A DNA stretch of 41,253 bases from Ruminococcus sp. (GTDB lineage Bacteria; Bacillota; Clostridia; Oscillospirales; Ruminococcaceae), in contig JAFSBM010000047.1 in the NCBI GenBank assembly GCA_017437285.1, positions 1-41,253 on the forward strand, given 5' to 3'. Below the pieces are notes generated by a model. That model saw nothing but the letters and a program-made list of their open reading frames with translations, was not told the origin of the DNA and did not search any database. Below are positions 1-41,253 of the stretch, in pieces. A program made the position numbers and the translations under genes. Numbering within the stretch: position 1 is the stretch's first letter; each line of letters opens with the position of its first letter.

Positions 1-34
1 GGCAATGTCAATGTAAAGGAAAGGACAGATCACT

Positions 35-541
35 ATGAAATACAAACGCTTATATATTGCCTATGGCAGTAACATCAATCTGGAGCAGATGGCATATCGT
101 TGTCCCAACTCCAAGGTTGTGGGAACGAGAATGATTCCGGACTATGAACTGGAATTCAGAGGTGTGGCAACCATTGTTCCAAAGGAAGGTGCAGAGGTTC
201 CTGTTCTGCTCTGGGAAATTGATCAGAGAGATGAACTCTCCTTGGACAGATATGAGGGATTCCCTCGGATGTACCGCAAGGAGCTTTTTGAGGTAGAGGT
301 TGACGGCAAAATCCGTGAGGGCATGGCGTATCTCATGAACTGCGGTGAGATCGCTCCGCCGAGTCCGACATACTACAACGGCATCAAAAAGGGCTATGAG
401 GCCAACGGTATGGACACCTCATATCTGAGAGCTGCCCTTGAACGTGCGGTATATCATGTACAGCATCAGGAACAGGAGGAAGATGAGGATTTCGAAGAAG
501 ATATGGAAGAAACCGATGACATTCAGATGACTTTTGAATAG
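35..541 (+). CDS. Gamma-glutamylcyclotransferase-like protein
   Basis: The N-terminus carries the YGSN loop typical of the gamma-glutamylcyclotransferase (GGCT/AIG2) fold, with YGSNINLEQM at about residues 10-19, and a DRYEGFP segment near residue 71 whose Glu fits the usual catalytic position. The family forms 5-oxoproline from gamma-glutamyl amines or peptides, but many element-borne members are uncharacterised, so the substrate is unknown. The last 25 residues are a strongly acidic tail beyond the catalytic fold. The ATG at 35 follows AAGGA. The gene leads a tight co-directional set (next start at 544) of small proteins that I associate with conjugative-element cargo in Clostridia. The family call is fairly firm; the role is not known. 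Confidence 0.8.
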   Translation: MKYKRLYIAYGSNINLEQMAYRCPNSKVVGTRMIPDYELEFRGVATIVPKEGAEVPVLLWEIDQRDELSLDRYEGFPRMYRKELFEVEVDGKIREGMAYLMNCGEIAPPSPTYYNGIKKGYEANGMDTSYLRAALERAVYHVQHQEQEEDEDFEEDMEETDDIQMTFE

Positions 542-543
542 GG

Positions 544-822
544 GTGATAACTACGAAATATAAGGGCTTTGAAGTGAAGATCACACCGAGCAGACCGTTC
601 CGAGTAAATCGGGACGGTCAATCTGTTCCGTGTGATGGCTTCATGATTGAGATTTATGACAGCAAAGAAAAGAAAAACGCTGTCGACATCATCTATGCAG
701 CAGTCGGCTATGAGCTTCTGGAAAATGATATCCATGAAGCAGAGCAGCTGGCAAAGGATTATATCGACAGCGAAAAACTCGAACTGAGGGAATTGATGGA
801 GGAATATCATGGCGATGAATGA
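544..822 (+). CDS. Small conserved hypothetical protein (92 aa)
   Basis: I do not recognise this family. The protein is 92 aa, mixed alpha/beta in look, rich in Glu, Asp and Lys, and without membrane segments or cysteines. It follows the cyclotransferase stop by two bases, so it is probably co-translated. The listed start is a GTG at 544 that overlaps the only SD-like sequence (AGGGGTGAT), which is an uncomfortable spacing; the real initiation codon may be a little downstream. Its 3' end overlaps the next gene by 14 bp. Context suggests mobile-element cargo. No function is assigned. Confidence 0.65.
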   Translation: MITTKYKGFEVKITPSRPFRVNRDGQSVPCDGFMIEIYDSKEKKNAVDIIYAAVGYELLENDIHEAEQLAKDYIDSEKLELRELMEEYHGDE

Positions 823-1054
823 GAAACCCAAGTGTCCGTTACTTAATGCTGACGGAAACATTTTTAATCTGCTTGGTATGGCAAGCAGGACACTCCGTGA
901 AAACGGTATGAGAGAACAGGCAAAGGAAATGCAAAGCAGAGTGACAGCCTCCGGAAGTTATTCCGAGGCTTTGAGCATTCTTGGCGAGTATGTGGAAATC
1001 TGCTCCGCTGAGGAAATGAACGAAGAACCCGATGAGGGTATGAGCATGATGTAA
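809..1054 (+). CDS. Small hypothetical protein (81 aa)
   Basis: This is an 81-aa acidic protein of unknown function. Its middle (residues about 20-65) looks like a compact helical region, and the C-terminus is a Glu/Met-rich tail. The ATG at 809 follows GGAGG by six bases and overlaps the previous gene by 14 bp, which indicates translational coupling in the 35-1437 operon. There is no signal peptide, cysteine pair or recognisable catalytic motif. It is likely conserved element cargo by context only. Confidence 0.65.
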   Translation: MAMNEKPKCPLLNADGNIFNLLGMASRTLRENGMREQAKEMQSRVTASGSYSEALSILGEYVEICSAEEMNEEPDEGMSMM

Positions 1055-1077
1055 ACCAAAGATATGGAGGAAAGAAT

Positions 1078-1437
1078 ATGATGATTACAAAAGAAACATT
1101 CGTAAAACTGATTACAATGATTATGAACACGATTGATGACAAGAGAGAGTTCATTGAGGACAACGATTATATCCCTGATGAGTGTAAGGATTGCATCTTG
1201 GAGGAATGTGACTTCCTGAAGGATCTGATCACCATGCTTACCTGCATCATGATTGACCGCTTCGGTGTAATCCGTGATTATCTCTACGAGAGAGATGAAA
1301 ATGGCGAATACTTTTTTGGAATTTCCAAGGGCAACAAGATTGAGGTCTATCTGTTGACCTCGCCGGAGGAACTGTACGAATACCTTGCTGAGGAAAGTGA
1401 GGGGTTCAGTTTGATTGCGATGAAAGCACGCTCATAA
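1078..1437 (+). CDS. Hypothetical protein (119 aa)
   Basis: This 119-aa protein is not recognised. It has a helical N-terminal half with a Cys-containing segment (DECKDCILEECDF, about residues 36-48) and a second half predicted as strand-rich. The ATG at 1078 follows a clear GGAGG. It is the last gene of the 35-1437 set. About 15 bp downstream the first TTGCAA/TATAAT promoter of the cassette array begins, so it marks the left edge of that array. The soluble, acidic composition resembles its neighbours. Confidence 0.65.
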   Translation: MMITKETFVKLITMIMNTIDDKREFIEDNDYIPDECKDCILEECDFLKDLITMLTCIMIDRFGVIRDYLYERDENGEYFFGISKGNKIEVYLLTSPEELYEYLAEESEGFSLIAMKARS

Positions 1438-1451
1438 ATTTTCGCAAGCTA

Positions 1452-1480
1452 TTGCAAATTGATCGGGGGTATGATATAAT
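1452..1480 (+). promoter_or_regulatory. Promoter P0 of the cassette array
   Basis: TTGCAA (1452-1457) and TATAAT (1475-1480) are separated by 17 bp. The same boxes and spacing recur in the repeats at 1612, 2230, 3421 and 4911. No ORF of credible size follows before the next terminator at 1583, so P0 drives either an empty cassette or a short RNA. Confidence 0.65.
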
Positions 1481-1582
1481 ATAGAAAAAGAAATGACTAA
1501 GCGGATGACAGCTTAAGTGCTGAAAAGCATGGAAATACGTCGAAAAACGAAGTGATCAATTTCGTCACGTATTGACAATTTC
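1481..1582 (+). other. Gene-less cassette, possible short structured RNA
   Basis: About 100 bp lie between promoter P0 and the terminator at 1583. The only ATG ORF is seven codons long. The stretch holds an imperfect hairpin with AATACGT near 1531 pairing with ACGTATT near 1568, and inner CGAA/TTTCG complementarity. It could be a small RNA or the remains of a lost cassette gene. Confidence 0.3.
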
Positions 1583-1640
1583 CCTCCGATGATTTCATCG
1601 GAGGTTTTTTATTGCAATTATCTGCAAAGTGTGGTATAAT
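1583..1640 (+). repeat. Cassette repeat R1: terminator plus promoter
   Basis: A rho-independent terminator (CCTCCGATG, ATTT loop, CATCGGAGG, T6; 1583-1610) is followed immediately by TTGCAA (1612-1617), a 17-bp spacer and TATAAT (1635-1640), then ATAGGGGTCGGGCAGA. The unit ends one transcript and starts the next, here the acetyltransferase. Copies with nearly the same sequence lie at 2201, 3393 and 4882. Confidence 0.85.
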
Positions 1641-1691
1641 ATAGGGGTCGGGCAGAACGATAAATAAGAATTTGCAGAAAGGAACAATATT

Positions 1692-2135
1692 ATGATAAGG
1701 CATGCAACAATAGCGGATGTATCAAGAATTGCAGAAATATTGATTTTCGCAAAGAGAATGAATTATAGAAATATTTTTAAGAATGATAAAGTGTCCTTCG
1801 GAGAAATGCAAGTATACCCATTGGCAAAAAGATATATTGATAATTCAAATGAATTGAAGGGAATGTGGGTTTATGATGACGAATTTGTTAAAGGAGTTAT
1901 AAACATTAATGGAAAACAGATTGTAGAATTGTATGTAGATTCATTTTTTGAAAATCAAGGTATTGGCAGTATACTTATAAAATATGCTATTGAGCAATTG
2001 GATTGTGATTTCTTATGGGTTCTTGAAAAGAATATAAAAGCCATACGATTTTATCAAAAACATGGTTTTGTGATTACAGAAGAAAAACAATATGAAAGAG
2101 GCACAATAGAATATATTGTAAAAATGAAGAGATAA
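1692..2135 (+). CDS. GNAT family N-acetyltransferase
   Basis: The 147-aa length and the acetyl-CoA-binding motif A (FFENQGIGSILIKYAI, about residues 85-100) are typical of single-domain GNAT enzymes. The later part (KAIRFYQKHGFVI) matches the usual motif B strand and helix. GNATs move an acetyl group from acetyl-CoA to an amine; the acceptor here is unknown, though small cassette-borne GNATs often protect against antibiotics or toxins. The ATG at 1692 follows GAAAGGAA. The gene stands alone between two copies of the terminator-promoter repeat, so it has its own transcript. It is more AT-rich than the genes at 35-1437, which suggests a separate origin. Confidence 0.9.
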   Translation: MIRHATIADVSRIAEILIFAKRMNYRNIFKNDKVSFGEMQVYPLAKRYIDNSNELKGMWVYDDEFVKGVININGKQIVELYVDSFFENQGIGSILIKYAIEQLDCDFLWVLEKNIKAIRFYQKHGFVITEEKQYERGTIEYIVKMKR

Positions 2136-2200
2136 ATTCTAATTTATAAAACCGAACATATTCTTAAATGTCATCTATTTTGAGCAAGACAGACAATTTA

Positions 2201-2285
2201 CCTCCGATGTTTTCATCGGAGGTTTTTTATTGCAATTATCTGTAAAGTGTGGTATAATATAGGAGGTCGGACAGACCGAAAAAAA
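2201..2285 (+). repeat. Cassette repeat R2: terminator, promoter, hairpin leader
   Basis: The terminator is at 2201-2228 (CCTCCGATG/CATCGGAGG, T6), with TTGCAA at 2230-2235 and TATAAT at 2253-2258 (17-bp spacer). The leader GGTCGGACAGACC begins a few bases after the -10 box and can fold as GGTC/GACC. The 35 bp upstream (TCATCTATTTTGAGCAAGAC and following) are also shared with R3, so the duplicated unit is about 115 bp. Confidence 0.85.
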
Positions 2286-2313
2286 GAATTTGATGAAGTG
2301 AGGATACAAGATA

Positions 2314-2565
2314 ATGAGTACACCAAATGAATTGCTGAATAATTTAGATAAGTTACATACAACAGAATTGGGTGTTGTTCGAATAAAAAGAAATCTGTCA
2401 TTAGATACAGATGATGTTGTCGGATGGTGTAGAGATAAAATCAAATTAGATAATGCTGTTATCACGAGAAATGGAAAGAACTGGTATATCAATATAGATG
2501 CTTGTATAATAACTGTAAATGCATATAGTTATACCATTATAACAGCTCACAAGGAGAAAAGATGA
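2314..2565 (+). CDS. DUF3781-like protein
   Basis: This 83-aa protein matches my recollection of DUF3781: an N-terminal helix, an RIKRNL segment, and a C-terminal strand-rich half (WYINIDACIITVNAYSYT, about residues 60-77). The function of the family is unknown. The start ATG at 2314 follows a GTGAGGA SD. Its stop overlaps the ATG of the GyrI-like gene (ATGA at 2562), so the two are translationally coupled and form one two-gene cassette under R2. The pair may act together, but nothing in the sequence shows how. Confidence 0.7.
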   Translation: MSTPNELLNNLDKLHTTELGVVRIKRNLSLDTDDVVGWCRDKIKLDNAVITRNGKNWYINIDACIITVNAYSYTIITAHKEKR

Positions 2566-3032
2566 ATTATAGAATTTGTGAACTGGAGTCTTTTTCGGTG
2601 ATTGGACAAGAAATCGAACTTACCAATAGACAAAAAGAAAATATTCAAATATGTGTAGATTTTTGGCGTAAATTTAATAATAACCTCAAAAAAGCATATT
2701 TATCACAATCAGGAAATTGGATTAAATATGCTTTTATGGAAAGAAGAGAAGACAAATTATTTTATTGCTGTGCAATACCACGAAAAATAGTAGTTCTAGA
2801 GGGGTTTGTTTCAAAAGAAATTGCTTCGTGCAAATACATGGTTGTTGAGCATATTGGTTCTATGGATAAGATATACGAAACTTATAGTAAAATCTATAAA
2901 GAAATATTACCTAATACGGAATACATACCAATGCAAGAGAGTTTTCTGCATTTTGAAAGATATGACTATCGCTTTCATTGGAATAGAGAAAATTCAATTA
3001 TTGAGATTTGGTTACCAATTAGGGATAGTTGA
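2562..3032 (+). CDS. GyrI-like / effector-binding domain protein
   Basis: The 156-aa protein has the architecture of a stand-alone GyrI-like (AraC effector-binding, SHS2) domain. It opens with an ICELESFSVIGQEIEL-type strand, has a central FVSKEIASCKYMVVEHIGSM stretch, and ends with a YRFHWNRENSIIEIWLPI strand in the place of the family's final strand. Such domains bind small molecules or proteins, and some protect gyrase or detoxify drugs. There is no DNA-binding domain. It is co-translated with the DUF3781-like gene (4-bp overlap, GGAG in the preceding coding end). The fold call is moderately confident; the ligand is unknown. Confidence 0.7.
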   Translation: MNYRICELESFSVIGQEIELTNRQKENIQICVDFWRKFNNNLKKAYLSQSGNWIKYAFMERREDKLFYCCAIPRKIVVLEGFVSKEIASCKYMVVEHIGSMDKIYETYSKIYKEILPNTEYIPMQESFLHFERYDYRFHWNRENSIIEIWLPIRDS

Positions 3033-3146
3033 CTTTATATAATGCTGAGAACTTGAAAGCAACGTGAACTTTCAGCTTTGTGAAGAGTTGAACGCACGCG
3101 ATTATTTGTATTTGTCGCTTTGATTGTTGCAGAAAAGAGGATGATT

Positions 3147-3298
3147 ATGGTTGAGCTAAATATAGAGGAGTACATTTGCAGAGAATTATCATCGGAAGAA
3201 CAAAAAGTTGCAATGAGCTTTGTTTCTTAAAAGATAAGCATCTTACTTTTTACAAGGATAATGGTGCTTATTGGAAAGAGATAAGTAATAGACCTTAA
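3147..3298 (+). pseudogene. Frameshifted remnant of a small cassette gene
   Basis: An ATG at 3147 with AAAGAGG upstream opens a 27-codon ORF that stops at 3228-3230. A second frame continues the same protein seamlessly from about 3224 (FLKDKHLTFYKDNGAYWK and onward) to a TAA at 3296-3298. Read together these give roughly 50 aa resembling the start of a DUF3788-type protein, but cut short. The frameshift near 3222 and the missing C-terminus indicate decay. The 3033-3146 stretch upstream shows no other gene. Confidence 0.5.
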
Positions 3299-3392
3299 AA
3301 ACTATCCAATACTACAAATTCCAATTTGTCGAACTGAATATTATTACATAGCCATTTTAATGTCATCTATTCTGAGCAAGACAGACAATTTC

Positions 3393-3476
3393 CCTCGATG
3401 ATTTCATCGGAGGTTTTTTATTGCAATTATCTGTAAAGTGTGGTATAATATAGGAGGTCGGACAGACCGAAAAAAA
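3393..3476 (+). repeat. Cassette repeat R3: terminator, promoter, hairpin leader
   Basis: This is nearly identical to R2 over about 115 bp, starting at the TGTCATCTATTCTGAGCAAG block near 3361. The terminator left arm has lost one base (CCTCGATG at 3393-3400, right arm 3405-3413). TTGCAA is at 3421-3426, TATAAT at 3444-3449, and the leader carries the same GGTCGGACAGACC. Confidence 0.85.
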
Positions 3477-3503
3477 TATGCATTTGAAAGTGAGATGAAA
3501 ATT

Positions 3504-3671
3504 ATGAATAATGAAGTAAAGGAAGTTATTGAAAAAATTAAAGAGGTAAAAGATATATTAAAAGAATTTGCTGACAAAGATGAAGCAATAGGGTATCTTA
3601 TTAATGAAACAAAATTATCAAAAGAGGAATGTGCTGCTGCATATGATATTATTATGAAAATTAAAGATTAA
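3504..3671 (+). CDS. Small helical hypothetical protein (55 aa)
   Basis: This is a 55-aa, Lys/Glu-rich, probably all-helical protein. The residues from VKEVIEKIKEVKDILKEF look amphipathic, followed by a second helix pair. The ATG at 3504 was chosen because AGTGAG lies nine bases upstream; an in-frame ATG at 3495 overlaps that SD. It sits alone behind repeat R3 and ahead of the next promoter at about 3697. I do not recognise the family. Its size and helical character would suit an antitoxin or immunity protein, but that is a guess. Confidence 0.55.
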   Translation: MNNEVKEVIEKIKEVKDILKEFADKDEAIGYLINETKLSKEECAAAYDIIMKIKD

Positions 3672-3720
3672 ATCCGAATTTATCAAACTGAACTATAATA
3701 TAGGCGGTCTGACAGAGAAA
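3672..3720 (+). promoter_or_regulatory. Second-type cassette promoter P4
   Basis: AATTTATCAAACTGAAC followed by TATAATATAGG and GGTCTGACAGA. The same block (AATTTATCAAACTGAAC, TATAATATAGG) recurs at 4110-4138. It keeps the -10 and part of the leader of the R-type repeats but lacks the CCTCCGATG terminator and has no good -35 box. Confidence 0.5.
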
Positions 3721-3742
3721 TAAGAATTTATGGAGGTGTAAT

Positions 3743-4072
3743 ATGCACGGTTATCAAATCAAATTATTATGGAAAAAACTGATTGAGATTCACGGCTTGA
3801 TTTTATCTCAGAATTGGATACAACTAAAACGTGTTGCCGTAATCTCAGATGAAACGATTGAAGAAGCAAAAATAGAGATAGAAGCATATCCTGGAAGTAT
3901 GACAGAATGTCCATATGATGAATTTACTGATGCGGTCACAATCAATTCATTTGACGGCAGGAATGCAGATTGTATGGCATACTTCTGGTTTGATGACGAG
4001 GAAAGCGATTTATCAATGGACTGTACAGCCGAATTCCATGGCAGAGAGATGAAACGCATATACATAAATTAA
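3743..4072 (+). CDS. DUF7668-like small protein, putative immunity protein
   Basis: This is a 109-aa acidic soluble protein. The second half carries a MAYFWFDDEESDLSMDCT stretch (about residues 73-90) that resembles the Trp-Phe-Asp and SDL-[ST] signature I associate with DUF7668-type proteins found among polymorphic-toxin immunity genes. The family assignment is from memory and tentative. The ATG at 3743 has a strong GGAGGTG SD. It is a single-gene cassette behind promoter P4 and ahead of the related block at 4110. There is no membrane segment or signal. Confidence 0.6.
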   Translation: MHGYQIKLLWKKLIEIHGLILSQNWIQLKRVAVISDETIEEAKIEIEAYPGSMTECPYDEFTDAVTINSFDGRNADCMAYFWFDDEESDLSMDCTAEFHGREMKRIYIN

Positions 4073-4106
4073 ATTCATGTGTTTTAATTGGTTCTATTAG
4101 TTAATC

Positions 4107-4145
4107 AAAATTTATCAAACTGAACTATAATATAGGCTGAGGGAC
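4107..4145 (+). promoter_or_regulatory. Second-type cassette promoter P5
   Basis: AAAATTTATCAAACTGAAC then TATAATATAGG at about 4124-4135, matching the P4 block at 3680-3705. It lies 40 bp upstream of the DUF4303-like gene. The following leader (CTGAGGGACTGAAAA) has diverged from the hairpin leader of R2 and R3. Confidence 0.5.
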
Positions 4146-4175
4146 TGAAAATATGAGTAAAAGGAGTGTATAACT

Positions 4176-4874
4176 ATGAGTATCATAAAAATTGAAGAAA
4201 TAGAAGAATTGATGTATCAATCTTTCAAAAAGGCGATAATTGACTTTTCAAAGACGGAAAATAATAAGGACGTTTATGCTGTTGTTTTTGACTGCGATTT
4301 ATCCAATTTTAGTGTTTGTATCAGGTATGCCAACGAGAATGATTATGAAAAGCGTTTGATTAATTATGACAAATATGCATATATGTATAAGCCGTATGGA
4401 AAGAAAGGTCTTTTGGGTTATAAGTACAATTCAGTTGGCGACTTCAATCGGATAGAATGGGAAGCAGATTCGGCAATAAAGCATTTTTTTAATAGTTGTC
4501 GCTGCCAGTCAACAGATGCTGTTTACTATGAAAATGCAGACAGACCTGCTGATACCTTTGAGTATAAAGGTGCAATTTTCAGAGGTGATGTACAAACAGA
4601 GCTTTTACATTGTTGTAATGGAGAGTTCCAAAAGGACGGCGAGTTCTTTATAGGGCTTGCTTCTGAATTGTCAGATGTGTTTGGGGAACTTATTATTAAC
4701 TGTATACAGCGTCTTAAAGATGACGACCTTGGACTTGACAAGACAGATAATTTCATTGTGTTTATGAGTGACCACGACATAAGCAATGCGACATTTGCCG
4801 AATATGTTAGTCGAACAGTTGATAAAAATATATTTGACCAACTTACTGACTACTCGAATTTTGAGCAGGAATGA
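4176..4874 (+). CDS. DUF4303-like protein, putative immunity protein
   Basis: The 232-aa protein resembles DUF4303. It has an N-terminal helix (IEEIEELMYQSFKKAIIDF), then a strand with VYAVVFDCDLSNFSVCIRYA at about residues 32-51, a Trp-containing middle (RIEWEADSAIKHFF), and a late FIVFMSDHD strand near 189. DUF4303 genes are frequent in toxin-immunity loci, so immunity is a reasonable inference rather than a shown function. The ATG at 4176 follows AAAAGGAG. The last codons and the stop run directly into repeat R4: the TTTTGAGCAGGAATGACAAT at the gene end is homologous to the sequence that precedes the R2 and R3 terminators, so the cassette joint lies inside the C-terminus. Confidence 0.7.
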   Translation: MSIIKIEEIEELMYQSFKKAIIDFSKTENNKDVYAVVFDCDLSNFSVCIRYANENDYEKRLINYDKYAYMYKPYGKKGLLGYKYNSVGDFNRIEWEADSAIKHFFNSCRCQSTDAVYYENADRPADTFEYKGAIFRGDVQTELLHCCNGEFQKDGEFFIGLASELSDVFGELIINCIQRLKDDDLGLDKTDNFIVFMSDHDISNATFAEYVSRTVDKNIFDQLTDYSNFEQE

Positions 4875-4881
4875 CAATTCC

Positions 4882-4940
4882 CCTCCGATATTTTCATCGG
4901 AGGTTTTTTATTGCAATCGTTTGCGATGCGTGGTATAATA
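4882..4940 (+). repeat. Cassette repeat R4: terminator plus orphan promoter
   Basis: The terminator is at 4882-4909 (CCTCCGAT/ATCGGAGG, T6), with TTGCAA at 4911-4916 and TATAAT at 4934-4939 (17 bp). The leader expected after the -10 box is missing because a MITE-like inverted-repeat element begins at the last bases of TATAAT. Any transcript from R4 would enter that element. Confidence 0.8.
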
Positions 4941-5100
4941 TTGCTCCACCAACTAAACCTTGCCGTCAAATACTCGACATAAAGAAAATTTCTCTGCGTC
5001 AGAAAAGCTTGAAATGCGGTAGCATTCCTGCGTTTTTCTTCCTTGATAAATTTCCTTTCTGCCTTCGTCTTTTTGGCAAGGTTTAATTGGTGGAGCAATA
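4939..5100 (+). mobile_element. MITE-like element 1 (162 bp)
   Basis: The ends are 25-bp inverted repeats with one mismatch (4940-4964 and 5075-5099, beginning ATTGCTCCACCAA). They are flanked by TA on both sides, as expected for TA-targeting (IS630/Tc1-mariner-like) non-autonomous elements. The interior has no credible gene. The left end abuts TATAAT of R4. It would also form a long RNA hairpin if transcribed. Confidence 0.65.
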
Positions 5101-5186
5101 AAATCTGAAAAAATTGTTACACATTGGACTTGTAATGCGAGTAAATATTATGAAAGCACTTGATATATTAAAAAGGAGTGATTGTT

Positions 5187-5768
5187 TTGACTGATACTCA
5201 ATACGCACTGCTATATTCCGTTTCACCTGCAAATGCCCATACAGCGTTGTTTAACGAATATTTCAACTACGTTTATTCAATAGTTTTCAACAAGCTGAGA
5301 AGCTGCGGTACAAAAGAGGATATAGAAGAATGTGTGTCTGATGTATTTGCGGCAGTTTTTGAGAAATACGAGAAAAACGGTTTCAGCAGCGGTTCGCTGA
5401 ATGGGCTGATAGGCACAATTGCAGCAAATAAGGCAATAAGCTATTTCCGTTCATTATCGGCAAAGAGCAAATACACAGCGGAAATTGATGAAACAGCCTT
5501 ATCTGAAATAAGCGATGATGAATTATTAGTGGAAAATGCGGAGAAAAAGGAACTGAAAGATATTCTGCTAAGCTGTGTGAATGCCCTCGGTGAGCCTGAT
5601 TCCACAATGATTATCCAGAAATATTATTACAATATGAATTCTTCACAGATAGCGGAGCAACATTCATTGACCTCGGCAGGGGTGAGAATGCGTTGTGCAA
5701 GAGCGTTAAAAAAGCTTGAAAAAATGCTCTCTGAAAAGGGATTCGGATTAAAGGAGTGCAGCTTATGA
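5187..5768 (+). CDS. ECF-type RNA polymerase sigma factor
   Basis: The roughly 193-aa protein has sigma region 2 (FNEYFNYVYSIVFNKLRS, then EDIEECVSDVFAAVFEKY) and a C-terminal region 4 helix-turn-helix (YYYNMNSSQIAEQHSLTSAG with VRMRCARALKKL). This two-domain length is typical of ECF sigma factors. The TTG at 5187 is preferred because AAAAGGAG lies eight bases upstream; the GTG at 5178 touches the SD. The stop overlaps the ATG of the downstream membrane protein (ATGA at 5765), the usual arrangement for an ECF sigma factor and its regulator. The trigger is unknown. Confidence 0.9.
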   Translation: MTDTQYALLYSVSPANAHTALFNEYFNYVYSIVFNKLRSCGTKEDIEECVSDVFAAVFEKYEKNGFSSGSLNGLIGTIAANKAISYFRSLSAKSKYTAEIDETALSEISDDELLVENAEKKELKDILLSCVNALGEPDSTMIIQKYYYNMNSSQIAEQHSLTSAGVRMRCARALKKLEKMLSEKGFGLKECSL

Positions 5769-7054
5769 GTGACAAAAGAGAAATAAGCTTCGATATTCTT
5801 GAAAATACGGATATTGAAACCGTGGAAAAGCTTGAAAGGGATATTCCTATGGTAAGCGAAAAGGATAGAAACAGAATTTTTGAAATGAGCCTGAAAAAGT
5901 TTGAAAGCGGAATGAATAAGAGTATTGACGGCGATAATGAAAGTGAAAATGTTGGGGTAGATATAAACGATGAGGAATTTATTGTAAGCGGAGTTGAAAA
6001 ATACAGTAAGCCAAAAATGTCAAAGGCAGCGGCAGCATTCATCGGTACTGCGGCGGCATTGGCAATAACCATTTCGGGTATCTGGGCATTTTCCCATAGC
6101 AATAACAAGATTGACGAACCTATGCAGGACAGCACTTCAACATCTTCATACGAGGAAAAGCCCTCGAAACTTACCCTCCGTTATGCACAGGACAGAGTGT
6201 TGGGGAATATCTCTGAACAAATGTGCAGTTATAGTTTGTTTGATGTCAATAAAGATGATGTCCCCGAACTCATTGTGAACTGTAAAACTACCAAAAACAG
6301 CTATTTTTCGGACTTTTACTATTTCAACGGAATTGATTATGTTCGGGAAATAACTCTCGCCTCCGATACAGATGAAAAAATTGAACTTCGTGGCGTAATT
6401 AAATGCAATGAAGCTGAAAATCTCATATGGTGCGAACATCACGAAGAAAGCGGCAATGCAGTCTATAAAATGAACGGAGATAATACCTTTGAAAGTATGG
6501 GCTGTTTTGAGGATGATGATGAGTTTCTTACAAGCAGGGAGTGGATTGATTTCAAGGAAGGGTACAGTGAAGAAGAAGCGGGCAGTATCTCCGTTCGTCC
6601 GCAGGAAATACACGACCTTGCAAGGAACAATCTGCTTGAAACTTTATCAGCTAATCAATATTGTTCTGTGGTGGAATATGCTTATTGTGAGATAAATTCA
6701 GACGGCACACCTGAGCTTATAATAAACTTTGAAAATATGTCAGGCAATAAATTTTCTTCTCTTTACTTTTTCAACGGAGCCGATTACCTTAATGCAGCAG
6801 GTGAAACTGAAAAAGGCGTTATTTCTAATATAACAGGCAATCTCCGTTTCTGCCCCTTTGAAAGTCTTATCTGGTGTGAACATCAGAATAGTGGGGAGTA
6901 TTCAGTTTATAAGATGAATTATGACAACACTTTTGAATTAAAGGATACCATTGAAGAACCTGATACCGCCAATGTTAATAATCAGCTTGGTTCTTTGTAT
7001 AATCACTACAACAATAAGGAATGGATTAACATTGAATTTACGCCTTATAAGTAA
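5765..7054 (+). CDS. Membrane-anchored anti-sigma-like protein with duplicated ectodomain
   Basis: About 90 cytoplasmic residues precede one transmembrane segment (AAAAFIGTAAALAITISGIW, about residues 90-110), then a Ser/Thr linker and an extracellular part. The extracellular part contains two related modules. Each has a DVNKDDVPELIVN-type motif (second copy EINSDGTPELIINF), a YFFNGADY strand and an LIWCEHxxSGxxxVYKMN strand, giving an internal duplication. The topology and the 4-bp overlap with the sigma gene suggest an anti-sigma or sensor role. The cytoplasmic part lacks a recognisable zinc-type anti-sigma motif, so that role is inferred. The ATG at 5765 has AAGGAG upstream; an in-frame GTG at 5756 is less likely. 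Confidence 0.7.
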   Translation: MSDKREISFDILENTDIETVEKLERDIPMVSEKDRNRIFEMSLKKFESGMNKSIDGDNESENVGVDINDEEFIVSGVEKYSKPKMSKAAAAFIGTAAALAITISGIWAFSHSNNKIDEPMQDSTSTSSYEEKPSKLTLRYAQDRVLGNISEQMCSYSLFDVNKDDVPELIVNCKTTKNSYFSDFYYFNGIDYVREITLASDTDEKIELRGVIKCNEAENLIWCEHHEESGNAVYKMNGDNTFESMGCFEDDDEFLTSREWIDFKEGYSEEEAGSISVRPQEIHDLARNNLLETLSANQYCSVVEYAYCEINSDGTPELIINFENMSGNKFSSLYFFNGADYLNAAGETEKGVISNITGNLRFCPFESLIWCEHQNSGEYSVYKMNYDNTFELKDTIEEPDTANVNNQLGSLYNHYNNKEWINIEFTPYK

Positions 7055-7068
7055 TATTTCACCCTCTG

Positions 7069-7092
7069 AAAGCCCGAATTTTCGGGCTTTTC
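7069..7092 (+). terminator. Terminator after the sigma/anti-sigma operon
   Basis: AAAGCCCGAA pairs with TTCGGGCTTT (7069-7090), ending in a short T run, 15 bp after the stop of the membrane protein. Confidence 0.85.
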
Positions 7093-7147
7093 CGTTGAGA
7101 AAAAGTAAATCGTGGTGTATTGCTGTTGGAATTTTTATATTTACGCA

Positions 7148-7176
7148 TTGACAAGCGTGAATATGTATGGTATAAT
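7148..7176 (+). promoter_or_regulatory. Consensus promoter for the redox/ArsR operon
   Basis: TTGACA (7148-7153), 17-bp spacer, TATAAT (7171-7176), 44 bp ahead of the ATG at 7220. A perfect sigma-A-type promoter like this is often repressed; the ArsR gene in the operon is a candidate autorepressor. Confidence 0.85.
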
Positions 7177-7219
7177 AATAACGTGATATATATAAACTTA
7201 TCTATATGAGGTGGTACAT

Positions 7220-7654
7220 ATGAAAAAATCAGAACTTGCAGCGGAATTATTTTCACAGGGATTCAACTGCTCTCAAAGTGTATTTGCGGTATTTGCGGAA
7301 AAATACGGCATAAGTCAGGAGCTTGCACTAAAAATCGGCTGCGGATTTGGCGGCGGAATGAGAAATGCTGAAATCTGCGGTGCTGTATCGGGAGCCGTTA
7401 TGGTTATAAGCCTGCGATACGGTCATTCCGAGGGCAGCGATAACGACAGCAAATCCCTGTGCTACGCTAAAACAAAGGAATTTACGGAGCAGTTTAAGGC
7501 AAAAAATAACAGCATTATATGCCGTGATTTGCTTGGAATTGACATATTTAAAGGTGACGGAATGAAAATTGCAGGGGAAAAGGGTTTATTCCAGACTGCC
7601 TGCGTTGATATGATTAAAAGTGCCGTTGAGTTACTGGAAGAATTGGGGTACTGA
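7220..7654 (+). CDS. C_GCAxxG_C_C family redox-type protein
   Basis: The conserved cysteine pattern of the C-GCAxxG-C-C family is visible: NCSQSVF near residue 20, IGCGFGGGM near 44-52, ICGAVSGAVMVI near 57-68, and later single Cys residues (LCYAK, ICRDLLG, TACVD). The length of 144 aa is normal. The family is thought to be redox-active or metal-related, with no firmly known reaction. The ATG at 7220 follows GAGGTGG; the GTG at 7211 overlaps that SD. It is followed two bases later by an ArsR regulator and then a Cys-rich small ORF, which suggests a metal- or thiol-responsive operon. Confidence 0.85.
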   Translation: MKKSELAAELFSQGFNCSQSVFAVFAEKYGISQELALKIGCGFGGGMRNAEICGAVSGAVMVISLRYGHSEGSDNDSKSLCYAKTKEFTEQFKAKNNSIICRDLLGIDIFKGDGMKIAGEKGLFQTACVDMIKSAVELLEELGY

Positions 7655-7655
7655 T

Positions 7656-7928
7656 ATGGACTATGCAAGAATTTTTAAGGCTTTGGGAGATAAAAGCCGC
7701 CTTGAAATTGTGGAAATGCTGGCAGGCGGTGAGAAATGTGCCTGCAAGCTGCTTGAAAAATTTAATTTTTCACAGCCCACTTTGTCCCACCATATGAAAA
7801 TCCTTTGCGACAGCGGAATTGTCGCAAGCCGAAAAGAGGGGAAATGGATGTATTATAGCCTTTCAGATGATTCTGTCAGGGAGATAATCGGATTTTTGAA
7901 AAAATTAACTAAGGAGATAGAAAAATGA
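7656..7928 (+). CDS. ArsR/SmtB family transcriptional regulator
   Basis: A 90-aa winged-helix protein with FKALGDKSRLEIVEMLAGG at about residues 6-24, a CAC motif (EKCACKLLEKF) in the alpha-3 position where ArsR-type metal-sensing cysteines lie, and a recognition helix QPTLSHHMKILCDSGIV followed by the wing GKWMYYSL. The CxC points to thiol-reactive metal or metalloid sensing. It begins two bases after the upstream gene and its stop overlaps the next ATG (ATGA at 7925). It probably autoregulates the promoter at 7148. Confidence 0.92.
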   Translation: MDYARIFKALGDKSRLEIVEMLAGGEKCACKLLEKFNFSQPTLSHHMKILCDSGIVASRKEGKWMYYSLSDDSVREIIGFLKKLTKEIEK

Positions 7929-8098
7929 AATTTTACAGAAATGAGCTTGAATGTTGTCCGAAAACCACTTGCAAAAACAACGGAAACTGCAAGGACTGCA
8001 TAATGAAACACAAGGCTACAGACAGCCTGCCATACTGCCTTTTTCCCGATAATGACGGGGATAAGAGTCTTAAGGGCATCTCTAAAAACCCCTTTTGA
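7925..8098 (+). pseudogene. Cys-rich small protein truncated by a MITE
   Basis: The ORF overlaps the ArsR stop (ATGA). It encodes about 49 native residues with ECCPKTTCKNNGNCKDC, MKHKA and LPYCLFP, a pattern resembling the small Cys-rich DUF6485-type proteins (tentative, probably metal-binding). At 8070 a 166-bp inverted-repeat element interrupts it; translation now ends within the element at 8096-8098. The original 3' end is recognisable after the element at 8236-8280, in a frame reading HFYEKLGEYLSDKD then TAA. The protein has therefore lost its C-terminal 15 or so residues and gained a short foreign tail; it could retain some function. Confidence 0.65.
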
Positions 8099-8235
8099 GA
8101 AAAAACAGCTATGCACGTCATCTGCTTCGTCAACCTCCCTTGGAGTGCGACAGCACGCCTGCGGAAGGTTTCCTTACAGCTGCCATACCTATCTGTTTTT
8201 TCTTTAATCAAACGGGTTTTTAGAGATGCCCTTAA
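8070..8235 (+). mobile_element. MITE-like element 2 (about 166 bp)
   Basis: Perfect 22-bp terminal inverted repeats (8070-8091 and 8214-8235, beginning TTAAGGGCATCTCTAAAAAC) enclose about 120 bp without a gene. The terminal TTAA or TA may be the target duplication. It splits the Cys-rich ORF. An 11-base match to its end (TAGAGATGCCC) also lies at 9848-9858. Confidence 0.8.
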
Positions 8236-8388
8236 ACACTTCTATGAAAAGCTTGGGGAATATCTTTCCGATAAGGATTAACTTTCACAATTTTTCACTT
8301 TAGGCTGTTTTATGTGAAAATTATATCACAAAGAATTTTTCAATTTTTAACATTCACCGCATTTTAGTTTCACAAAAGACGGGTATAC

Positions 8389-8394
8389 TATAAT
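8389..8394 (+). promoter_or_regulatory. Probable -10 box for htrA
   Basis: TATAAT at 8389-8394, 43 bp upstream of the chosen ATG. A TTTCAC at 8368-8373 could serve as a -35 with a short 15-bp spacer. Upstream, TTTTCAC and GTGAAAA form an imperfect dyad near 8292-8323 that might be an operator. Confidence 0.45.
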
Positions 8395-8437
8395 CATCAA
8401 AGGGAAAGAAATTTCCACGAAAGGAAAAGTGATTAAT

Positions 8438-9844
8438 ATGAATGAATACAATTTCAACATTGAAGAAGAAAATGGATACTACCACGATGAAAATCCTGAT
8501 AACAAGCCTAAAAAACGTACAGGCTTAAAGGTTGTGGCATCTCTTGTGGCTATGACTCTTGTTTCAGCAGGTTCAATCGGAGTTTACCGCACAGTTACCG
8601 AGGGAAATGCTCCCGACAAGGAAATCTCACAGTCAGAGGATGAAAAGCCTGAAAAGTCCGATAAATCCGATTCATCAAAGGCTGATTCCACCGATTCTAA
8701 GGAAACTACAACAATTTCCAATATGAACTCAATCAACATCAATGAAAACAACACAGATATGAAAGTTCTTACAACAGAGGAAGTTGTAGCAAAGGTTATG
8801 CCAGCTGTTGTTGGTATCAAATCAGAATTTGTAATTGAACAGCAGCAAAACGGCAATAATTACGGCGGATATGGTGATTTTGGCGGTTTCGGAGGATTTG
8901 GCGACTTTGGCGATATTTTCGGCTTTGGTGACAGCTTCGGCGGCGGAAATTACGGCGGACAGACACAGCCTGAAAATGCTATTGGCACAGGTACAGGCGT
9001 TGTTTTTGATGAAACAGGTTATATTGTAACAAATGCCCACGTTATTTACGACAGCCAGAGCGGACTTGGTTTAGCTGATGAAATACAGGTGCTTGTGAAC
9101 GATGAAACATACACAGCAGGGGTTATCGGCTATGATGTTGACTGTGACCTTGCGGTGCTGAAAATTGCCGCAGAGGGACTTGTGGCAGCAGAATTCGGCG
9201 ACAGCGATAAGCTTAATCTTGGCGAAGATGTAACAGCTATCGGAAATCCTCTTGGACTTGACCTTATGAATACAGTTACAAAGGGCATTGTTTCAGGACT
9301 TAACAGAAATGTTACAATCAACGACAAGTCAATGAGCCTTATTCAGACTGATACAGCTATAAATGAGGGTAATTCAGGCGGTCCTCTCATTAACAAATAC
9401 GGTCAGGTTATCGGCATCAATTCCTCAAAAATGTCAAGCAGCGGACTTGGTTCAGCTTCAGTTGAGGGTATCTGCTTTGCAATTCCCTCAAATAAAGTAT
9501 CAGATGTAGTGGAGGATTTCAAGAATTACGGCTTTGTCAAGGGCAAGCCACAGCTTGGTATCAGCTGCCGTGACGTAACAGAGGACGTTTCAGAGCTTTA
9601 TGATATGCCTCTTGGCGTGTATGTAGTGGAAGTGACAGAGGGCAGTGCAGCAGAGGCGGCTGGTCTTAAAAAGAGCGACATTATTATAGCAGTTGACGAT
9701 GTAACAGTAAAGACTTCATCTGAACTGACAGCACAGAAAAATCTCCATAAGGCAGGAGATGAAATAAAGGTGACATTTATGAGAAACGGTGAGAAAATGA
9801 CAGTAACTCTCATTCTCGGCGAAGCAGAAGCTCCCGTTGAGTAA
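8438..9844 (+). CDS. HtrA/DegP-like membrane-anchored serine protease with PDZ domain
   Basis: The order is a 27-residue cytoplasmic N-terminus, one TM segment (about 28-50), a Ser/Asp/Glu-rich linker, a trypsin-like S1C domain, and a C-terminal PDZ domain (about 370-465). The catalytic triad is visible: His201 in TNAHVI, Asp237 in DCDLAVLKI and Ser313 in NEGNSGGPLI. This family degrades or refolds misfolded exported proteins at the cell surface. An unusual insertion of about 40 residues before the protease core is made almost only of Gly, Phe, Asp and Tyr (GGYGDFGGFGGFGDF and onward). The ATG at 8438 is preferred over the GTG at 8429, which lies too close to AAGGAA. It stands alone, ending in the terminator at 9875. 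Confidence 0.93.
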   Translation: MNEYNFNIEEENGYYHDENPDNKPKKRTGLKVVASLVAMTLVSAGSIGVYRTVTEGNAPDKEISQSEDEKPEKSDKSDSSKADSTDSKETTTISNMNSININENNTDMKVLTTEEVVAKVMPAVVGIKSEFVIEQQQNGNNYGGYGDFGGFGGFGDFGDIFGFGDSFGGGNYGGQTQPENAIGTGTGVVFDETGYIVTNAHVIYDSQSGLGLADEIQVLVNDETYTAGVIGYDVDCDLAVLKIAAEGLVAAEFGDSDKLNLGEDVTAIGNPLGLDLMNTVTKGIVSGLNRNVTINDKSMSLIQTDTAINEGNSGGPLINKYGQVIGINSSKMSSSGLGSASVEGICFAIPSNKVSDVVEDFKNYGFVKGKPQLGISCRDVTEDVSELYDMPLGVYVVEVTEGSAAEAAGLKKSDIIIAVDDVTVKTSSELTAQKNLHKAGDEIKVTFMRNGEKMTVTLILGEAEAPVE

Positions 9845-9874
9845 TATTAGAGATGCCCATTATAAAATAACGAA

Positions 9875-9905
9875 AATACCGCACAATTTCACGTTGTGCG
9901 GTATT
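9875..9905 (+). terminator. Bidirectional terminator between htrA and the XRE-AbrB operon
   Basis: AATACCGCACAA pairs perfectly with TTGTGCGGTATT (12 bp, 8-base loop). It sits between convergent genes, with A-rich and T-rich flanks on either side. Confidence 0.8.
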
Positions 9906-9925
9906 GGTGTTTTATGGTCATTATA

Positions 9926-10357
9926 TTATTTTTCGCCGTGAATAAGATTCATAAACTCCTGCATTTTAGCTTCATAAAATTCGGCAGGCAGCAGGGCAAT
10001 TCCTATTTCATCGCTCAACACAATCAAGCGGCTTCCTGTTTCCAATCCGAATTTTTCACGTGCCGCTTTGGGAATGACAATCTGCCCACGGTCGCCGATA
10101 TTTACCGAACCCCAGATATTTTTTCCGATAGGTGCAGGGGGAAGCACTCCTAAATCCGCTTGTACTCCGTCTTTCATAAGGCTGTCAAGGGTAACTCCGT
10201 ACAATTCAGCAAGTACAGCCGCTTTTTCAATATCGGGAACAGTCTGTCCGTTTTCCCATTTTGCATATGCCTGACGGGAAATATTAATTTTCTCCGCAAT
10301 CTGTTCCTGTGAATAGCCGTTCAGCTTTCGCAGCACAATGAGATTTTCTTTCAGCAT
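9926..10357 (-). CDS. XRE-HTH and AbrB-type fusion regulator
   Basis: The 143-aa protein joins an XRE helix-turn-helix (about residues 5-58, YSQEQIAEKINISRQAYAKW) to an AbrB/SpoVT-like swapped-hairpin domain (about 80-125, NIGDRGQIVIPKAAREKFGL). Two DNA-binding folds in one chain suggest a dimer reading two sites. It is the last gene of a minus-strand operon after an ABC permease and ATPase, with 12 bp between the permease stop and its ATG. Its probable target is the operon promoter at 11767-11795. GntR-type regulators are the commoner partner of this kind of exporter, so the fusion is a variation. Confidence 0.9.
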   Translation of the reverse strand: MLKENLIVLRKLNGYSQEQIAEKINISRQAYAKWENGQTVPDIEKAAVLAELYGVTLDSLMKDGVQADLGVLPPAPIGKNIWGSVNIGDRGQIVIPKAAREKFGLETGSRLIVLSDEIGIALLPAEFYEAKMQEFMNLIHGEK

Positions 10358-10369
10358 AAAATCAACTCC

Positions 10370-11020
10370 TTATAAATCAATAATTTCAAATCTTCTGCAC
10401 GATGTTTTATAGCCGATAATTGTCAATATTGCGTAAATTGCCGCACCTGCCGACAGAAGAATAAGCTGCAAACCAAGATGCTCCGTGCCAAAGGCATTGA
10501 CAGGGGAAAGATTGGGGATATGATGTGCAGTTTCGGCAATTCCGATTGTCAGAAATGTGGCAATAATATAGCTGACAAATGGCGTGAATTTATATGCCGT
10601 TTTGAAAAAACCTGCAATAAAAACGAGGTTGAACAGCCCGAAAATTATCAGAGCCATTCCGAGAAAAAAAGGATTTGCATTCATCAGTGCATTCTCACGG
10701 TAGGGTGCAGCTTCTGAAAAAACTGTCATTCGCAGTATTGTCAGCACCGCCATAACAAGAAATCCTGCCATTTCAATCATAATGGAAAAGATAAATTTTC
10801 CCTTGACAACATCACGCTTTGCAATGGGGAGAAGTATCGTATATACAATATCATTCGCCTCTCTTGCATTCTGAAAACTGTAAAATATTCCAAGAGTTAC
10901 AAAAAATGCTCCGCATAAAACGGGATACCCAGGAATAAGCGTCATTGCTCCAGCCACAATAAAAATATATGTCAAAACCGAAGCACTGAGGCGTATTTCT
11001 TTTTTCATAAGTGCTTTCAT
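10370..11020 (-). CDS. ABC-2-type transporter permease
   Basis: A 216-aa hydrophobic protein with about six transmembrane stretches, starting MKALMKKEIRLSASVLTYIF in the manner of small ABC-2 permeases. The N-terminal amphipathic KKEIRLS precedes the first TM. Its ATG overlaps the stop of the ATPase gene by 4 bp (ATGA), so the two subunits are co-translated. The likely complex is two permeases with two ATPases, exporting an unknown substrate such as a peptide or drug. It is regulated with the XRE-AbrB gene that follows. Confidence 0.85.
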   Translation of the reverse strand: MKALMKKEIRLSASVLTYIFIVAGAMTLIPGYPVLCGAFFVTLGIFYSFQNAREANDIVYTILLPIAKRDVVKGKFIFSIMIEMAGFLVMAVLTILRMTVFSEAAPYRENALMNANPFFLGMALIIFGLFNLVFIAGFFKTAYKFTPFVSYIIATFLTIGIAETAHHIPNLSPVNAFGTEHLGLQLILLSAGAAIYAILTIIGYKTSCRRFEIIDL

Positions 11021-11736
11021 TTTTTATTCTCCCTTTCCATTCTGAGAAATATTTCTTCAAGCGTTTCATCGGGTTTGCCGTAACGCTCCATAAATTCTGA
11101 TTTTGCAGCGTCTGCACGGATTTCACCGTGGCTGATATACAGAATATTATCAGCACATCTTTCCAAATCCGAGGTAATATGGGTTGAAAAAAGAATTGTC
11201 ACGCCGTTTTCCTTTAATTGGCGGAAAACTTCAAGAAGTTCGTCCCTTGAAAATGGGTCAAGTCCGCTTGTGGGTTCGTCAAGAATAAGAACCTCCGAAC
11301 CGTGGGAAAGGGCAATGAGCAGGTTGCATTTAACTTTCATTCCCTCTGAAAGCTCCATAGGCTTTTTATTTTCATCAAGTCCGAAAAGCTCCATATATCG
11401 CCGACATTCCTCATCGTTCCAGTTGCGGTAAAAGCCTTTGGTAACTTCAATAATATCGTGCAGAGTTCTTCTGGGATACCAGCTTACAGTTCCTGTGGAA
11501 TAGCCTATACGCTGTTTAATTTCGTTTTCATTTTTTAAAAGCGGCAATCCGAAATAGCTGATTTCACCGCCGTCAAGGTGAATGAGATTAAGCATAGCCT
11601 TGATTGTAGTCGTTTTTCCTGCACCATTTCTCCCGATAAAGCCTGTGATTTTTCCCTTTTCAAGAGAAAATGACACGTTTTTCAGAGAAAAAGCGGGGTA
11701 GTTTTTGCATACGTTTTCAAGTGTAATTATATTCAC
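11017..11736 (-). CDS. ABC transporter ATP-binding protein
   Basis: All ABC motifs are present: Walker A GRNGAGKTTT (about residues 34-43), signature LSEGMKVK, Walker B VLILDEPTSGLDP and the switch His in STHITSD. The signature is LSEGM rather than LSGGQ, as in the YtrB-like subgroup. The GTG at 11736 was chosen because GGAGG lies six bases upstream, giving 239 aa; a longer reading to 11799 would run through the promoter. It is first in the operon with the permease and the XRE-AbrB regulator. Confidence 0.92.
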   Translation of the reverse strand: MNIITLENVCKNYPAFSLKNVSFSLEKGKITGFIGRNGAGKTTTIKAMLNLIHLDGGEISYFGLPLLKNENEIKQRIGYSTGTVSWYPRRTLHDIIEVTKGFYRNWNDEECRRYMELFGLDENKKPMELSEGMKVKCNLLIALSHGSEVLILDEPTSGLDPFSRDELLEVFRQLKENGVTILFSTHITSDLERCADNILYISHGEIRADAAKSEFMERYGKPDETLEEIFLRMERENKK

Positions 11737-11766
11737 AACAATACCTCCTGTGTGATTTATATGAAT

Positions 11767-11795
11767 ATTGTAACATATAGTTGCATTGGTGTCAA
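11767..11795 (-). promoter_or_regulatory. Promoter of the ABC exporter operon
   Basis: On the minus strand, TTGACA (11795-11790), a 17-bp spacer and TACAAT (11772-11767), about 30 bp ahead of the GTG start. The flanking AGTTGCATTGG...CCAACT has partial dyad symmetry and could be an operator. Confidence 0.8.
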
Positions 11796-11901
11796 CCAAC
11801 TTTTATTAACACAAAATGTTATGTTTAGTTGCCTTTGTGGGATTTATCGAAATTACAAAAATTTCCTTAAATATTTACAGGCTGAACTCACATAATACTT
11901 T

Positions 11902-11917
11902 TGCGGAAGAAATTCCG
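11902..11917 (+). promoter_or_regulatory. 5' UTR hairpin before the deacetylase gene
   Basis: GCGGAA-GAAA-TTCCGC lies about 27-42 bp upstream of the ATG at 11944. It is a small stable GNRA-type tetraloop hairpin. It leaves the AAGGAG SD exposed and may stabilise the mRNA 5' end. Confidence 0.4.
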
Positions 11918-11943
11918 CACTCCGAAAATAAGGAGTGACAGCT

Positions 11944-12678
11944 ATGAAGATGACACCAATTGCACTTGCATTGACAATGGCGGCAATGCCTGTAAATGCT
12001 GTATATGCGGCAGATAATACCGTAATAGGCTACGGGCAGGGAATGGCTTGCGACAGCCTTAACCGCCCCCTCGATGCAATAAGTTTCAATGAACGATACG
12101 GCGGATATGATGCCTACGCTTTGTCGTCAGAAGAAAACAGAATTATCATAACCTTTGACCAAGGCTATGAAAACGGCTATACAGCGAAAATTCTCGACAC
12201 ACTAAAGGAAAAGGGAGTTTCAGCGATTTTCTTCTTAACAGGCGATTATGCCAAAAAGGAGGAGGCACTTGTCAAGCGAATGATTGCCGAGGGACACATT
12301 CTCGGAAATCACGGTATGACACATTCAAGCCTGCCAACTTTAACAGCGGAAGAAGCTGAAAAGGAGATTATGAGCCTCCATGAATACGTGCTGAACAATT
12401 ACGGCTATGAAATGCAGTATTTCCGTTTCCCCTGCGGCGAATACTCCGAAGCGGCTCTTGAAACCGTGCAGAAATGCGGATATAAGACGCTTTTCTGGAG
12501 TTATGCCTATGTGGACTGGAAAACTGATGCCCAGCCTGATAAGGCGGAGGGATTGAAAAAGCTTTCCGACTCGGCACATTCGGGAGAAATTCTTCTCCTG
12601 CACTCGGTATCAGCTACAAATGCCGAAATACTGGGAAATGTAATAGACAATTTAAGACAAAAGGGATTCAGCGTATAG
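11944..12678 (+). CDS. PdaA-like polysaccharide deacetylase (secreted)
   Basis: A signal peptide (MKMTPIALALTMAAMPVNAV, Ala-rich cleavage about residue 22) is followed by a NodB-homology domain. The conserved motifs are TFDQGYENG with Asp72, GNHGMTH with His123 and His127, RFPCGEYSE, and a final ILLLHS. The TFDxGYEN form, with a non-Asp third position, and the full layout match delta-lactam-biosynthetic peptidoglycan de-N-acetylases (PdaA), which help make spore-cortex muramic delta-lactam. That fits the spoIVA/sipL genes in the window. PdaA normally has Asn where this protein has Gln73. The ATG at 11944 has AAGGAG eight bases upstream. It is monocistronic. Confidence 0.88.
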   Translation: MKMTPIALALTMAAMPVNAVYAADNTVIGYGQGMACDSLNRPLDAISFNERYGGYDAYALSSEENRIIITFDQGYENGYTAKILDTLKEKGVSAIFFLTGDYAKKEEALVKRMIAEGHILGNHGMTHSSLPTLTAEEAEKEIMSLHEYVLNNYGYEMQYFRFPCGEYSEAALETVQKCGYKTLFWSYAYVDWKTDAQPDKAEGLKKLSDSAHSGEILLLHSVSATNAEILGNVIDNLRQKGFSV

Positions 12679-12682
12679 TAAT

Positions 12683-12722
12683 AAAAATCCTCTGTGGAAA
12701 AACTTCCGCAGAGGATTTTTTA
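12683..12722 (+). terminator. Bidirectional terminator, pdaA-like and chrA genes
   Basis: AAAAATCCTCTG pairs with CAGAGGATTTTT (12683-12694 and 12709-12720), with an A tract on one side and a T tract on the other, between convergent genes. Confidence 0.85.
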
Positions 12723-13292
12723 TTATAGATTCAGGGCAAAACCTGCGGCAATTCCAATAACCGCCGATGAAGCAATAATGATAATTGGACTGATTTTTTT
12801 CTTTAATGTGAAGAAAAGTGCTGCTCCGAAAATTGCAAGGGAGATGTAAAATGGCACACCTGTGAGAACCTTTGCAGTTACACCGTTAGGGAAAAATACT
12901 GTGGTTCCGATTGACACAACAGCAGAGCCAATCATACCGATTACAGCAGGTTTCAAGCCTGTCATACAGCCTTCAACCGCCTTGCTTTTGCGGAATTTAT
13001 CAAAGCATTTCGCAACAATAAGAATAATTATAAATGAGGGCATAACAACACCGAGAGTTGCACATATACCGCCGATAATTCCACCTGTTTCGTTGCCGAC
13101 ATAAGTTGAAATGTTAATGGCAAAGGGACCGGGAGTGCTTTCGCTTACCGCAATAAAATCGACAATCTGCTCATTTGTCATCCAGCCTTTCTGCACAACA
13201 GCCTCCTGCACCAGAGGGAGCATTGCGTAACCGCCGCCGAATGTGAAAAGACCTATTCTGAAAAATGTAAGGAAAAGTTCAAGTAAAATCAT
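12723..13292 (-). CDS. Chromate transporter subunit (single CHR domain, distal)
   Basis: A 189-aa membrane protein with the CHR-domain signature FGGGYAMLPLVQ near residues 19-30 and SESTPGPFAINIST near 50-63. About six hydrophobic segments follow. This is the short, half-size form of ChrA that works as a pair with the adjacent homologue (13289-13858). Its start overlaps the upstream gene's stop by 4 bp. The family is an oxyanion (chromate, perhaps sulfate) transporter; the natural substrate in an anaerobe is uncertain. Confidence 0.9.
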   Translation of the reverse strand: MILLELFLTFFRIGLFTFGGGYAMLPLVQEAVVQKGWMTNEQIVDFIAVSESTPGPFAINISTYVGNETGGIIGGICATLGVVMPSFIIILIVAKCFDKFRKSKAVEGCMTGLKPAVIGMIGSAVVSIGTTVFFPNGVTAKVLTGVPFYISLAIFGAALFFTLKKKISPIIIIASSAVIGIAAGFALNL

Positions 13293-13858
13293 TTGCTTGC
13301 CTCCTTTGCCTTACTTGCCACGGTGAGGAAATAAATCAGACCTGCAACAGCACAGCCGATGATGATAAATACGGCATTTATGTCCGTAAATGCGGCAAAA
13401 ATGAACGCTGCCGCCGCTATGCAATAGGAAAATACATTCTTGGGGCATTTCTTGTACATAGAGATAAGAGCCTTGATAATAAGGGCGAGAACTCCTGCAC
13501 GAATGCCGAAAAATGCGTATTTTACCGCCCTGTAGCTGCTGAATTCACGAAGCACCATTGAGATAATTGTGATAATCAGGAAAGAGGGGAGGACTACGCC
13601 TAAAGTGGCACATAAAGCCCCTAAAACGCCTGCTGTGCGGTATCCCACAAAGGTTGCGGAATTTATGGCAATAGGGCCGGGAGTTGACTCGGCAATTGCC
13701 ACGATTTCGAGAATATCTTCATCGGTAAGCCACTTTTTATTTTCGCAGACCTCTTTCTGAATGAGGGGAATCATAGCATAGCCGCCGCCGAATGTAAACG
13801 CTCCGATTTTGAGAAAAGTCAGGAACAAATCAAGTTTTCTGTGTTCTTTTTTCTCCAT
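13289..13858 (-). CDS. Chromate transporter subunit (single CHR domain, proximal)
   Basis: A 189-aa homologue of the next gene, with FGGGYAMIPLIQKEV and AESTPGPIAINSATFVG in the same order. Together the two make the equivalent of one full-length ChrA. The ATG at 13858 is preferred because AAAGGA lies seven bases upstream; a further in-frame ATG at 13873 overlaps that SD. The pair is co-transcribed leftward and ends at the shared terminator at 12683. Confidence 0.9.
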   Translation of the reverse strand: MEKKEHRKLDLFLTFLKIGAFTFGGGYAMIPLIQKEVCENKKWLTDEDILEIVAIAESTPGPIAINSATFVGYRTAGVLGALCATLGVVLPSFLIITIISMVLREFSSYRAVKYAFFGIRAGVLALIIKALISMYKKCPKNVFSYCIAAAAFIFAAFTDINAVFIIIGCAVAGLIYFLTVASKAKEASK

Positions 13859-13883
13859 AATTAATCCTTTCATTGCACGGAAA

Positions 13884-13909
13884 CAGCCGAACTATGAAAA
13901 GTTCGGCTG
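13884..13909 (-). terminator. Hairpin between the DUF4353 lipoprotein and chrA genes
   Basis: CAGCCGAACT pairs with AGTTCGGCTG (10 bp, 6-base loop). On the minus strand it follows the 14021 stop by about 110 bp and is trailed by TTT only, so it is either a weak terminator of the lipoprotein gene or a leader hairpin of the chrA pair. Confidence 0.45.
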
Positions 13910-13951
13910 CCCCGCATTAGGTGGTTTATATGAAATTTTGTGGATGTCATA

Positions 13952-13995
13952 ATTAGAAGTTAGAGATTAGAAGTTAGAAATTAGAAACCTCTAAA
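13952..13995. repeat. TTAGAAGTTAGAGATTAGAAG-type simple repeat
   Basis: Degenerate tandem units of AGAAGTTAGA/AGATTAGAAG. The reverse complement closely matches the TCTAACATCTAATCTCTAACC blocks at 25958 and 26718, so this is a dispersed intergenic repeat family of the genome. Confidence 0.6.
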
Positions 13996-14020
13996 TTCAA
14001 TTTTTTCATTCATTTTGAAA

Positions 14021-16258
14021 TCAGAAAGCAGGTCTTTCGGGAATTACGAAATTTCCTGTTTCATCTGTGGCAGGCTGAAAATCGCCTCTGTTGAAGTCCC
14101 TTTCGGGCATTACAGGATTTCCGTTTTCATCAGTAGTCGGCTGAAAATCGCCTCTGTTGAAACCCTTTTCGGGAATTACGGGATTTCCGTTTTCATCGGT
14201 AGTCGGCTGAAAATCCTCACGGGGATTTCTTCCGCCGAATTCGCCCTTATTGCCACGTCCGCCGCCGAAGCCGCCCATTGCTGAACGCTCTCCCACGAAG
14301 CTGACTATATTTTCAGCAGTAAAACTGCCAACTGTCGTGCCTTTTTTGTCGTAACCGCCTTTTTCGTAAAGTCCATAGACATTTTCTGCCGCTGAACTTC
14401 CGCCGATTTCAAGGCTGTATGTCATTCCATTTTGAATTTCGGGAGTGCTTATCACTATATGGTCAAAAGTTTTTGTCGGTGCAAAGCTGAGTATATCGTC
14501 ATTTTCGCCAATCAGCGCAACAAGCGTTCCAGCTGTCTGAGTTGAACCGATACCTGCGGAAACACAGTATTGTGCGGATTTTTCGGAGGGAGATTCTGCC
14601 ATTCCCGAACTGCCTGCGGCTGCGAGAATACCGCCGTTTACCAGTATTTCGCCGTTGCTGTCAATGGCACCGTTGCCGCTGTTTGTGGGGCCGTTTACAA
14701 GAACAGTTCCGCCGTCAATCGTCATATTTCCGTTTGAGTCAAGACCGTCACCCTGCGAGTCAACGTAAACCAGACCGCCGCTGATATTAAGCTCCACACC
14801 ATTTGAGTATGTCCCCATACCGCCCTGCTGTGTTTGACCGTCTGTTGCGTTAAATCCGTCATCTGAGGAAGTAACTGCCGTTTCGCCGCCGCTGATATTT
14901 ATAACAGCACCCTCGATACCCTCGTAGGAGTCGGTTATTGTGACAGTTCCCGAAGTTATGTCAATTCGGCTGTCGGCGTGAATACCGTCACCGCCTGCGG
15001 AAAGTACCGATTTACCGCCGTTTATCATAATATCTTTATTTGAATGAATTGCGTCATCTGCGGAATTTACGGTAATTTCGCCGCCGTTGATTTCAACGGA
15101 ATTTCCGCCTTTTATGCCCTTTGTGCTGTCTGATGCGGTTGTGTCGGAAGTTTCAGTTGCGGTGGAATCAGCAGTCTGCTCAGCCTGTGGAGGTTTAGGA
15201 TTTCCGCCGCCGAATCCGTCAGGGGGAGTCATATTTTCAAATCCCTCGGGAGGAGTGAATTCTCCGCCAAATCTGCCGCCGAAGCCCATATCATTCTGCT
15301 TAGGCTGGGCATTTTCCATACCGCCGCCGCAGATAATATCAATTGTTCCGCCAGCTGTAACAGCGTCACTTTCTGCCTGTATTCCGTCATTTGCGGCATT
15401 TATTGAAATATCGCCGCCCTCAATGTAAACAAATCCCAATGCGGTATCGGTTTCGGTTGATTTTATACCGTCCTCACCGCTTGTAATGTCAAGTTTTCCG
15501 CCGCATACAGCGGTATAATCCTTGCCCTTGATACCGTCAGCAGTGGAATTTACAGTAATATCGCCGCCTGTAATAACAATATCGTCCTTGGAATGAATTC
15601 CGTCAGCAAAATTTGCGTTTACAGAAAGTTTTCCCGTACCGTTGAGAGTTATGCTGTCGCAGCTGAAAATGCAGGCATCAGGCTCGCTGTTCTGCTCATC
15701 GGCAAAGCTGTAGGAACTGCCGTCAGTCAGCGAATTTACGCTGTTTTCCGCAAGGGTTACAAAGATTTTATCTGAATTTTTCCCGTAAATAGGAGAGGAA
15801 TTTTTGCAGGTAATATCCGCATTATCGAGAACAAGCTGAACCTTTGCCTTGTCAGCGTCAACGATAATCTGACCGTCGTCAAGACTTCCAGAAAGGCGGT
15901 ATATACCCTCTTTTGTGATTGTAACCGTGGAGTTTTCGGCTTTTGCACCGTCGCCCTCAATGGTTACAGCTTTGCCGTTAAGCTTGATTTCTGCGGTAAT
16001 ATCGCCGTATTCTGCGGATTTGTCCCTGTCGGAAAAAAGCTCATTATACGCTCTTTTCACGGTATTTTTCGGGGCATCTGTCGCTTTTTCCGTTGCTTTT
16101 TCGGTAATTTCTTCCGTAGCCACGGTAGTATCAGCTGAATTTTCTGTAGATGTTTCAGAGCCGATATTCTGCGATTTTTCCGTAGTACAGCCAACAAAAG
16201 ATGCGGTTACAATTACTGCTGTAAGGAAACCAAAAATCTTTTTGCAGGAGTTTTTCAT
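14021..16258 (-). CDS. Lipoprotein with DUF4353-type carbohydrate-binding beta-helix repeats
   Basis: A lipoprotein signal peptide ends in the lipobox FVGC (Cys24). A Thr/Glu/Ala-rich linker follows, then a long region of repeated strands of the form GGxITVNSxxDGIHSxxDI, characteristic of the DUF4353 carbohydrate-binding domain with a right-handed beta-helix appearance. The C-terminus has three copies of a 22-residue unit beginning GDFQPTTDENGNPV. The chosen start, ATG at 16258, has AAAAGGG upstream; a GTG at 16267 overlaps it. At 745 aa it is anchored outside the cell, probably binding a polysaccharide. It is a paralogue of the protein at 22649-25831. Intervening Pro/Gly/Phe-rich stretches (about residues 320-380) may be flexible. 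Confidence 0.88.
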   Translation of the reverse strand: MKNSCKKIFGFLTAVIVTASFVGCTTEKSQNIGSETSTENSADTTVATEEITEKATEKATDAPKNTVKRAYNELFSDRDKSAEYGDITAEIKLNGKAVTIEGDGAKAENSTVTITKEGIYRLSGSLDDGQIIVDADKAKVQLVLDNADITCKNSSPIYGKNSDKIFVTLAENSVNSLTDGSSYSFADEQNSEPDACIFSCDSITLNGTGKLSVNANFADGIHSKDDIVITGGDITVNSTADGIKGKDYTAVCGGKLDITSGEDGIKSTETDTALGFVYIEGGDISINAANDGIQAESDAVTAGGTIDIICGGGMENAQPKQNDMGFGGRFGGEFTPPEGFENMTPPDGFGGGNPKPPQAEQTADSTATETSDTTASDSTKGIKGGNSVEINGGEITVNSADDAIHSNKDIMINGGKSVLSAGGDGIHADSRIDITSGTVTITDSYEGIEGAVINISGGETAVTSSDDGFNATDGQTQQGGMGTYSNGVELNISGGLVYVDSQGDGLDSNGNMTIDGGTVLVNGPTNSGNGAIDSNGEILVNGGILAAAGSSGMAESPSEKSAQYCVSAGIGSTQTAGTLVALIGENDDILSFAPTKTFDHIVISTPEIQNGMTYSLEIGGSSAAENVYGLYEKGGYDKKGTTVGSFTAENIVSFVGERSAMGGFGGGRGNKGEFGGRNPREDFQPTTDENGNPVIPEKGFNRGDFQPTTDENGNPVMPERDFNRGDFQPATDETGNFVIPERPAF

Positions 16259-16378
16259 TTTTATCACCCTTTTACTTTGGTTCCAACTCCTTTTCTATGA
16301 TTACATTTTACCCCACAATTATGACAATCCCGTGAAAGTGTCACGAAAATGGAGTAAATGTTTGGAGTAAAAATACGG

Positions 16379-17224
16379 TTAAAAACCTTTAAAACCGTCA
16401 TTTACAGCTTGTCTGATTTCCCTTTCACAGCCTTTTATCCGTTCAAGCTGGGCGGTTAATTCCAGTTCCCGTGAGCGACATTGTTCCGCTGTCTTTTTGG
16501 GGAAATTCCGTGTGCCGCCCCTGTAGCGGCTTGCAAGTTCAGAGATAATCAGCACAATTCCATTGTAAAGTGAGTCGATTTCCTCACAGGTGAGAAGTCC
16601 GTCAATTCCCTGTGCAAAGCCGTTTATGGCATCACGTATATCCGCAATTGAGAATTTTTCCGCCGTAACGGAGCGAATCATATCCCCGAAATCGGCACAG
16701 ATATACCCCGACATTGCGGTGTCAAGGTCAATAACCGTCAGCCGTTCCCCGAAAATTATATTATCCGCCTTGGTGTCGCCGTGGATATTCCGCAAAGGCA
16801 GCTTTAAATCCCCGAAATTGTGGAGTTCAAGGGGAGTTTTCAGCTGTATACCACAGGAATTTACAACTTTCAGAAAACGTCCCACAGCATAGCCGTGATA
16901 GTACGGCGAATACTGTCCGTCACTTTCGGTATAGTCGTAAATCCGCCATATTTCGCCATTCTGCTCAATATATCCCATGCCGTTACATTGGAGATAACGG
17001 GGAACAAAAAGGGAATTATCCCCGAATTTCTCAAAGGCATTGCCGATTACAGAAATATTCTCTGCAACTATTTCGGGATTTTGAAAAATATTGCAATTGA
17101 GAGATTGCAGAATATATTTCTTCTTATTACAGTTACAGAGAAATGTTTTATTTATATGACCGCAGGAAAGCTCGGTAACAGACGAAATATCCGTCAGACC
17201 GAACTTTCCGAGAATTGTATACAT
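16379..17224 (-). CDS. Phosphotransferase, N-acetylhexosamine kinase-like (APH fold)
   Basis: The 281-aa protein has the aminoglycoside-phosphotransferase/choline-kinase fold signature IHGDTKADNIIF (His148, Asp150, Asn155) and VIDLDTAMSG (Asp166, Asp168) followed by DFGDMIRS. The IDLDT/DFGDM combination is that of NahK-type N-acetylhexosamine 1-kinases rather than antibiotic kinases. The likely reaction is ATP-dependent anomeric phosphorylation of an amino sugar. Its start touches the stop of the UPF0210 gene (TGATG), making it third in the ACT/UPF0210/kinase operon. The sugar is not determined. Confidence 0.8.
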   Translation of the reverse strand: MYTILGKFGLTDISSVTELSCGHINKTFLCNCNKKKYILQSLNCNIFQNPEIVAENISVIGNAFEKFGDNSLFVPRYLQCNGMGYIEQNGEIWRIYDYTESDGQYSPYYHGYAVGRFLKVVNSCGIQLKTPLELHNFGDLKLPLRNIHGDTKADNIIFGERLTVIDLDTAMSGYICADFGDMIRSVTAEKFSIADIRDAINGFAQGIDGLLTCEEIDSLYNGIVLIISELASRYRGGTRNFPKKTAEQCRSRELELTAQLERIKGCEREIRQAVNDGFKGF

Positions 17225-18582
17225 CAGTTTTTAAGGCTGTGCATAGGTGCAGGAATACGTCCGCCACGGTTGATGAACTTCGCAGGGGATTTATCCTTGA
17301 CCGGCATTACAGGGCCGCTTCCGAGAAGTCCGCCGAATTCCAGCATTTCGCCCTCTTTTTTGCCCACAGCAGGGATAAGACGTACAGCAGTTGTTTTCGT
17401 GTTAACCATACCGATAGCCGCTTCATCAGCGATAATAGCGGAAATTGTTTCGGGAGATGTTTCACCGGGAACTACAATCATATCAAGTCCAACAGAGCAA
17501 ACAGCTGTCATAGCCTCAAGCTTTTCAAGGCTGAGAACACCAGCAACTGCGGCATCAATCATACCTGCATCCTCTGAAACAGGGATAAATGCACCTGAAA
17601 GTCCGCCAACTGTAGAAGATGCCATAACACCGCCCTTTTTAACGGCATCATTGAGCATTGCAAGGCAGGCTGTTGTGCCGTGTGTACCGCACATTTCAAG
17701 TCCCATTTCTTCAAGGATATGGGCAACACTATCGCCTACAGCAGGAGTCGGAGCAAGTGAAAGGTCAACGATACCAAAGGGAACTCCAAGCAATTCAGAT
17801 GCTCTTGCACCTACAAGCTGTCCCATACGTGTAATTTTGAACGCTGTCTTTTTGATAATATCAGCAAGCTCGTTAATTGAAGCGTCGGGATATTTGCTCA
17901 ATGCCGCACGTACAACGCCGGGGCCTGATACACCAACGTGAATTTCACAGTCAGGCTCGCCTACACCGTGGAAAGCACCTGCCATAAAGGGGTTATCCTC
18001 AACGGCATTGCAGAACACAACAAGCTTTGCCGCACCGATACAGTCACGGTCAGCAGTTCTCTCAGCTGTTTCCTTTACGATTTCGCCCATAAGCTTTACA
18101 GCGTCCATATTGATACCCGACTTTGTAGAGCCGATATTTACGGAAGAACAGATATTCTGTGTAACGTCAAGGGCTTCGGGAATTGAACGGATAAGAGCCT
18201 CGTCACCTGCTGAAAATCCCTTGTGAACAAGTGCGGAATATCCGCCGATAAAGTTAACTCCGCAGGTATCGGCTGCTCTCTGGAGTGCCTTTGCGAATTT
18301 TACGGGATTATCATTGGGGCAAGCCGCCGCAAGCATAGCAATAGGAGTTACGGAAATTCTCTTGTTAACTATGGGAATACCGTATTCCTTTTCGATACGC
18401 TGTCCCACAGCTACGAGATTTCCTGCCTTTGAAACGATTTTATTGTAAACCTTTTCGCAAGCCTTGTCAATATCGGTGTCGATACAGTCAAGGAGAGAAA
18501 TTCCCATTGTAATTGTACGTATATCAAGACATTCGTCCTGAATCATACGGATTGTTTCAAGTATATTGTATACGTTAAGCAT
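17224..18582 (-). CDS. UPF0210 / PFL-family protein (DUF711)
   Basis: A 452-aa protein matching the UPF0210 family along its whole length: an N-terminal [20 protein letters not shown], a central [13 protein letters not shown], a [11 protein letters not shown] loop and [14 protein letters not shown] near the C-terminus. The family is related to the glycyl-radical/PFL superfold, but the reaction is not established. It is nearly always encoded beside an ACT-domain protein, as here (15-bp gap upstream). The ATG at 18582 follows AGAGG. The kinase gene is coupled downstream. Confidence 0.92.
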
Positions 18583-18596
18583 TTATAAAACCTCTC

Positions 18597-18866
18597 TTAT
18601 ACATTGTGCATTGAGTTGAAAATGTCCTCGTGCATTGTGTGGATAGACAGACCAAGCTTTTCGCCAAGACTTGTCATATCGTCAACAAGCTCGGAGAAGT
18701 CTGAAGTCATACCTGTGATATCCACAAGCATAATCATTGCGAACATATCCTGCAAAACGCTCTGTGTAACCTCGATTACATTAACGCCTTTTTCGGAGCA
18801 AACTCCGCTGACTTTGTGGAGAATTCCCACATTGTCCTTACCGATAACAGTTATAACAGCTCTCAT
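18597..18866 (-). CDS. ACT domain-containing protein (UPF0237)
   Basis: An 89-aa single ACT domain starting MRAVITVIGKDNVGILHKVS, the classic ligand-site strand and helix, with the usual second half (SDFSELVDDMTSLGEKLGLS). ACT domains bind amino acids, and UPF0237 members are the constant partner of UPF0210 proteins. The ATG at 18866 has GGAGG nine bases upstream. It is first gene of the operon, so it probably encodes an allosteric sensor for the UPF0210 protein. Confidence 0.92.
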   Translation of the reverse strand: MRAVITVIGKDNVGILHKVSGVCSEKGVNVIEVTQSVLQDMFAMIMLVDITGMTSDFSELVDDMTSLGEKLGLSIHTMHEDIFNSMHNV

Positions 18867-19022
18867 ATAAAAAACCTCCGTGTGACAACAGGAAATAGTT
18901 GTCAAAAATTTATCACACTTTATTATAACATATATTTATGAAAAAATAAAGGGGTATTAATAATTTTATTTTTTAATCTGTATTTTTTTGCTGAAAAGGT
19001 AGAAATCTTTTTTAAAATGTGT

Positions 19023-19028
19023 TATAAT
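19023..19028 (+). promoter_or_regulatory. Probable -10 box for the PHP phosphatase gene
   Basis: TATAAT 33 bp ahead of the TTG start, with a weak -35 region. The 18900-19020 stretch is AT-rich and otherwise empty. Confidence 0.5.
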
Positions 19029-19060
19029 GGTTTTATATCAATCTGAAACGAGGTGTTATT

Positions 19061-19906
19061 TTGCAGTTAATCGACTGTCATACACATACGCAATTTTCTA
19101 TGGACTCCGAGGCTGACATCAATGCTATGATTAAAAGGGCAAAGGAGCTGAATTTAGCCGCCTACGCTATTACCGACCATTGTGAGTGCAATTGCTGGTA
19201 TCCAAAGGAGCATTACGAGAATACCGAGTTATTCGACTATTTCAATTATAAAGACGATTTTGAAGCCTCCCTTTCAGCTGTTACGGAACTGAAAGAAAAA
19301 TATTCGGACTTCAATCTTATATGCGGCACGGAATTGGGACAGCCTCTCGCTGACCTTGAAATTGCCGAAAAGTGCATAGCGGACAGCCGCCTTGACTTTG
19401 TAATTTCATCGGTTCATCAGATAAAAGATGAAAAGGATTTTTTCTACATAAACTATTACCATATGTCAACGGCGGAAATCAATAATCTTCTCGAAAGATA
19501 TTTTTCCGAGGTCTATGAGCTTTGCAAATGGGGAAAATTCGACGTTTTAGGGCATCTCACCTACTGCCTGAGATATATGAAAATCAGAAACGGAATTACT
19601 CCCAATATGAAGCTTTTTGATGAAATTATTGCCGAAAGTCTGCGAACTCTTGCAGATAAGGGCAAGGGCATTGAAATCAACACATCGGGTATAAGACAGG
19701 GCTTCGGCACTACTTTTCCCTCCCTTAAATATATAAAGCTTTTCCGTGAATTCGGCGGAAAAATCATTTCCATAGGCTCTGACGCACACAAAGTCCGTGA
19801 CCTCGGTGCAAATATAGCTGAGGGTACAGAGCTTGCAAAGGCTGCGGGTTTCAGCGAAATCTGCTATTTCAAGAAACGTCAGCCCGTATTCATTAAAATA
19901 AGCTGA
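19061..19906 (+). CDS. PHP-domain histidinol-phosphatase, HisJ type
   Basis: The 281-aa protein has the PHP metal-site motifs in order: DCHTHTQFSMDS at the N-terminus, AITDHCE near residue 45, GTELGQ near 90, SSVHQI near 119, GHLTYCLRY near 166, and GSDAHKV near 239. Length and motifs fit HisJ/HisK histidinol-phosphatases (L-histidinol phosphate to histidinol), the Gram-positive type. The start is TTG at 19061, seven bases after GAGGTG. A -10 box (TATAAT, 19023-19028) lies upstream. No other his genes are present, so a related phosphoesterase activity is possible. Confidence 0.85.
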   Translation: MQLIDCHTHTQFSMDSEADINAMIKRAKELNLAAYAITDHCECNCWYPKEHYENTELFDYFNYKDDFEASLSAVTELKEKYSDFNLICGTELGQPLADLEIAEKCIADSRLDFVISSVHQIKDEKDFFYINYYHMSTAEINNLLERYFSEVYELCKWGKFDVLGHLTYCLRYMKIRNGITPNMKLFDEIIAESLRTLADKGKGIEINTSGIRQGFGTTFPSLKYIKLFREFGGKIISIGSDAHKVRDLGANIAEGTELAKAAGFSEICYFKKRQPVFIKIS

Positions 19907-19953
19907 TTCGGCATTTTTGCCTGAATACATATCTATGAAAGGATTTGAAGAAA

Positions 19954-20433
19954 ATGAAAAACGAAATCATCAGATTATTACAGCAGAACGCACGTATGTC
20001 TGCCGCCGCCATTGGAGAAATCCTCGGCATATCAGCCGCCGCCGCAGAAGCGGAAATCGCAAAGCTTGAAAAAGACGGTGTTATCAAGGGCTACAGCGTT
20101 ATTCTTGATGACGACAAATACGATAAATCCATTGTTCAGGCAACAATTCAGCTTAAAGTCACTCCCCAGCGTGACTGCGGCTTTGACGATATTGCAAAGA
20201 CAATTATGATGTATGAGCAGGTTGACAGCGTTAGCCTTATGTCATCGGGTGCATATGACCTTTCCGTTGAAGTGAGAGGAAACAATCTCAAAGATGTGGC
20301 TCTGTTCGTTTCTGAGCGACTTGCTACAATTGAGGGAATTCTCTCTACATCAACTCACTTCATTCTGAAAAAGTATAAGGAAAAGGGCATCTTCATCGAC
20401 AGCGATGAAGTGGACGAAAGGGGACTGTGTTAA
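19954..20433 (+). CDS. Lrp/AsnC family transcriptional regulator
   Basis: The 159-aa protein has an N-terminal winged HTH (MSAAAIGEILGISAAAAEAE, then IAKLEKDGVIKGY) and a C-terminal RAM/ACT-like effector domain (about residues 65-145). This is the standard Lrp layout. It is directly followed, with no gap, by an aminotransferase gene, so it probably senses an amino acid and controls this operon. The ATG at 19954 is ten bases after GAAAGGA. Confidence 0.93.
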   Translation: MKNEIIRLLQQNARMSAAAIGEILGISAAAAEAEIAKLEKDGVIKGYSVILDDDKYDKSIVQATIQLKVTPQRDCGFDDIAKTIMMYEQVDSVSLMSSGAYDLSVEVRGNNLKDVALFVSERLATIEGILSTSTHFILKKYKEKGIFIDSDEVDERGLC

Positions 20434-21621
20434 GTGATAGATTACGAAAAGGTACTTTCAAACAGGGTTAAAAATATTAAACCGTCGGGAATTCGCCGAT
20501 TTTTCGACATTGCTTCAACTATGGAGGGTGTAATTTCCCTTGGTGTCGGTGAGCCTGACTTTTCAACTCCTTGGGCAATCCGTAAGGCTGCTATCAAGGT
20601 GCTGGAGCGTAAGCAGGTTGTATACGGACCTAACCTCGGTATCGCTCCTCTGCGACAGGCAATTGCCGATAAATTGAAGAAAACTCACGGTGTTGAGTAT
20701 AATCCCGACAATCAGATTATCGTTACTGTAGGCGGTTCTGAGGCTATTGACCTTGCAATCAGAGGTATGATTGATCCCGGTGATGAGGTGCTTGTGGTTG
20801 AGCCGTGTTTTGTATGCTACGCTCCCCTTGTGGAACTTGTAGGCGGTGTTGCTGTGCCTGTTCCCACACGTCTTGAAAATAACTTCAAGCTTACGGTGGA
20901 GGATTTGAAAGATAAGGTTACTGACCGCACAAAGCTCCTTATACTGCCATTCCCCAACAATCCTACAGGTGCAATTATGACTCGTGAGGATTTGGAGCCT
21001 ATTGCTGATTTCCTCCGTGGAACTGATATTATGGTGCTTTCCGATGAAATTTACTCGGAGCTGACATACGGCAGAAAGCACTTTTCAATTATCGAACTGC
21101 CTGATATGGCAGAGAGAACTATTTATGTCAACGGCTTTTCAAAGGCATACGCAATGACAGGCTGGAGATTGGGATATGTGGCTGCTCCCGAACCTATAGT
21201 TCATCAGATTTTCAAAATCCACCAGTACGGCATTATGTGCAGTCCCTACATCAGCCAGAATGCGGCAATTGAGGCTCTCACCAACTGCGATGAAGAGGTT
21301 GCGGCTATGGTCAAGGAGTACAATATCCGCCGAACATATCTTGTAAATGAATTTAACCGACTTGGCTTGACCTGCTTTAGTCCCGAGGGTGCATTTTACG
21401 TGTTCCCCTGCATAAAGAGTACAGGTCTTTCAAGTGAGGAATTCTGCGAAAGACTGCTCTTTGAGGAAAAAGTGGCAGTTGTTCCGGGAAGTGCATTCGG
21501 CGACTCGGGAGAGGGCTATATAAGAATTTCCTACGCATATTCGCTGAAACACCTTATGGAGGCTATTTCACGAATTGAGAAGTTCATAAACAGCCTTGGA
21601 GGCGAGAAAAATGAGGGTTAA
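20434..21621 (+). CDS. PLP-dependent aminotransferase, class I/II
   Basis: A 395-aa fold-type I aminotransferase. Visible motifs are GVGEPDFSTPWAIR near the N-terminus, the PFPNNPTGAIM segment near 172, LSDEIYSELTY with the cofactor Asp near 200, and the PLP-lysine motif NGFSKAYAMTGWRLGY near 233. The closest relatives by motif are aspartate/aromatic aminotransferases (AraT/PatA group). It starts with GTG immediately after the Lrp stop, with AAAGGGG upstream, and overlaps ispE by 11 bp. The amino-donor specificity is not readable. Confidence 0.9.
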   Translation: MIDYEKVLSNRVKNIKPSGIRRFFDIASTMEGVISLGVGEPDFSTPWAIRKAAIKVLERKQVVYGPNLGIAPLRQAIADKLKKTHGVEYNPDNQIIVTVGGSEAIDLAIRGMIDPGDEVLVVEPCFVCYAPLVELVGGVAVPVPTRLENNFKLTVEDLKDKVTDRTKLLILPFPNNPTGAIMTREDLEPIADFLRGTDIMVLSDEIYSELTYGRKHFSIIELPDMAERTIYVNGFSKAYAMTGWRLGYVAAPEPIVHQIFKIHQYGIMCSPYISQNAAIEALTNCDEEVAAMVKEYNIRRTYLVNEFNRLGLTCFSPEGAFYVFPCIKSTGLSSEEFCERLLFEEKVAVVPGSAFGDSGEGYIRISYAYSLKHLMEAISRIEKFINSLGGEKNEG

Positions 21622-22471
21622 GGCTGCGGCAAAAATCAATCTTGCCCTTGATGTTACGGGAAAACTGCCCAACGGCTACCACACTTTAGAAAGTGTATTC
21701 CAGACTGTAGGGCTTTATGACGAGGTTTCCGTGGAGCTGGCAGGGGAGGGGATATCTCTCACTTGTGAAGTTCCCGAAAGCTTTGCGGAGTCTGATGAAA
21801 TTCCCTGCGATGAACGAAATATAGCCTATAAAACGGCTAAGAAGTTCTTTGAGGAAAACGGAATTGACTCAGGCTGCCGTATTCATATTAAAAAGGGAAT
21901 CCCCTCACAGGCAGGAATGGGCGGCGGCAGTACCGATGCGGCAGCTGTGATTTACTGCCTTTCAAAGCTTACGGGAAAGAGTTTTTCTGCTCCCGAAAAA
22001 ATCGGTGCAGATGTGCCGTTTTTCCTCACAGGGGGGACGGCATATGTTGAGGGAATTGGCGAGAAAATCACTCCCATAGCTGATTTCAGCGGAAAAATTC
22101 TTGTTATTGCAAAGGGCAAAGAAGGAGTTTCTACCATTGAGGCATATGGTGCAGCAGATGCTCTTGAAAATCCCGTTCACCCCGATGTTCAGGGACTTGT
22201 AAAGGCGATTTCTGACAATTCCGATGAGGTTTACAGCTGTATCGGCAATCTTTTCGAGGATGCAATTCACCTTGACGAGGTTGCGGATATAAAGGCGAAA
22301 ATGGCTGAAAACGGAGCATTGGCGGCTTGTATGACAGGCAGCGGCTCGGCAGTTTTCGGAATTTTTGATACATCTGAAAAAGCCGCTGACTGTGCGGATA
22401 AGCTGAAAGCCTGCGGATACTTTGCACAGACCTGCGAAACGGTCAGCAAGGCATTTGAAATATTGGTTTAG
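21611..22471 (+). CDS. ispE: 4-diphosphocytidyl-2-C-methyl-D-erythritol kinase
   Basis: The N-terminus VKAAAKINLALDVTGKLPNG and FQTVGLYDEV, the GHMP ATP loop QAGMGGGSTDAAAV (about residues 97-110) and a late CMTGSGSAVFG match IspE. The enzyme phosphorylates CDP-methylerythritol in the MEP isoprenoid pathway. The 286-aa length is normal. The GHMP loop reads MGGGSTDAA where GLGGGSSDAA is more usual. The ATG at 21611 follows GGAGG; the gene overlaps the aminotransferase end, so it is the last gene of the Lrp operon, followed by the terminator at 22478. Confidence 0.95.
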   Translation: MRVKAAAKINLALDVTGKLPNGYHTLESVFQTVGLYDEVSVELAGEGISLTCEVPESFAESDEIPCDERNIAYKTAKKFFEENGIDSGCRIHIKKGIPSQAGMGGGSTDAAAVIYCLSKLTGKSFSAPEKIGADVPFFLTGGTAYVEGIGEKITPIADFSGKILVIAKGKEGVSTIEAYGAADALENPVHPDVQGLVKAISDNSDEVYSCIGNLFEDAIHLDEVADIKAKMAENGALAACMTGSGSAVFGIFDTSEKAADCADKLKACGYFAQTCETVSKAFEILV

Positions 22472-22477
22472 AACTAT

Positions 22478-22505
22478 AACGGCAGGTTTTATTCCTGCCG
22501 TTTTT
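22478..22505 (+). terminator. Terminator after ispE
   Basis: CGGCAGG pairs with CCTGCCG, followed by TTTTT, seven bases after the ispE stop. Confidence 0.9.
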
Positions 22506-22648
22506 AGCAATCTACCCTTGAAAAATAGCATAATTTTTTCTGTATTTTAAGATTATTTTAAGGCAGATGTTATATAATTACAAAAAAAGAAAAAGAAAGC
22601 AATAGTATAGTGAAAAAATTTACGATAATTAAAAAGGAGTTTTTTACT

Positions 22649-25600
22649 ATGAATAAGAAATTTTTACTTAAAGGGCTTTCTTCCGTTGCTATGGCAGCTG
22701 TTGCTGCACTTTCACTTTCAGCTTCAGCAGCACAGGCAGCTGATGCGGTTTACGGCGATGCAAACTGTGACGGAACTGTTTCAATTGCCGATGCTACAGC
22801 TATTTTGCAGGCAATCGGAAATCCCGACAAATATGCCCTTTCAGAAAACGGTGCAGGAAATGCTGACGTCTACAACAGAGGCGACGGACTAACTGCCCTT
22901 GACGCTATTTCAATTCAGAAATTTGATGCAAAGCTGATTGAAAAACTGCCTGAAAGCTGGCAGGAGGGACAGGGTACAACTGACCCTGTTACAGCTAAGA
23001 CAATGATACATCTCAACGGCGATTCTGCTACAGTTGAGGGCGATTATGCCGAGGTTAACGGCGGTATTATCACTATCAGCCATTCAGGTGAATTCTGGGT
23101 TGACGGTACACTTGCCGACGGTCAGATTAACGTAAATATTGCCGATGAAGCGGCAGATGCAGAAACTGTAAAAATCTTCCTCAACGGTGCAAATATCACA
23201 GGCAAGACTGTTCCTGCAATCCTCATTACAAATGCGGAGAATACTTCTGTAAATATCGTTGACGGTACAGAAAATACAATTTCTGACGGCGATACAGCTT
23301 ATGCAGGTGATTGGCTTGGTGCAGCTGTTATCGAGGCTAAGGACGATATTACATTCAAGGGCGGCGAAAAGGGTACAGGTGTGCTTACAATTACCGCAAA
23401 TACACAGAATGCTCTCGTCTGCAACAACGACATCAAGTTCACAGGCGGAACTGTAAATATCGACACTCTCAATGCTACTGACAAGACAAACGCTGTAAAC
23501 GGCAAGACTTCCGTAACTGTAAAGGAAACAGCAGTACTCAATATTGACGCTGAGGGCGACGGTCTGAAATCCTCAAAGGGCGATGTTGCCATTGAGGGCG
23601 GTACAGTTTCCATAAAGGCTGGAAATGACGCTATACAGGCAGAAACTACCATTGACATTTCAGGGGGAACTCTTGTTGCAGGCGGTGACAGAGGTCTTAC
23701 TGCTGTTATTGGCGTTAACATCACAGGCGGTAATGTTGCGGCTACAGCTACCGATAATCAGGTTGACACAACGCTTATGACAGGCACAACACAGAATACG
23801 CTTATTCTCAATTGTGTTGATTCAACTGAAACTGACGGCTGCTGGAAAAAGGCTAATTCCTTCGGCGGATTTGAGTTTACAAAGAAGTATAAATACGTTC
23901 TGCTCAGTTCTCCCGACTATACAACAGGCAAGGAATTGTCATTCACAAACGCAGCAAACAGCTCAGCTGTTATGCACGGCAGTACCAACTTTAAATTTGC
24001 TGTATCAGCAGTTCTCAATACTTTCAACGAGGTTAATCCCTCTGCGGCAGTTCCTCCCACAGATACAGGCACAGATACACCTGCACCTGCTGACGGCTAC
24101 AGCGTAACTCTCAGCGGAACATCAATTCTCTCGGACGCTCCTGCGGCTGTGGCTTCATCAGCTGACGGTAAGCTTACAATTTCTCAGCCGGGTACATTTG
24201 CAGTTTCGGGTGCAGCTAAGGACGTTCAGATTTACATTGACGTTGACAAGACTGCATACCCTGACGGTGTAGTTCAGCTCGACTTTATGGGAGCTGACAT
24301 TTCAAACAGCAAAACCGCACCTATCTTCGTTAATTCAATCGGTGATGAGGTGCAGATAGTTGCAAAGGCTGGCACTGAAAATATAATCTCTGACGGTACT
24401 GCACATACTGAAAGTTACACAAACAGTGACGGCGAAACCATTACTGTTGAGGGTGCAATCTTCTCAAAAGATGACCTTAAAATCAAGGGTTCAGGCACTC
24501 TCACGGTTAACGGCAACGTGTCAGACGCTGTTGTGTGCAAGAACGATTTGAAAATTTACAACGGAACAATTACAGTTAATGCCGTTGATGACGGTCTGAG
24601 AGGAAAGGACAGCGTTACTGTGGGAAATGCCGCAGATACGGACTTTTCCGCACTTAAACTCACAGTAAATACGAAGCAGGGTGACGGTATCAAGTCAACG
24701 GGAACTGACGCTTCAACAGCTGATAAGGCTTACGGAAATGTCACAATCAACGGCGGTACACTTGATATAAACTCTCATGCTGACGGTATTCAGGGCGAGC
24801 AGAGCGTTATCATAAACGGCGGTACTATCGACATTTACACCTACGAGGGTTCAGGCTTCTCAGGCACTGTTTCAGGCAATACAGGGGGCTGGGGAGGCAG
24901 TTCTTCTACAGCTTCTCCCGATGTTTCCGCAAAGGGCATAAAGGCGGTTGGACTTTACGATGCGGCAGGTACTACATGGCAGAGCGTTGGTGATATTACC
25001 GTAAATGGCGGTACAATTACCGTTGATTCCTCAGATGACGCTATTCATTGCGGCGGTGCTATGAATCTTTTAGGCGGTGTTATGAAGCTTGCCACAGCCG
25101 ATGACGGTGTTCATTCCGACCACAATGTAACAATCGGACAGGGTACAGCCGATACTTTTGACGATGTTCAGATTATCGTATCCAAGGGATATGAGGGCAT
25201 TGAGGGACTCAATATCACAATGAACAGCGGAACTGTTATCTGCAACACAACCGATGACGGCTTCAATGCGGCTGGCGGTGCTGACGGCTCAGGCGGCGGC
25301 AATAATATGGGCTGGCGACCTGGCGGAATGCAGACTGGCGGCGGCAGCTATTCTCTCAATCTCAAAGGCGGATTTGCTCTTGTGAATGTAACTGACGGCG
25401 ACCATGACGGATTTGACTCCAACGGCTCATTGACAATTTCAGGCGGATATTGCGTAACAAACGGCAATGAGGCTTTCGACTGTGACGGCACAAAGAGCTG
25501 TACAGGCGGCATATGGGTTGAAAATACAGGCTCAGGCGGCATGGGCGGCGGCTTTGGCGGAATGGGAGGCGGAAGTCTTACCGCATCTGTCAGTGCAAGC

Positions 25601-25831
25601 GGTTCTGCAAGCAAGGGTACAAGAATTTCACTTGTAGGCTCTGACAATAAGGTTATTGTTTCATTTATCGCAGGCAAAAATGTCAGCAACTTCAAGGCAG
25701 GCGGTTCAAACGTAAGCGGAAAATTCTACACAGGCGGCGAATTAAGCGGTTCAACATATTTCCAGAATGTTGATGATTCACAGCTTGCGGCTTACGGCGG
25801 AACTCTCACAGGCGGAACAGCGTTGAATTAA
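22649..25831 (+). CDS. Secreted dockerin-containing DUF4353 carbohydrate-binding giant
   Basis: A Sec signal peptide (about residues 1-31) is followed by a type-I dockerin-like pair of EF-hand repeats: VYGDANCDGTVSIADATAIL near 34-53 and a second near 75-100. Then come two large DUF4353-type regions (about 130-460 and 490-1000) made of repeated GGTxxINSHADGIQGEQS-like strands. The dockerin at the N-terminus is less common than a C-terminal one. The protein probably docks to a cohesin scaffold and binds polysaccharide. The ATG at 22649 has AAAAGGAG upstream. Gly-rich stretches lie near the C-terminus. It is paralogous to the lipoprotein at 14021-16258. No cohesin gene is in the window. Confidence 0.88.
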   Translation: MNKKFLLKGLSSVAMAAVAALSLSASAAQAADAVYGDANCDGTVSIADATAILQAIGNPDKYALSENGAGNADVYNRGDGLTALDAISIQKFDAKLIEKLPESWQEGQGTTDPVTAKTMIHLNGDSATVEGDYAEVNGGIITISHSGEFWVDGTLADGQINVNIADEAADAETVKIFLNGANITGKTVPAILITNAENTSVNIVDGTENTISDGDTAYAGDWLGAAVIEAKDDITFKGGEKGTGVLTITANTQNALVCNNDIKFTGGTVNIDTLNATDKTNAVNGKTSVTVKETAVLNIDAEGDGLKSSKGDVAIEGGTVSIKAGNDAIQAETTIDISGGTLVAGGDRGLTAVIGVNITGGNVAATATDNQVDTTLMTGTTQNTLILNCVDSTETDGCWKKANSFGGFEFTKKYKYVLLSSPDYTTGKELSFTNAANSSAVMHGSTNFKFAVSAVLNTFNEVNPSAAVPPTDTGTDTPAPADGYSVTLSGTSILSDAPAAVASSADGKLTISQPGTFAVSGAAKDVQIYIDVDKTAYPDGVVQLDFMGADISNSKTAPIFVNSIGDEVQIVAKAGTENIISDGTAHTESYTNSDGETITVEGAIFSKDDLKIKGSGTLTVNGNVSDAVVCKNDLKIYNGTITVNAVDDGLRGKDSVTVGNAADTDFSALKLTVNTKQGDGIKSTGTDASTADKAYGNVTINGGTLDINSHADGIQGEQSVIINGGTIDIYTYEGSGFSGTVSGNTGGWGGSSSTASPDVSAKGIKAVGLYDAAGTTWQSVGDITVNGGTITVDSSDDAIHCGGAMNLLGGVMKLATADDGVHSDHNVTIGQGTADTFDDVQIIVSKGYEGIEGLNITMNSGTVICNTTDDGFNAAGGADGSGGGNNMGWRPGGMQTGGGSYSLNLKGGFALVNVTDGDHDGFDSNGSLTISGGYCVTNGNEAFDCDGTKSCTGGIWVENTGSGGMGGGFGGMGGGSLTASVSASGSASKGTRISLVGSDNKVIVSFIAGKNVSNFKAGGSNVSGKFYTGGELSGSTYFQNVDDSQLAAYGGTLTGGTALN

Positions 25832-26762
25832 TTAAGAATTAAGAATTCAGAATTAAGAATTATGGGCGGTGGATTTTTTCTGCCGTCCTTTATTAATGCG
25901 TAATTTGTAATGCGTAATGCGTAATTGAATTAAGAATTTAGAATTAAGAATTCTATTTTCTAACATCTAATCTCTAACCTCTAAACGGCTAACGGCTTTA
26001 TATATTCAAGAATGCAAAATAAAATCAAGGATGCAAAAACAAAATTGCATTCATCCTTGTATTCTTCTTTTTGCACAAACAATAGCATATACTTTTGTTA
26101 CTGTTGCACAAAGTTAGCTATATTACGTTTGTTGGCGGACTGCCAAAGGCAGCCCCTACACGATTACATTTTTCATCAAGTTTTAATTGTTACAGCGTAC
26201 TACGAAATATAACTGCCGTTCCCAAAAGCTAACGGCTTTAATTAAGGCATAACCTACCCCACAAATAATATCAATATACATCAGATATTGATTAACGGCT
26301 ATATATCGTTAATAATGCACATTCATCACAGCCTGTGCATCAAAGCTTAACATATCTTATTAAATGCTATTATCATATCAGCACTTATACTTTACATAAC
26401 ATAACTTAACTTAACTTATTTATTTTAACAGATAATATCACATCATAACTTAGCTTATCTTAATATAATATTTTCTGTTTTATTATCAGATGTTATCTGC
26501 TTTATACGCTTATATGCAGATTGCACAAATATAGCATATCTTTTTTGTGCAAAAAGAAGAGTGCAAGGATGAATGCAATTTTGTTTTTGCATCCTTGATT
26601 TTATTTTGCATTCTTGATTAAAGTAGGGGCGGATAATATCCGCCCCTACAAATCCAATATATATAATTACGCATTACGCATTAATAAAGGACGGCAGAAA
26701 AATTTTCCACCGTCCAATTTCTAACATCTAATCTCTAACCTCTAAACGGCTAAAGGCTAAAA
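25832..26762. repeat. 930-bp non-coding region of nested inverted and direct repeats
   Basis: There is no credible gene. A 75-bp near-perfect inverted pair lies at 26005-26079 and 26544-26617 (about two mismatches). An outer inverted pair lies at 25865-25904 and 26673-26715. Direct copies of the TCTAACATCTAATCTCTAAC block are at about 25958-25996 and 26718-26756. Direct TTGCACAAA...ATAGCATAT copies are at 26071 and 26521. The core is AT-rich with TAACTTAACTTAAC-type short repeats. GGCAGCCCCTACA (about 26149) and GTAGGGGCGGATAATATCCGCCCCTACA (about 26623-26650) resemble REP-like palindromes. Confidence 0.8.
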
Positions 26763-28238
26763 CTATAAAATAAAACAAATAAGTCCGCCGCAGCCGTCAT
26801 TTATAATGCGTTCAAGGGTTTCCTGTAGCTTCATTCGTGCGTCAATAGGCATTTTATAAAGCTTGCTGTGAAGTCCCTCGTTGACCAGTTCGTGGAGAGA
26901 TTTGCCGAAAATATTGCTTTCCCATATCTTAGTGGGGTCGTCATCAAAGCCGTCAAGGAGGTACATAACAAGTTCCTCAGACTGCTTTTCCGTGCCGACA
27001 ATGGGGGCAACAGCCGTGTTTATATTGGCTTTCATCATATGTATTGACGGTGCGGAGGCTTTCAGCTTAACCCCATATTTGCCGCCCTGCTTGATAATTT
27101 TCGGTTCTTCCAGCGTCAGTTCCTCCAGTTCAGGCATTACAATTCCATAGCCTGTTGCCTCAACTTCCTCCAATGCAGGAGCAATTCTGCTGTACTTCTT
27201 CTTGATGTCGTTCAGCTCCATAAGCAGCGGCATAAGGTCGCTTTCGCTTTCAATCTGAATTCCTGTAGCCTCACCGAGAATTTTATAGAAAAGGCTGCTG
27301 TCGAGGTCAGCTGTTATGGTGACAATTCCCTTTCCAAGGTCAATTCCCGTAGTCACAGCACTTATGATGTGAGGGCATTGCTCCATAGCTTCCGCCGCAT
27401 ATTTCGCATCACGGACAAGGTGAATATCCTTTGCGGATTCACGGATACAGCCGAGGATTTCCGATTTCAGCCAATGACCTTTTTCAAGGGTATTAATCCA
27501 GCGAGCCATACGGATATTTATTTCACGGACGGGGAAAGAGTAGAGAATTTCGCTGATGATTTCCCTTATATCTTCTTCGTCAAGGCTAAGACAATTGACA
27601 GGAATTACCGTTGTGTCGTATTTCTCCGAAAGCTGTGCCGCAAGTGCCTTTGCCTCGGGAGCAGTGGGATTGACGGTATTCATCACAACTACAAAGGGTT
27701 TCCCTAAATCACGTAGTTCACGGATAACACGCTCCTCACACTCCTCATATTCCTCACGGGGAATGTCAGTAACCGAGCCGTCAGTAGTTACAACAAGTCC
27801 TATGGTGGAATGGTCGGTTATGACCTTTTGTGTGCCGATTTCAGCCGCCATATTAAAGGGAATTTCCTCGTCAAACCACGATGTCATCACCATTCTCGGC
27901 TGTTCATTTTCGATATAGCCGATTGAACTCGGCACGATATAGCCCACGCAGTCAATAAGACGGACGTTGAAAACTGCACCGTCACCGATGCTTATTTCAA
28001 CAGCTTCTTCGGGGATAAATTTCGGCTCAGTTGTCATAATTGTCTTTCCTGCGGCGGACTGGGGCAATTCGTCTAACGCCCTTTCACGCATAAATTCGCT
28101 CTTGATATTGGGAATTACAAGGGATTCCATAAAACGCTTGATAAATGTTGATTTTCCTGTGCGTACAGGGCCTACAACGCCGATATAAATATCTCCCCCT
28201 GTACGCTGTGCAATGCTTGTGTAAATATCTTTAGTCAT
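26763..28238 (-). CDS. spoIVA: Stage IV sporulation protein A
   Basis: The 491-aa protein matches SpoIVA from end to end. The Walker A motif GPVRTGKSTFIKRF lies near residues 23-36, the DCVGYIVPSS segment follows, the central GTPase-like fold contains VVTTDGSVTDIPRE, and the C-terminus ends in the short hydrophobic GGLICFIL. SpoIVA is an ATPase that polymerises on the forespore membrane as the base of the coat. It starts 12 bp after the sipL-type gene's stop, with AAGGAG upstream. Its presence argues for a spore-forming clostridial host. Confidence 0.97.
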   Translation of the reverse strand: MTKDIYTSIAQRTGGDIYIGVVGPVRTGKSTFIKRFMESLVIPNIKSEFMRERALDELPQSAAGKTIMTTEPKFIPEEAVEISIGDGAVFNVRLIDCVGYIVPSSIGYIENEQPRMVMTSWFDEEIPFNMAAEIGTQKVITDHSTIGLVVTTDGSVTDIPREEYEECEERVIRELRDLGKPFVVVMNTVNPTAPEAKALAAQLSEKYDTTVIPVNCLSLDEEDIREIISEILYSFPVREINIRMARWINTLEKGHWLKSEILGCIRESAKDIHLVRDAKYAAEAMEQCPHIISAVTTGIDLGKGIVTITADLDSSLFYKILGEATGIQIESESDLMPLLMELNDIKKKYSRIAPALEEVEATGYGIVMPELEELTLEEPKIIKQGGKYGVKLKASAPSIHMMKANINTAVAPIVGTEKQSEELVMYLLDGFDDDPTKIWESNIFGKSLHELVNEGLHSKLYKMPIDARMKLQETLERIINDGCGGLICFIL

Positions 28239-28249
28239 ATTCTGCTCCT

Positions 28250-29791
28250 TTATTCTTTAATGGGTATAAGCAGCATTCTGCCGTTTTCGAGAGTTGTGTC
28301 GGAGAGGTCATTTTCCTCCATAATCGCCTCAACTTCGGTGCTGAATCGCTTTGCAATATCCCAGATATTTTCCTTATCCGTGCCGAAATAAAGCTTCACA
28401 GCATAGTCCCCGTCACGCTGTTTCTTTGCGGAATCATCAACGGAAAGGGCGGTAAGAGCGTTAAATCCCGATGAATCCGAAAGGGTAATATTTACCGAAA
28501 TATCGGCTCTTGCGGTGAGAACCCCTGTGTCGGAGATGTTGTAGGATACCGATATATCACTGATTTCAGCCGATACTGCCCCTTTTGTCATATCGTCACC
28601 GATGCTGACAGTTTCCTCAAATGCTTCGTCACGGTCAGGCATTGTAATAGCTCCGCTGCTGTCAGCTGCCGCCATAGAATAGGTGAGCATACCCGAAATA
28701 ATCACGGATTTTCCGTCATTTCCCACTCTTGTATTGATATTTTTCGGTGAACACCACATTGAAAAAATACGCTCAGGAACTCCCTCACCCTGTGCAAGCT
28801 GTGCGGTATGTCTTAGGCTTTCTGCATAAATTACAGGGGGATTATTTGTGCGGATTTCCGAAAATTCCGACTCGCAGGGATAAATTGTCGAATATGCGTC
28901 ACATACCGCCATAACCTCGGATATTTTCACACAGCGGCACACAAGCTTAATCTCAGGCTCAATTTTCAAGGTGCGGTTTTCGCCGTTTTTATCGGCTATA
29001 AGGGTAATATTACAGCCTGTGGTCTTGGCGGAAACATTGCAGGTAAAGGCTTCGTCAATGCCCTCCATATCCACAATCTGACTGAATGGGAGGGTTAATT
29101 CAAGGGGTTCGGGAGCAGCTTCAGCGGCATATAAAATTTTGAGAAAAATTTCGCCCTTGGCAAGAAGCTTACCCGAAATGATTTTCTTTTCGATTGGGGA
29201 AATCCTTGTATCACAGCGGATAATGCTGATTACAGGTGGCTGAGTTGAGGGGATTTCCATTTCCTCCGAAAGCTGAATTGTCTTATCTCCGCAGATTTTC
29301 TGTGAAATAAACTTCATCGGGGATTTTTTCAGCTGAATATTCATACCTGTGGCATCACAGATGATTTCCTGCTTTTTTTCGCCAATTACGGTAATTTTCA
29401 CCGATACCGCACCACGTACATCAAGACGGCGTTTATTCACCGCACGGAAGTTCACGTGGTCAGCCTTGGGCGTGATAAGCACATCGGGGCAATCGGGAGA
29501 TTTTCCCAGTTCTACGGACTTTGTGTAGGTTTGCTTCTGGCTTATGCATTGGAGAGCAGAGCTGTTTTCACCGCAGTAGATAAGGCGGATTTCACAGCTA
29601 AGCTCATAGGAAAGAGTGCTGCCGTTAATGGAATAATCGGCGGCAGTCGGGATAATTTCGCACCGCACAAGTCGGAAAATATCGGGGAAGTAGTCGGGGA
29701 GAATGTAGTCAAGCTCCACTCCTTGCTCCTGCAAGCCGTTGTAAATGATTTCCTCGGTTGGGATTGTTTCTCTGCTGATTTTTAAAGTCAT
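28250..29791 (-). CDS. sipL: SipL/SpoVID-like spore coat morphogenetic protein (DUF3794, LysM)
   Basis: A 513-aa protein with repeated DUF3794 segments (the SEMEIPSTQPPVISIIRCD region being one core) and a C-terminal LysM domain (about residues 464-513, IWDIAKRFSTEVEAIMEEND, ending MLLIPI). This architecture is that of clostridial SipL, which binds SpoIVA through its LysM and localises the coat. The adjacent spoIVA in the same operon supports the name. The ATG at 29791 follows AAGGAGG. The LysM here is a protein-interaction domain rather than a wall binder. Confidence 0.9.
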   Translation of the reverse strand: MTLKISRETIPTEEIIYNGLQEQGVELDYILPDYFPDIFRLVRCEIIPTAADYSINGSTLSYELSCEIRLIYCGENSSALQCISQKQTYTKSVELGKSPDCPDVLITPKADHVNFRAVNKRRLDVRGAVSVKITVIGEKKQEIICDATGMNIQLKKSPMKFISQKICGDKTIQLSEEMEIPSTQPPVISIIRCDTRISPIEKKIISGKLLAKGEIFLKILYAAEAAPEPLELTLPFSQIVDMEGIDEAFTCNVSAKTTGCNITLIADKNGENRTLKIEPEIKLVCRCVKISEVMAVCDAYSTIYPCESEFSEIRTNNPPVIYAESLRHTAQLAQGEGVPERIFSMWCSPKNINTRVGNDGKSVIISGMLTYSMAAADSSGAITMPDRDEAFEETVSIGDDMTKGAVSAEISDISVSYNISDTGVLTARADISVNITLSDSSGFNALTALSVDDSAKKQRDGDYAVKLYFGTDKENIWDIAKRFSTEVEAIMEENDLSDTTLENGRMLLIPIKE

Positions 29792-29865
29792 AATTAACCT
29801 CCTTAAAAGCTTTGTACCATTATATTCACTTGTTCGGAGATTAATGCTTATTTTTTTATAAAAGC

Positions 29866-29958
29866 CGTTAGCCTTTAGCTTTTAGCCTTTAGCCTTTAGC
29901 CTTTAGCTTTTAGCTTTTAGCCTTTAGCTTTTAGCCTTTAGCTTTTAGCCTTTAGCCA
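29866..29958. repeat. Tandem TTAGCCTTTAGC-type microsatellite
   Basis: About a dozen copies of a 7-8 bp unit alternating between TTAGCCT and TTAGCTTT. It lies just upstream of the sipL start region and is followed by TAATGCGTAAT blocks like those at 25893 and 26673. The 29792-30234 gap holds nothing else except the hairpin at 30160. Confidence 0.8.
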
Positions 29959-30159
29959 TTCAGCAATGCGTAATTCGTAATGCGTAATTATTTTCAATGT
30001 CTTTAGCTGTTAGTTTTTTTAGGAGGGTGTTTTTTTACCGTCTTTTCTTATGTATGCTGATATATTTAAAACGGGCGGATAAATGCAGTCACCCATAGGG
30101 AAAGAAACCCAAAACCGATTGAGAGAAATAAATATTTATTAACAAGTAAATATAACCCC

Positions 30160-30197
30160 AAGCCCTGTGCAAAACTTATTTGTTTTGCACAGGGCTT
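30160..30197 (-). terminator. Long hairpin downstream of the XRE repressor gene
   Basis: AAGCCCTGTGCAAAAC pairs perfectly with its complement at 30182-30197 (16 bp, 6-base loop). It lies 38 bp beyond the stop of the XRE gene on the minus strand. No clear T tract follows, so it may be a terminator or a chromosome/element junction palindrome. Confidence 0.5.
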
Positions 30198-30234
30198 ATT
30201 GCATATATGATGTGTTATTCTGTTTTGATAATTA

Positions 30235-30576
30235 TCATTTGGCTTCTTTTCTTTTAGCTTCTGCCTCAAGCAACTCCATTATAAGATATTCCACTTTTCC
30301 TTTATCACGTTCAGATAAACATCGCCAATTATGCAATAAATTATGTTCATCTTCATCGAGAAATTGTTCATTCTCATATCTGTTACGCTCTGCAAGGTAA
30401 TCAAGACTAACCCCATAATACTCAGCGAGTTGAATTGCTCTTGAAAATGGAAGTTCACGTTCCCCTTTTTCATATTTTCCATAATACTGTGCTGTTGTGC
30501 CTAAATATTCGGCAACTTCTGTCTGCGTTTTGTCAGTGTCTTCTCTTAGATCTCGAATTTTCTTATACCAAGCCAC
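30235..30576 (-). CDS. XRE-family transcriptional repressor
   Basis: A 113-aa protein with an N-terminal Cro/CI helix-turn-helix (about residues 8-60; TQTEVAEYLGTTAQYYGKYE, LPFSRAIQLAEYYGVSLDYL) and a charged helical tail. The GTG at 30576 is chosen because GAAAGGAG lies eight bases upstream; the GTG at 30585 touches that SD. It is divergent from the large HTH regulator at 30843. The shared 260-bp region holds two palindromic CACATGTG sites, the likely operators for this repressor, flanking a consensus promoter. Confidence 0.85.
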   Translation of the reverse strand: MAWYKKIRDLREDTDKTQTEVAEYLGTTAQYYGKYEKGERELPFSRAIQLAEYYGVSLDYLAERNRYENEQFLDEDEHNLLHNWRCLSERDKGKVEYLIMELLEAEAKRKEAK

Positions 30577-30605
30577 AAATGACACTCCTTTCTATAGATA
30601 TTTTA

Positions 30606-30615
30606 TCACATGTGA
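30606..30615. promoter_or_regulatory. Palindromic operator site 1
   Basis: TCACATGTGA, a perfect 10-bp palindrome with semi-symmetric flanks (TTA/TAA). It lies 11 bp upstream of the plus-strand -35 box and within the leader of the divergent XRE gene. A partner lies at 30669. Confidence 0.65.
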
Positions 30616-30625
30616 CTAAAAAATA

Positions 30626-30654
30626 TTGACTTTTCAGCCTAAATAGATTATAAT
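30626..30654 (+). promoter_or_regulatory. Plus-strand promoter between the two operators
   Basis: TTGACT (30626-30631), 17-bp spacer, TATAAT (30649-30654). It points toward the regulator at 30843 but lies almost 190 bp upstream of it; a second -10 box lies nearer at 30794. The two palindromes bracket it on both sides, so occupancy would block it. Confidence 0.7.
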
Positions 30655-30668
30655 ATAACTATACCTAA

Positions 30669-30678
30669 CCACATGTGA
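30669..30678. promoter_or_regulatory. Palindromic operator site 2
   Basis: CCACATGTGA with the same perfect CACATGTG core as the site at 30606, and flanks TAA and TTA. It lies about 15 bp after the plus-strand -10 box. Confidence 0.65.
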
Positions 30679-30790
30679 TTATATAACTGTAAACTTAATG
30701 AATCTTGGATAGCATAATCGAACATAGTTGAGTTGCACAAGTGGTTGCATTACTATTTTTTTCCAAACTATATCGTAATAATTCGTGACA

Positions 30791-30799
30791 TGTTATAAT
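30791..30799 (+). promoter_or_regulatory. Extended -10 promoter for the large HTH regulator
   Basis: TGTTATAAT, an extended -10 element, about 45 bp ahead of the start codon. There is no strong -35 box, which suits an activator-dependent or weak promoter. Confidence 0.5.
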
Positions 30800-30842
30800 A
30801 AAACCAAATAGATTCGTTTTTATTTAACTGGGGGTGATGGAG

Positions 30843-32216
30843 TTGAGTTTAATTTCGTATATAAGACATTTACAAGAAAAATATTCTATAACGCAAACAA
30901 ATATTTTATATGAATTTGTTTGTCGTAACATACCAATGAATAAAGGTTCTCTGTCTCATAAACTTAAGGGCGAAAGGGAATTGAGCAGAAAAGAACTTGA
31001 TACAATTTTAAATGTGTTGCAATGTACCAGTGCAGAACGAAAAGAAGCTTTAAGATTATTTAAAATTCATAAACTCGGTGAAGTAAAATACGACGAGCTT
31101 ATATGCATGAAAAATTACATTGAAAATTTCGTAGAAGAACGTATTCCATTTATATATGAAAAAAATGTTTCTTTGGATTATTCTATTCATTTATCTAATG
31201 AGAAAATGCTGAATAGTTACATATTTGAATTGCTTAAAAAAGCTGAGGATAATTCACAAGTCAATATTATTTGCCAGTCAGATTATCAGGTTCTTTCAAG
31301 TGTTTTGATTCATCTATACTCTCGTGTAGCTCCAAGAGTAAAACAACTTGTTTGCCTTAACAACAGTGGAAAAAGTGAAAATAATACATATAATATCAGA
31401 TTAATAAAGACATTGAACAATCTTGTGGCAAGAAATTATAAACATCATGTTCGTTATTATTATGATGATACCTCCTCACATCTCAACTCCTATACTTTCT
31501 ACCCTTACATGATTACATTAAACGATATGGCGATAATGATTTCGAGCGATTACAAGCAAGGTGTGTTCATTAAAGACTTAAATATCGTTAATGGTATTAA
31601 TTCTCAGTTTGACACAATCTTTAATCAAAGCAATGATTTGTTTGAAGTCATTGAAAACGATTTTGAGTACATGAAACAATGTGTAATGTTTGAAAGTGCA
31701 GGATTTGAAGAGATGTTTGCACTCCAATATCATCCATGTACCATTCTTAACGGAAACCCTTTTCTTGCAGATGTAGTGATAAAGGAAGAAATGCCATTAA
31801 GAAATGAAATTCTTGAAATGTACAAAAACAGGTTGAAAATGTACAAAAACAAAAAACAATGCTTTATTTACTGTGACGAAGGTATGGATGATTTTTTGAA
31901 AAATGGTTTAACTACGGATATGTCCACAGAAATTTTTAAACCTGTTCCTGATGTGGATCGTAAAAATCTTGCAATACGAATGCAAATTAATCGAGAAAAT
32001 GTTATTAATAAATCAATTCCGGCAACATCACTTAATATACCAAAAGAATTGACAATTATGTGTTATGATAACGATCGAATTATTGTTGGATATAAACATC
32101 CGGATTTTCATAACAGCGGTGTTCGCTTAATTACTAAAGAACGCAGTATTTACAAATCTATGCTTTTATTATTGAAACATTTGCGTGATGAGAATGAGAT
32201 AGGGGTGATATTCTAA
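30843..32216 (+). CDS. Large HTH transcriptional regulator of unknown class
   Basis: The first 80 or so residues form a phage-repressor-like HTH (NKGSLSHKLKGERELSRKEL with the following helix LDTILNVLQC). The remaining 370 residues match no domain I recognise; they are mixed alpha/beta with several conserved-looking Tyr and aromatic stretches and no membrane segment. Such a long C-terminus suggests a sensor domain. The start is uncertain: a TTG at 30843 is eight bases after GGGGG of a strong GGGGGTGAT SD, while the ATG at 30837 overlaps it. It precedes the Sel1/JAMM gene run and may control it. Confidence 0.7.
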   Translation: MSLISYIRHLQEKYSITQTNILYEFVCRNIPMNKGSLSHKLKGERELSRKELDTILNVLQCTSAERKEALRLFKIHKLGEVKYDELICMKNYIENFVEERIPFIYEKNVSLDYSIHLSNEKMLNSYIFELLKKAEDNSQVNIICQSDYQVLSSVLIHLYSRVAPRVKQLVCLNNSGKSENNTYNIRLIKTLNNLVARNYKHHVRYYYDDTSSHLNSYTFYPYMITLNDMAIMISSDYKQGVFIKDLNIVNGINSQFDTIFNQSNDLFEVIENDFEYMKQCVMFESAGFEEMFALQYHPCTILNGNPFLADVVIKEEMPLRNEILEMYKNRLKMYKNKKQCFIYCDEGMDDFLKNGLTTDMSTEIFKPVPDVDRKNLAIRMQINRENVINKSIPATSLNIPKELTIMCYDNDRIIVGYKHPDFHNSGVRLITKERSIYKSMLLLLKHLRDENEIGVIF

Positions 32217-32249
32217 GTAAAATTAAAAAGATATATATTATATATTGAA

Positions 32250-32360
32250 TATGGTGTAGAAAAAAATACAGAAACAGCTCTTGATTGGCTTGATAAAACT
32301 GCTGAGAACGGTGATCAAAGTTCAATAGAATTCTTAAAGACGCTTGATGAAGAAAATTAG
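32250..32360 (+). pseudogene. Remnant of a Sel1-repeat gene
   Basis: An open frame of 37 codons ending in TAG at 32358-32360 reads YGVEKNTETALDWLDKTAEN and further Sel1-like residues, the C-terminal end of a Sel1 repeat. No in-frame start codon or SD precedes it back to the TAA at about 32214, so only the tail of a gene remains. It is related to the intact Sel1 genes at 32412 and 33981. Confidence 0.55.
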
Positions 32361-32411
32361 CACTCTTTAATTGGAGTGTATAAAGTTTTAAATACAAGGA
32401 GTGAATCTTAT

Positions 32412-32909
32412 ATGGCTCAAAAATCAAAGGAAGAATTATTTAATGAACTGAAGCAGCGTGCAAAACAAGGAAATAAGGAAGCACAGTATCTTGTTGGCGA
32501 AAAATACTGGTTCGATGGTGAAAAGACAAACGCAAAGTACTTTTTAAGAAAAGCTGCAAAAGAAAATCATTCTGATGCACAGTTTTTGCTTGGAAAAATT
32601 CTATATGAGGAGAGAAGTAATAACGAAGATGAAGCTATGCACTGGATTTGTTGTGCACATATAAATGGAAATCCTAAAGCTGCTAATTATATGAATAAAA
32701 AACTGGATGAATATGAAGCTGAAATAAGTGAATCAGTAGCAGAAATTAATTATAATCTATTTAATCGTAAAGTCAAAATTATAAAAAAATACGGAATTGA
32801 TTATGAAACGGTTTGTGAAATGGAGAATAAACATTTTTGGAAGACATTCGGTATCATTCTAGCAATAATGGTATTTATTTCTATTTTGGTTACAAGTTGT
32901 ATGTTATAG
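32412..32909 (+). CDS. Sel1-repeat protein with C-terminal membrane anchor
   Basis: The 165-aa protein has two or three Sel1-like TPR units (NKEAQYLVGEKYWFDG, then HSDAQFLLGKILYEE, then NPKAANYMNKKLDEYE). A charged linker and one C-terminal TM segment follow (FGIILAIMVFISILVTSCML, the last 20 residues), so the Sel1 part faces the cytoplasm as a tail-anchored protein. Sel1 repeats mediate protein contacts. The ATG at 32412 has AAGGAG upstream. It is the first intact gene of a co-directional run with a JAMM peptidase 25 bp downstream. Confidence 0.8.
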   Translation: MAQKSKEELFNELKQRAKQGNKEAQYLVGEKYWFDGEKTNAKYFLRKAAKENHSDAQFLLGKILYEERSNNEDEAMHWICCAHINGNPKAANYMNKKLDEYEAEISESVAEINYNLFNRKVKIIKKYGIDYETVCEMENKHFWKTFGIILAIMVFISILVTSCML

Positions 32910-32934
32910 CCATTTAGATGAGAAGGTGAAAAAA

Positions 32935-33369
32935 ATGATTATACATAGATCCGTTTTTTCGGAAATAAATAACAACATTTCGGACTTTCCACCAGAAACT
33001 GGTGGGATTTTAGGAAGCACTAATGATAAAGTGATCGACAGATTAATTATGGATCATCCGTTAGAAAACCCTGAAAGGCCTTGCTCTTATTCGCCAAATA
33101 CTATTTTTCTAAATTACTGTATCAATAAGTGGCAAGAAAGCAATATCTCTTTTATGGGGATATTCCATACACATTTTGTTGGAGTAAAAACACTCTCTCA
33201 TGGTGATAAGAAATACATAAATACAATTATGGTTGCTATGCCGGATACTATCGAGTATCTGTACTTCCCTGTATTTGTTCTGCCGGAGAGAATACTTGTG
33301 TGCTACAAAGCGCAGAGAGTTTTTGATGAGGTTGAAATCTCTTCAGAAGAATTGGAGATTGAACCGTAG
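32935..33369 (+). CDS. JAB/JAMM-domain metallopeptidase (Prok-JAB like)
   Basis: The 144-aa protein shows the complete JAMM zinc site: Glu21 in PPETGGILG, His78 and His80 in GIFHTHF, Ser88 and Asp91 in SHGD, the HxH-x7-SxxD pattern. JAMM enzymes cut isopeptide or C-terminal bonds of ubiquitin-like proteins in eukaryotes and archaea, or process sulfur-carrier and toxin-associated proteins in bacteria. No ubiquitin-like or E1/E2 gene is visible nearby. The ATG at 32935 follows AGAAGG. Neighbouring Sel1 proteins and short repeat peptides might be partners or substrates. Confidence 0.85.
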   Translation: MIIHRSVFSEINNNISDFPPETGGILGSTNDKVIDRLIMDHPLENPERPCSYSPNTIFLNYCINKWQESNISFMGIFHTHFVGVKTLSHGDKKYINTIMVAMPDTIEYLYFPVFVLPERILVCYKAQRVFDEVEISSEELEIEP

Positions 33370-33433
33370 AAAAATATGATCTAAATCTCTTTGAGGCGAG
33401 AGATGAATAAAAATATTTTTTTCAGGAGGTATC

Positions 33434-33616
33434 ATGATGAAAGAAATTAAAAAAATCGAATTACCAAAAGGCTGCTTTGAAGGAAACTGTTCTGACTGTT
33501 TGTATGCCAATTTTTACGACAGAGATAACTATGGCAGAGTAAAATGTCAGGGCGGTTATGGTGGCTATAACAGGCCCGAAGATCGTAATGGTTGTTTCCA
33601 TTGGAAAAGTAAATAA
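33434..33616 (+). CDS. Small Cys-rich protein, possible zinc-binding
   Basis: A 60-aa protein with a CFEGNCSDC cluster near residues 14-22 and later Cys residues in VKCQGG and GCFHWK. The spacing could bind one zinc. It also has a Gly/Tyr-rich segment (GGYGGYNRPEDRNG). I do not recognise the family. The ATG at 33434 follows GGAGG. It lies 64 bp after the JAMM gene in the same direction and is followed by a nested hairpin at 33645. Confidence 0.65.
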   Translation: MMKEIKKIELPKGCFEGNCSDCLYANFYDRDNYGRVKCQGGYGGYNRPEDRNGCFHWKSK

Positions 33617-33644
33617 CATTACTAATAAATAAAGCGTGAAAATT

Positions 33645-33692
33645 TTCCGATCTTGTTCAAGCCTCTGCAAAAATTGCAGAATAAGATCGGAA
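33645..33692 (+). terminator. Nested hairpin after the Cys-rich gene
   Basis: TTCCGATCTT (33645-33654) pairs with AAGATCGGAA (33683-33692), enclosing CTGCAA/TTGCAG. There is no long T tract after it, so it may be a partial terminator or RNA-stability element within the operon. Confidence 0.5.
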
Positions 33693-33741
33693 TTGTTCGT
33701 AAATAAAATGATACAAAATCGTGTTAATGCGGGAGGATGTC

Positions 33742-33963
33742 ATGTGGAAAAGAAAAGGCGGTTTTATCGATTGGTCTGGCATGTGGAGAGAACCAAGCGA
33801 CGGATTCATTGATGCCTCTGGAATGTGGCGTGATCCGGGTGATGGCTACATTGATGCATCCGGAATGTGGCGAGGCCCTAACGACGGATTTATAGATTCA
33901 TCAGGTGTATGGAGAAATCCAGGAGAGGGATTTATTGACCCTTCTGGAATGTGGAGAGAGTGA
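33742..33963 (+). CDS. Peptide of five tandem 15-residue GFIDxSGMWR repeats
   Basis: After a short basic start (MWKRKG) the protein is made almost completely of five repeats with consensus GFIDASGMWRDPGD, ending SGMWRE. The Asp, Gly, Trp and Arg positions are invariant or nearly so. It is 73 aa with no signal peptide. The ATG at 33742 has GGGAGG upstream, and its stop is 17 bp before the 495-aa Sel1 gene. I do not know a family with this repeat; it could be a scaffold, a ligand-binding ribbon, or a substrate of the neighbouring JAMM peptidase. Function is unknown. Confidence 0.75.
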   Translation: MWKRKGGFIDWSGMWREPSDGFIDASGMWRDPGDGYIDASGMWRGPNDGFIDSSGVWRNPGEGFIDPSGMWRE

Positions 33964-33980
33964 TTACAAGGAGGCTTAAG

Positions 33981-35468
33981 ATGAAAAATAATAGTTTAAC
34001 AGAAAAAGAAGAAGCCAAAAACTTATATCAGTATGGCATGCGATATTATACTGGCGAAGGCGTTCAAATTGACTTTTCTAGGGCGGTAGAACTTTTTCAT
34101 CAAGCCGCAGCATATGATTTTGCTCCTGCTCAAACAAGCCTTGGTATGTGTTATGAAAAAGGTCGCGGGGTTGAGCAAAATTATTCAAAAGCAGCTATGT
34201 GGTTTAAAAAGGCAGCAGAGCAAGGAATTCAATATGCTAAAATGGAATTTCAACGCCTAATAGATCTCGGATATGAACCTGAAAAAGAAATAAATGAAAC
34301 AGAAGAAGTGTCAGTTGAACAATCTGTTGAAGAAGCTGAAAAATGTTTTAATGTAGGTTTGGATTTGTACTCTGAAAAAACATCAGAAGTGAATTATAAA
34401 GAAGCCATAAAATATTTTAAAAGAGCTGCTGAATTTGGTCATGCCAGAGCACAGCTGTATTTGGGAAATTGCTATTTTGACGGTAAAGGTATTAGTGTTA
34501 ATTATTCAGAAGCATTGTTTTGGTTTAGAAAATCAGCATCACAGGGTGAAGCTGATGCGCAGTATAAACTTGGTATGTGTTATGAAAATGGCAAAGGTGT
34601 ACCACAAGATTTTCATGAAGCAGCAAAGTATTATCGTCTTGCTACAGAGCAGGGAGAACCATTTGCAACCACTAATCTTGCATTATTGTACGAAAAAGGA
34701 AAGGGCGTAAAGAAGGATATTAAAGAAGCAGAAAGGTTATATCGTATTGCGGCGATTGATGATGGATTGGCACAGTATTACCTCGGAGATATTTACTATC
34801 AGGGTAAGAATGGAGTAAAAGATTGGTGTGAAGCTGCAAAATGGTTTTATAAAGCTGTTGATAGCGGAGTAGATATTGCATCGTACTTTCTTGGAGTTAT
34901 ATATCAAAATGGTAGTAATGGTATTGCACGTAATATGAGTGAATCTATTAAGTGGTATCTTGAAGCTGCTAAGAAAGGCTATAGTCTTGCTCAATTCAAA
35001 CTCGGTGAAATATATGAAACCGGAAATGGAGTTTCGTGTAATTTGACAGAAGCAGCACAATGGTATCTTAAAGCCGCTAAAAACGGCTACATTCATGCTC
35101 AATTTCAAATGGGATATATGTATGCAAACGGCCAAGGAGTTTCAATGAATGGAACAGAAGCACTAAGATGGTATAATAAAGCAGCAGAAAATGGAAGCAT
35201 CGAAGCACTTTTTAAAATTGCATTAATGTACGATTTAGGTACAGGTATCAAATCTAATAAATATGAAGCGGTAAGATGGTATAAAAAAGCTTCAGATAAA
35301 GGACATGCCAGGGCAATGTATTTTCTTGGTTTTAATTACATGGTCGGGGAAGGTGTTGAAATAAACAGCTACAACAGATTACATGGAATATCATTAATAA
35401 AAAAAGCTGCACAACTTGGTTGTAAAGAGGCTCAGAGTGACTTATTAAGTAAGGGGATACGTTGGTAA
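33981..35468 (+). CDS. Sel1-repeat protein with about a dozen repeats
   Basis: A 495-aa cytoplasmic protein of Sel1-like repeats from end to end. Units such as AQTSLGMCYEKGRGVEQNYS, AQYKLGMCYENGKGVPQDFH and AQFKLGEIYETGNGVSCNLT recur about every 36 residues, interrupted by a Glu-rich linker near residues 93-113. Sel1 proteins form curved solenoids that hold partners together. The ATG at 33981 follows AAGGAGG by five bases; a GTG/ATG further upstream would overlap the repeat peptide. It is closely coupled to the WR-repeat gene and probably works with it and the JAMM protein. Confidence 0.9.
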   Translation: MKNNSLTEKEEAKNLYQYGMRYYTGEGVQIDFSRAVELFHQAAAYDFAPAQTSLGMCYEKGRGVEQNYSKAAMWFKKAAEQGIQYAKMEFQRLIDLGYEPEKEINETEEVSVEQSVEEAEKCFNVGLDLYSEKTSEVNYKEAIKYFKRAAEFGHARAQLYLGNCYFDGKGISVNYSEALFWFRKSASQGEADAQYKLGMCYENGKGVPQDFHEAAKYYRLATEQGEPFATTNLALLYEKGKGVKKDIKEAERLYRIAAIDDGLAQYYLGDIYYQGKNGVKDWCEAAKWFYKAVDSGVDIASYFLGVIYQNGSNGIARNMSESIKWYLEAAKKGYSLAQFKLGEIYETGNGVSCNLTEAAQWYLKAAKNGYIHAQFQMGYMYANGQGVSMNGTEALRWYNKAAENGSIEALFKIALMYDLGTGIKSNKYEAVRWYKKASDKGHARAMYFLGFNYMVGEGVEINSYNRLHGISLIKKAAQLGCKEAQSDLLSKGIRW

Positions 35469-35537
35469 AAATAATTTAAAATCTTATTGTTAACAATGAA
35501 AAATAAGTTTTCACAAATAATTTATGGAGGTATTCAT

Positions 35538-37319
35538 ATGAAGAAAAGATTAACTGCATTATGTCTTGTTTTGGTTATGATAGGAAATATATTCCTTATC
35601 AATAATGCTGGAGCTGTTTTTACACCATTAATAGCTGTTGCTGAAAATACGACGAGGGATGAGGCTGATATTATTGAATTAAATACATCATATGAGGATT
35701 CATTAATTTCATCAGATGATATTAACTGGTATAAATTTAAAACCAACACAGATGGTGCTATAACAATAGATTTCAGTAGAGAAGTTTGGGGAAGTGATAC
35801 CACATACTGGAAACTTACACTATATTATTTTGATGAGAATCTTAAGGAGATTTCGTCCAGCGGTTTTGATGGAAATCACATTCTGTCTTCAACAGAGGAC
35901 ATTGGCTTACCATCGGGAGAGTATTATATTGCAATCGAAAGATACCCATATAATTTTAGTAATAAGACATATAGTTTTTCTGTTAATTTTACTCCATCAG
36001 ATAATTGGGAAAAAGAACTGAATAATACATTTCAAACATCGACAAAAATAGAACTGAATAAAAATTATAGTGCTTCATTGTCAAGTTCAGATGATTGTGA
36101 CTGGTATCAGTTTTCAGTATCTGATAATGGATATGTTTCGATTGATTTTAAAAGAGAAGTTTTTAATGACAAAACCACTTATTGGAAATCAACAATATAT
36201 AGAATCGACGACAGTATGAGAGAGATGGCATCATGGTCTTATGATGGAAACCATGCGCAATCCACATCGCCGATGATAGGTTTAATGACAGGTGATTATT
36301 ATATAAAAATTGAACGTTACCCCTATAATCACTCATCCAGAACATATACAATAAATGTAAATTATAAATCTTCTAATTACTGGGAAAAAGAATTTAACAG
36401 TACTTTTCAAACAGCAAGCCCTCTGAATTTAAATACTGATTATCAAGGTTCTCTTTATAGTTCATCTGATGTAGATTGGTATAGTTTTTCAACATTAAAC
36501 AATGGATATGTGATGATTGATTTTGAAAGAGCAGTTATGTATGATAAGACAACATATTGGGAAATGACATTATACAGCTTAGACGAGAGTTTAAAAGAAG
36601 TAGCATCCTGGTCTTTTGATGGTAATCATTCAAAATCTTCTACACCAGAGATAGGGATTCCATCTGGAAATTACTATTTTAAAATTGAAAGATATCCATA
36701 TAACTATTCGGAAGAAACTTATACTATTAGAGTCAATTACAAAGAAACTGAGTATTGGGAAAAGGAATTTAACAATTCATTTCAAACTTCTAATGATATG
36801 AATATAAATAAAACATATAACGGTTCCTTATATACCTCTAATGATTCGGATTGGTATTCTTTTGAATTGAAACAAGATTCTCAAATTGAACTTAATTTTG
36901 CAACAGACCTAATTGGAGATAATACAAATTATTGGAAACTATTTCTTTATCAACGCACGGACACAATTGATGAAATGAAATCATGGAATATTTCAGGAAA
37001 GTCATCTGTTACAACTGTTTCAGATTTACAACTTGAAGCTGGCATATATTATCTTAAAGTAGTCTATTATTCCTATAATTATAATCCAACAACATATCAG
37101 TTGTTTGTAAGTGATGGAACTGAAGATGAAAAAATTATAGGAGATGTAAACATTGATGGAGTATTTAATGTTGCTGATGTAGTTACATTACAAAAATGGC
37201 TGCTCGGTGCATCTGATATAACTTTAGATGATTGGCAGGCAGCTGATTTATGCAAGGACGACCGACTCGATGTATTTGACTTGTGTCTTATGAAGCGTGA
37301 ATTGGTAAAAGTAAGTTAA
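35538..37319 (+). CDS. Secreted PPC-like-repeat protein with C-terminal dockerin
   Basis: A Sec signal peptide (MKKRLTALCLVLVMIGNIFL) is followed by four tandem modules of roughly 115 residues. Each has an SDDxxWYxF strand, a TTYWxxxLY strand and a YYIxIERYPYN strand, resembling bacterial pre-peptidase C-terminal (PPC) domains. The last 60 residues are a type-I dockerin with two EF-hand repeats (DVNIDGVFNVADVVTLQKWL and DDRLDVFDLCLMKREL). It is therefore probably cell-surface or cellulosome-associated. No peptidase domain is attached. The ATG at 35538 follows GGAGG. It ends the accessory island ahead of the terminator at 37354. Confidence 0.85.
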   Translation: MKKRLTALCLVLVMIGNIFLINNAGAVFTPLIAVAENTTRDEADIIELNTSYEDSLISSDDINWYKFKTNTDGAITIDFSREVWGSDTTYWKLTLYYFDENLKEISSSGFDGNHILSSTEDIGLPSGEYYIAIERYPYNFSNKTYSFSVNFTPSDNWEKELNNTFQTSTKIELNKNYSASLSSSDDCDWYQFSVSDNGYVSIDFKREVFNDKTTYWKSTIYRIDDSMREMASWSYDGNHAQSTSPMIGLMTGDYYIKIERYPYNHSSRTYTINVNYKSSNYWEKEFNSTFQTASPLNLNTDYQGSLYSSSDVDWYSFSTLNNGYVMIDFERAVMYDKTTYWEMTLYSLDESLKEVASWSFDGNHSKSSTPEIGIPSGNYYFKIERYPYNYSEETYTIRVNYKETEYWEKEFNNSFQTSNDMNINKTYNGSLYTSNDSDWYSFELKQDSQIELNFATDLIGDNTNYWKLFLYQRTDTIDEMKSWNISGKSSVTTVSDLQLEAGIYYLKVVYYSYNYNPTTYQLFVSDGTEDEKIIGDVNIDGVFNVADVVTLQKWLLGASDITLDDWQAADLCKDDRLDVFDLCLMKRELVKVS

Positions 37320-37353
37320 GGGGACTTATTCCCAATGGGGACAAATCATATAA

Positions 37354-37400
37354 TGAAGCCGTTGCAATTGAGTGATGCAGCGGCTTCAATTTTTATTTTT
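37354..37400 (+). terminator. Terminator after the PPC-dockerin gene
   Basis: TGAAGCCGTTGCA pairs with TGCAGCGGCTTCA (one G-T pair), followed by a T-rich run AATTTTTATTTTT. Confidence 0.85.
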
Positions 37401-37423
37401 GCTCAAATATTTGTGATTTAATA

Positions 37424-37452
37424 TTGACAAAATAAAACAAATGTTCTATAAT
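37424..37452 (+). promoter_or_regulatory. Consensus promoter for the sigma-like gene
   Basis: TTGACA (37424-37429), 17-bp spacer, TATAAT (37447-37452), 96 bp ahead of the start codon. Confidence 0.85.
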
Positions 37453-37547
37453 GAAGGTAGACCAACATACAGAGAACGGTCAACAAATCAAGAATGCACA
37501 TCAATACATAGGAAACCACAACCGCCAATTGTGAAAGGATGATGTGC

Positions 37548-38180
37548 ATGAGAGTTTGTGATTATCACAAGCAGGATAACAAAAGCATTCTTGATTTGCC
37601 TACGCCATTGGAGTTGTTCAAAGAAGAACATACCGCCGAGGAATATGATGAACTCGTTTCTTTCTATTCATCTGATGAATGGAAAGAGGTAGAACGAGAA
37701 CATCTTAATTCTGACAGACGGTATTATGAAAAACGCAAGGCACTCATTGATCCGGAAGAAAAGGAAGTTGCAACCAAGAAGAAATATTATGAGCCTGAAC
37801 CATTTCAGCTTCGTGCTGAAGAAAAGTTTACAAATGGATTTGATGATCTGTTTGACGATCCTGTACTTCAAAGCTGTTATCGGGAGCTTACCGAGCGACA
37901 GCAGGAAGTTATCAGAATGTTCTTCTGCAACGGACTGGACACTTCCGAAATCGCTGAGGAGCTTGGCACAGGGGTGCGTAACATACAAAAGATTAAGAAA
38001 TGCGCACTTAAAAAACTTAAAACTCTGTATGTAGAAACAACAATCCTTGCAAGTCAGTATGGTTATTCAAAAATGGTTCCGAATAATTATCGGATGATAT
38101 ATCCTATACTCCGAAGAAATCGTGTGACTATAAAGAATGGCAAAGTGATATTGACTAAGCTTGAGGACGATGCAGCGTAG
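37548..38180 (+). CDS. Sigma-70 region-4-like protein of a mobile element
   Basis: A 210-aa protein whose middle-to-C-terminal part (about residues 110-165; LTERQQEVIRMFFCNGLDTS then EIAEELGTGVRNIQKIKKCA) is a sigma region 4 helix-turn-helix. The N-terminal 100 residues are charged and lack region 2, so it is not a complete sigma factor. Proteins of this type are common near replication/mobilisation genes of Clostridia elements. Of four closely spaced ATGs the one at 37548 has the best distance from AAAGGA. Its own consensus promoter lies at 37424 and a terminator at 38186. Confidence 0.8.
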   Translation: MRVCDYHKQDNKSILDLPTPLELFKEEHTAEEYDELVSFYSSDEWKEVEREHLNSDRRYYEKRKALIDPEEKEVATKKKYYEPEPFQLRAEEKFTNGFDDLFDDPVLQSCYRELTERQQEVIRMFFCNGLDTSEIAEELGTGVRNIQKIKKCALKKLKTLYVETTILASQYGYSKMVPNNYRMIYPILRRNRVTIKNGKVILTKLEDDAA

Positions 38181-38185
38181 GGAGA

Positions 38186-38216
38186 TACCGCATGGGAGAG
38201 ATCCTGTGCGGTATTT
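38186..38216 (+). terminator. Terminator after the sigma-like gene
   Basis: ATACCGCA pairs with TGCGGTAT across a 13-base loop, followed by TTTTT, a few bases after the stop. Confidence 0.8.
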
Positions 38217-38256
38217 TTCGCAAAAAATGTCGAAGCTTGTAAAAGTGGTTCGTTTT

Positions 38257-38286
38257 TTGACTTTCCCAGCGGTAATATAGTATAGG
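38257..38286 (+). promoter_or_regulatory. Promoter of the RepA-like ATPase gene
   Basis: TTGACT (38257-38262) and TATAGG (38281-38286) with 18 bp between them. It lies about 110 bp ahead of the chosen start, leaving a leader that holds the hairpin at 38305. Confidence 0.55.
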
Positions 38287-38304
38287 AAACTTTTTCCAGT
38301 CTAT

Positions 38305-38342
38305 AGAGTGATGTGCATTTATATGTATGTCACTCTTTTTTT
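38305..38342 (+). terminator. Attenuator-like terminator in the ATPase leader
   Basis: AGAGTGA (38305-38311) pairs with TCACTCT (38330-38336), extended by an imperfect stem, then TTTTTTT. It sits between promoter and gene, so it could act as a transcription attenuator. Confidence 0.6.
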
Positions 38343-38397
38343 ACATAAACAGAAGGGAGGTTCAAATCAAGAAATTAAAAAGAGGAGCGTGATAAAA

Positions 38398-39456
38398 ATG
38401 CAAAAGAAACTACAAACGAATATTGCTGAAGAAATACTCTCAACGGTATACAAACCCATTGAATATTTCATCGACGGACTTCTTGCACAGGGACTATATC
38501 TCCTTGCAGGTTCACAAAAGGTTGGTAAATCGTGGCTTGCACTTGATATATGTCACAGTATTGCAACAGGAAGTGATGTTCTGAAAAGGAAAACTGTTCA
38601 GGGAACTTCTCTGTATCTATGTCTTGAAGATAACTATGTCCGCATACAGGACAGACTGTTCAGTATATCAGCTGAGCCGACAGAGAATATGCACTTTGCT
38701 GTTATGGCTGATACGATTGGCAACGGTCTTGAAAATCAGATTGAGGATTTCTATAATAATCATTACGATTTGAAAGTTATTATCATTGACACATTGCAAA
38801 AGGTGCGTAACGAAACAGAGTCAGGCTATGGTAAGGACTACAAAGAAATGTCAATGCTGAAAGCTCTTGCAGATAAGCTTCGCATTGCGGTAGTTCTTAT
38901 TCATCATACACGAAAGTGTAAAGACAGTGATCCATTCAATATGATTTCTGGAAGTACTGGTATCAGTGGTTGTGCTGACGGCAGTATGGTACTCGTTGAA
39001 ACATTTCGTGGAAGCAGAAAAGGTACGCTTTATTGTGTCGGACGTGACATTGGCAATGCTGAAATCGCAGTTGAGTTTGATGAAGCTGTTATGAAATGGA
39101 TTGTATCAGATGAACCTCCACCACAGAAAAGTCATGACAACATTTTTCTCTCTGCGGTTTATCTGTTCATCAGAAAGAGATTTCATTTTGTTGGATCAGC
39201 AACAGAACTGATTGATGAATTGAAATCAATTACCGATGAAGAATTCTTTCCCAACAGAGTAACAAGAGATTTAGTTCAGAACGGATATGAACTTAGTAAG
39301 TACGGAATTGAATTTCAGTACAAGCGAACTCATGCAGGAAGAATTATTCACCTTGATTATTATTCAGAGCGTGACGGTAGTGACGGTAAAAATGATGATA
39401 AAGTTACCGTCACGCAAAGGTATCTTGAAACGTCACAAACGTCTATATACCGTTGA
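38398..39456 (+). CDS. RepA-like AAA ATPase (RecA fold)
   Basis: The 352-aa protein has a Walker A motif GSQKVGKS (residues 38-45) and a Walker B strand VIIIDTLQK, with a following LIHHTRK motif. This is the hexameric RepA-like helicase group common as replication proteins of mobile elements. The C-terminal part beyond about residue 240 carries no further domain I recognise. The ATG at 38398 is ten bases after AGAGGAG; an upstream GTG at 38389 touches the SD. Its last 30 codons contain inverted GTGACGGTA/TACCGTCAC repeats that continue downstream. Confidence 0.85.
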   Translation: MQKKLQTNIAEEILSTVYKPIEYFIDGLLAQGLYLLAGSQKVGKSWLALDICHSIATGSDVLKRKTVQGTSLYLCLEDNYVRIQDRLFSISAEPTENMHFAVMADTIGNGLENQIEDFYNNHYDLKVIIIDTLQKVRNETESGYGKDYKEMSMLKALADKLRIAVVLIHHTRKCKDSDPFNMISGSTGISGCADGSMVLVETFRGSRKGTLYCVGRDIGNAEIAVEFDEAVMKWIVSDEPPPQKSHDNIFLSAVYLFIRKRFHFVGSATELIDELKSITDEEFFPNRVTRDLVQNGYELSKYGIEFQYKRTHAGRIIHLDYYSERDGSDGKNDDKVTVTQRYLETSQTSIYR

Positions 39457-39520
39457 TTGCGGTGCGTGTCAGTAGAAATTTCAATGCAAAGTTACCGTCA
39501 CGGATTGAAGTTACTGTCAC
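39369..39520. repeat. Inverted 9-mer repeat cluster, possible replication or transfer origin
   Basis: GTGACGGTA occurs at 39371 and 39380 and its inverse TACCGTCAC at 39405 and 39493, with a one-mismatch copy at 39512. An 11-bp perfect stem forms between 39369-39379 and 39405-39415. The cluster spans the 3' end of the ATPase gene and the space before MobC. Iteron-like spacing is irregular. Confidence 0.55.
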
Positions 39521-39692
39521 GCACAATTCAGCCAAAATTTGCCCTCCTCTTTTTAATGAGGTAATTACACCACTAAATCAATTGAGGGCGAAATAAGCCC
39601 CGAATTTGCAGAGTATGAGTGCATTAAAACAGCAGATAAAAAAGCACTTGATTATGCTGGAAATGTGGGGTTCAGGAGAGTCCTCTTCAGAG

Positions 39693-39716
39693 GGCAAGCA
39701 TAGCGCATGGCTTGCC
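39693..39716. promoter_or_regulatory. Candidate oriT hairpin upstream of mobC
   Basis: GGCAAGC (39693-39699) pairs with GCTTGCC (39710-39716) around a 10-base loop. It lies 64-87 bp ahead of mobC, in front of the accessory protein and relaxase genes, where origins of transfer usually are. No nick site is identified. Confidence 0.4.
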
Positions 39717-39779
39717 GCCTACGCCTTCAAAACGGGAGAACCCGAACCCCTTTTTATGAAAATGAGAGGAGATGATGCT

Positions 39780-40091
39780 ATGAGAAAAAGAAGCAAGACA
39801 ATAGCAATACGCTGTACGGAAGAAGAATATCAGCGTATTCATGACAAGGCAGAGCAGTACGGTCTTAAGCTCAACGATTTTGTTATCCGAAGTGCTCTCG
39901 ATAAGAAAATCATTGTAGCAGAGGGTATTAATGAAATCGTAAAGCAGCAGAAAGCAATTGGCAGAAATCTCAATCAGATAGCTACACTTGCTAATATGGA
40001 CAGGCTCACAGTGGTAAACTTTCAACCGCTTCTCGATGAGCATATCAGAGCTACTGAAGCAATCGGTCAACTTCTTCGTGAGGTGAAGTAA
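39780..40091 (+). CDS. mobC: MobC-family mobilisation protein (ribbon-helix-helix)
   Basis: The 103-aa protein starts MRKRSKTIAIRCTEEEYQRI, a ribbon-helix-helix DNA-binding N-terminus, and continues with GRNLNQIATLAN near residues 62-73, the conserved motif of MobC. MobC binds the origin of transfer and helps the relaxase nick. The ATG at 39780 follows AGAGGAG. The stop overlaps the relaxase ATG at 40091, so the two are co-translated. Confidence 0.9.
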   Translation: MRKRSKTIAIRCTEEEYQRIHDKAEQYGLKLNDFVIRSALDKKIIVAEGINEIVKQQKAIGRNLNQIATLANMDRLTVVNFQPLLDEHIRATEAIGQLLREVK

Positions 40092-41253
40092 TGGCAACTG
40101 TAACTGCAATCAGTACAAAAGGCGGCGGTGGAGGTAAAGCAACTCTTGAATATATCTGCCGTGATGATAAGACAGACAATCAGAAATATGTCACAGCACT
40201 CAACTGTTCTCTGCCTACAGTGTATCAGGAATTCAAAAACACCCGTGAGATGTATGGAAAGACTACCAAGCGGATATGAAATCCAGCCTGAGCTTGCTCA
40301 TAAGATAGCTGTGGAGTTTGCGGAGAAAGCATTCAATGGACATGAATGTGTTGTTGCAACTCATATCGATGCAGAGCATATTCATTCGCACATTGTTTTT
40401 AATTCCGTAAACGCAGATACAGGTGCAAAATATCATTCAAATAAATTTACTCTGAATGATATCAGAAATATATCCGATGAAATCTGTCAGAAGTATGGTG
40501 TGCAGACATTGGAAAAACCTGTGGTCAATCAGCGAACTGACGGAATAACCACAGGCGAATATCGCAGTGCTATGAAAGGAGAGAGCTGGAAAATTGATCT
40601 CATTAATGTAATTGATGAGGTTATGAAGCAAGCAAAAACACAAAAGCAGTTCTGTTTCTTAATGCGTCAGAGAGGATATGGTGTAAGGTGGGAAGAATCA
40701 AGAAAATATATCACATACACCTGTCCCAATGGTAAACGCTGTCGAGATAGCAGACTGCACGAACCAAGATACAGCAAGGAGATGATGCTTAATGAATTCA
40801 AAATTAGAGCAGATGAAATCAGCTTCAAAGTCCAATCTGGACGAAGCGATGAACACACCGCAGGCGACATTTGTTCTCGACAGCAACTGGAGAGCAGTTA
40901 TAGCTCAGCTTACGTTACTCACCCAAGCGGTAGAACATGTCAGCGAGAAAGCAAGTCAGGCTATGACAGAGGAAGAAATGATAACCTATCTGGAAAATCA
41001 ACAGGTAATATTCGACAAAGTGAAATCGGAGTGCAGACACATTCAGCAAACAACAGCAGAGCAGACAACCAACTCTCTTACGAGTTTAATCAGCCAATCG
41101 GAGAAACTGTCATTACAGGCTGGGAAGCTGAACGAGGAATACTGCTCCAAGCTGAAAGAATCAGAAGAACGCAATATGAAACGCAATCGCAAGCTGATTG
41201 GAATAGTTATAGCGATACAATCGGCACAGCTGATATTGTGGACAGTGTTGCAA
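40091..41253 (+). pseudogene. MobA/VirD2-type relaxase, disrupted by a deletion frameshift, runs off the window
   Basis: The start reads MATVTAISTKGGGGGKATLE and continues to MYGKT, then hits a TGA at 40277-40279. A second frame from 40266 resumes the same protein with PSGYEIQPELAHKIAVEFAE, and stays open to the last base. It includes THIDAEHIHSHIVFNS, the HxHxH relaxase metal motif. Between MYGKT and PSGYE the relaxases I know have roughly a dozen more residues (a DG.RYYHxxQSH-like region), so about 40 bp are missing and the frame is shifted. The gene is probably non-functional here unless there is a sequencing error. It is coupled to mobC. Confidence 0.8.
40792..41253 (+). CDS. Coiled-coil/TM protein nested out of frame within the relaxase gene (partial)
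   Basis: A frame distinct from the relaxase opens at ATG 40792, ten bases after AAGGAG, and stays open for 154 codons to the window end. It contains LDSNWRAVIAQLTLLTQAVE, long Gln/Glu/Lys-rich helices (about residues 40-125) and then a hydrophobic segment after basic residues (KLIGIVIAIQSAQLILW). A coiled coil followed by a membrane anchor resembles the MobB-type proteins encoded inside relaxase genes of some plasmids. The relaxase frame is also intact over the same bases, so both are read. The 3' end is missing. Confidence 0.7.
   Translation, partial: MNSKLEQMKSASKSNLDEAMNTPQATFVLDSNWRAVIAQLTLLTQAVEHVSEKASQAMTEEEMITYLENQQVIFDKVKSECRHIQQTTAEQTTNSLTSLISQSEKLSLQAGKLNEEYCSKLKESEERNMKRNRKLIGIVIAIQSAQLILWTVLQ

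What the first reader, a model, noticed from the sequence alone, without database searches (positions are those of the whole stretch)
1440..4940. Array of single- or two-gene cassettes joined by conserved terminator-promoter repeats
Four copies of a compact unit (CCTCCGATG hairpin terminator, one or two bases, TTGCAA, exactly 17 bp, TATAAT) separate unrelated small genes: GNAT, DUF3781-like with GyrI-like, a decayed ORF, a 55-mer, a DUF7668-like protein and a DUF4303-like protein. R2 and R3 share about 115 bp. Each gene group thus carries its own promoter and is insulated from its neighbours, which is what an array that gains and loses cassettes by recombination between repeats would look like. 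Several of the families are linked to toxin immunity. No integrase is seen in the window, so exchange by homologous recombination or an element-encoded recombinase outside the window is inference. This is my strongest candidate for an undescribed arrangement.
Basis: partly seen in the sequence, partly recalled or inferred. Interest (0 to 1): 0.78.

Follow-up and report, generated by a model that had tools for sequence, protein, structure and literature searches.

The report
Integron-like gene cassettes without an integron
In the gut bacterium Ruminococcus and its relatives, unrelated small genes sit between the same short DNA ends and are swapped in and out of fixed slots, some of them right behind tRNA genes, much as in an integron but with different ends and no integron enzyme found.

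Summary
Across related genomes such genes sit between a conserved leader (TATAATATAGGAGGTCGGACAGACCGATAAATAAGAATTTG, just before the ribosome-binding site) and, often, a conserved tail at the stop codon (AAATTCCAATTTRTCGAACTGAATATTATTACATAGCC). Leader and tail are imperfect inverted repeats. Leaders occur in 15 of 125 genus genomes and 7 of 196 other genomes of a family sample. The gene behind them varies widely: NUDIX, GNAT, pyrophosphatase, nitroreductase, barstar, SUKH and others. At one tRNA-Gln(TTG) locus four genomes share both flanks but carry different gene sets. The window's DUF7668 cassette recurs at 97% identity in a second array of the same genome with other neighbours. 12 of 77 leaders lie directly behind a tRNA gene, 16 behind ends shared with an ICE-like element. 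No integron integrase reaches its cut-off (0 of 60 genomes), and four compact junctions do not fold better than shuffles. So the array works like an integron but fails two integron tests. Gene turnover is well supported. The enzyme is unknown, and homologous recombination between the short ends is not excluded.

The parts
1078..1437 (+). last gene of an ICE-like element; homologues mark the same element end in other genomes
   Evidence: (10 of 120 genus genomes, own included)
1452..1577 (+). end of the ICE-like element: promoter (1452-1480) and an untranslated-looking stretch ending ..AGTGATCAATTTCGTCACGTATTGACA (M' end, 1551-1577)
   Evidence: of 13 loci printed (window included) end in M', 1 in M, 3 in neither; in L118, L121, L123, L127, L129 unrelated terminators follow
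1583..1640 (+). R1 terminator hairpin and promoter TTGCAA-N17-TATAAT
1629..1679 (+). leader of cassette 1
   Evidence: model R1
1692..2135 (+). cassette 1: GNAT acetyltransferase
2134..2158 (+). tail of cassette 1
2168..2195 (+). M module (..TTTTGAGCAAGACAGACA)
   Evidence: also the end of ICE-like elements in L119, L071, L072
2201..2258 (+). R2 terminator hairpin and promoter
2247..2298 (+). leader of cassette 2
2314..3032 (+). cassette 2: DUF3781 (2314-2565) and GyrI/Cass2-like (2562-3032), overlapping
3316..3340 (+). tail of cassette 2 (after about 280 bp without a long ORF)
3360..3387 (+). M module
3393..3449 (+). R3 terminator hairpin and promoter
3438..3490 (+). leader of cassette 3
3504..3671 (+). 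cassette 3: 55-aa ORF
3670..3736 (+). short junction: tail of cassette 3, TATAATATAGG, leader of cassette 4
3743..4072 (+). cassette 4: DUF7668; same cassette in G000:C174 and G066
4102..4150 (+). short junction: tail of cassette 4, TATAATATAGG, degenerate leader
4176..4874 (+). cassette 5: 232-aa ORF without a Pfam, NCBIfam or PADLOC family at E 0.01 or better (PADLOC limit 0.001)
4852..4876 (+). M-like end overlapping the stop of the 232-aa ORF
   Evidence: and alignment
4882..4939 (+). R4 terminator hairpin and promoter, followed by a 162-bp inverted-repeat element and a sigma-70-family gene

Best explanation
The window holds one array of a mobile gene-cassette system of Ruminococcus and relatives. 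A cassette is usually one ORF (sometimes two) with its ribosome-binding site, bounded on the left by a leader half-site and on the right by a tail half-site at the stop codon. Cassettes are inserted into, exchanged in and lost from expression slots (terminator - promoter - leader [cassette] tail - terminator). Slots lie behind tRNA genes, behind ends of ICE-like elements and elsewhere, and some have multiplied in tandem. Shown: the anatomy, different contents at one orthologous site, the same cassette in different arrays and in two genera, and confinement of homology to the cassette in several pairs. Inferred: exchange by a recombinase acting on the half-sites, perhaps supplied in trans by the associated ICE-like elements, since slots and these elements share the M end and the boundary right after a tRNA's CCA. 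Inferred: the value is a changing stock of small adaptive and immunity genes, each placed at once behind a sigma-A-type promoter.
For: Scans of 87 stretches: 86 leaders, 84 tails, 38 M against 1, 1 and 0 in reversed sequence (the matrices were built from members of the same set, 25 leaders and 26 tails, so part of this is by construction). Of 77 leaders of at least 16 bits, 61 have an ORF start within 50 nt and 36 a tail within -5..+60 nt of that ORF's stop. tRNA-Gln(TTG) locus: G093 and G122 are 98% identical over 174 bp from the tRNA start and 91% after the slot, but hold NUDIX and nitroreductase; G000 holds pyrophosphatase, NUDIX and two further ORFs; G043 holds two other ORFs. The NUDIX cassette is 95% identical in G000 and G093 while their right flanks are 85%. 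In 6 of 16 shared-cassette pairs (two of the six share one member) homology starts between -18 and +18 of the leader and stops within 60 nt of the stop codon although 600 bp of flank was available. Promoter, leader and the first 192 bp of one gene are 95% identical over 280 bp between genomes of two genera, cut by a contig end. Leaders in 15 of 125 genus genomes and in 7 genomes of 6 other genera. Of 77 leaders, 12 lie behind a tRNA gene (within 110 bp), 14 behind M and 2 behind M'. Leader and tail are complementary: mean duplex -9.6 against -5.6 (sd 0.33) kcal/mol for letter-shuffled tails, 39 cassettes.
Against: No recombinase tied to the arrays was found: a search of ORFs in the window and 31 array stretches gave two phage-type integrases, in L075 about 2 kb from a leader and in L096 beside a tRNA-3'-end-like sequence, both single cases. 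Own tails do not pair better with their leader than other cassettes' tails (p=0.17). Four compact junctions are not unusually stable when folded, one strand only. The left border cannot be fixed to the base because leaders are conserved in all cassettes. 5 of 16 shared-cassette pairs extend far beyond the cassette, so they travelled inside larger elements or are orthologous. 44 of 77 leaders were classed 'other' for what precedes them and 41 of 77 had no tail near the stop of the ORF chosen. No empty slot was found in the fetched DNA. The link with the ICE-like element (leaders in 8 of 10 genomes with its end gene and 5 of 110 without, Fisher p=6e-8, taking handles up to G119 as the 120) is confounded by ancestry.
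Confidence: 0.62

Rival explanations
1. The slots are ordinary conserved expression units, and their genes are replaced by RecA-type homologous recombination or gene conversion between the short conserved promoter-leader and tail-terminator segments. No dedicated recombinase exists.
For: tRNA, terminator, promoter and leader give about 175 bp of near-identical left flank at the tRNA-Gln(TTG) locus, and the right flank is also conserved. No recombinase tied to the arrays. Folding does not suggest attC-like sites.
Against: Shared cassettes also sit in arrays with different promoters and terminators, where by eye the common sequence shrinks to some tens of bases or less. Compact junctions with no promoter occur (L070, L085, L257). 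Exchange crosses genera.
Confidence: 0.28
2. Each unit (terminator-promoter-gene-M) is a tiny non-autonomous integrative element that accretes in tandem at tRNA 3' ends by means of the integrase of an ICE-like element; leader and tail are only by-standing untranslated regions.
For: M and M' are ends of ICE-like elements. The same left-end variants follow either tRNA-CCA or M. The opposite end of such an element follows tRNA-CCA in G000:C63, a tRNA-3'-like stretch in C145 and M in C174. Some arrays begin behind tRNA genes.
Against: At the tRNA-Gln(TTG) locus the gene changes while promoter and terminator stay the same. Many cassettes have no M. Compact junctions have neither M nor terminator.
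Confidence: 0.25
3. A regulon: unrelated host genes share conserved 5' and 3' untranslated regions and do not move.
For: Leader and tail are untranslated and could pair in the mRNA.
Against: Different genes at one orthologous slot, near-identical cassettes in different places, presence in only 15 of 125 genus genomes.
Confidence: 0.03
4. A decayed integron, i.e. a cluster of attC sites lacking an integrase (CALIN).
For: Mostly single-ORF cassettes of varied function including a Cass2-like protein.
Against: Integron integrase model over its cut-off in 0 of 60 genomes. Compact junctions do not fold better than shuffles. The ends do not resemble attC boxes (recalled, by eye).
Confidence: 0.04

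Closest known systems
Integrons and CALINs (IntI, attI, attC)
   Same: Arrays of mostly single-ORF cassettes; content varies; a promoter in front drives the cassette and some cassettes have their own promoter (passages of PMC8618304).
   Different: No IntI over cut-off, compact junctions do not fold as stable hairpins, promoter and terminator recur between units, conserved ends on both sides of the ORF, some arrays sit at tRNA 3' ends and at ends of ICE-like elements.
Heterogeneous polyimmunity loci (Zhang et al. 2012, PMC3482391, passages read)
   Same: Variable arrays that include immunity proteins; here SUKH, YezG-like, WapI-like and barstar.
   Different: 5 of 30 scanned cassette proteins belong to immunity families; several arrays per genome; terminator and promoter between units instead of one message.
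pdif modules of Acinetobacter plasmids (XerCD; search listing only)
   Same: Small gene modules bounded by short recombination sites.
   Different: Leader and tail are not the 28-bp XerC/XerD sites by eye (sites recalled); found here in chromosomal and element contigs of Ruminococcus. Not tested by alignment.
ICE/CIME accretion at tRNA genes (review PMC5704250, search listing only)
   Same: Tandem build-up behind tRNA 3' ends with shared element ends (M).
   Different: Units here are one or two genes, and genes also change inside a fixed promoter-terminator slot.

Membership tests
Integron | integron integrase IntI in the genome | tested here: not met
   TIGR02249 over its cut-off in 0 of 60 genus genomes, own included; 58 of 60 have sub-cut-off hits, as have all 14 control genomes
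Integron | attC sites that fold as single-stranded hairpins | tested here: not met
   compact junctions, given strand only: 0 of 4 with z below -2; best -1.14
Integron | array of mostly single-ORF cassettes whose content differs between relatives | tested here: met
Integron | site-specific excision and insertion of circular cassettes | not testable with these tools
   needs reads or an experiment
CALIN | two or more attC sites by covariance model | tested here: inconclusive
   no attC covariance model was used; only folding was tested
Polyimmunity locus | tandem genes that are chiefly immunity proteins | tested here: not met
   5 of 30 cassette proteins in immunity families
Polyimmunity locus | one polycistronic unit | tested here: not met
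   terminator and promoter between units; sequence only, no transcripts
pdif module | 28-bp XerC/XerD binding sites at both ends | not tested
   compared by eye with recalled sites only
ICE/CIME accretion | units bounded by the att ends of a partner element | tested here: inconclusive
   right end M shared; left end (terminator) differs from the partner's left end; no clean empty site found
ICE/CIME accretion | mobilisation by the partner's integrase | not testable with these tools
   partner integrase not identified

The most novel reading that the evidence does not exclude
A dedicated gene-cassette capture and expression system of Ruminococcaceae that is independent of integrons. It has its own inverted leader and tail half-sites, a ready-made promoter in each slot and arrays seeded behind tRNA genes and carried by ICE-like elements, and it is run by a recombinase not yet known to act this way.
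Probability: 0.42. Interest if true: 0.92.

Novelty: new variant of a known kind. Interest (0 to 1): 0.76.

Why it matters
Integrons are the textbook device by which bacteria collect and express stray genes; they are reported from several phyla, Firmicutes among them, but are particularly prevalent in Proteobacteria (passage of PMC8618304). A second device with the same logic but different ends in gut and rumen Clostridia would mean that gene-cassette collecting arose more than once. It would reveal a reservoir of small mobile genes (immunity proteins, NUDIX, acetyltransferases, a partial aminoglycoside-acetyltransferase-family ORF) that are easily overlooked. The leader sequence gives a simple handle for finding new cassettes, and it makes the question of which recombinase drives the exchange testable.

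Tried and rejected
Integron integrase: searched with TIGR02249 in 60 genomes, none over cut-off. Tyrosine recombinases near arrays: phmmer with up to three long ORFs from each fetched recombinase locus against ORFs of the window and 31 array stretches gave four hits. Pfam confirms two as phage integrases (L075, L096) and finds no family in L094; the fourth (L096, 133 aa) matched a seed ORF that need not be a recombinase and was not scanned. Serine recombinases were not searched; one was seen in L071 and confirmed by Pfam. Rfam: only a sub-threshold match in 1-9000 of the window; a group II intron lies near an M end in G000:C2. M or element-end RNA folds: z from -0.1 to -3.0, not consistent. 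Within-cassette coevolution of leader and tail: not significant. attC-like folding: negative. Empty sites: the downstream flank of the tRNA-Pro array matched only the own genome (1 of 120); none of 14 further genomes fetched at tRNA-Gln(TTG) shows the slot in the 400 bp read; a pattern scan for a promoter directly followed by tail terminator or M gave nothing. Plasmids and phages: only the DUF3781-GyrI pair matched strongly, in one E. faecium plasmid and one faecal scaffold; at E up to 1 there were 28 plasmid records, 20 listed, the rest of those listed short matches. Viral contigs: no exact leader or M match. Literature: ten searches listed no title or abstract start describing this system; several lists were capped (for example 10 of 108), and only the open library is covered.

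The shared-cassette table has 16 pairs: 6 confined on both sides, 1 confined on the right and cut by a contig end on the left, 2 slightly wider, 5 extending far, 2 without a DNA match over the cassette. Rows dropped: for the duplex test one cassette per protein start was kept and a tail of at least 5 bits was required (39 of 86 leaders); for the context count only leaders of at least 16 bits were used (77 of 86); Pfam was run on 30 of the 59 distinct ORFs listed, besides the window's, and some of these 30 have a leader but no tail. In one search, 4 of 17 rows lay on the other strand and were not printed. The 87 stretches were fetched because they matched the repeat, the leader or the element gene, so counts within them are not frequencies, and some are the same cassette in different genomes.
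Full report
Observation. The repeat finder, run on 1-9000 without hints, returns four copies of one block at 1574, 2192, 3383 and 4873, and a further upstream match between R2 and R3. Hairpin, T-run and exact TTGCAA-N17-TATAAT boxes are as described. The genes are GNAT, DUF3781, a GyrI/Cass2-like protein and DUF7668. The 55-aa ORF and the 232-aa ORF have no Pfam family at E 0.01 or better, so 'DUF4303' is not confirmed.

Not a local repeat. The R2 block has strong matches elsewhere in the own genome, for example G000:C42, C161 and C150, and scores E <= 0.001 in 17 of 60 genus genomes, own included. An alignment of 50 copies showed that the block is modular: (i) M..ATGTCATCTATTTTGAGCAAGACAGACA, (ii) a terminator, (iii) a promoter, (iv) a leader. 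In some arrays the first terminator follows a tRNA's CCA directly in place of M: tRNA-Pro, -Gln (two anticodons), -Trp, -Tyr by ARAGORN, and one Met-like 3' end by reading.

Anatomy of a cassette. Leader: TATAATATAGGAGGTCGGACAGACCGATAAATAAGAATTTG, then a ribosome-binding site and ORF. Tail: AAATTCCAATTTRTCGAACTGAATATTATTACATAGCC, often overlapping the stop codon and in several solo cassettes running into its own terminator GCCGTTTGTGACTAACAATCACAGACGGC. Matrix scans of 706 kb in 87 stretches gave 86 leaders, 84 tails and 38 M against 1, 1 and 0 in reversed sequence; the matrices come from members of the same set. Of 77 leaders of at least 16 bits, 61 have an ORF start within 50 nt and 36 a tail within -5..+60 nt of that ORF's stop. 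Leader and tail are imperfect inverted repeats (duplex -9.6 against -5.6, sd 0.33, for letter-shuffled tails; own pairings are not better than swapped ones, p=0.17; 39 cassettes). Junctions come in three grades: compact without promoter (G000:C174, G013:C17, G034:C101), with a -10 box only (window 3670 and 4102), and with M, terminator and promoter.

Content. Of 59 distinct ORFs behind leaders, 30 were scanned with Pfam besides the window's. Names: peptidase S51, pyrophosphatase, NUDIX (two), GNAT, nucleotide kinases, DUF4279, DUF6557, chromate transporter, alpha/beta hydrolase (one over, one under the cut-off), YezG-like and WapI-like immunity proteins, SUKH-1, SUKH-3, barstar, SDR, nitroreductase, metallo-beta-lactamase fold, glyoxalase (one over, one under), SnoaL, flavodoxin, aminoglycoside 3-N-acetyltransferase family (partial), DUF4379. 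Four of the 30 had no family. PADLOC gave nothing for the six window genes.

Turnover. At the tRNA-Gln(TTG) locus, behind Gly-Cys tRNAs and before a convergent GNAT gene (family tested in G000), G093 carries one cassette (NUDIX), G122 one (nitroreductase), G000 four (pyrophosphatase, NUDIX, two ORFs that read as membrane proteins) and G043 two (ORFs of 202 and 171 aa). G093 and G122 are 98.3% identical over the first 174 bp from the tRNA start and 90.7% after the cassette, with no match between. The NUDIX cassette of G000 and G093 is 95.3% identical over 655 bp while the right flank of that pair is 85.1%. The window's DUF7668 cassette is 96.9% identical to one in G000:C174, where another cassette precedes it at a compact junction and M plus an element end follow; it is 96.2% identical over 315 bp to one directly behind tRNA-Gln(CTG) in G066. 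An element end of the window's kind is followed in G075 by the same terminator-promoter-leader but a different GNAT gene. In 6 of 16 shared-cassette pairs homology is confined to the cassette; the rest are itemised under Tried and rejected.

Distribution. A sequence-only model of the leader finds 75 copies in 15 of 125 genus genomes (strict filters), and hits in 7 other genomes, of six other genera, among 197 family genomes that include the own one. Promoter, leader and the start of one gene are 95.0% identical over 280 bp between G043 and a genome of another genus. A genome-contig scan with one exact pattern placed one copy in a Ruminococcus MAG from sheep rectum, JAFXEJ010000013.1, whose length equals contig G011:C2. 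No exact leader or M match in viral contigs.

Link to ICE-like elements. The genes left of the array (1-1437) are the end of a mobile element; I call it ICE-like by reading its gene neighbourhood, without testing conjugation genes. Relaxase and mobilisation families were confirmed in G000:C145 and at window 39606. Of 13 loci printed with the same end gene, 9 end in ..GTATTGACA or a variant (M'), 1 in M and 3 in neither, and in several unrelated terminators follow at once. The opposite element end (TCTATATGTGACG..) directly follows tRNA-CCA in G000:C63, a tRNA-3'-like stretch in C145 and M in C174. Hence M, M' and tRNA 3' ends look like equivalent boundaries. Genomes with the end gene have leaders in 8 of 10 cases, those without in 5 of 110 (p=6e-8). 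The genomes are related, so this is an association, not proof.

Mechanism. Shown: anatomy, different contents at one site, mobility across arrays and genera. Inferred: that the half-sites are the substrate. Three compact junctions carry a single core GTCGRACAG where expanded junctions have two similar cores (GTCGAACTG in tails, GTCGGACAG in leaders), which is what one crossover between tail and leader would give; a fourth (L257:7069) deviates. Against integrons: no integrase over cut-off and no hairpin stability. Homologous recombination in the conserved ends is the main rival, and accretion of mini-elements by another element's integrase the second. A combination is likely: accretion multiplies slots, and exchange at leader and tail changes their genes.

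Known systems. From passages read: integrons have been reported in Firmicutes, cassettes are mostly single ORFs and some have own promoters (PMC8618304). Polyimmunity loci are variable arrays of immunity genes, thought to be read as one message, sometimes beside XerC/D-type recombinases (PMC3482391). Others were seen in search listings only. Ten searches of the open library listed no description of this system; lists were partly capped, and subscription papers and preprints are largely outside it.

Caveats. Genomes are drafts, many units end at contig borders, stretches were selected by match, and left borders cannot be resolved to the base. The window array itself is contiguous.

Noticed in passing
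window 4939-5100 and 8070-8235: Two different elements of 162 and 166 bp with 26-bp inverted ends; the second belongs to a dispersed family with copies at 93-96% in G000:C150, C174 (two), C2 and C121. The first interrupts the R4 promoter region.
   Followed up: partly
window 5178-5768; also L079, L086, L218/L220, L219: A sigma-70-family gene (regions 2 and 4) lies beside the array; relatives at 40-51% protein identity lie within about 2 kb of cassettes in several other genomes. Reason unknown.
   Followed up: partly
L071 9770-9900 (-), L072 10660-10790 (-), L119, window 1480-1577: Ends of the ICE-like elements carry conserved, apparently untranslated, RNA-like stretches ending in M or M' just before a terminator.
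   Followed up: partly
L071 388-2088 (-): A large serine recombinase (Resolvase, Recombinase) next to a tRNA-3'-like stretch, immediately followed by the ICE-like element's other end: tandem build-up of different elements at one site.
   Followed up: partly
L072 about 8690-10448 (-): Group II intron with a reverse-transcriptase-like ORF shortly downstream of an M end.
   Followed up: no
L258 (MT837531.1) and NZ_CP065930.1: The DUF3781-GyrI pair recurs in a human faecal scaffold and an Enterococcus faecium plasmid at 73-76% DNA identity; in the scaffold the next genes are again small and unrelated, with possibly diverged leader-like and tail-like sequence.
   Followed up: partly
L086 2550, L084 1040, L091 7072 (-): A promoter-like sequence followed almost directly by M and a terminator with no gene between: possible emptied units.
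   Followed up: no
window 30235-41253: Second stretch of mobile-element-like genes at the right end of the contig (NikA/MobC-type mobilisation protein at 39606; HTH and Sel1-type repeat proteins by reading), related to G000:C145.
   Followed up: partly
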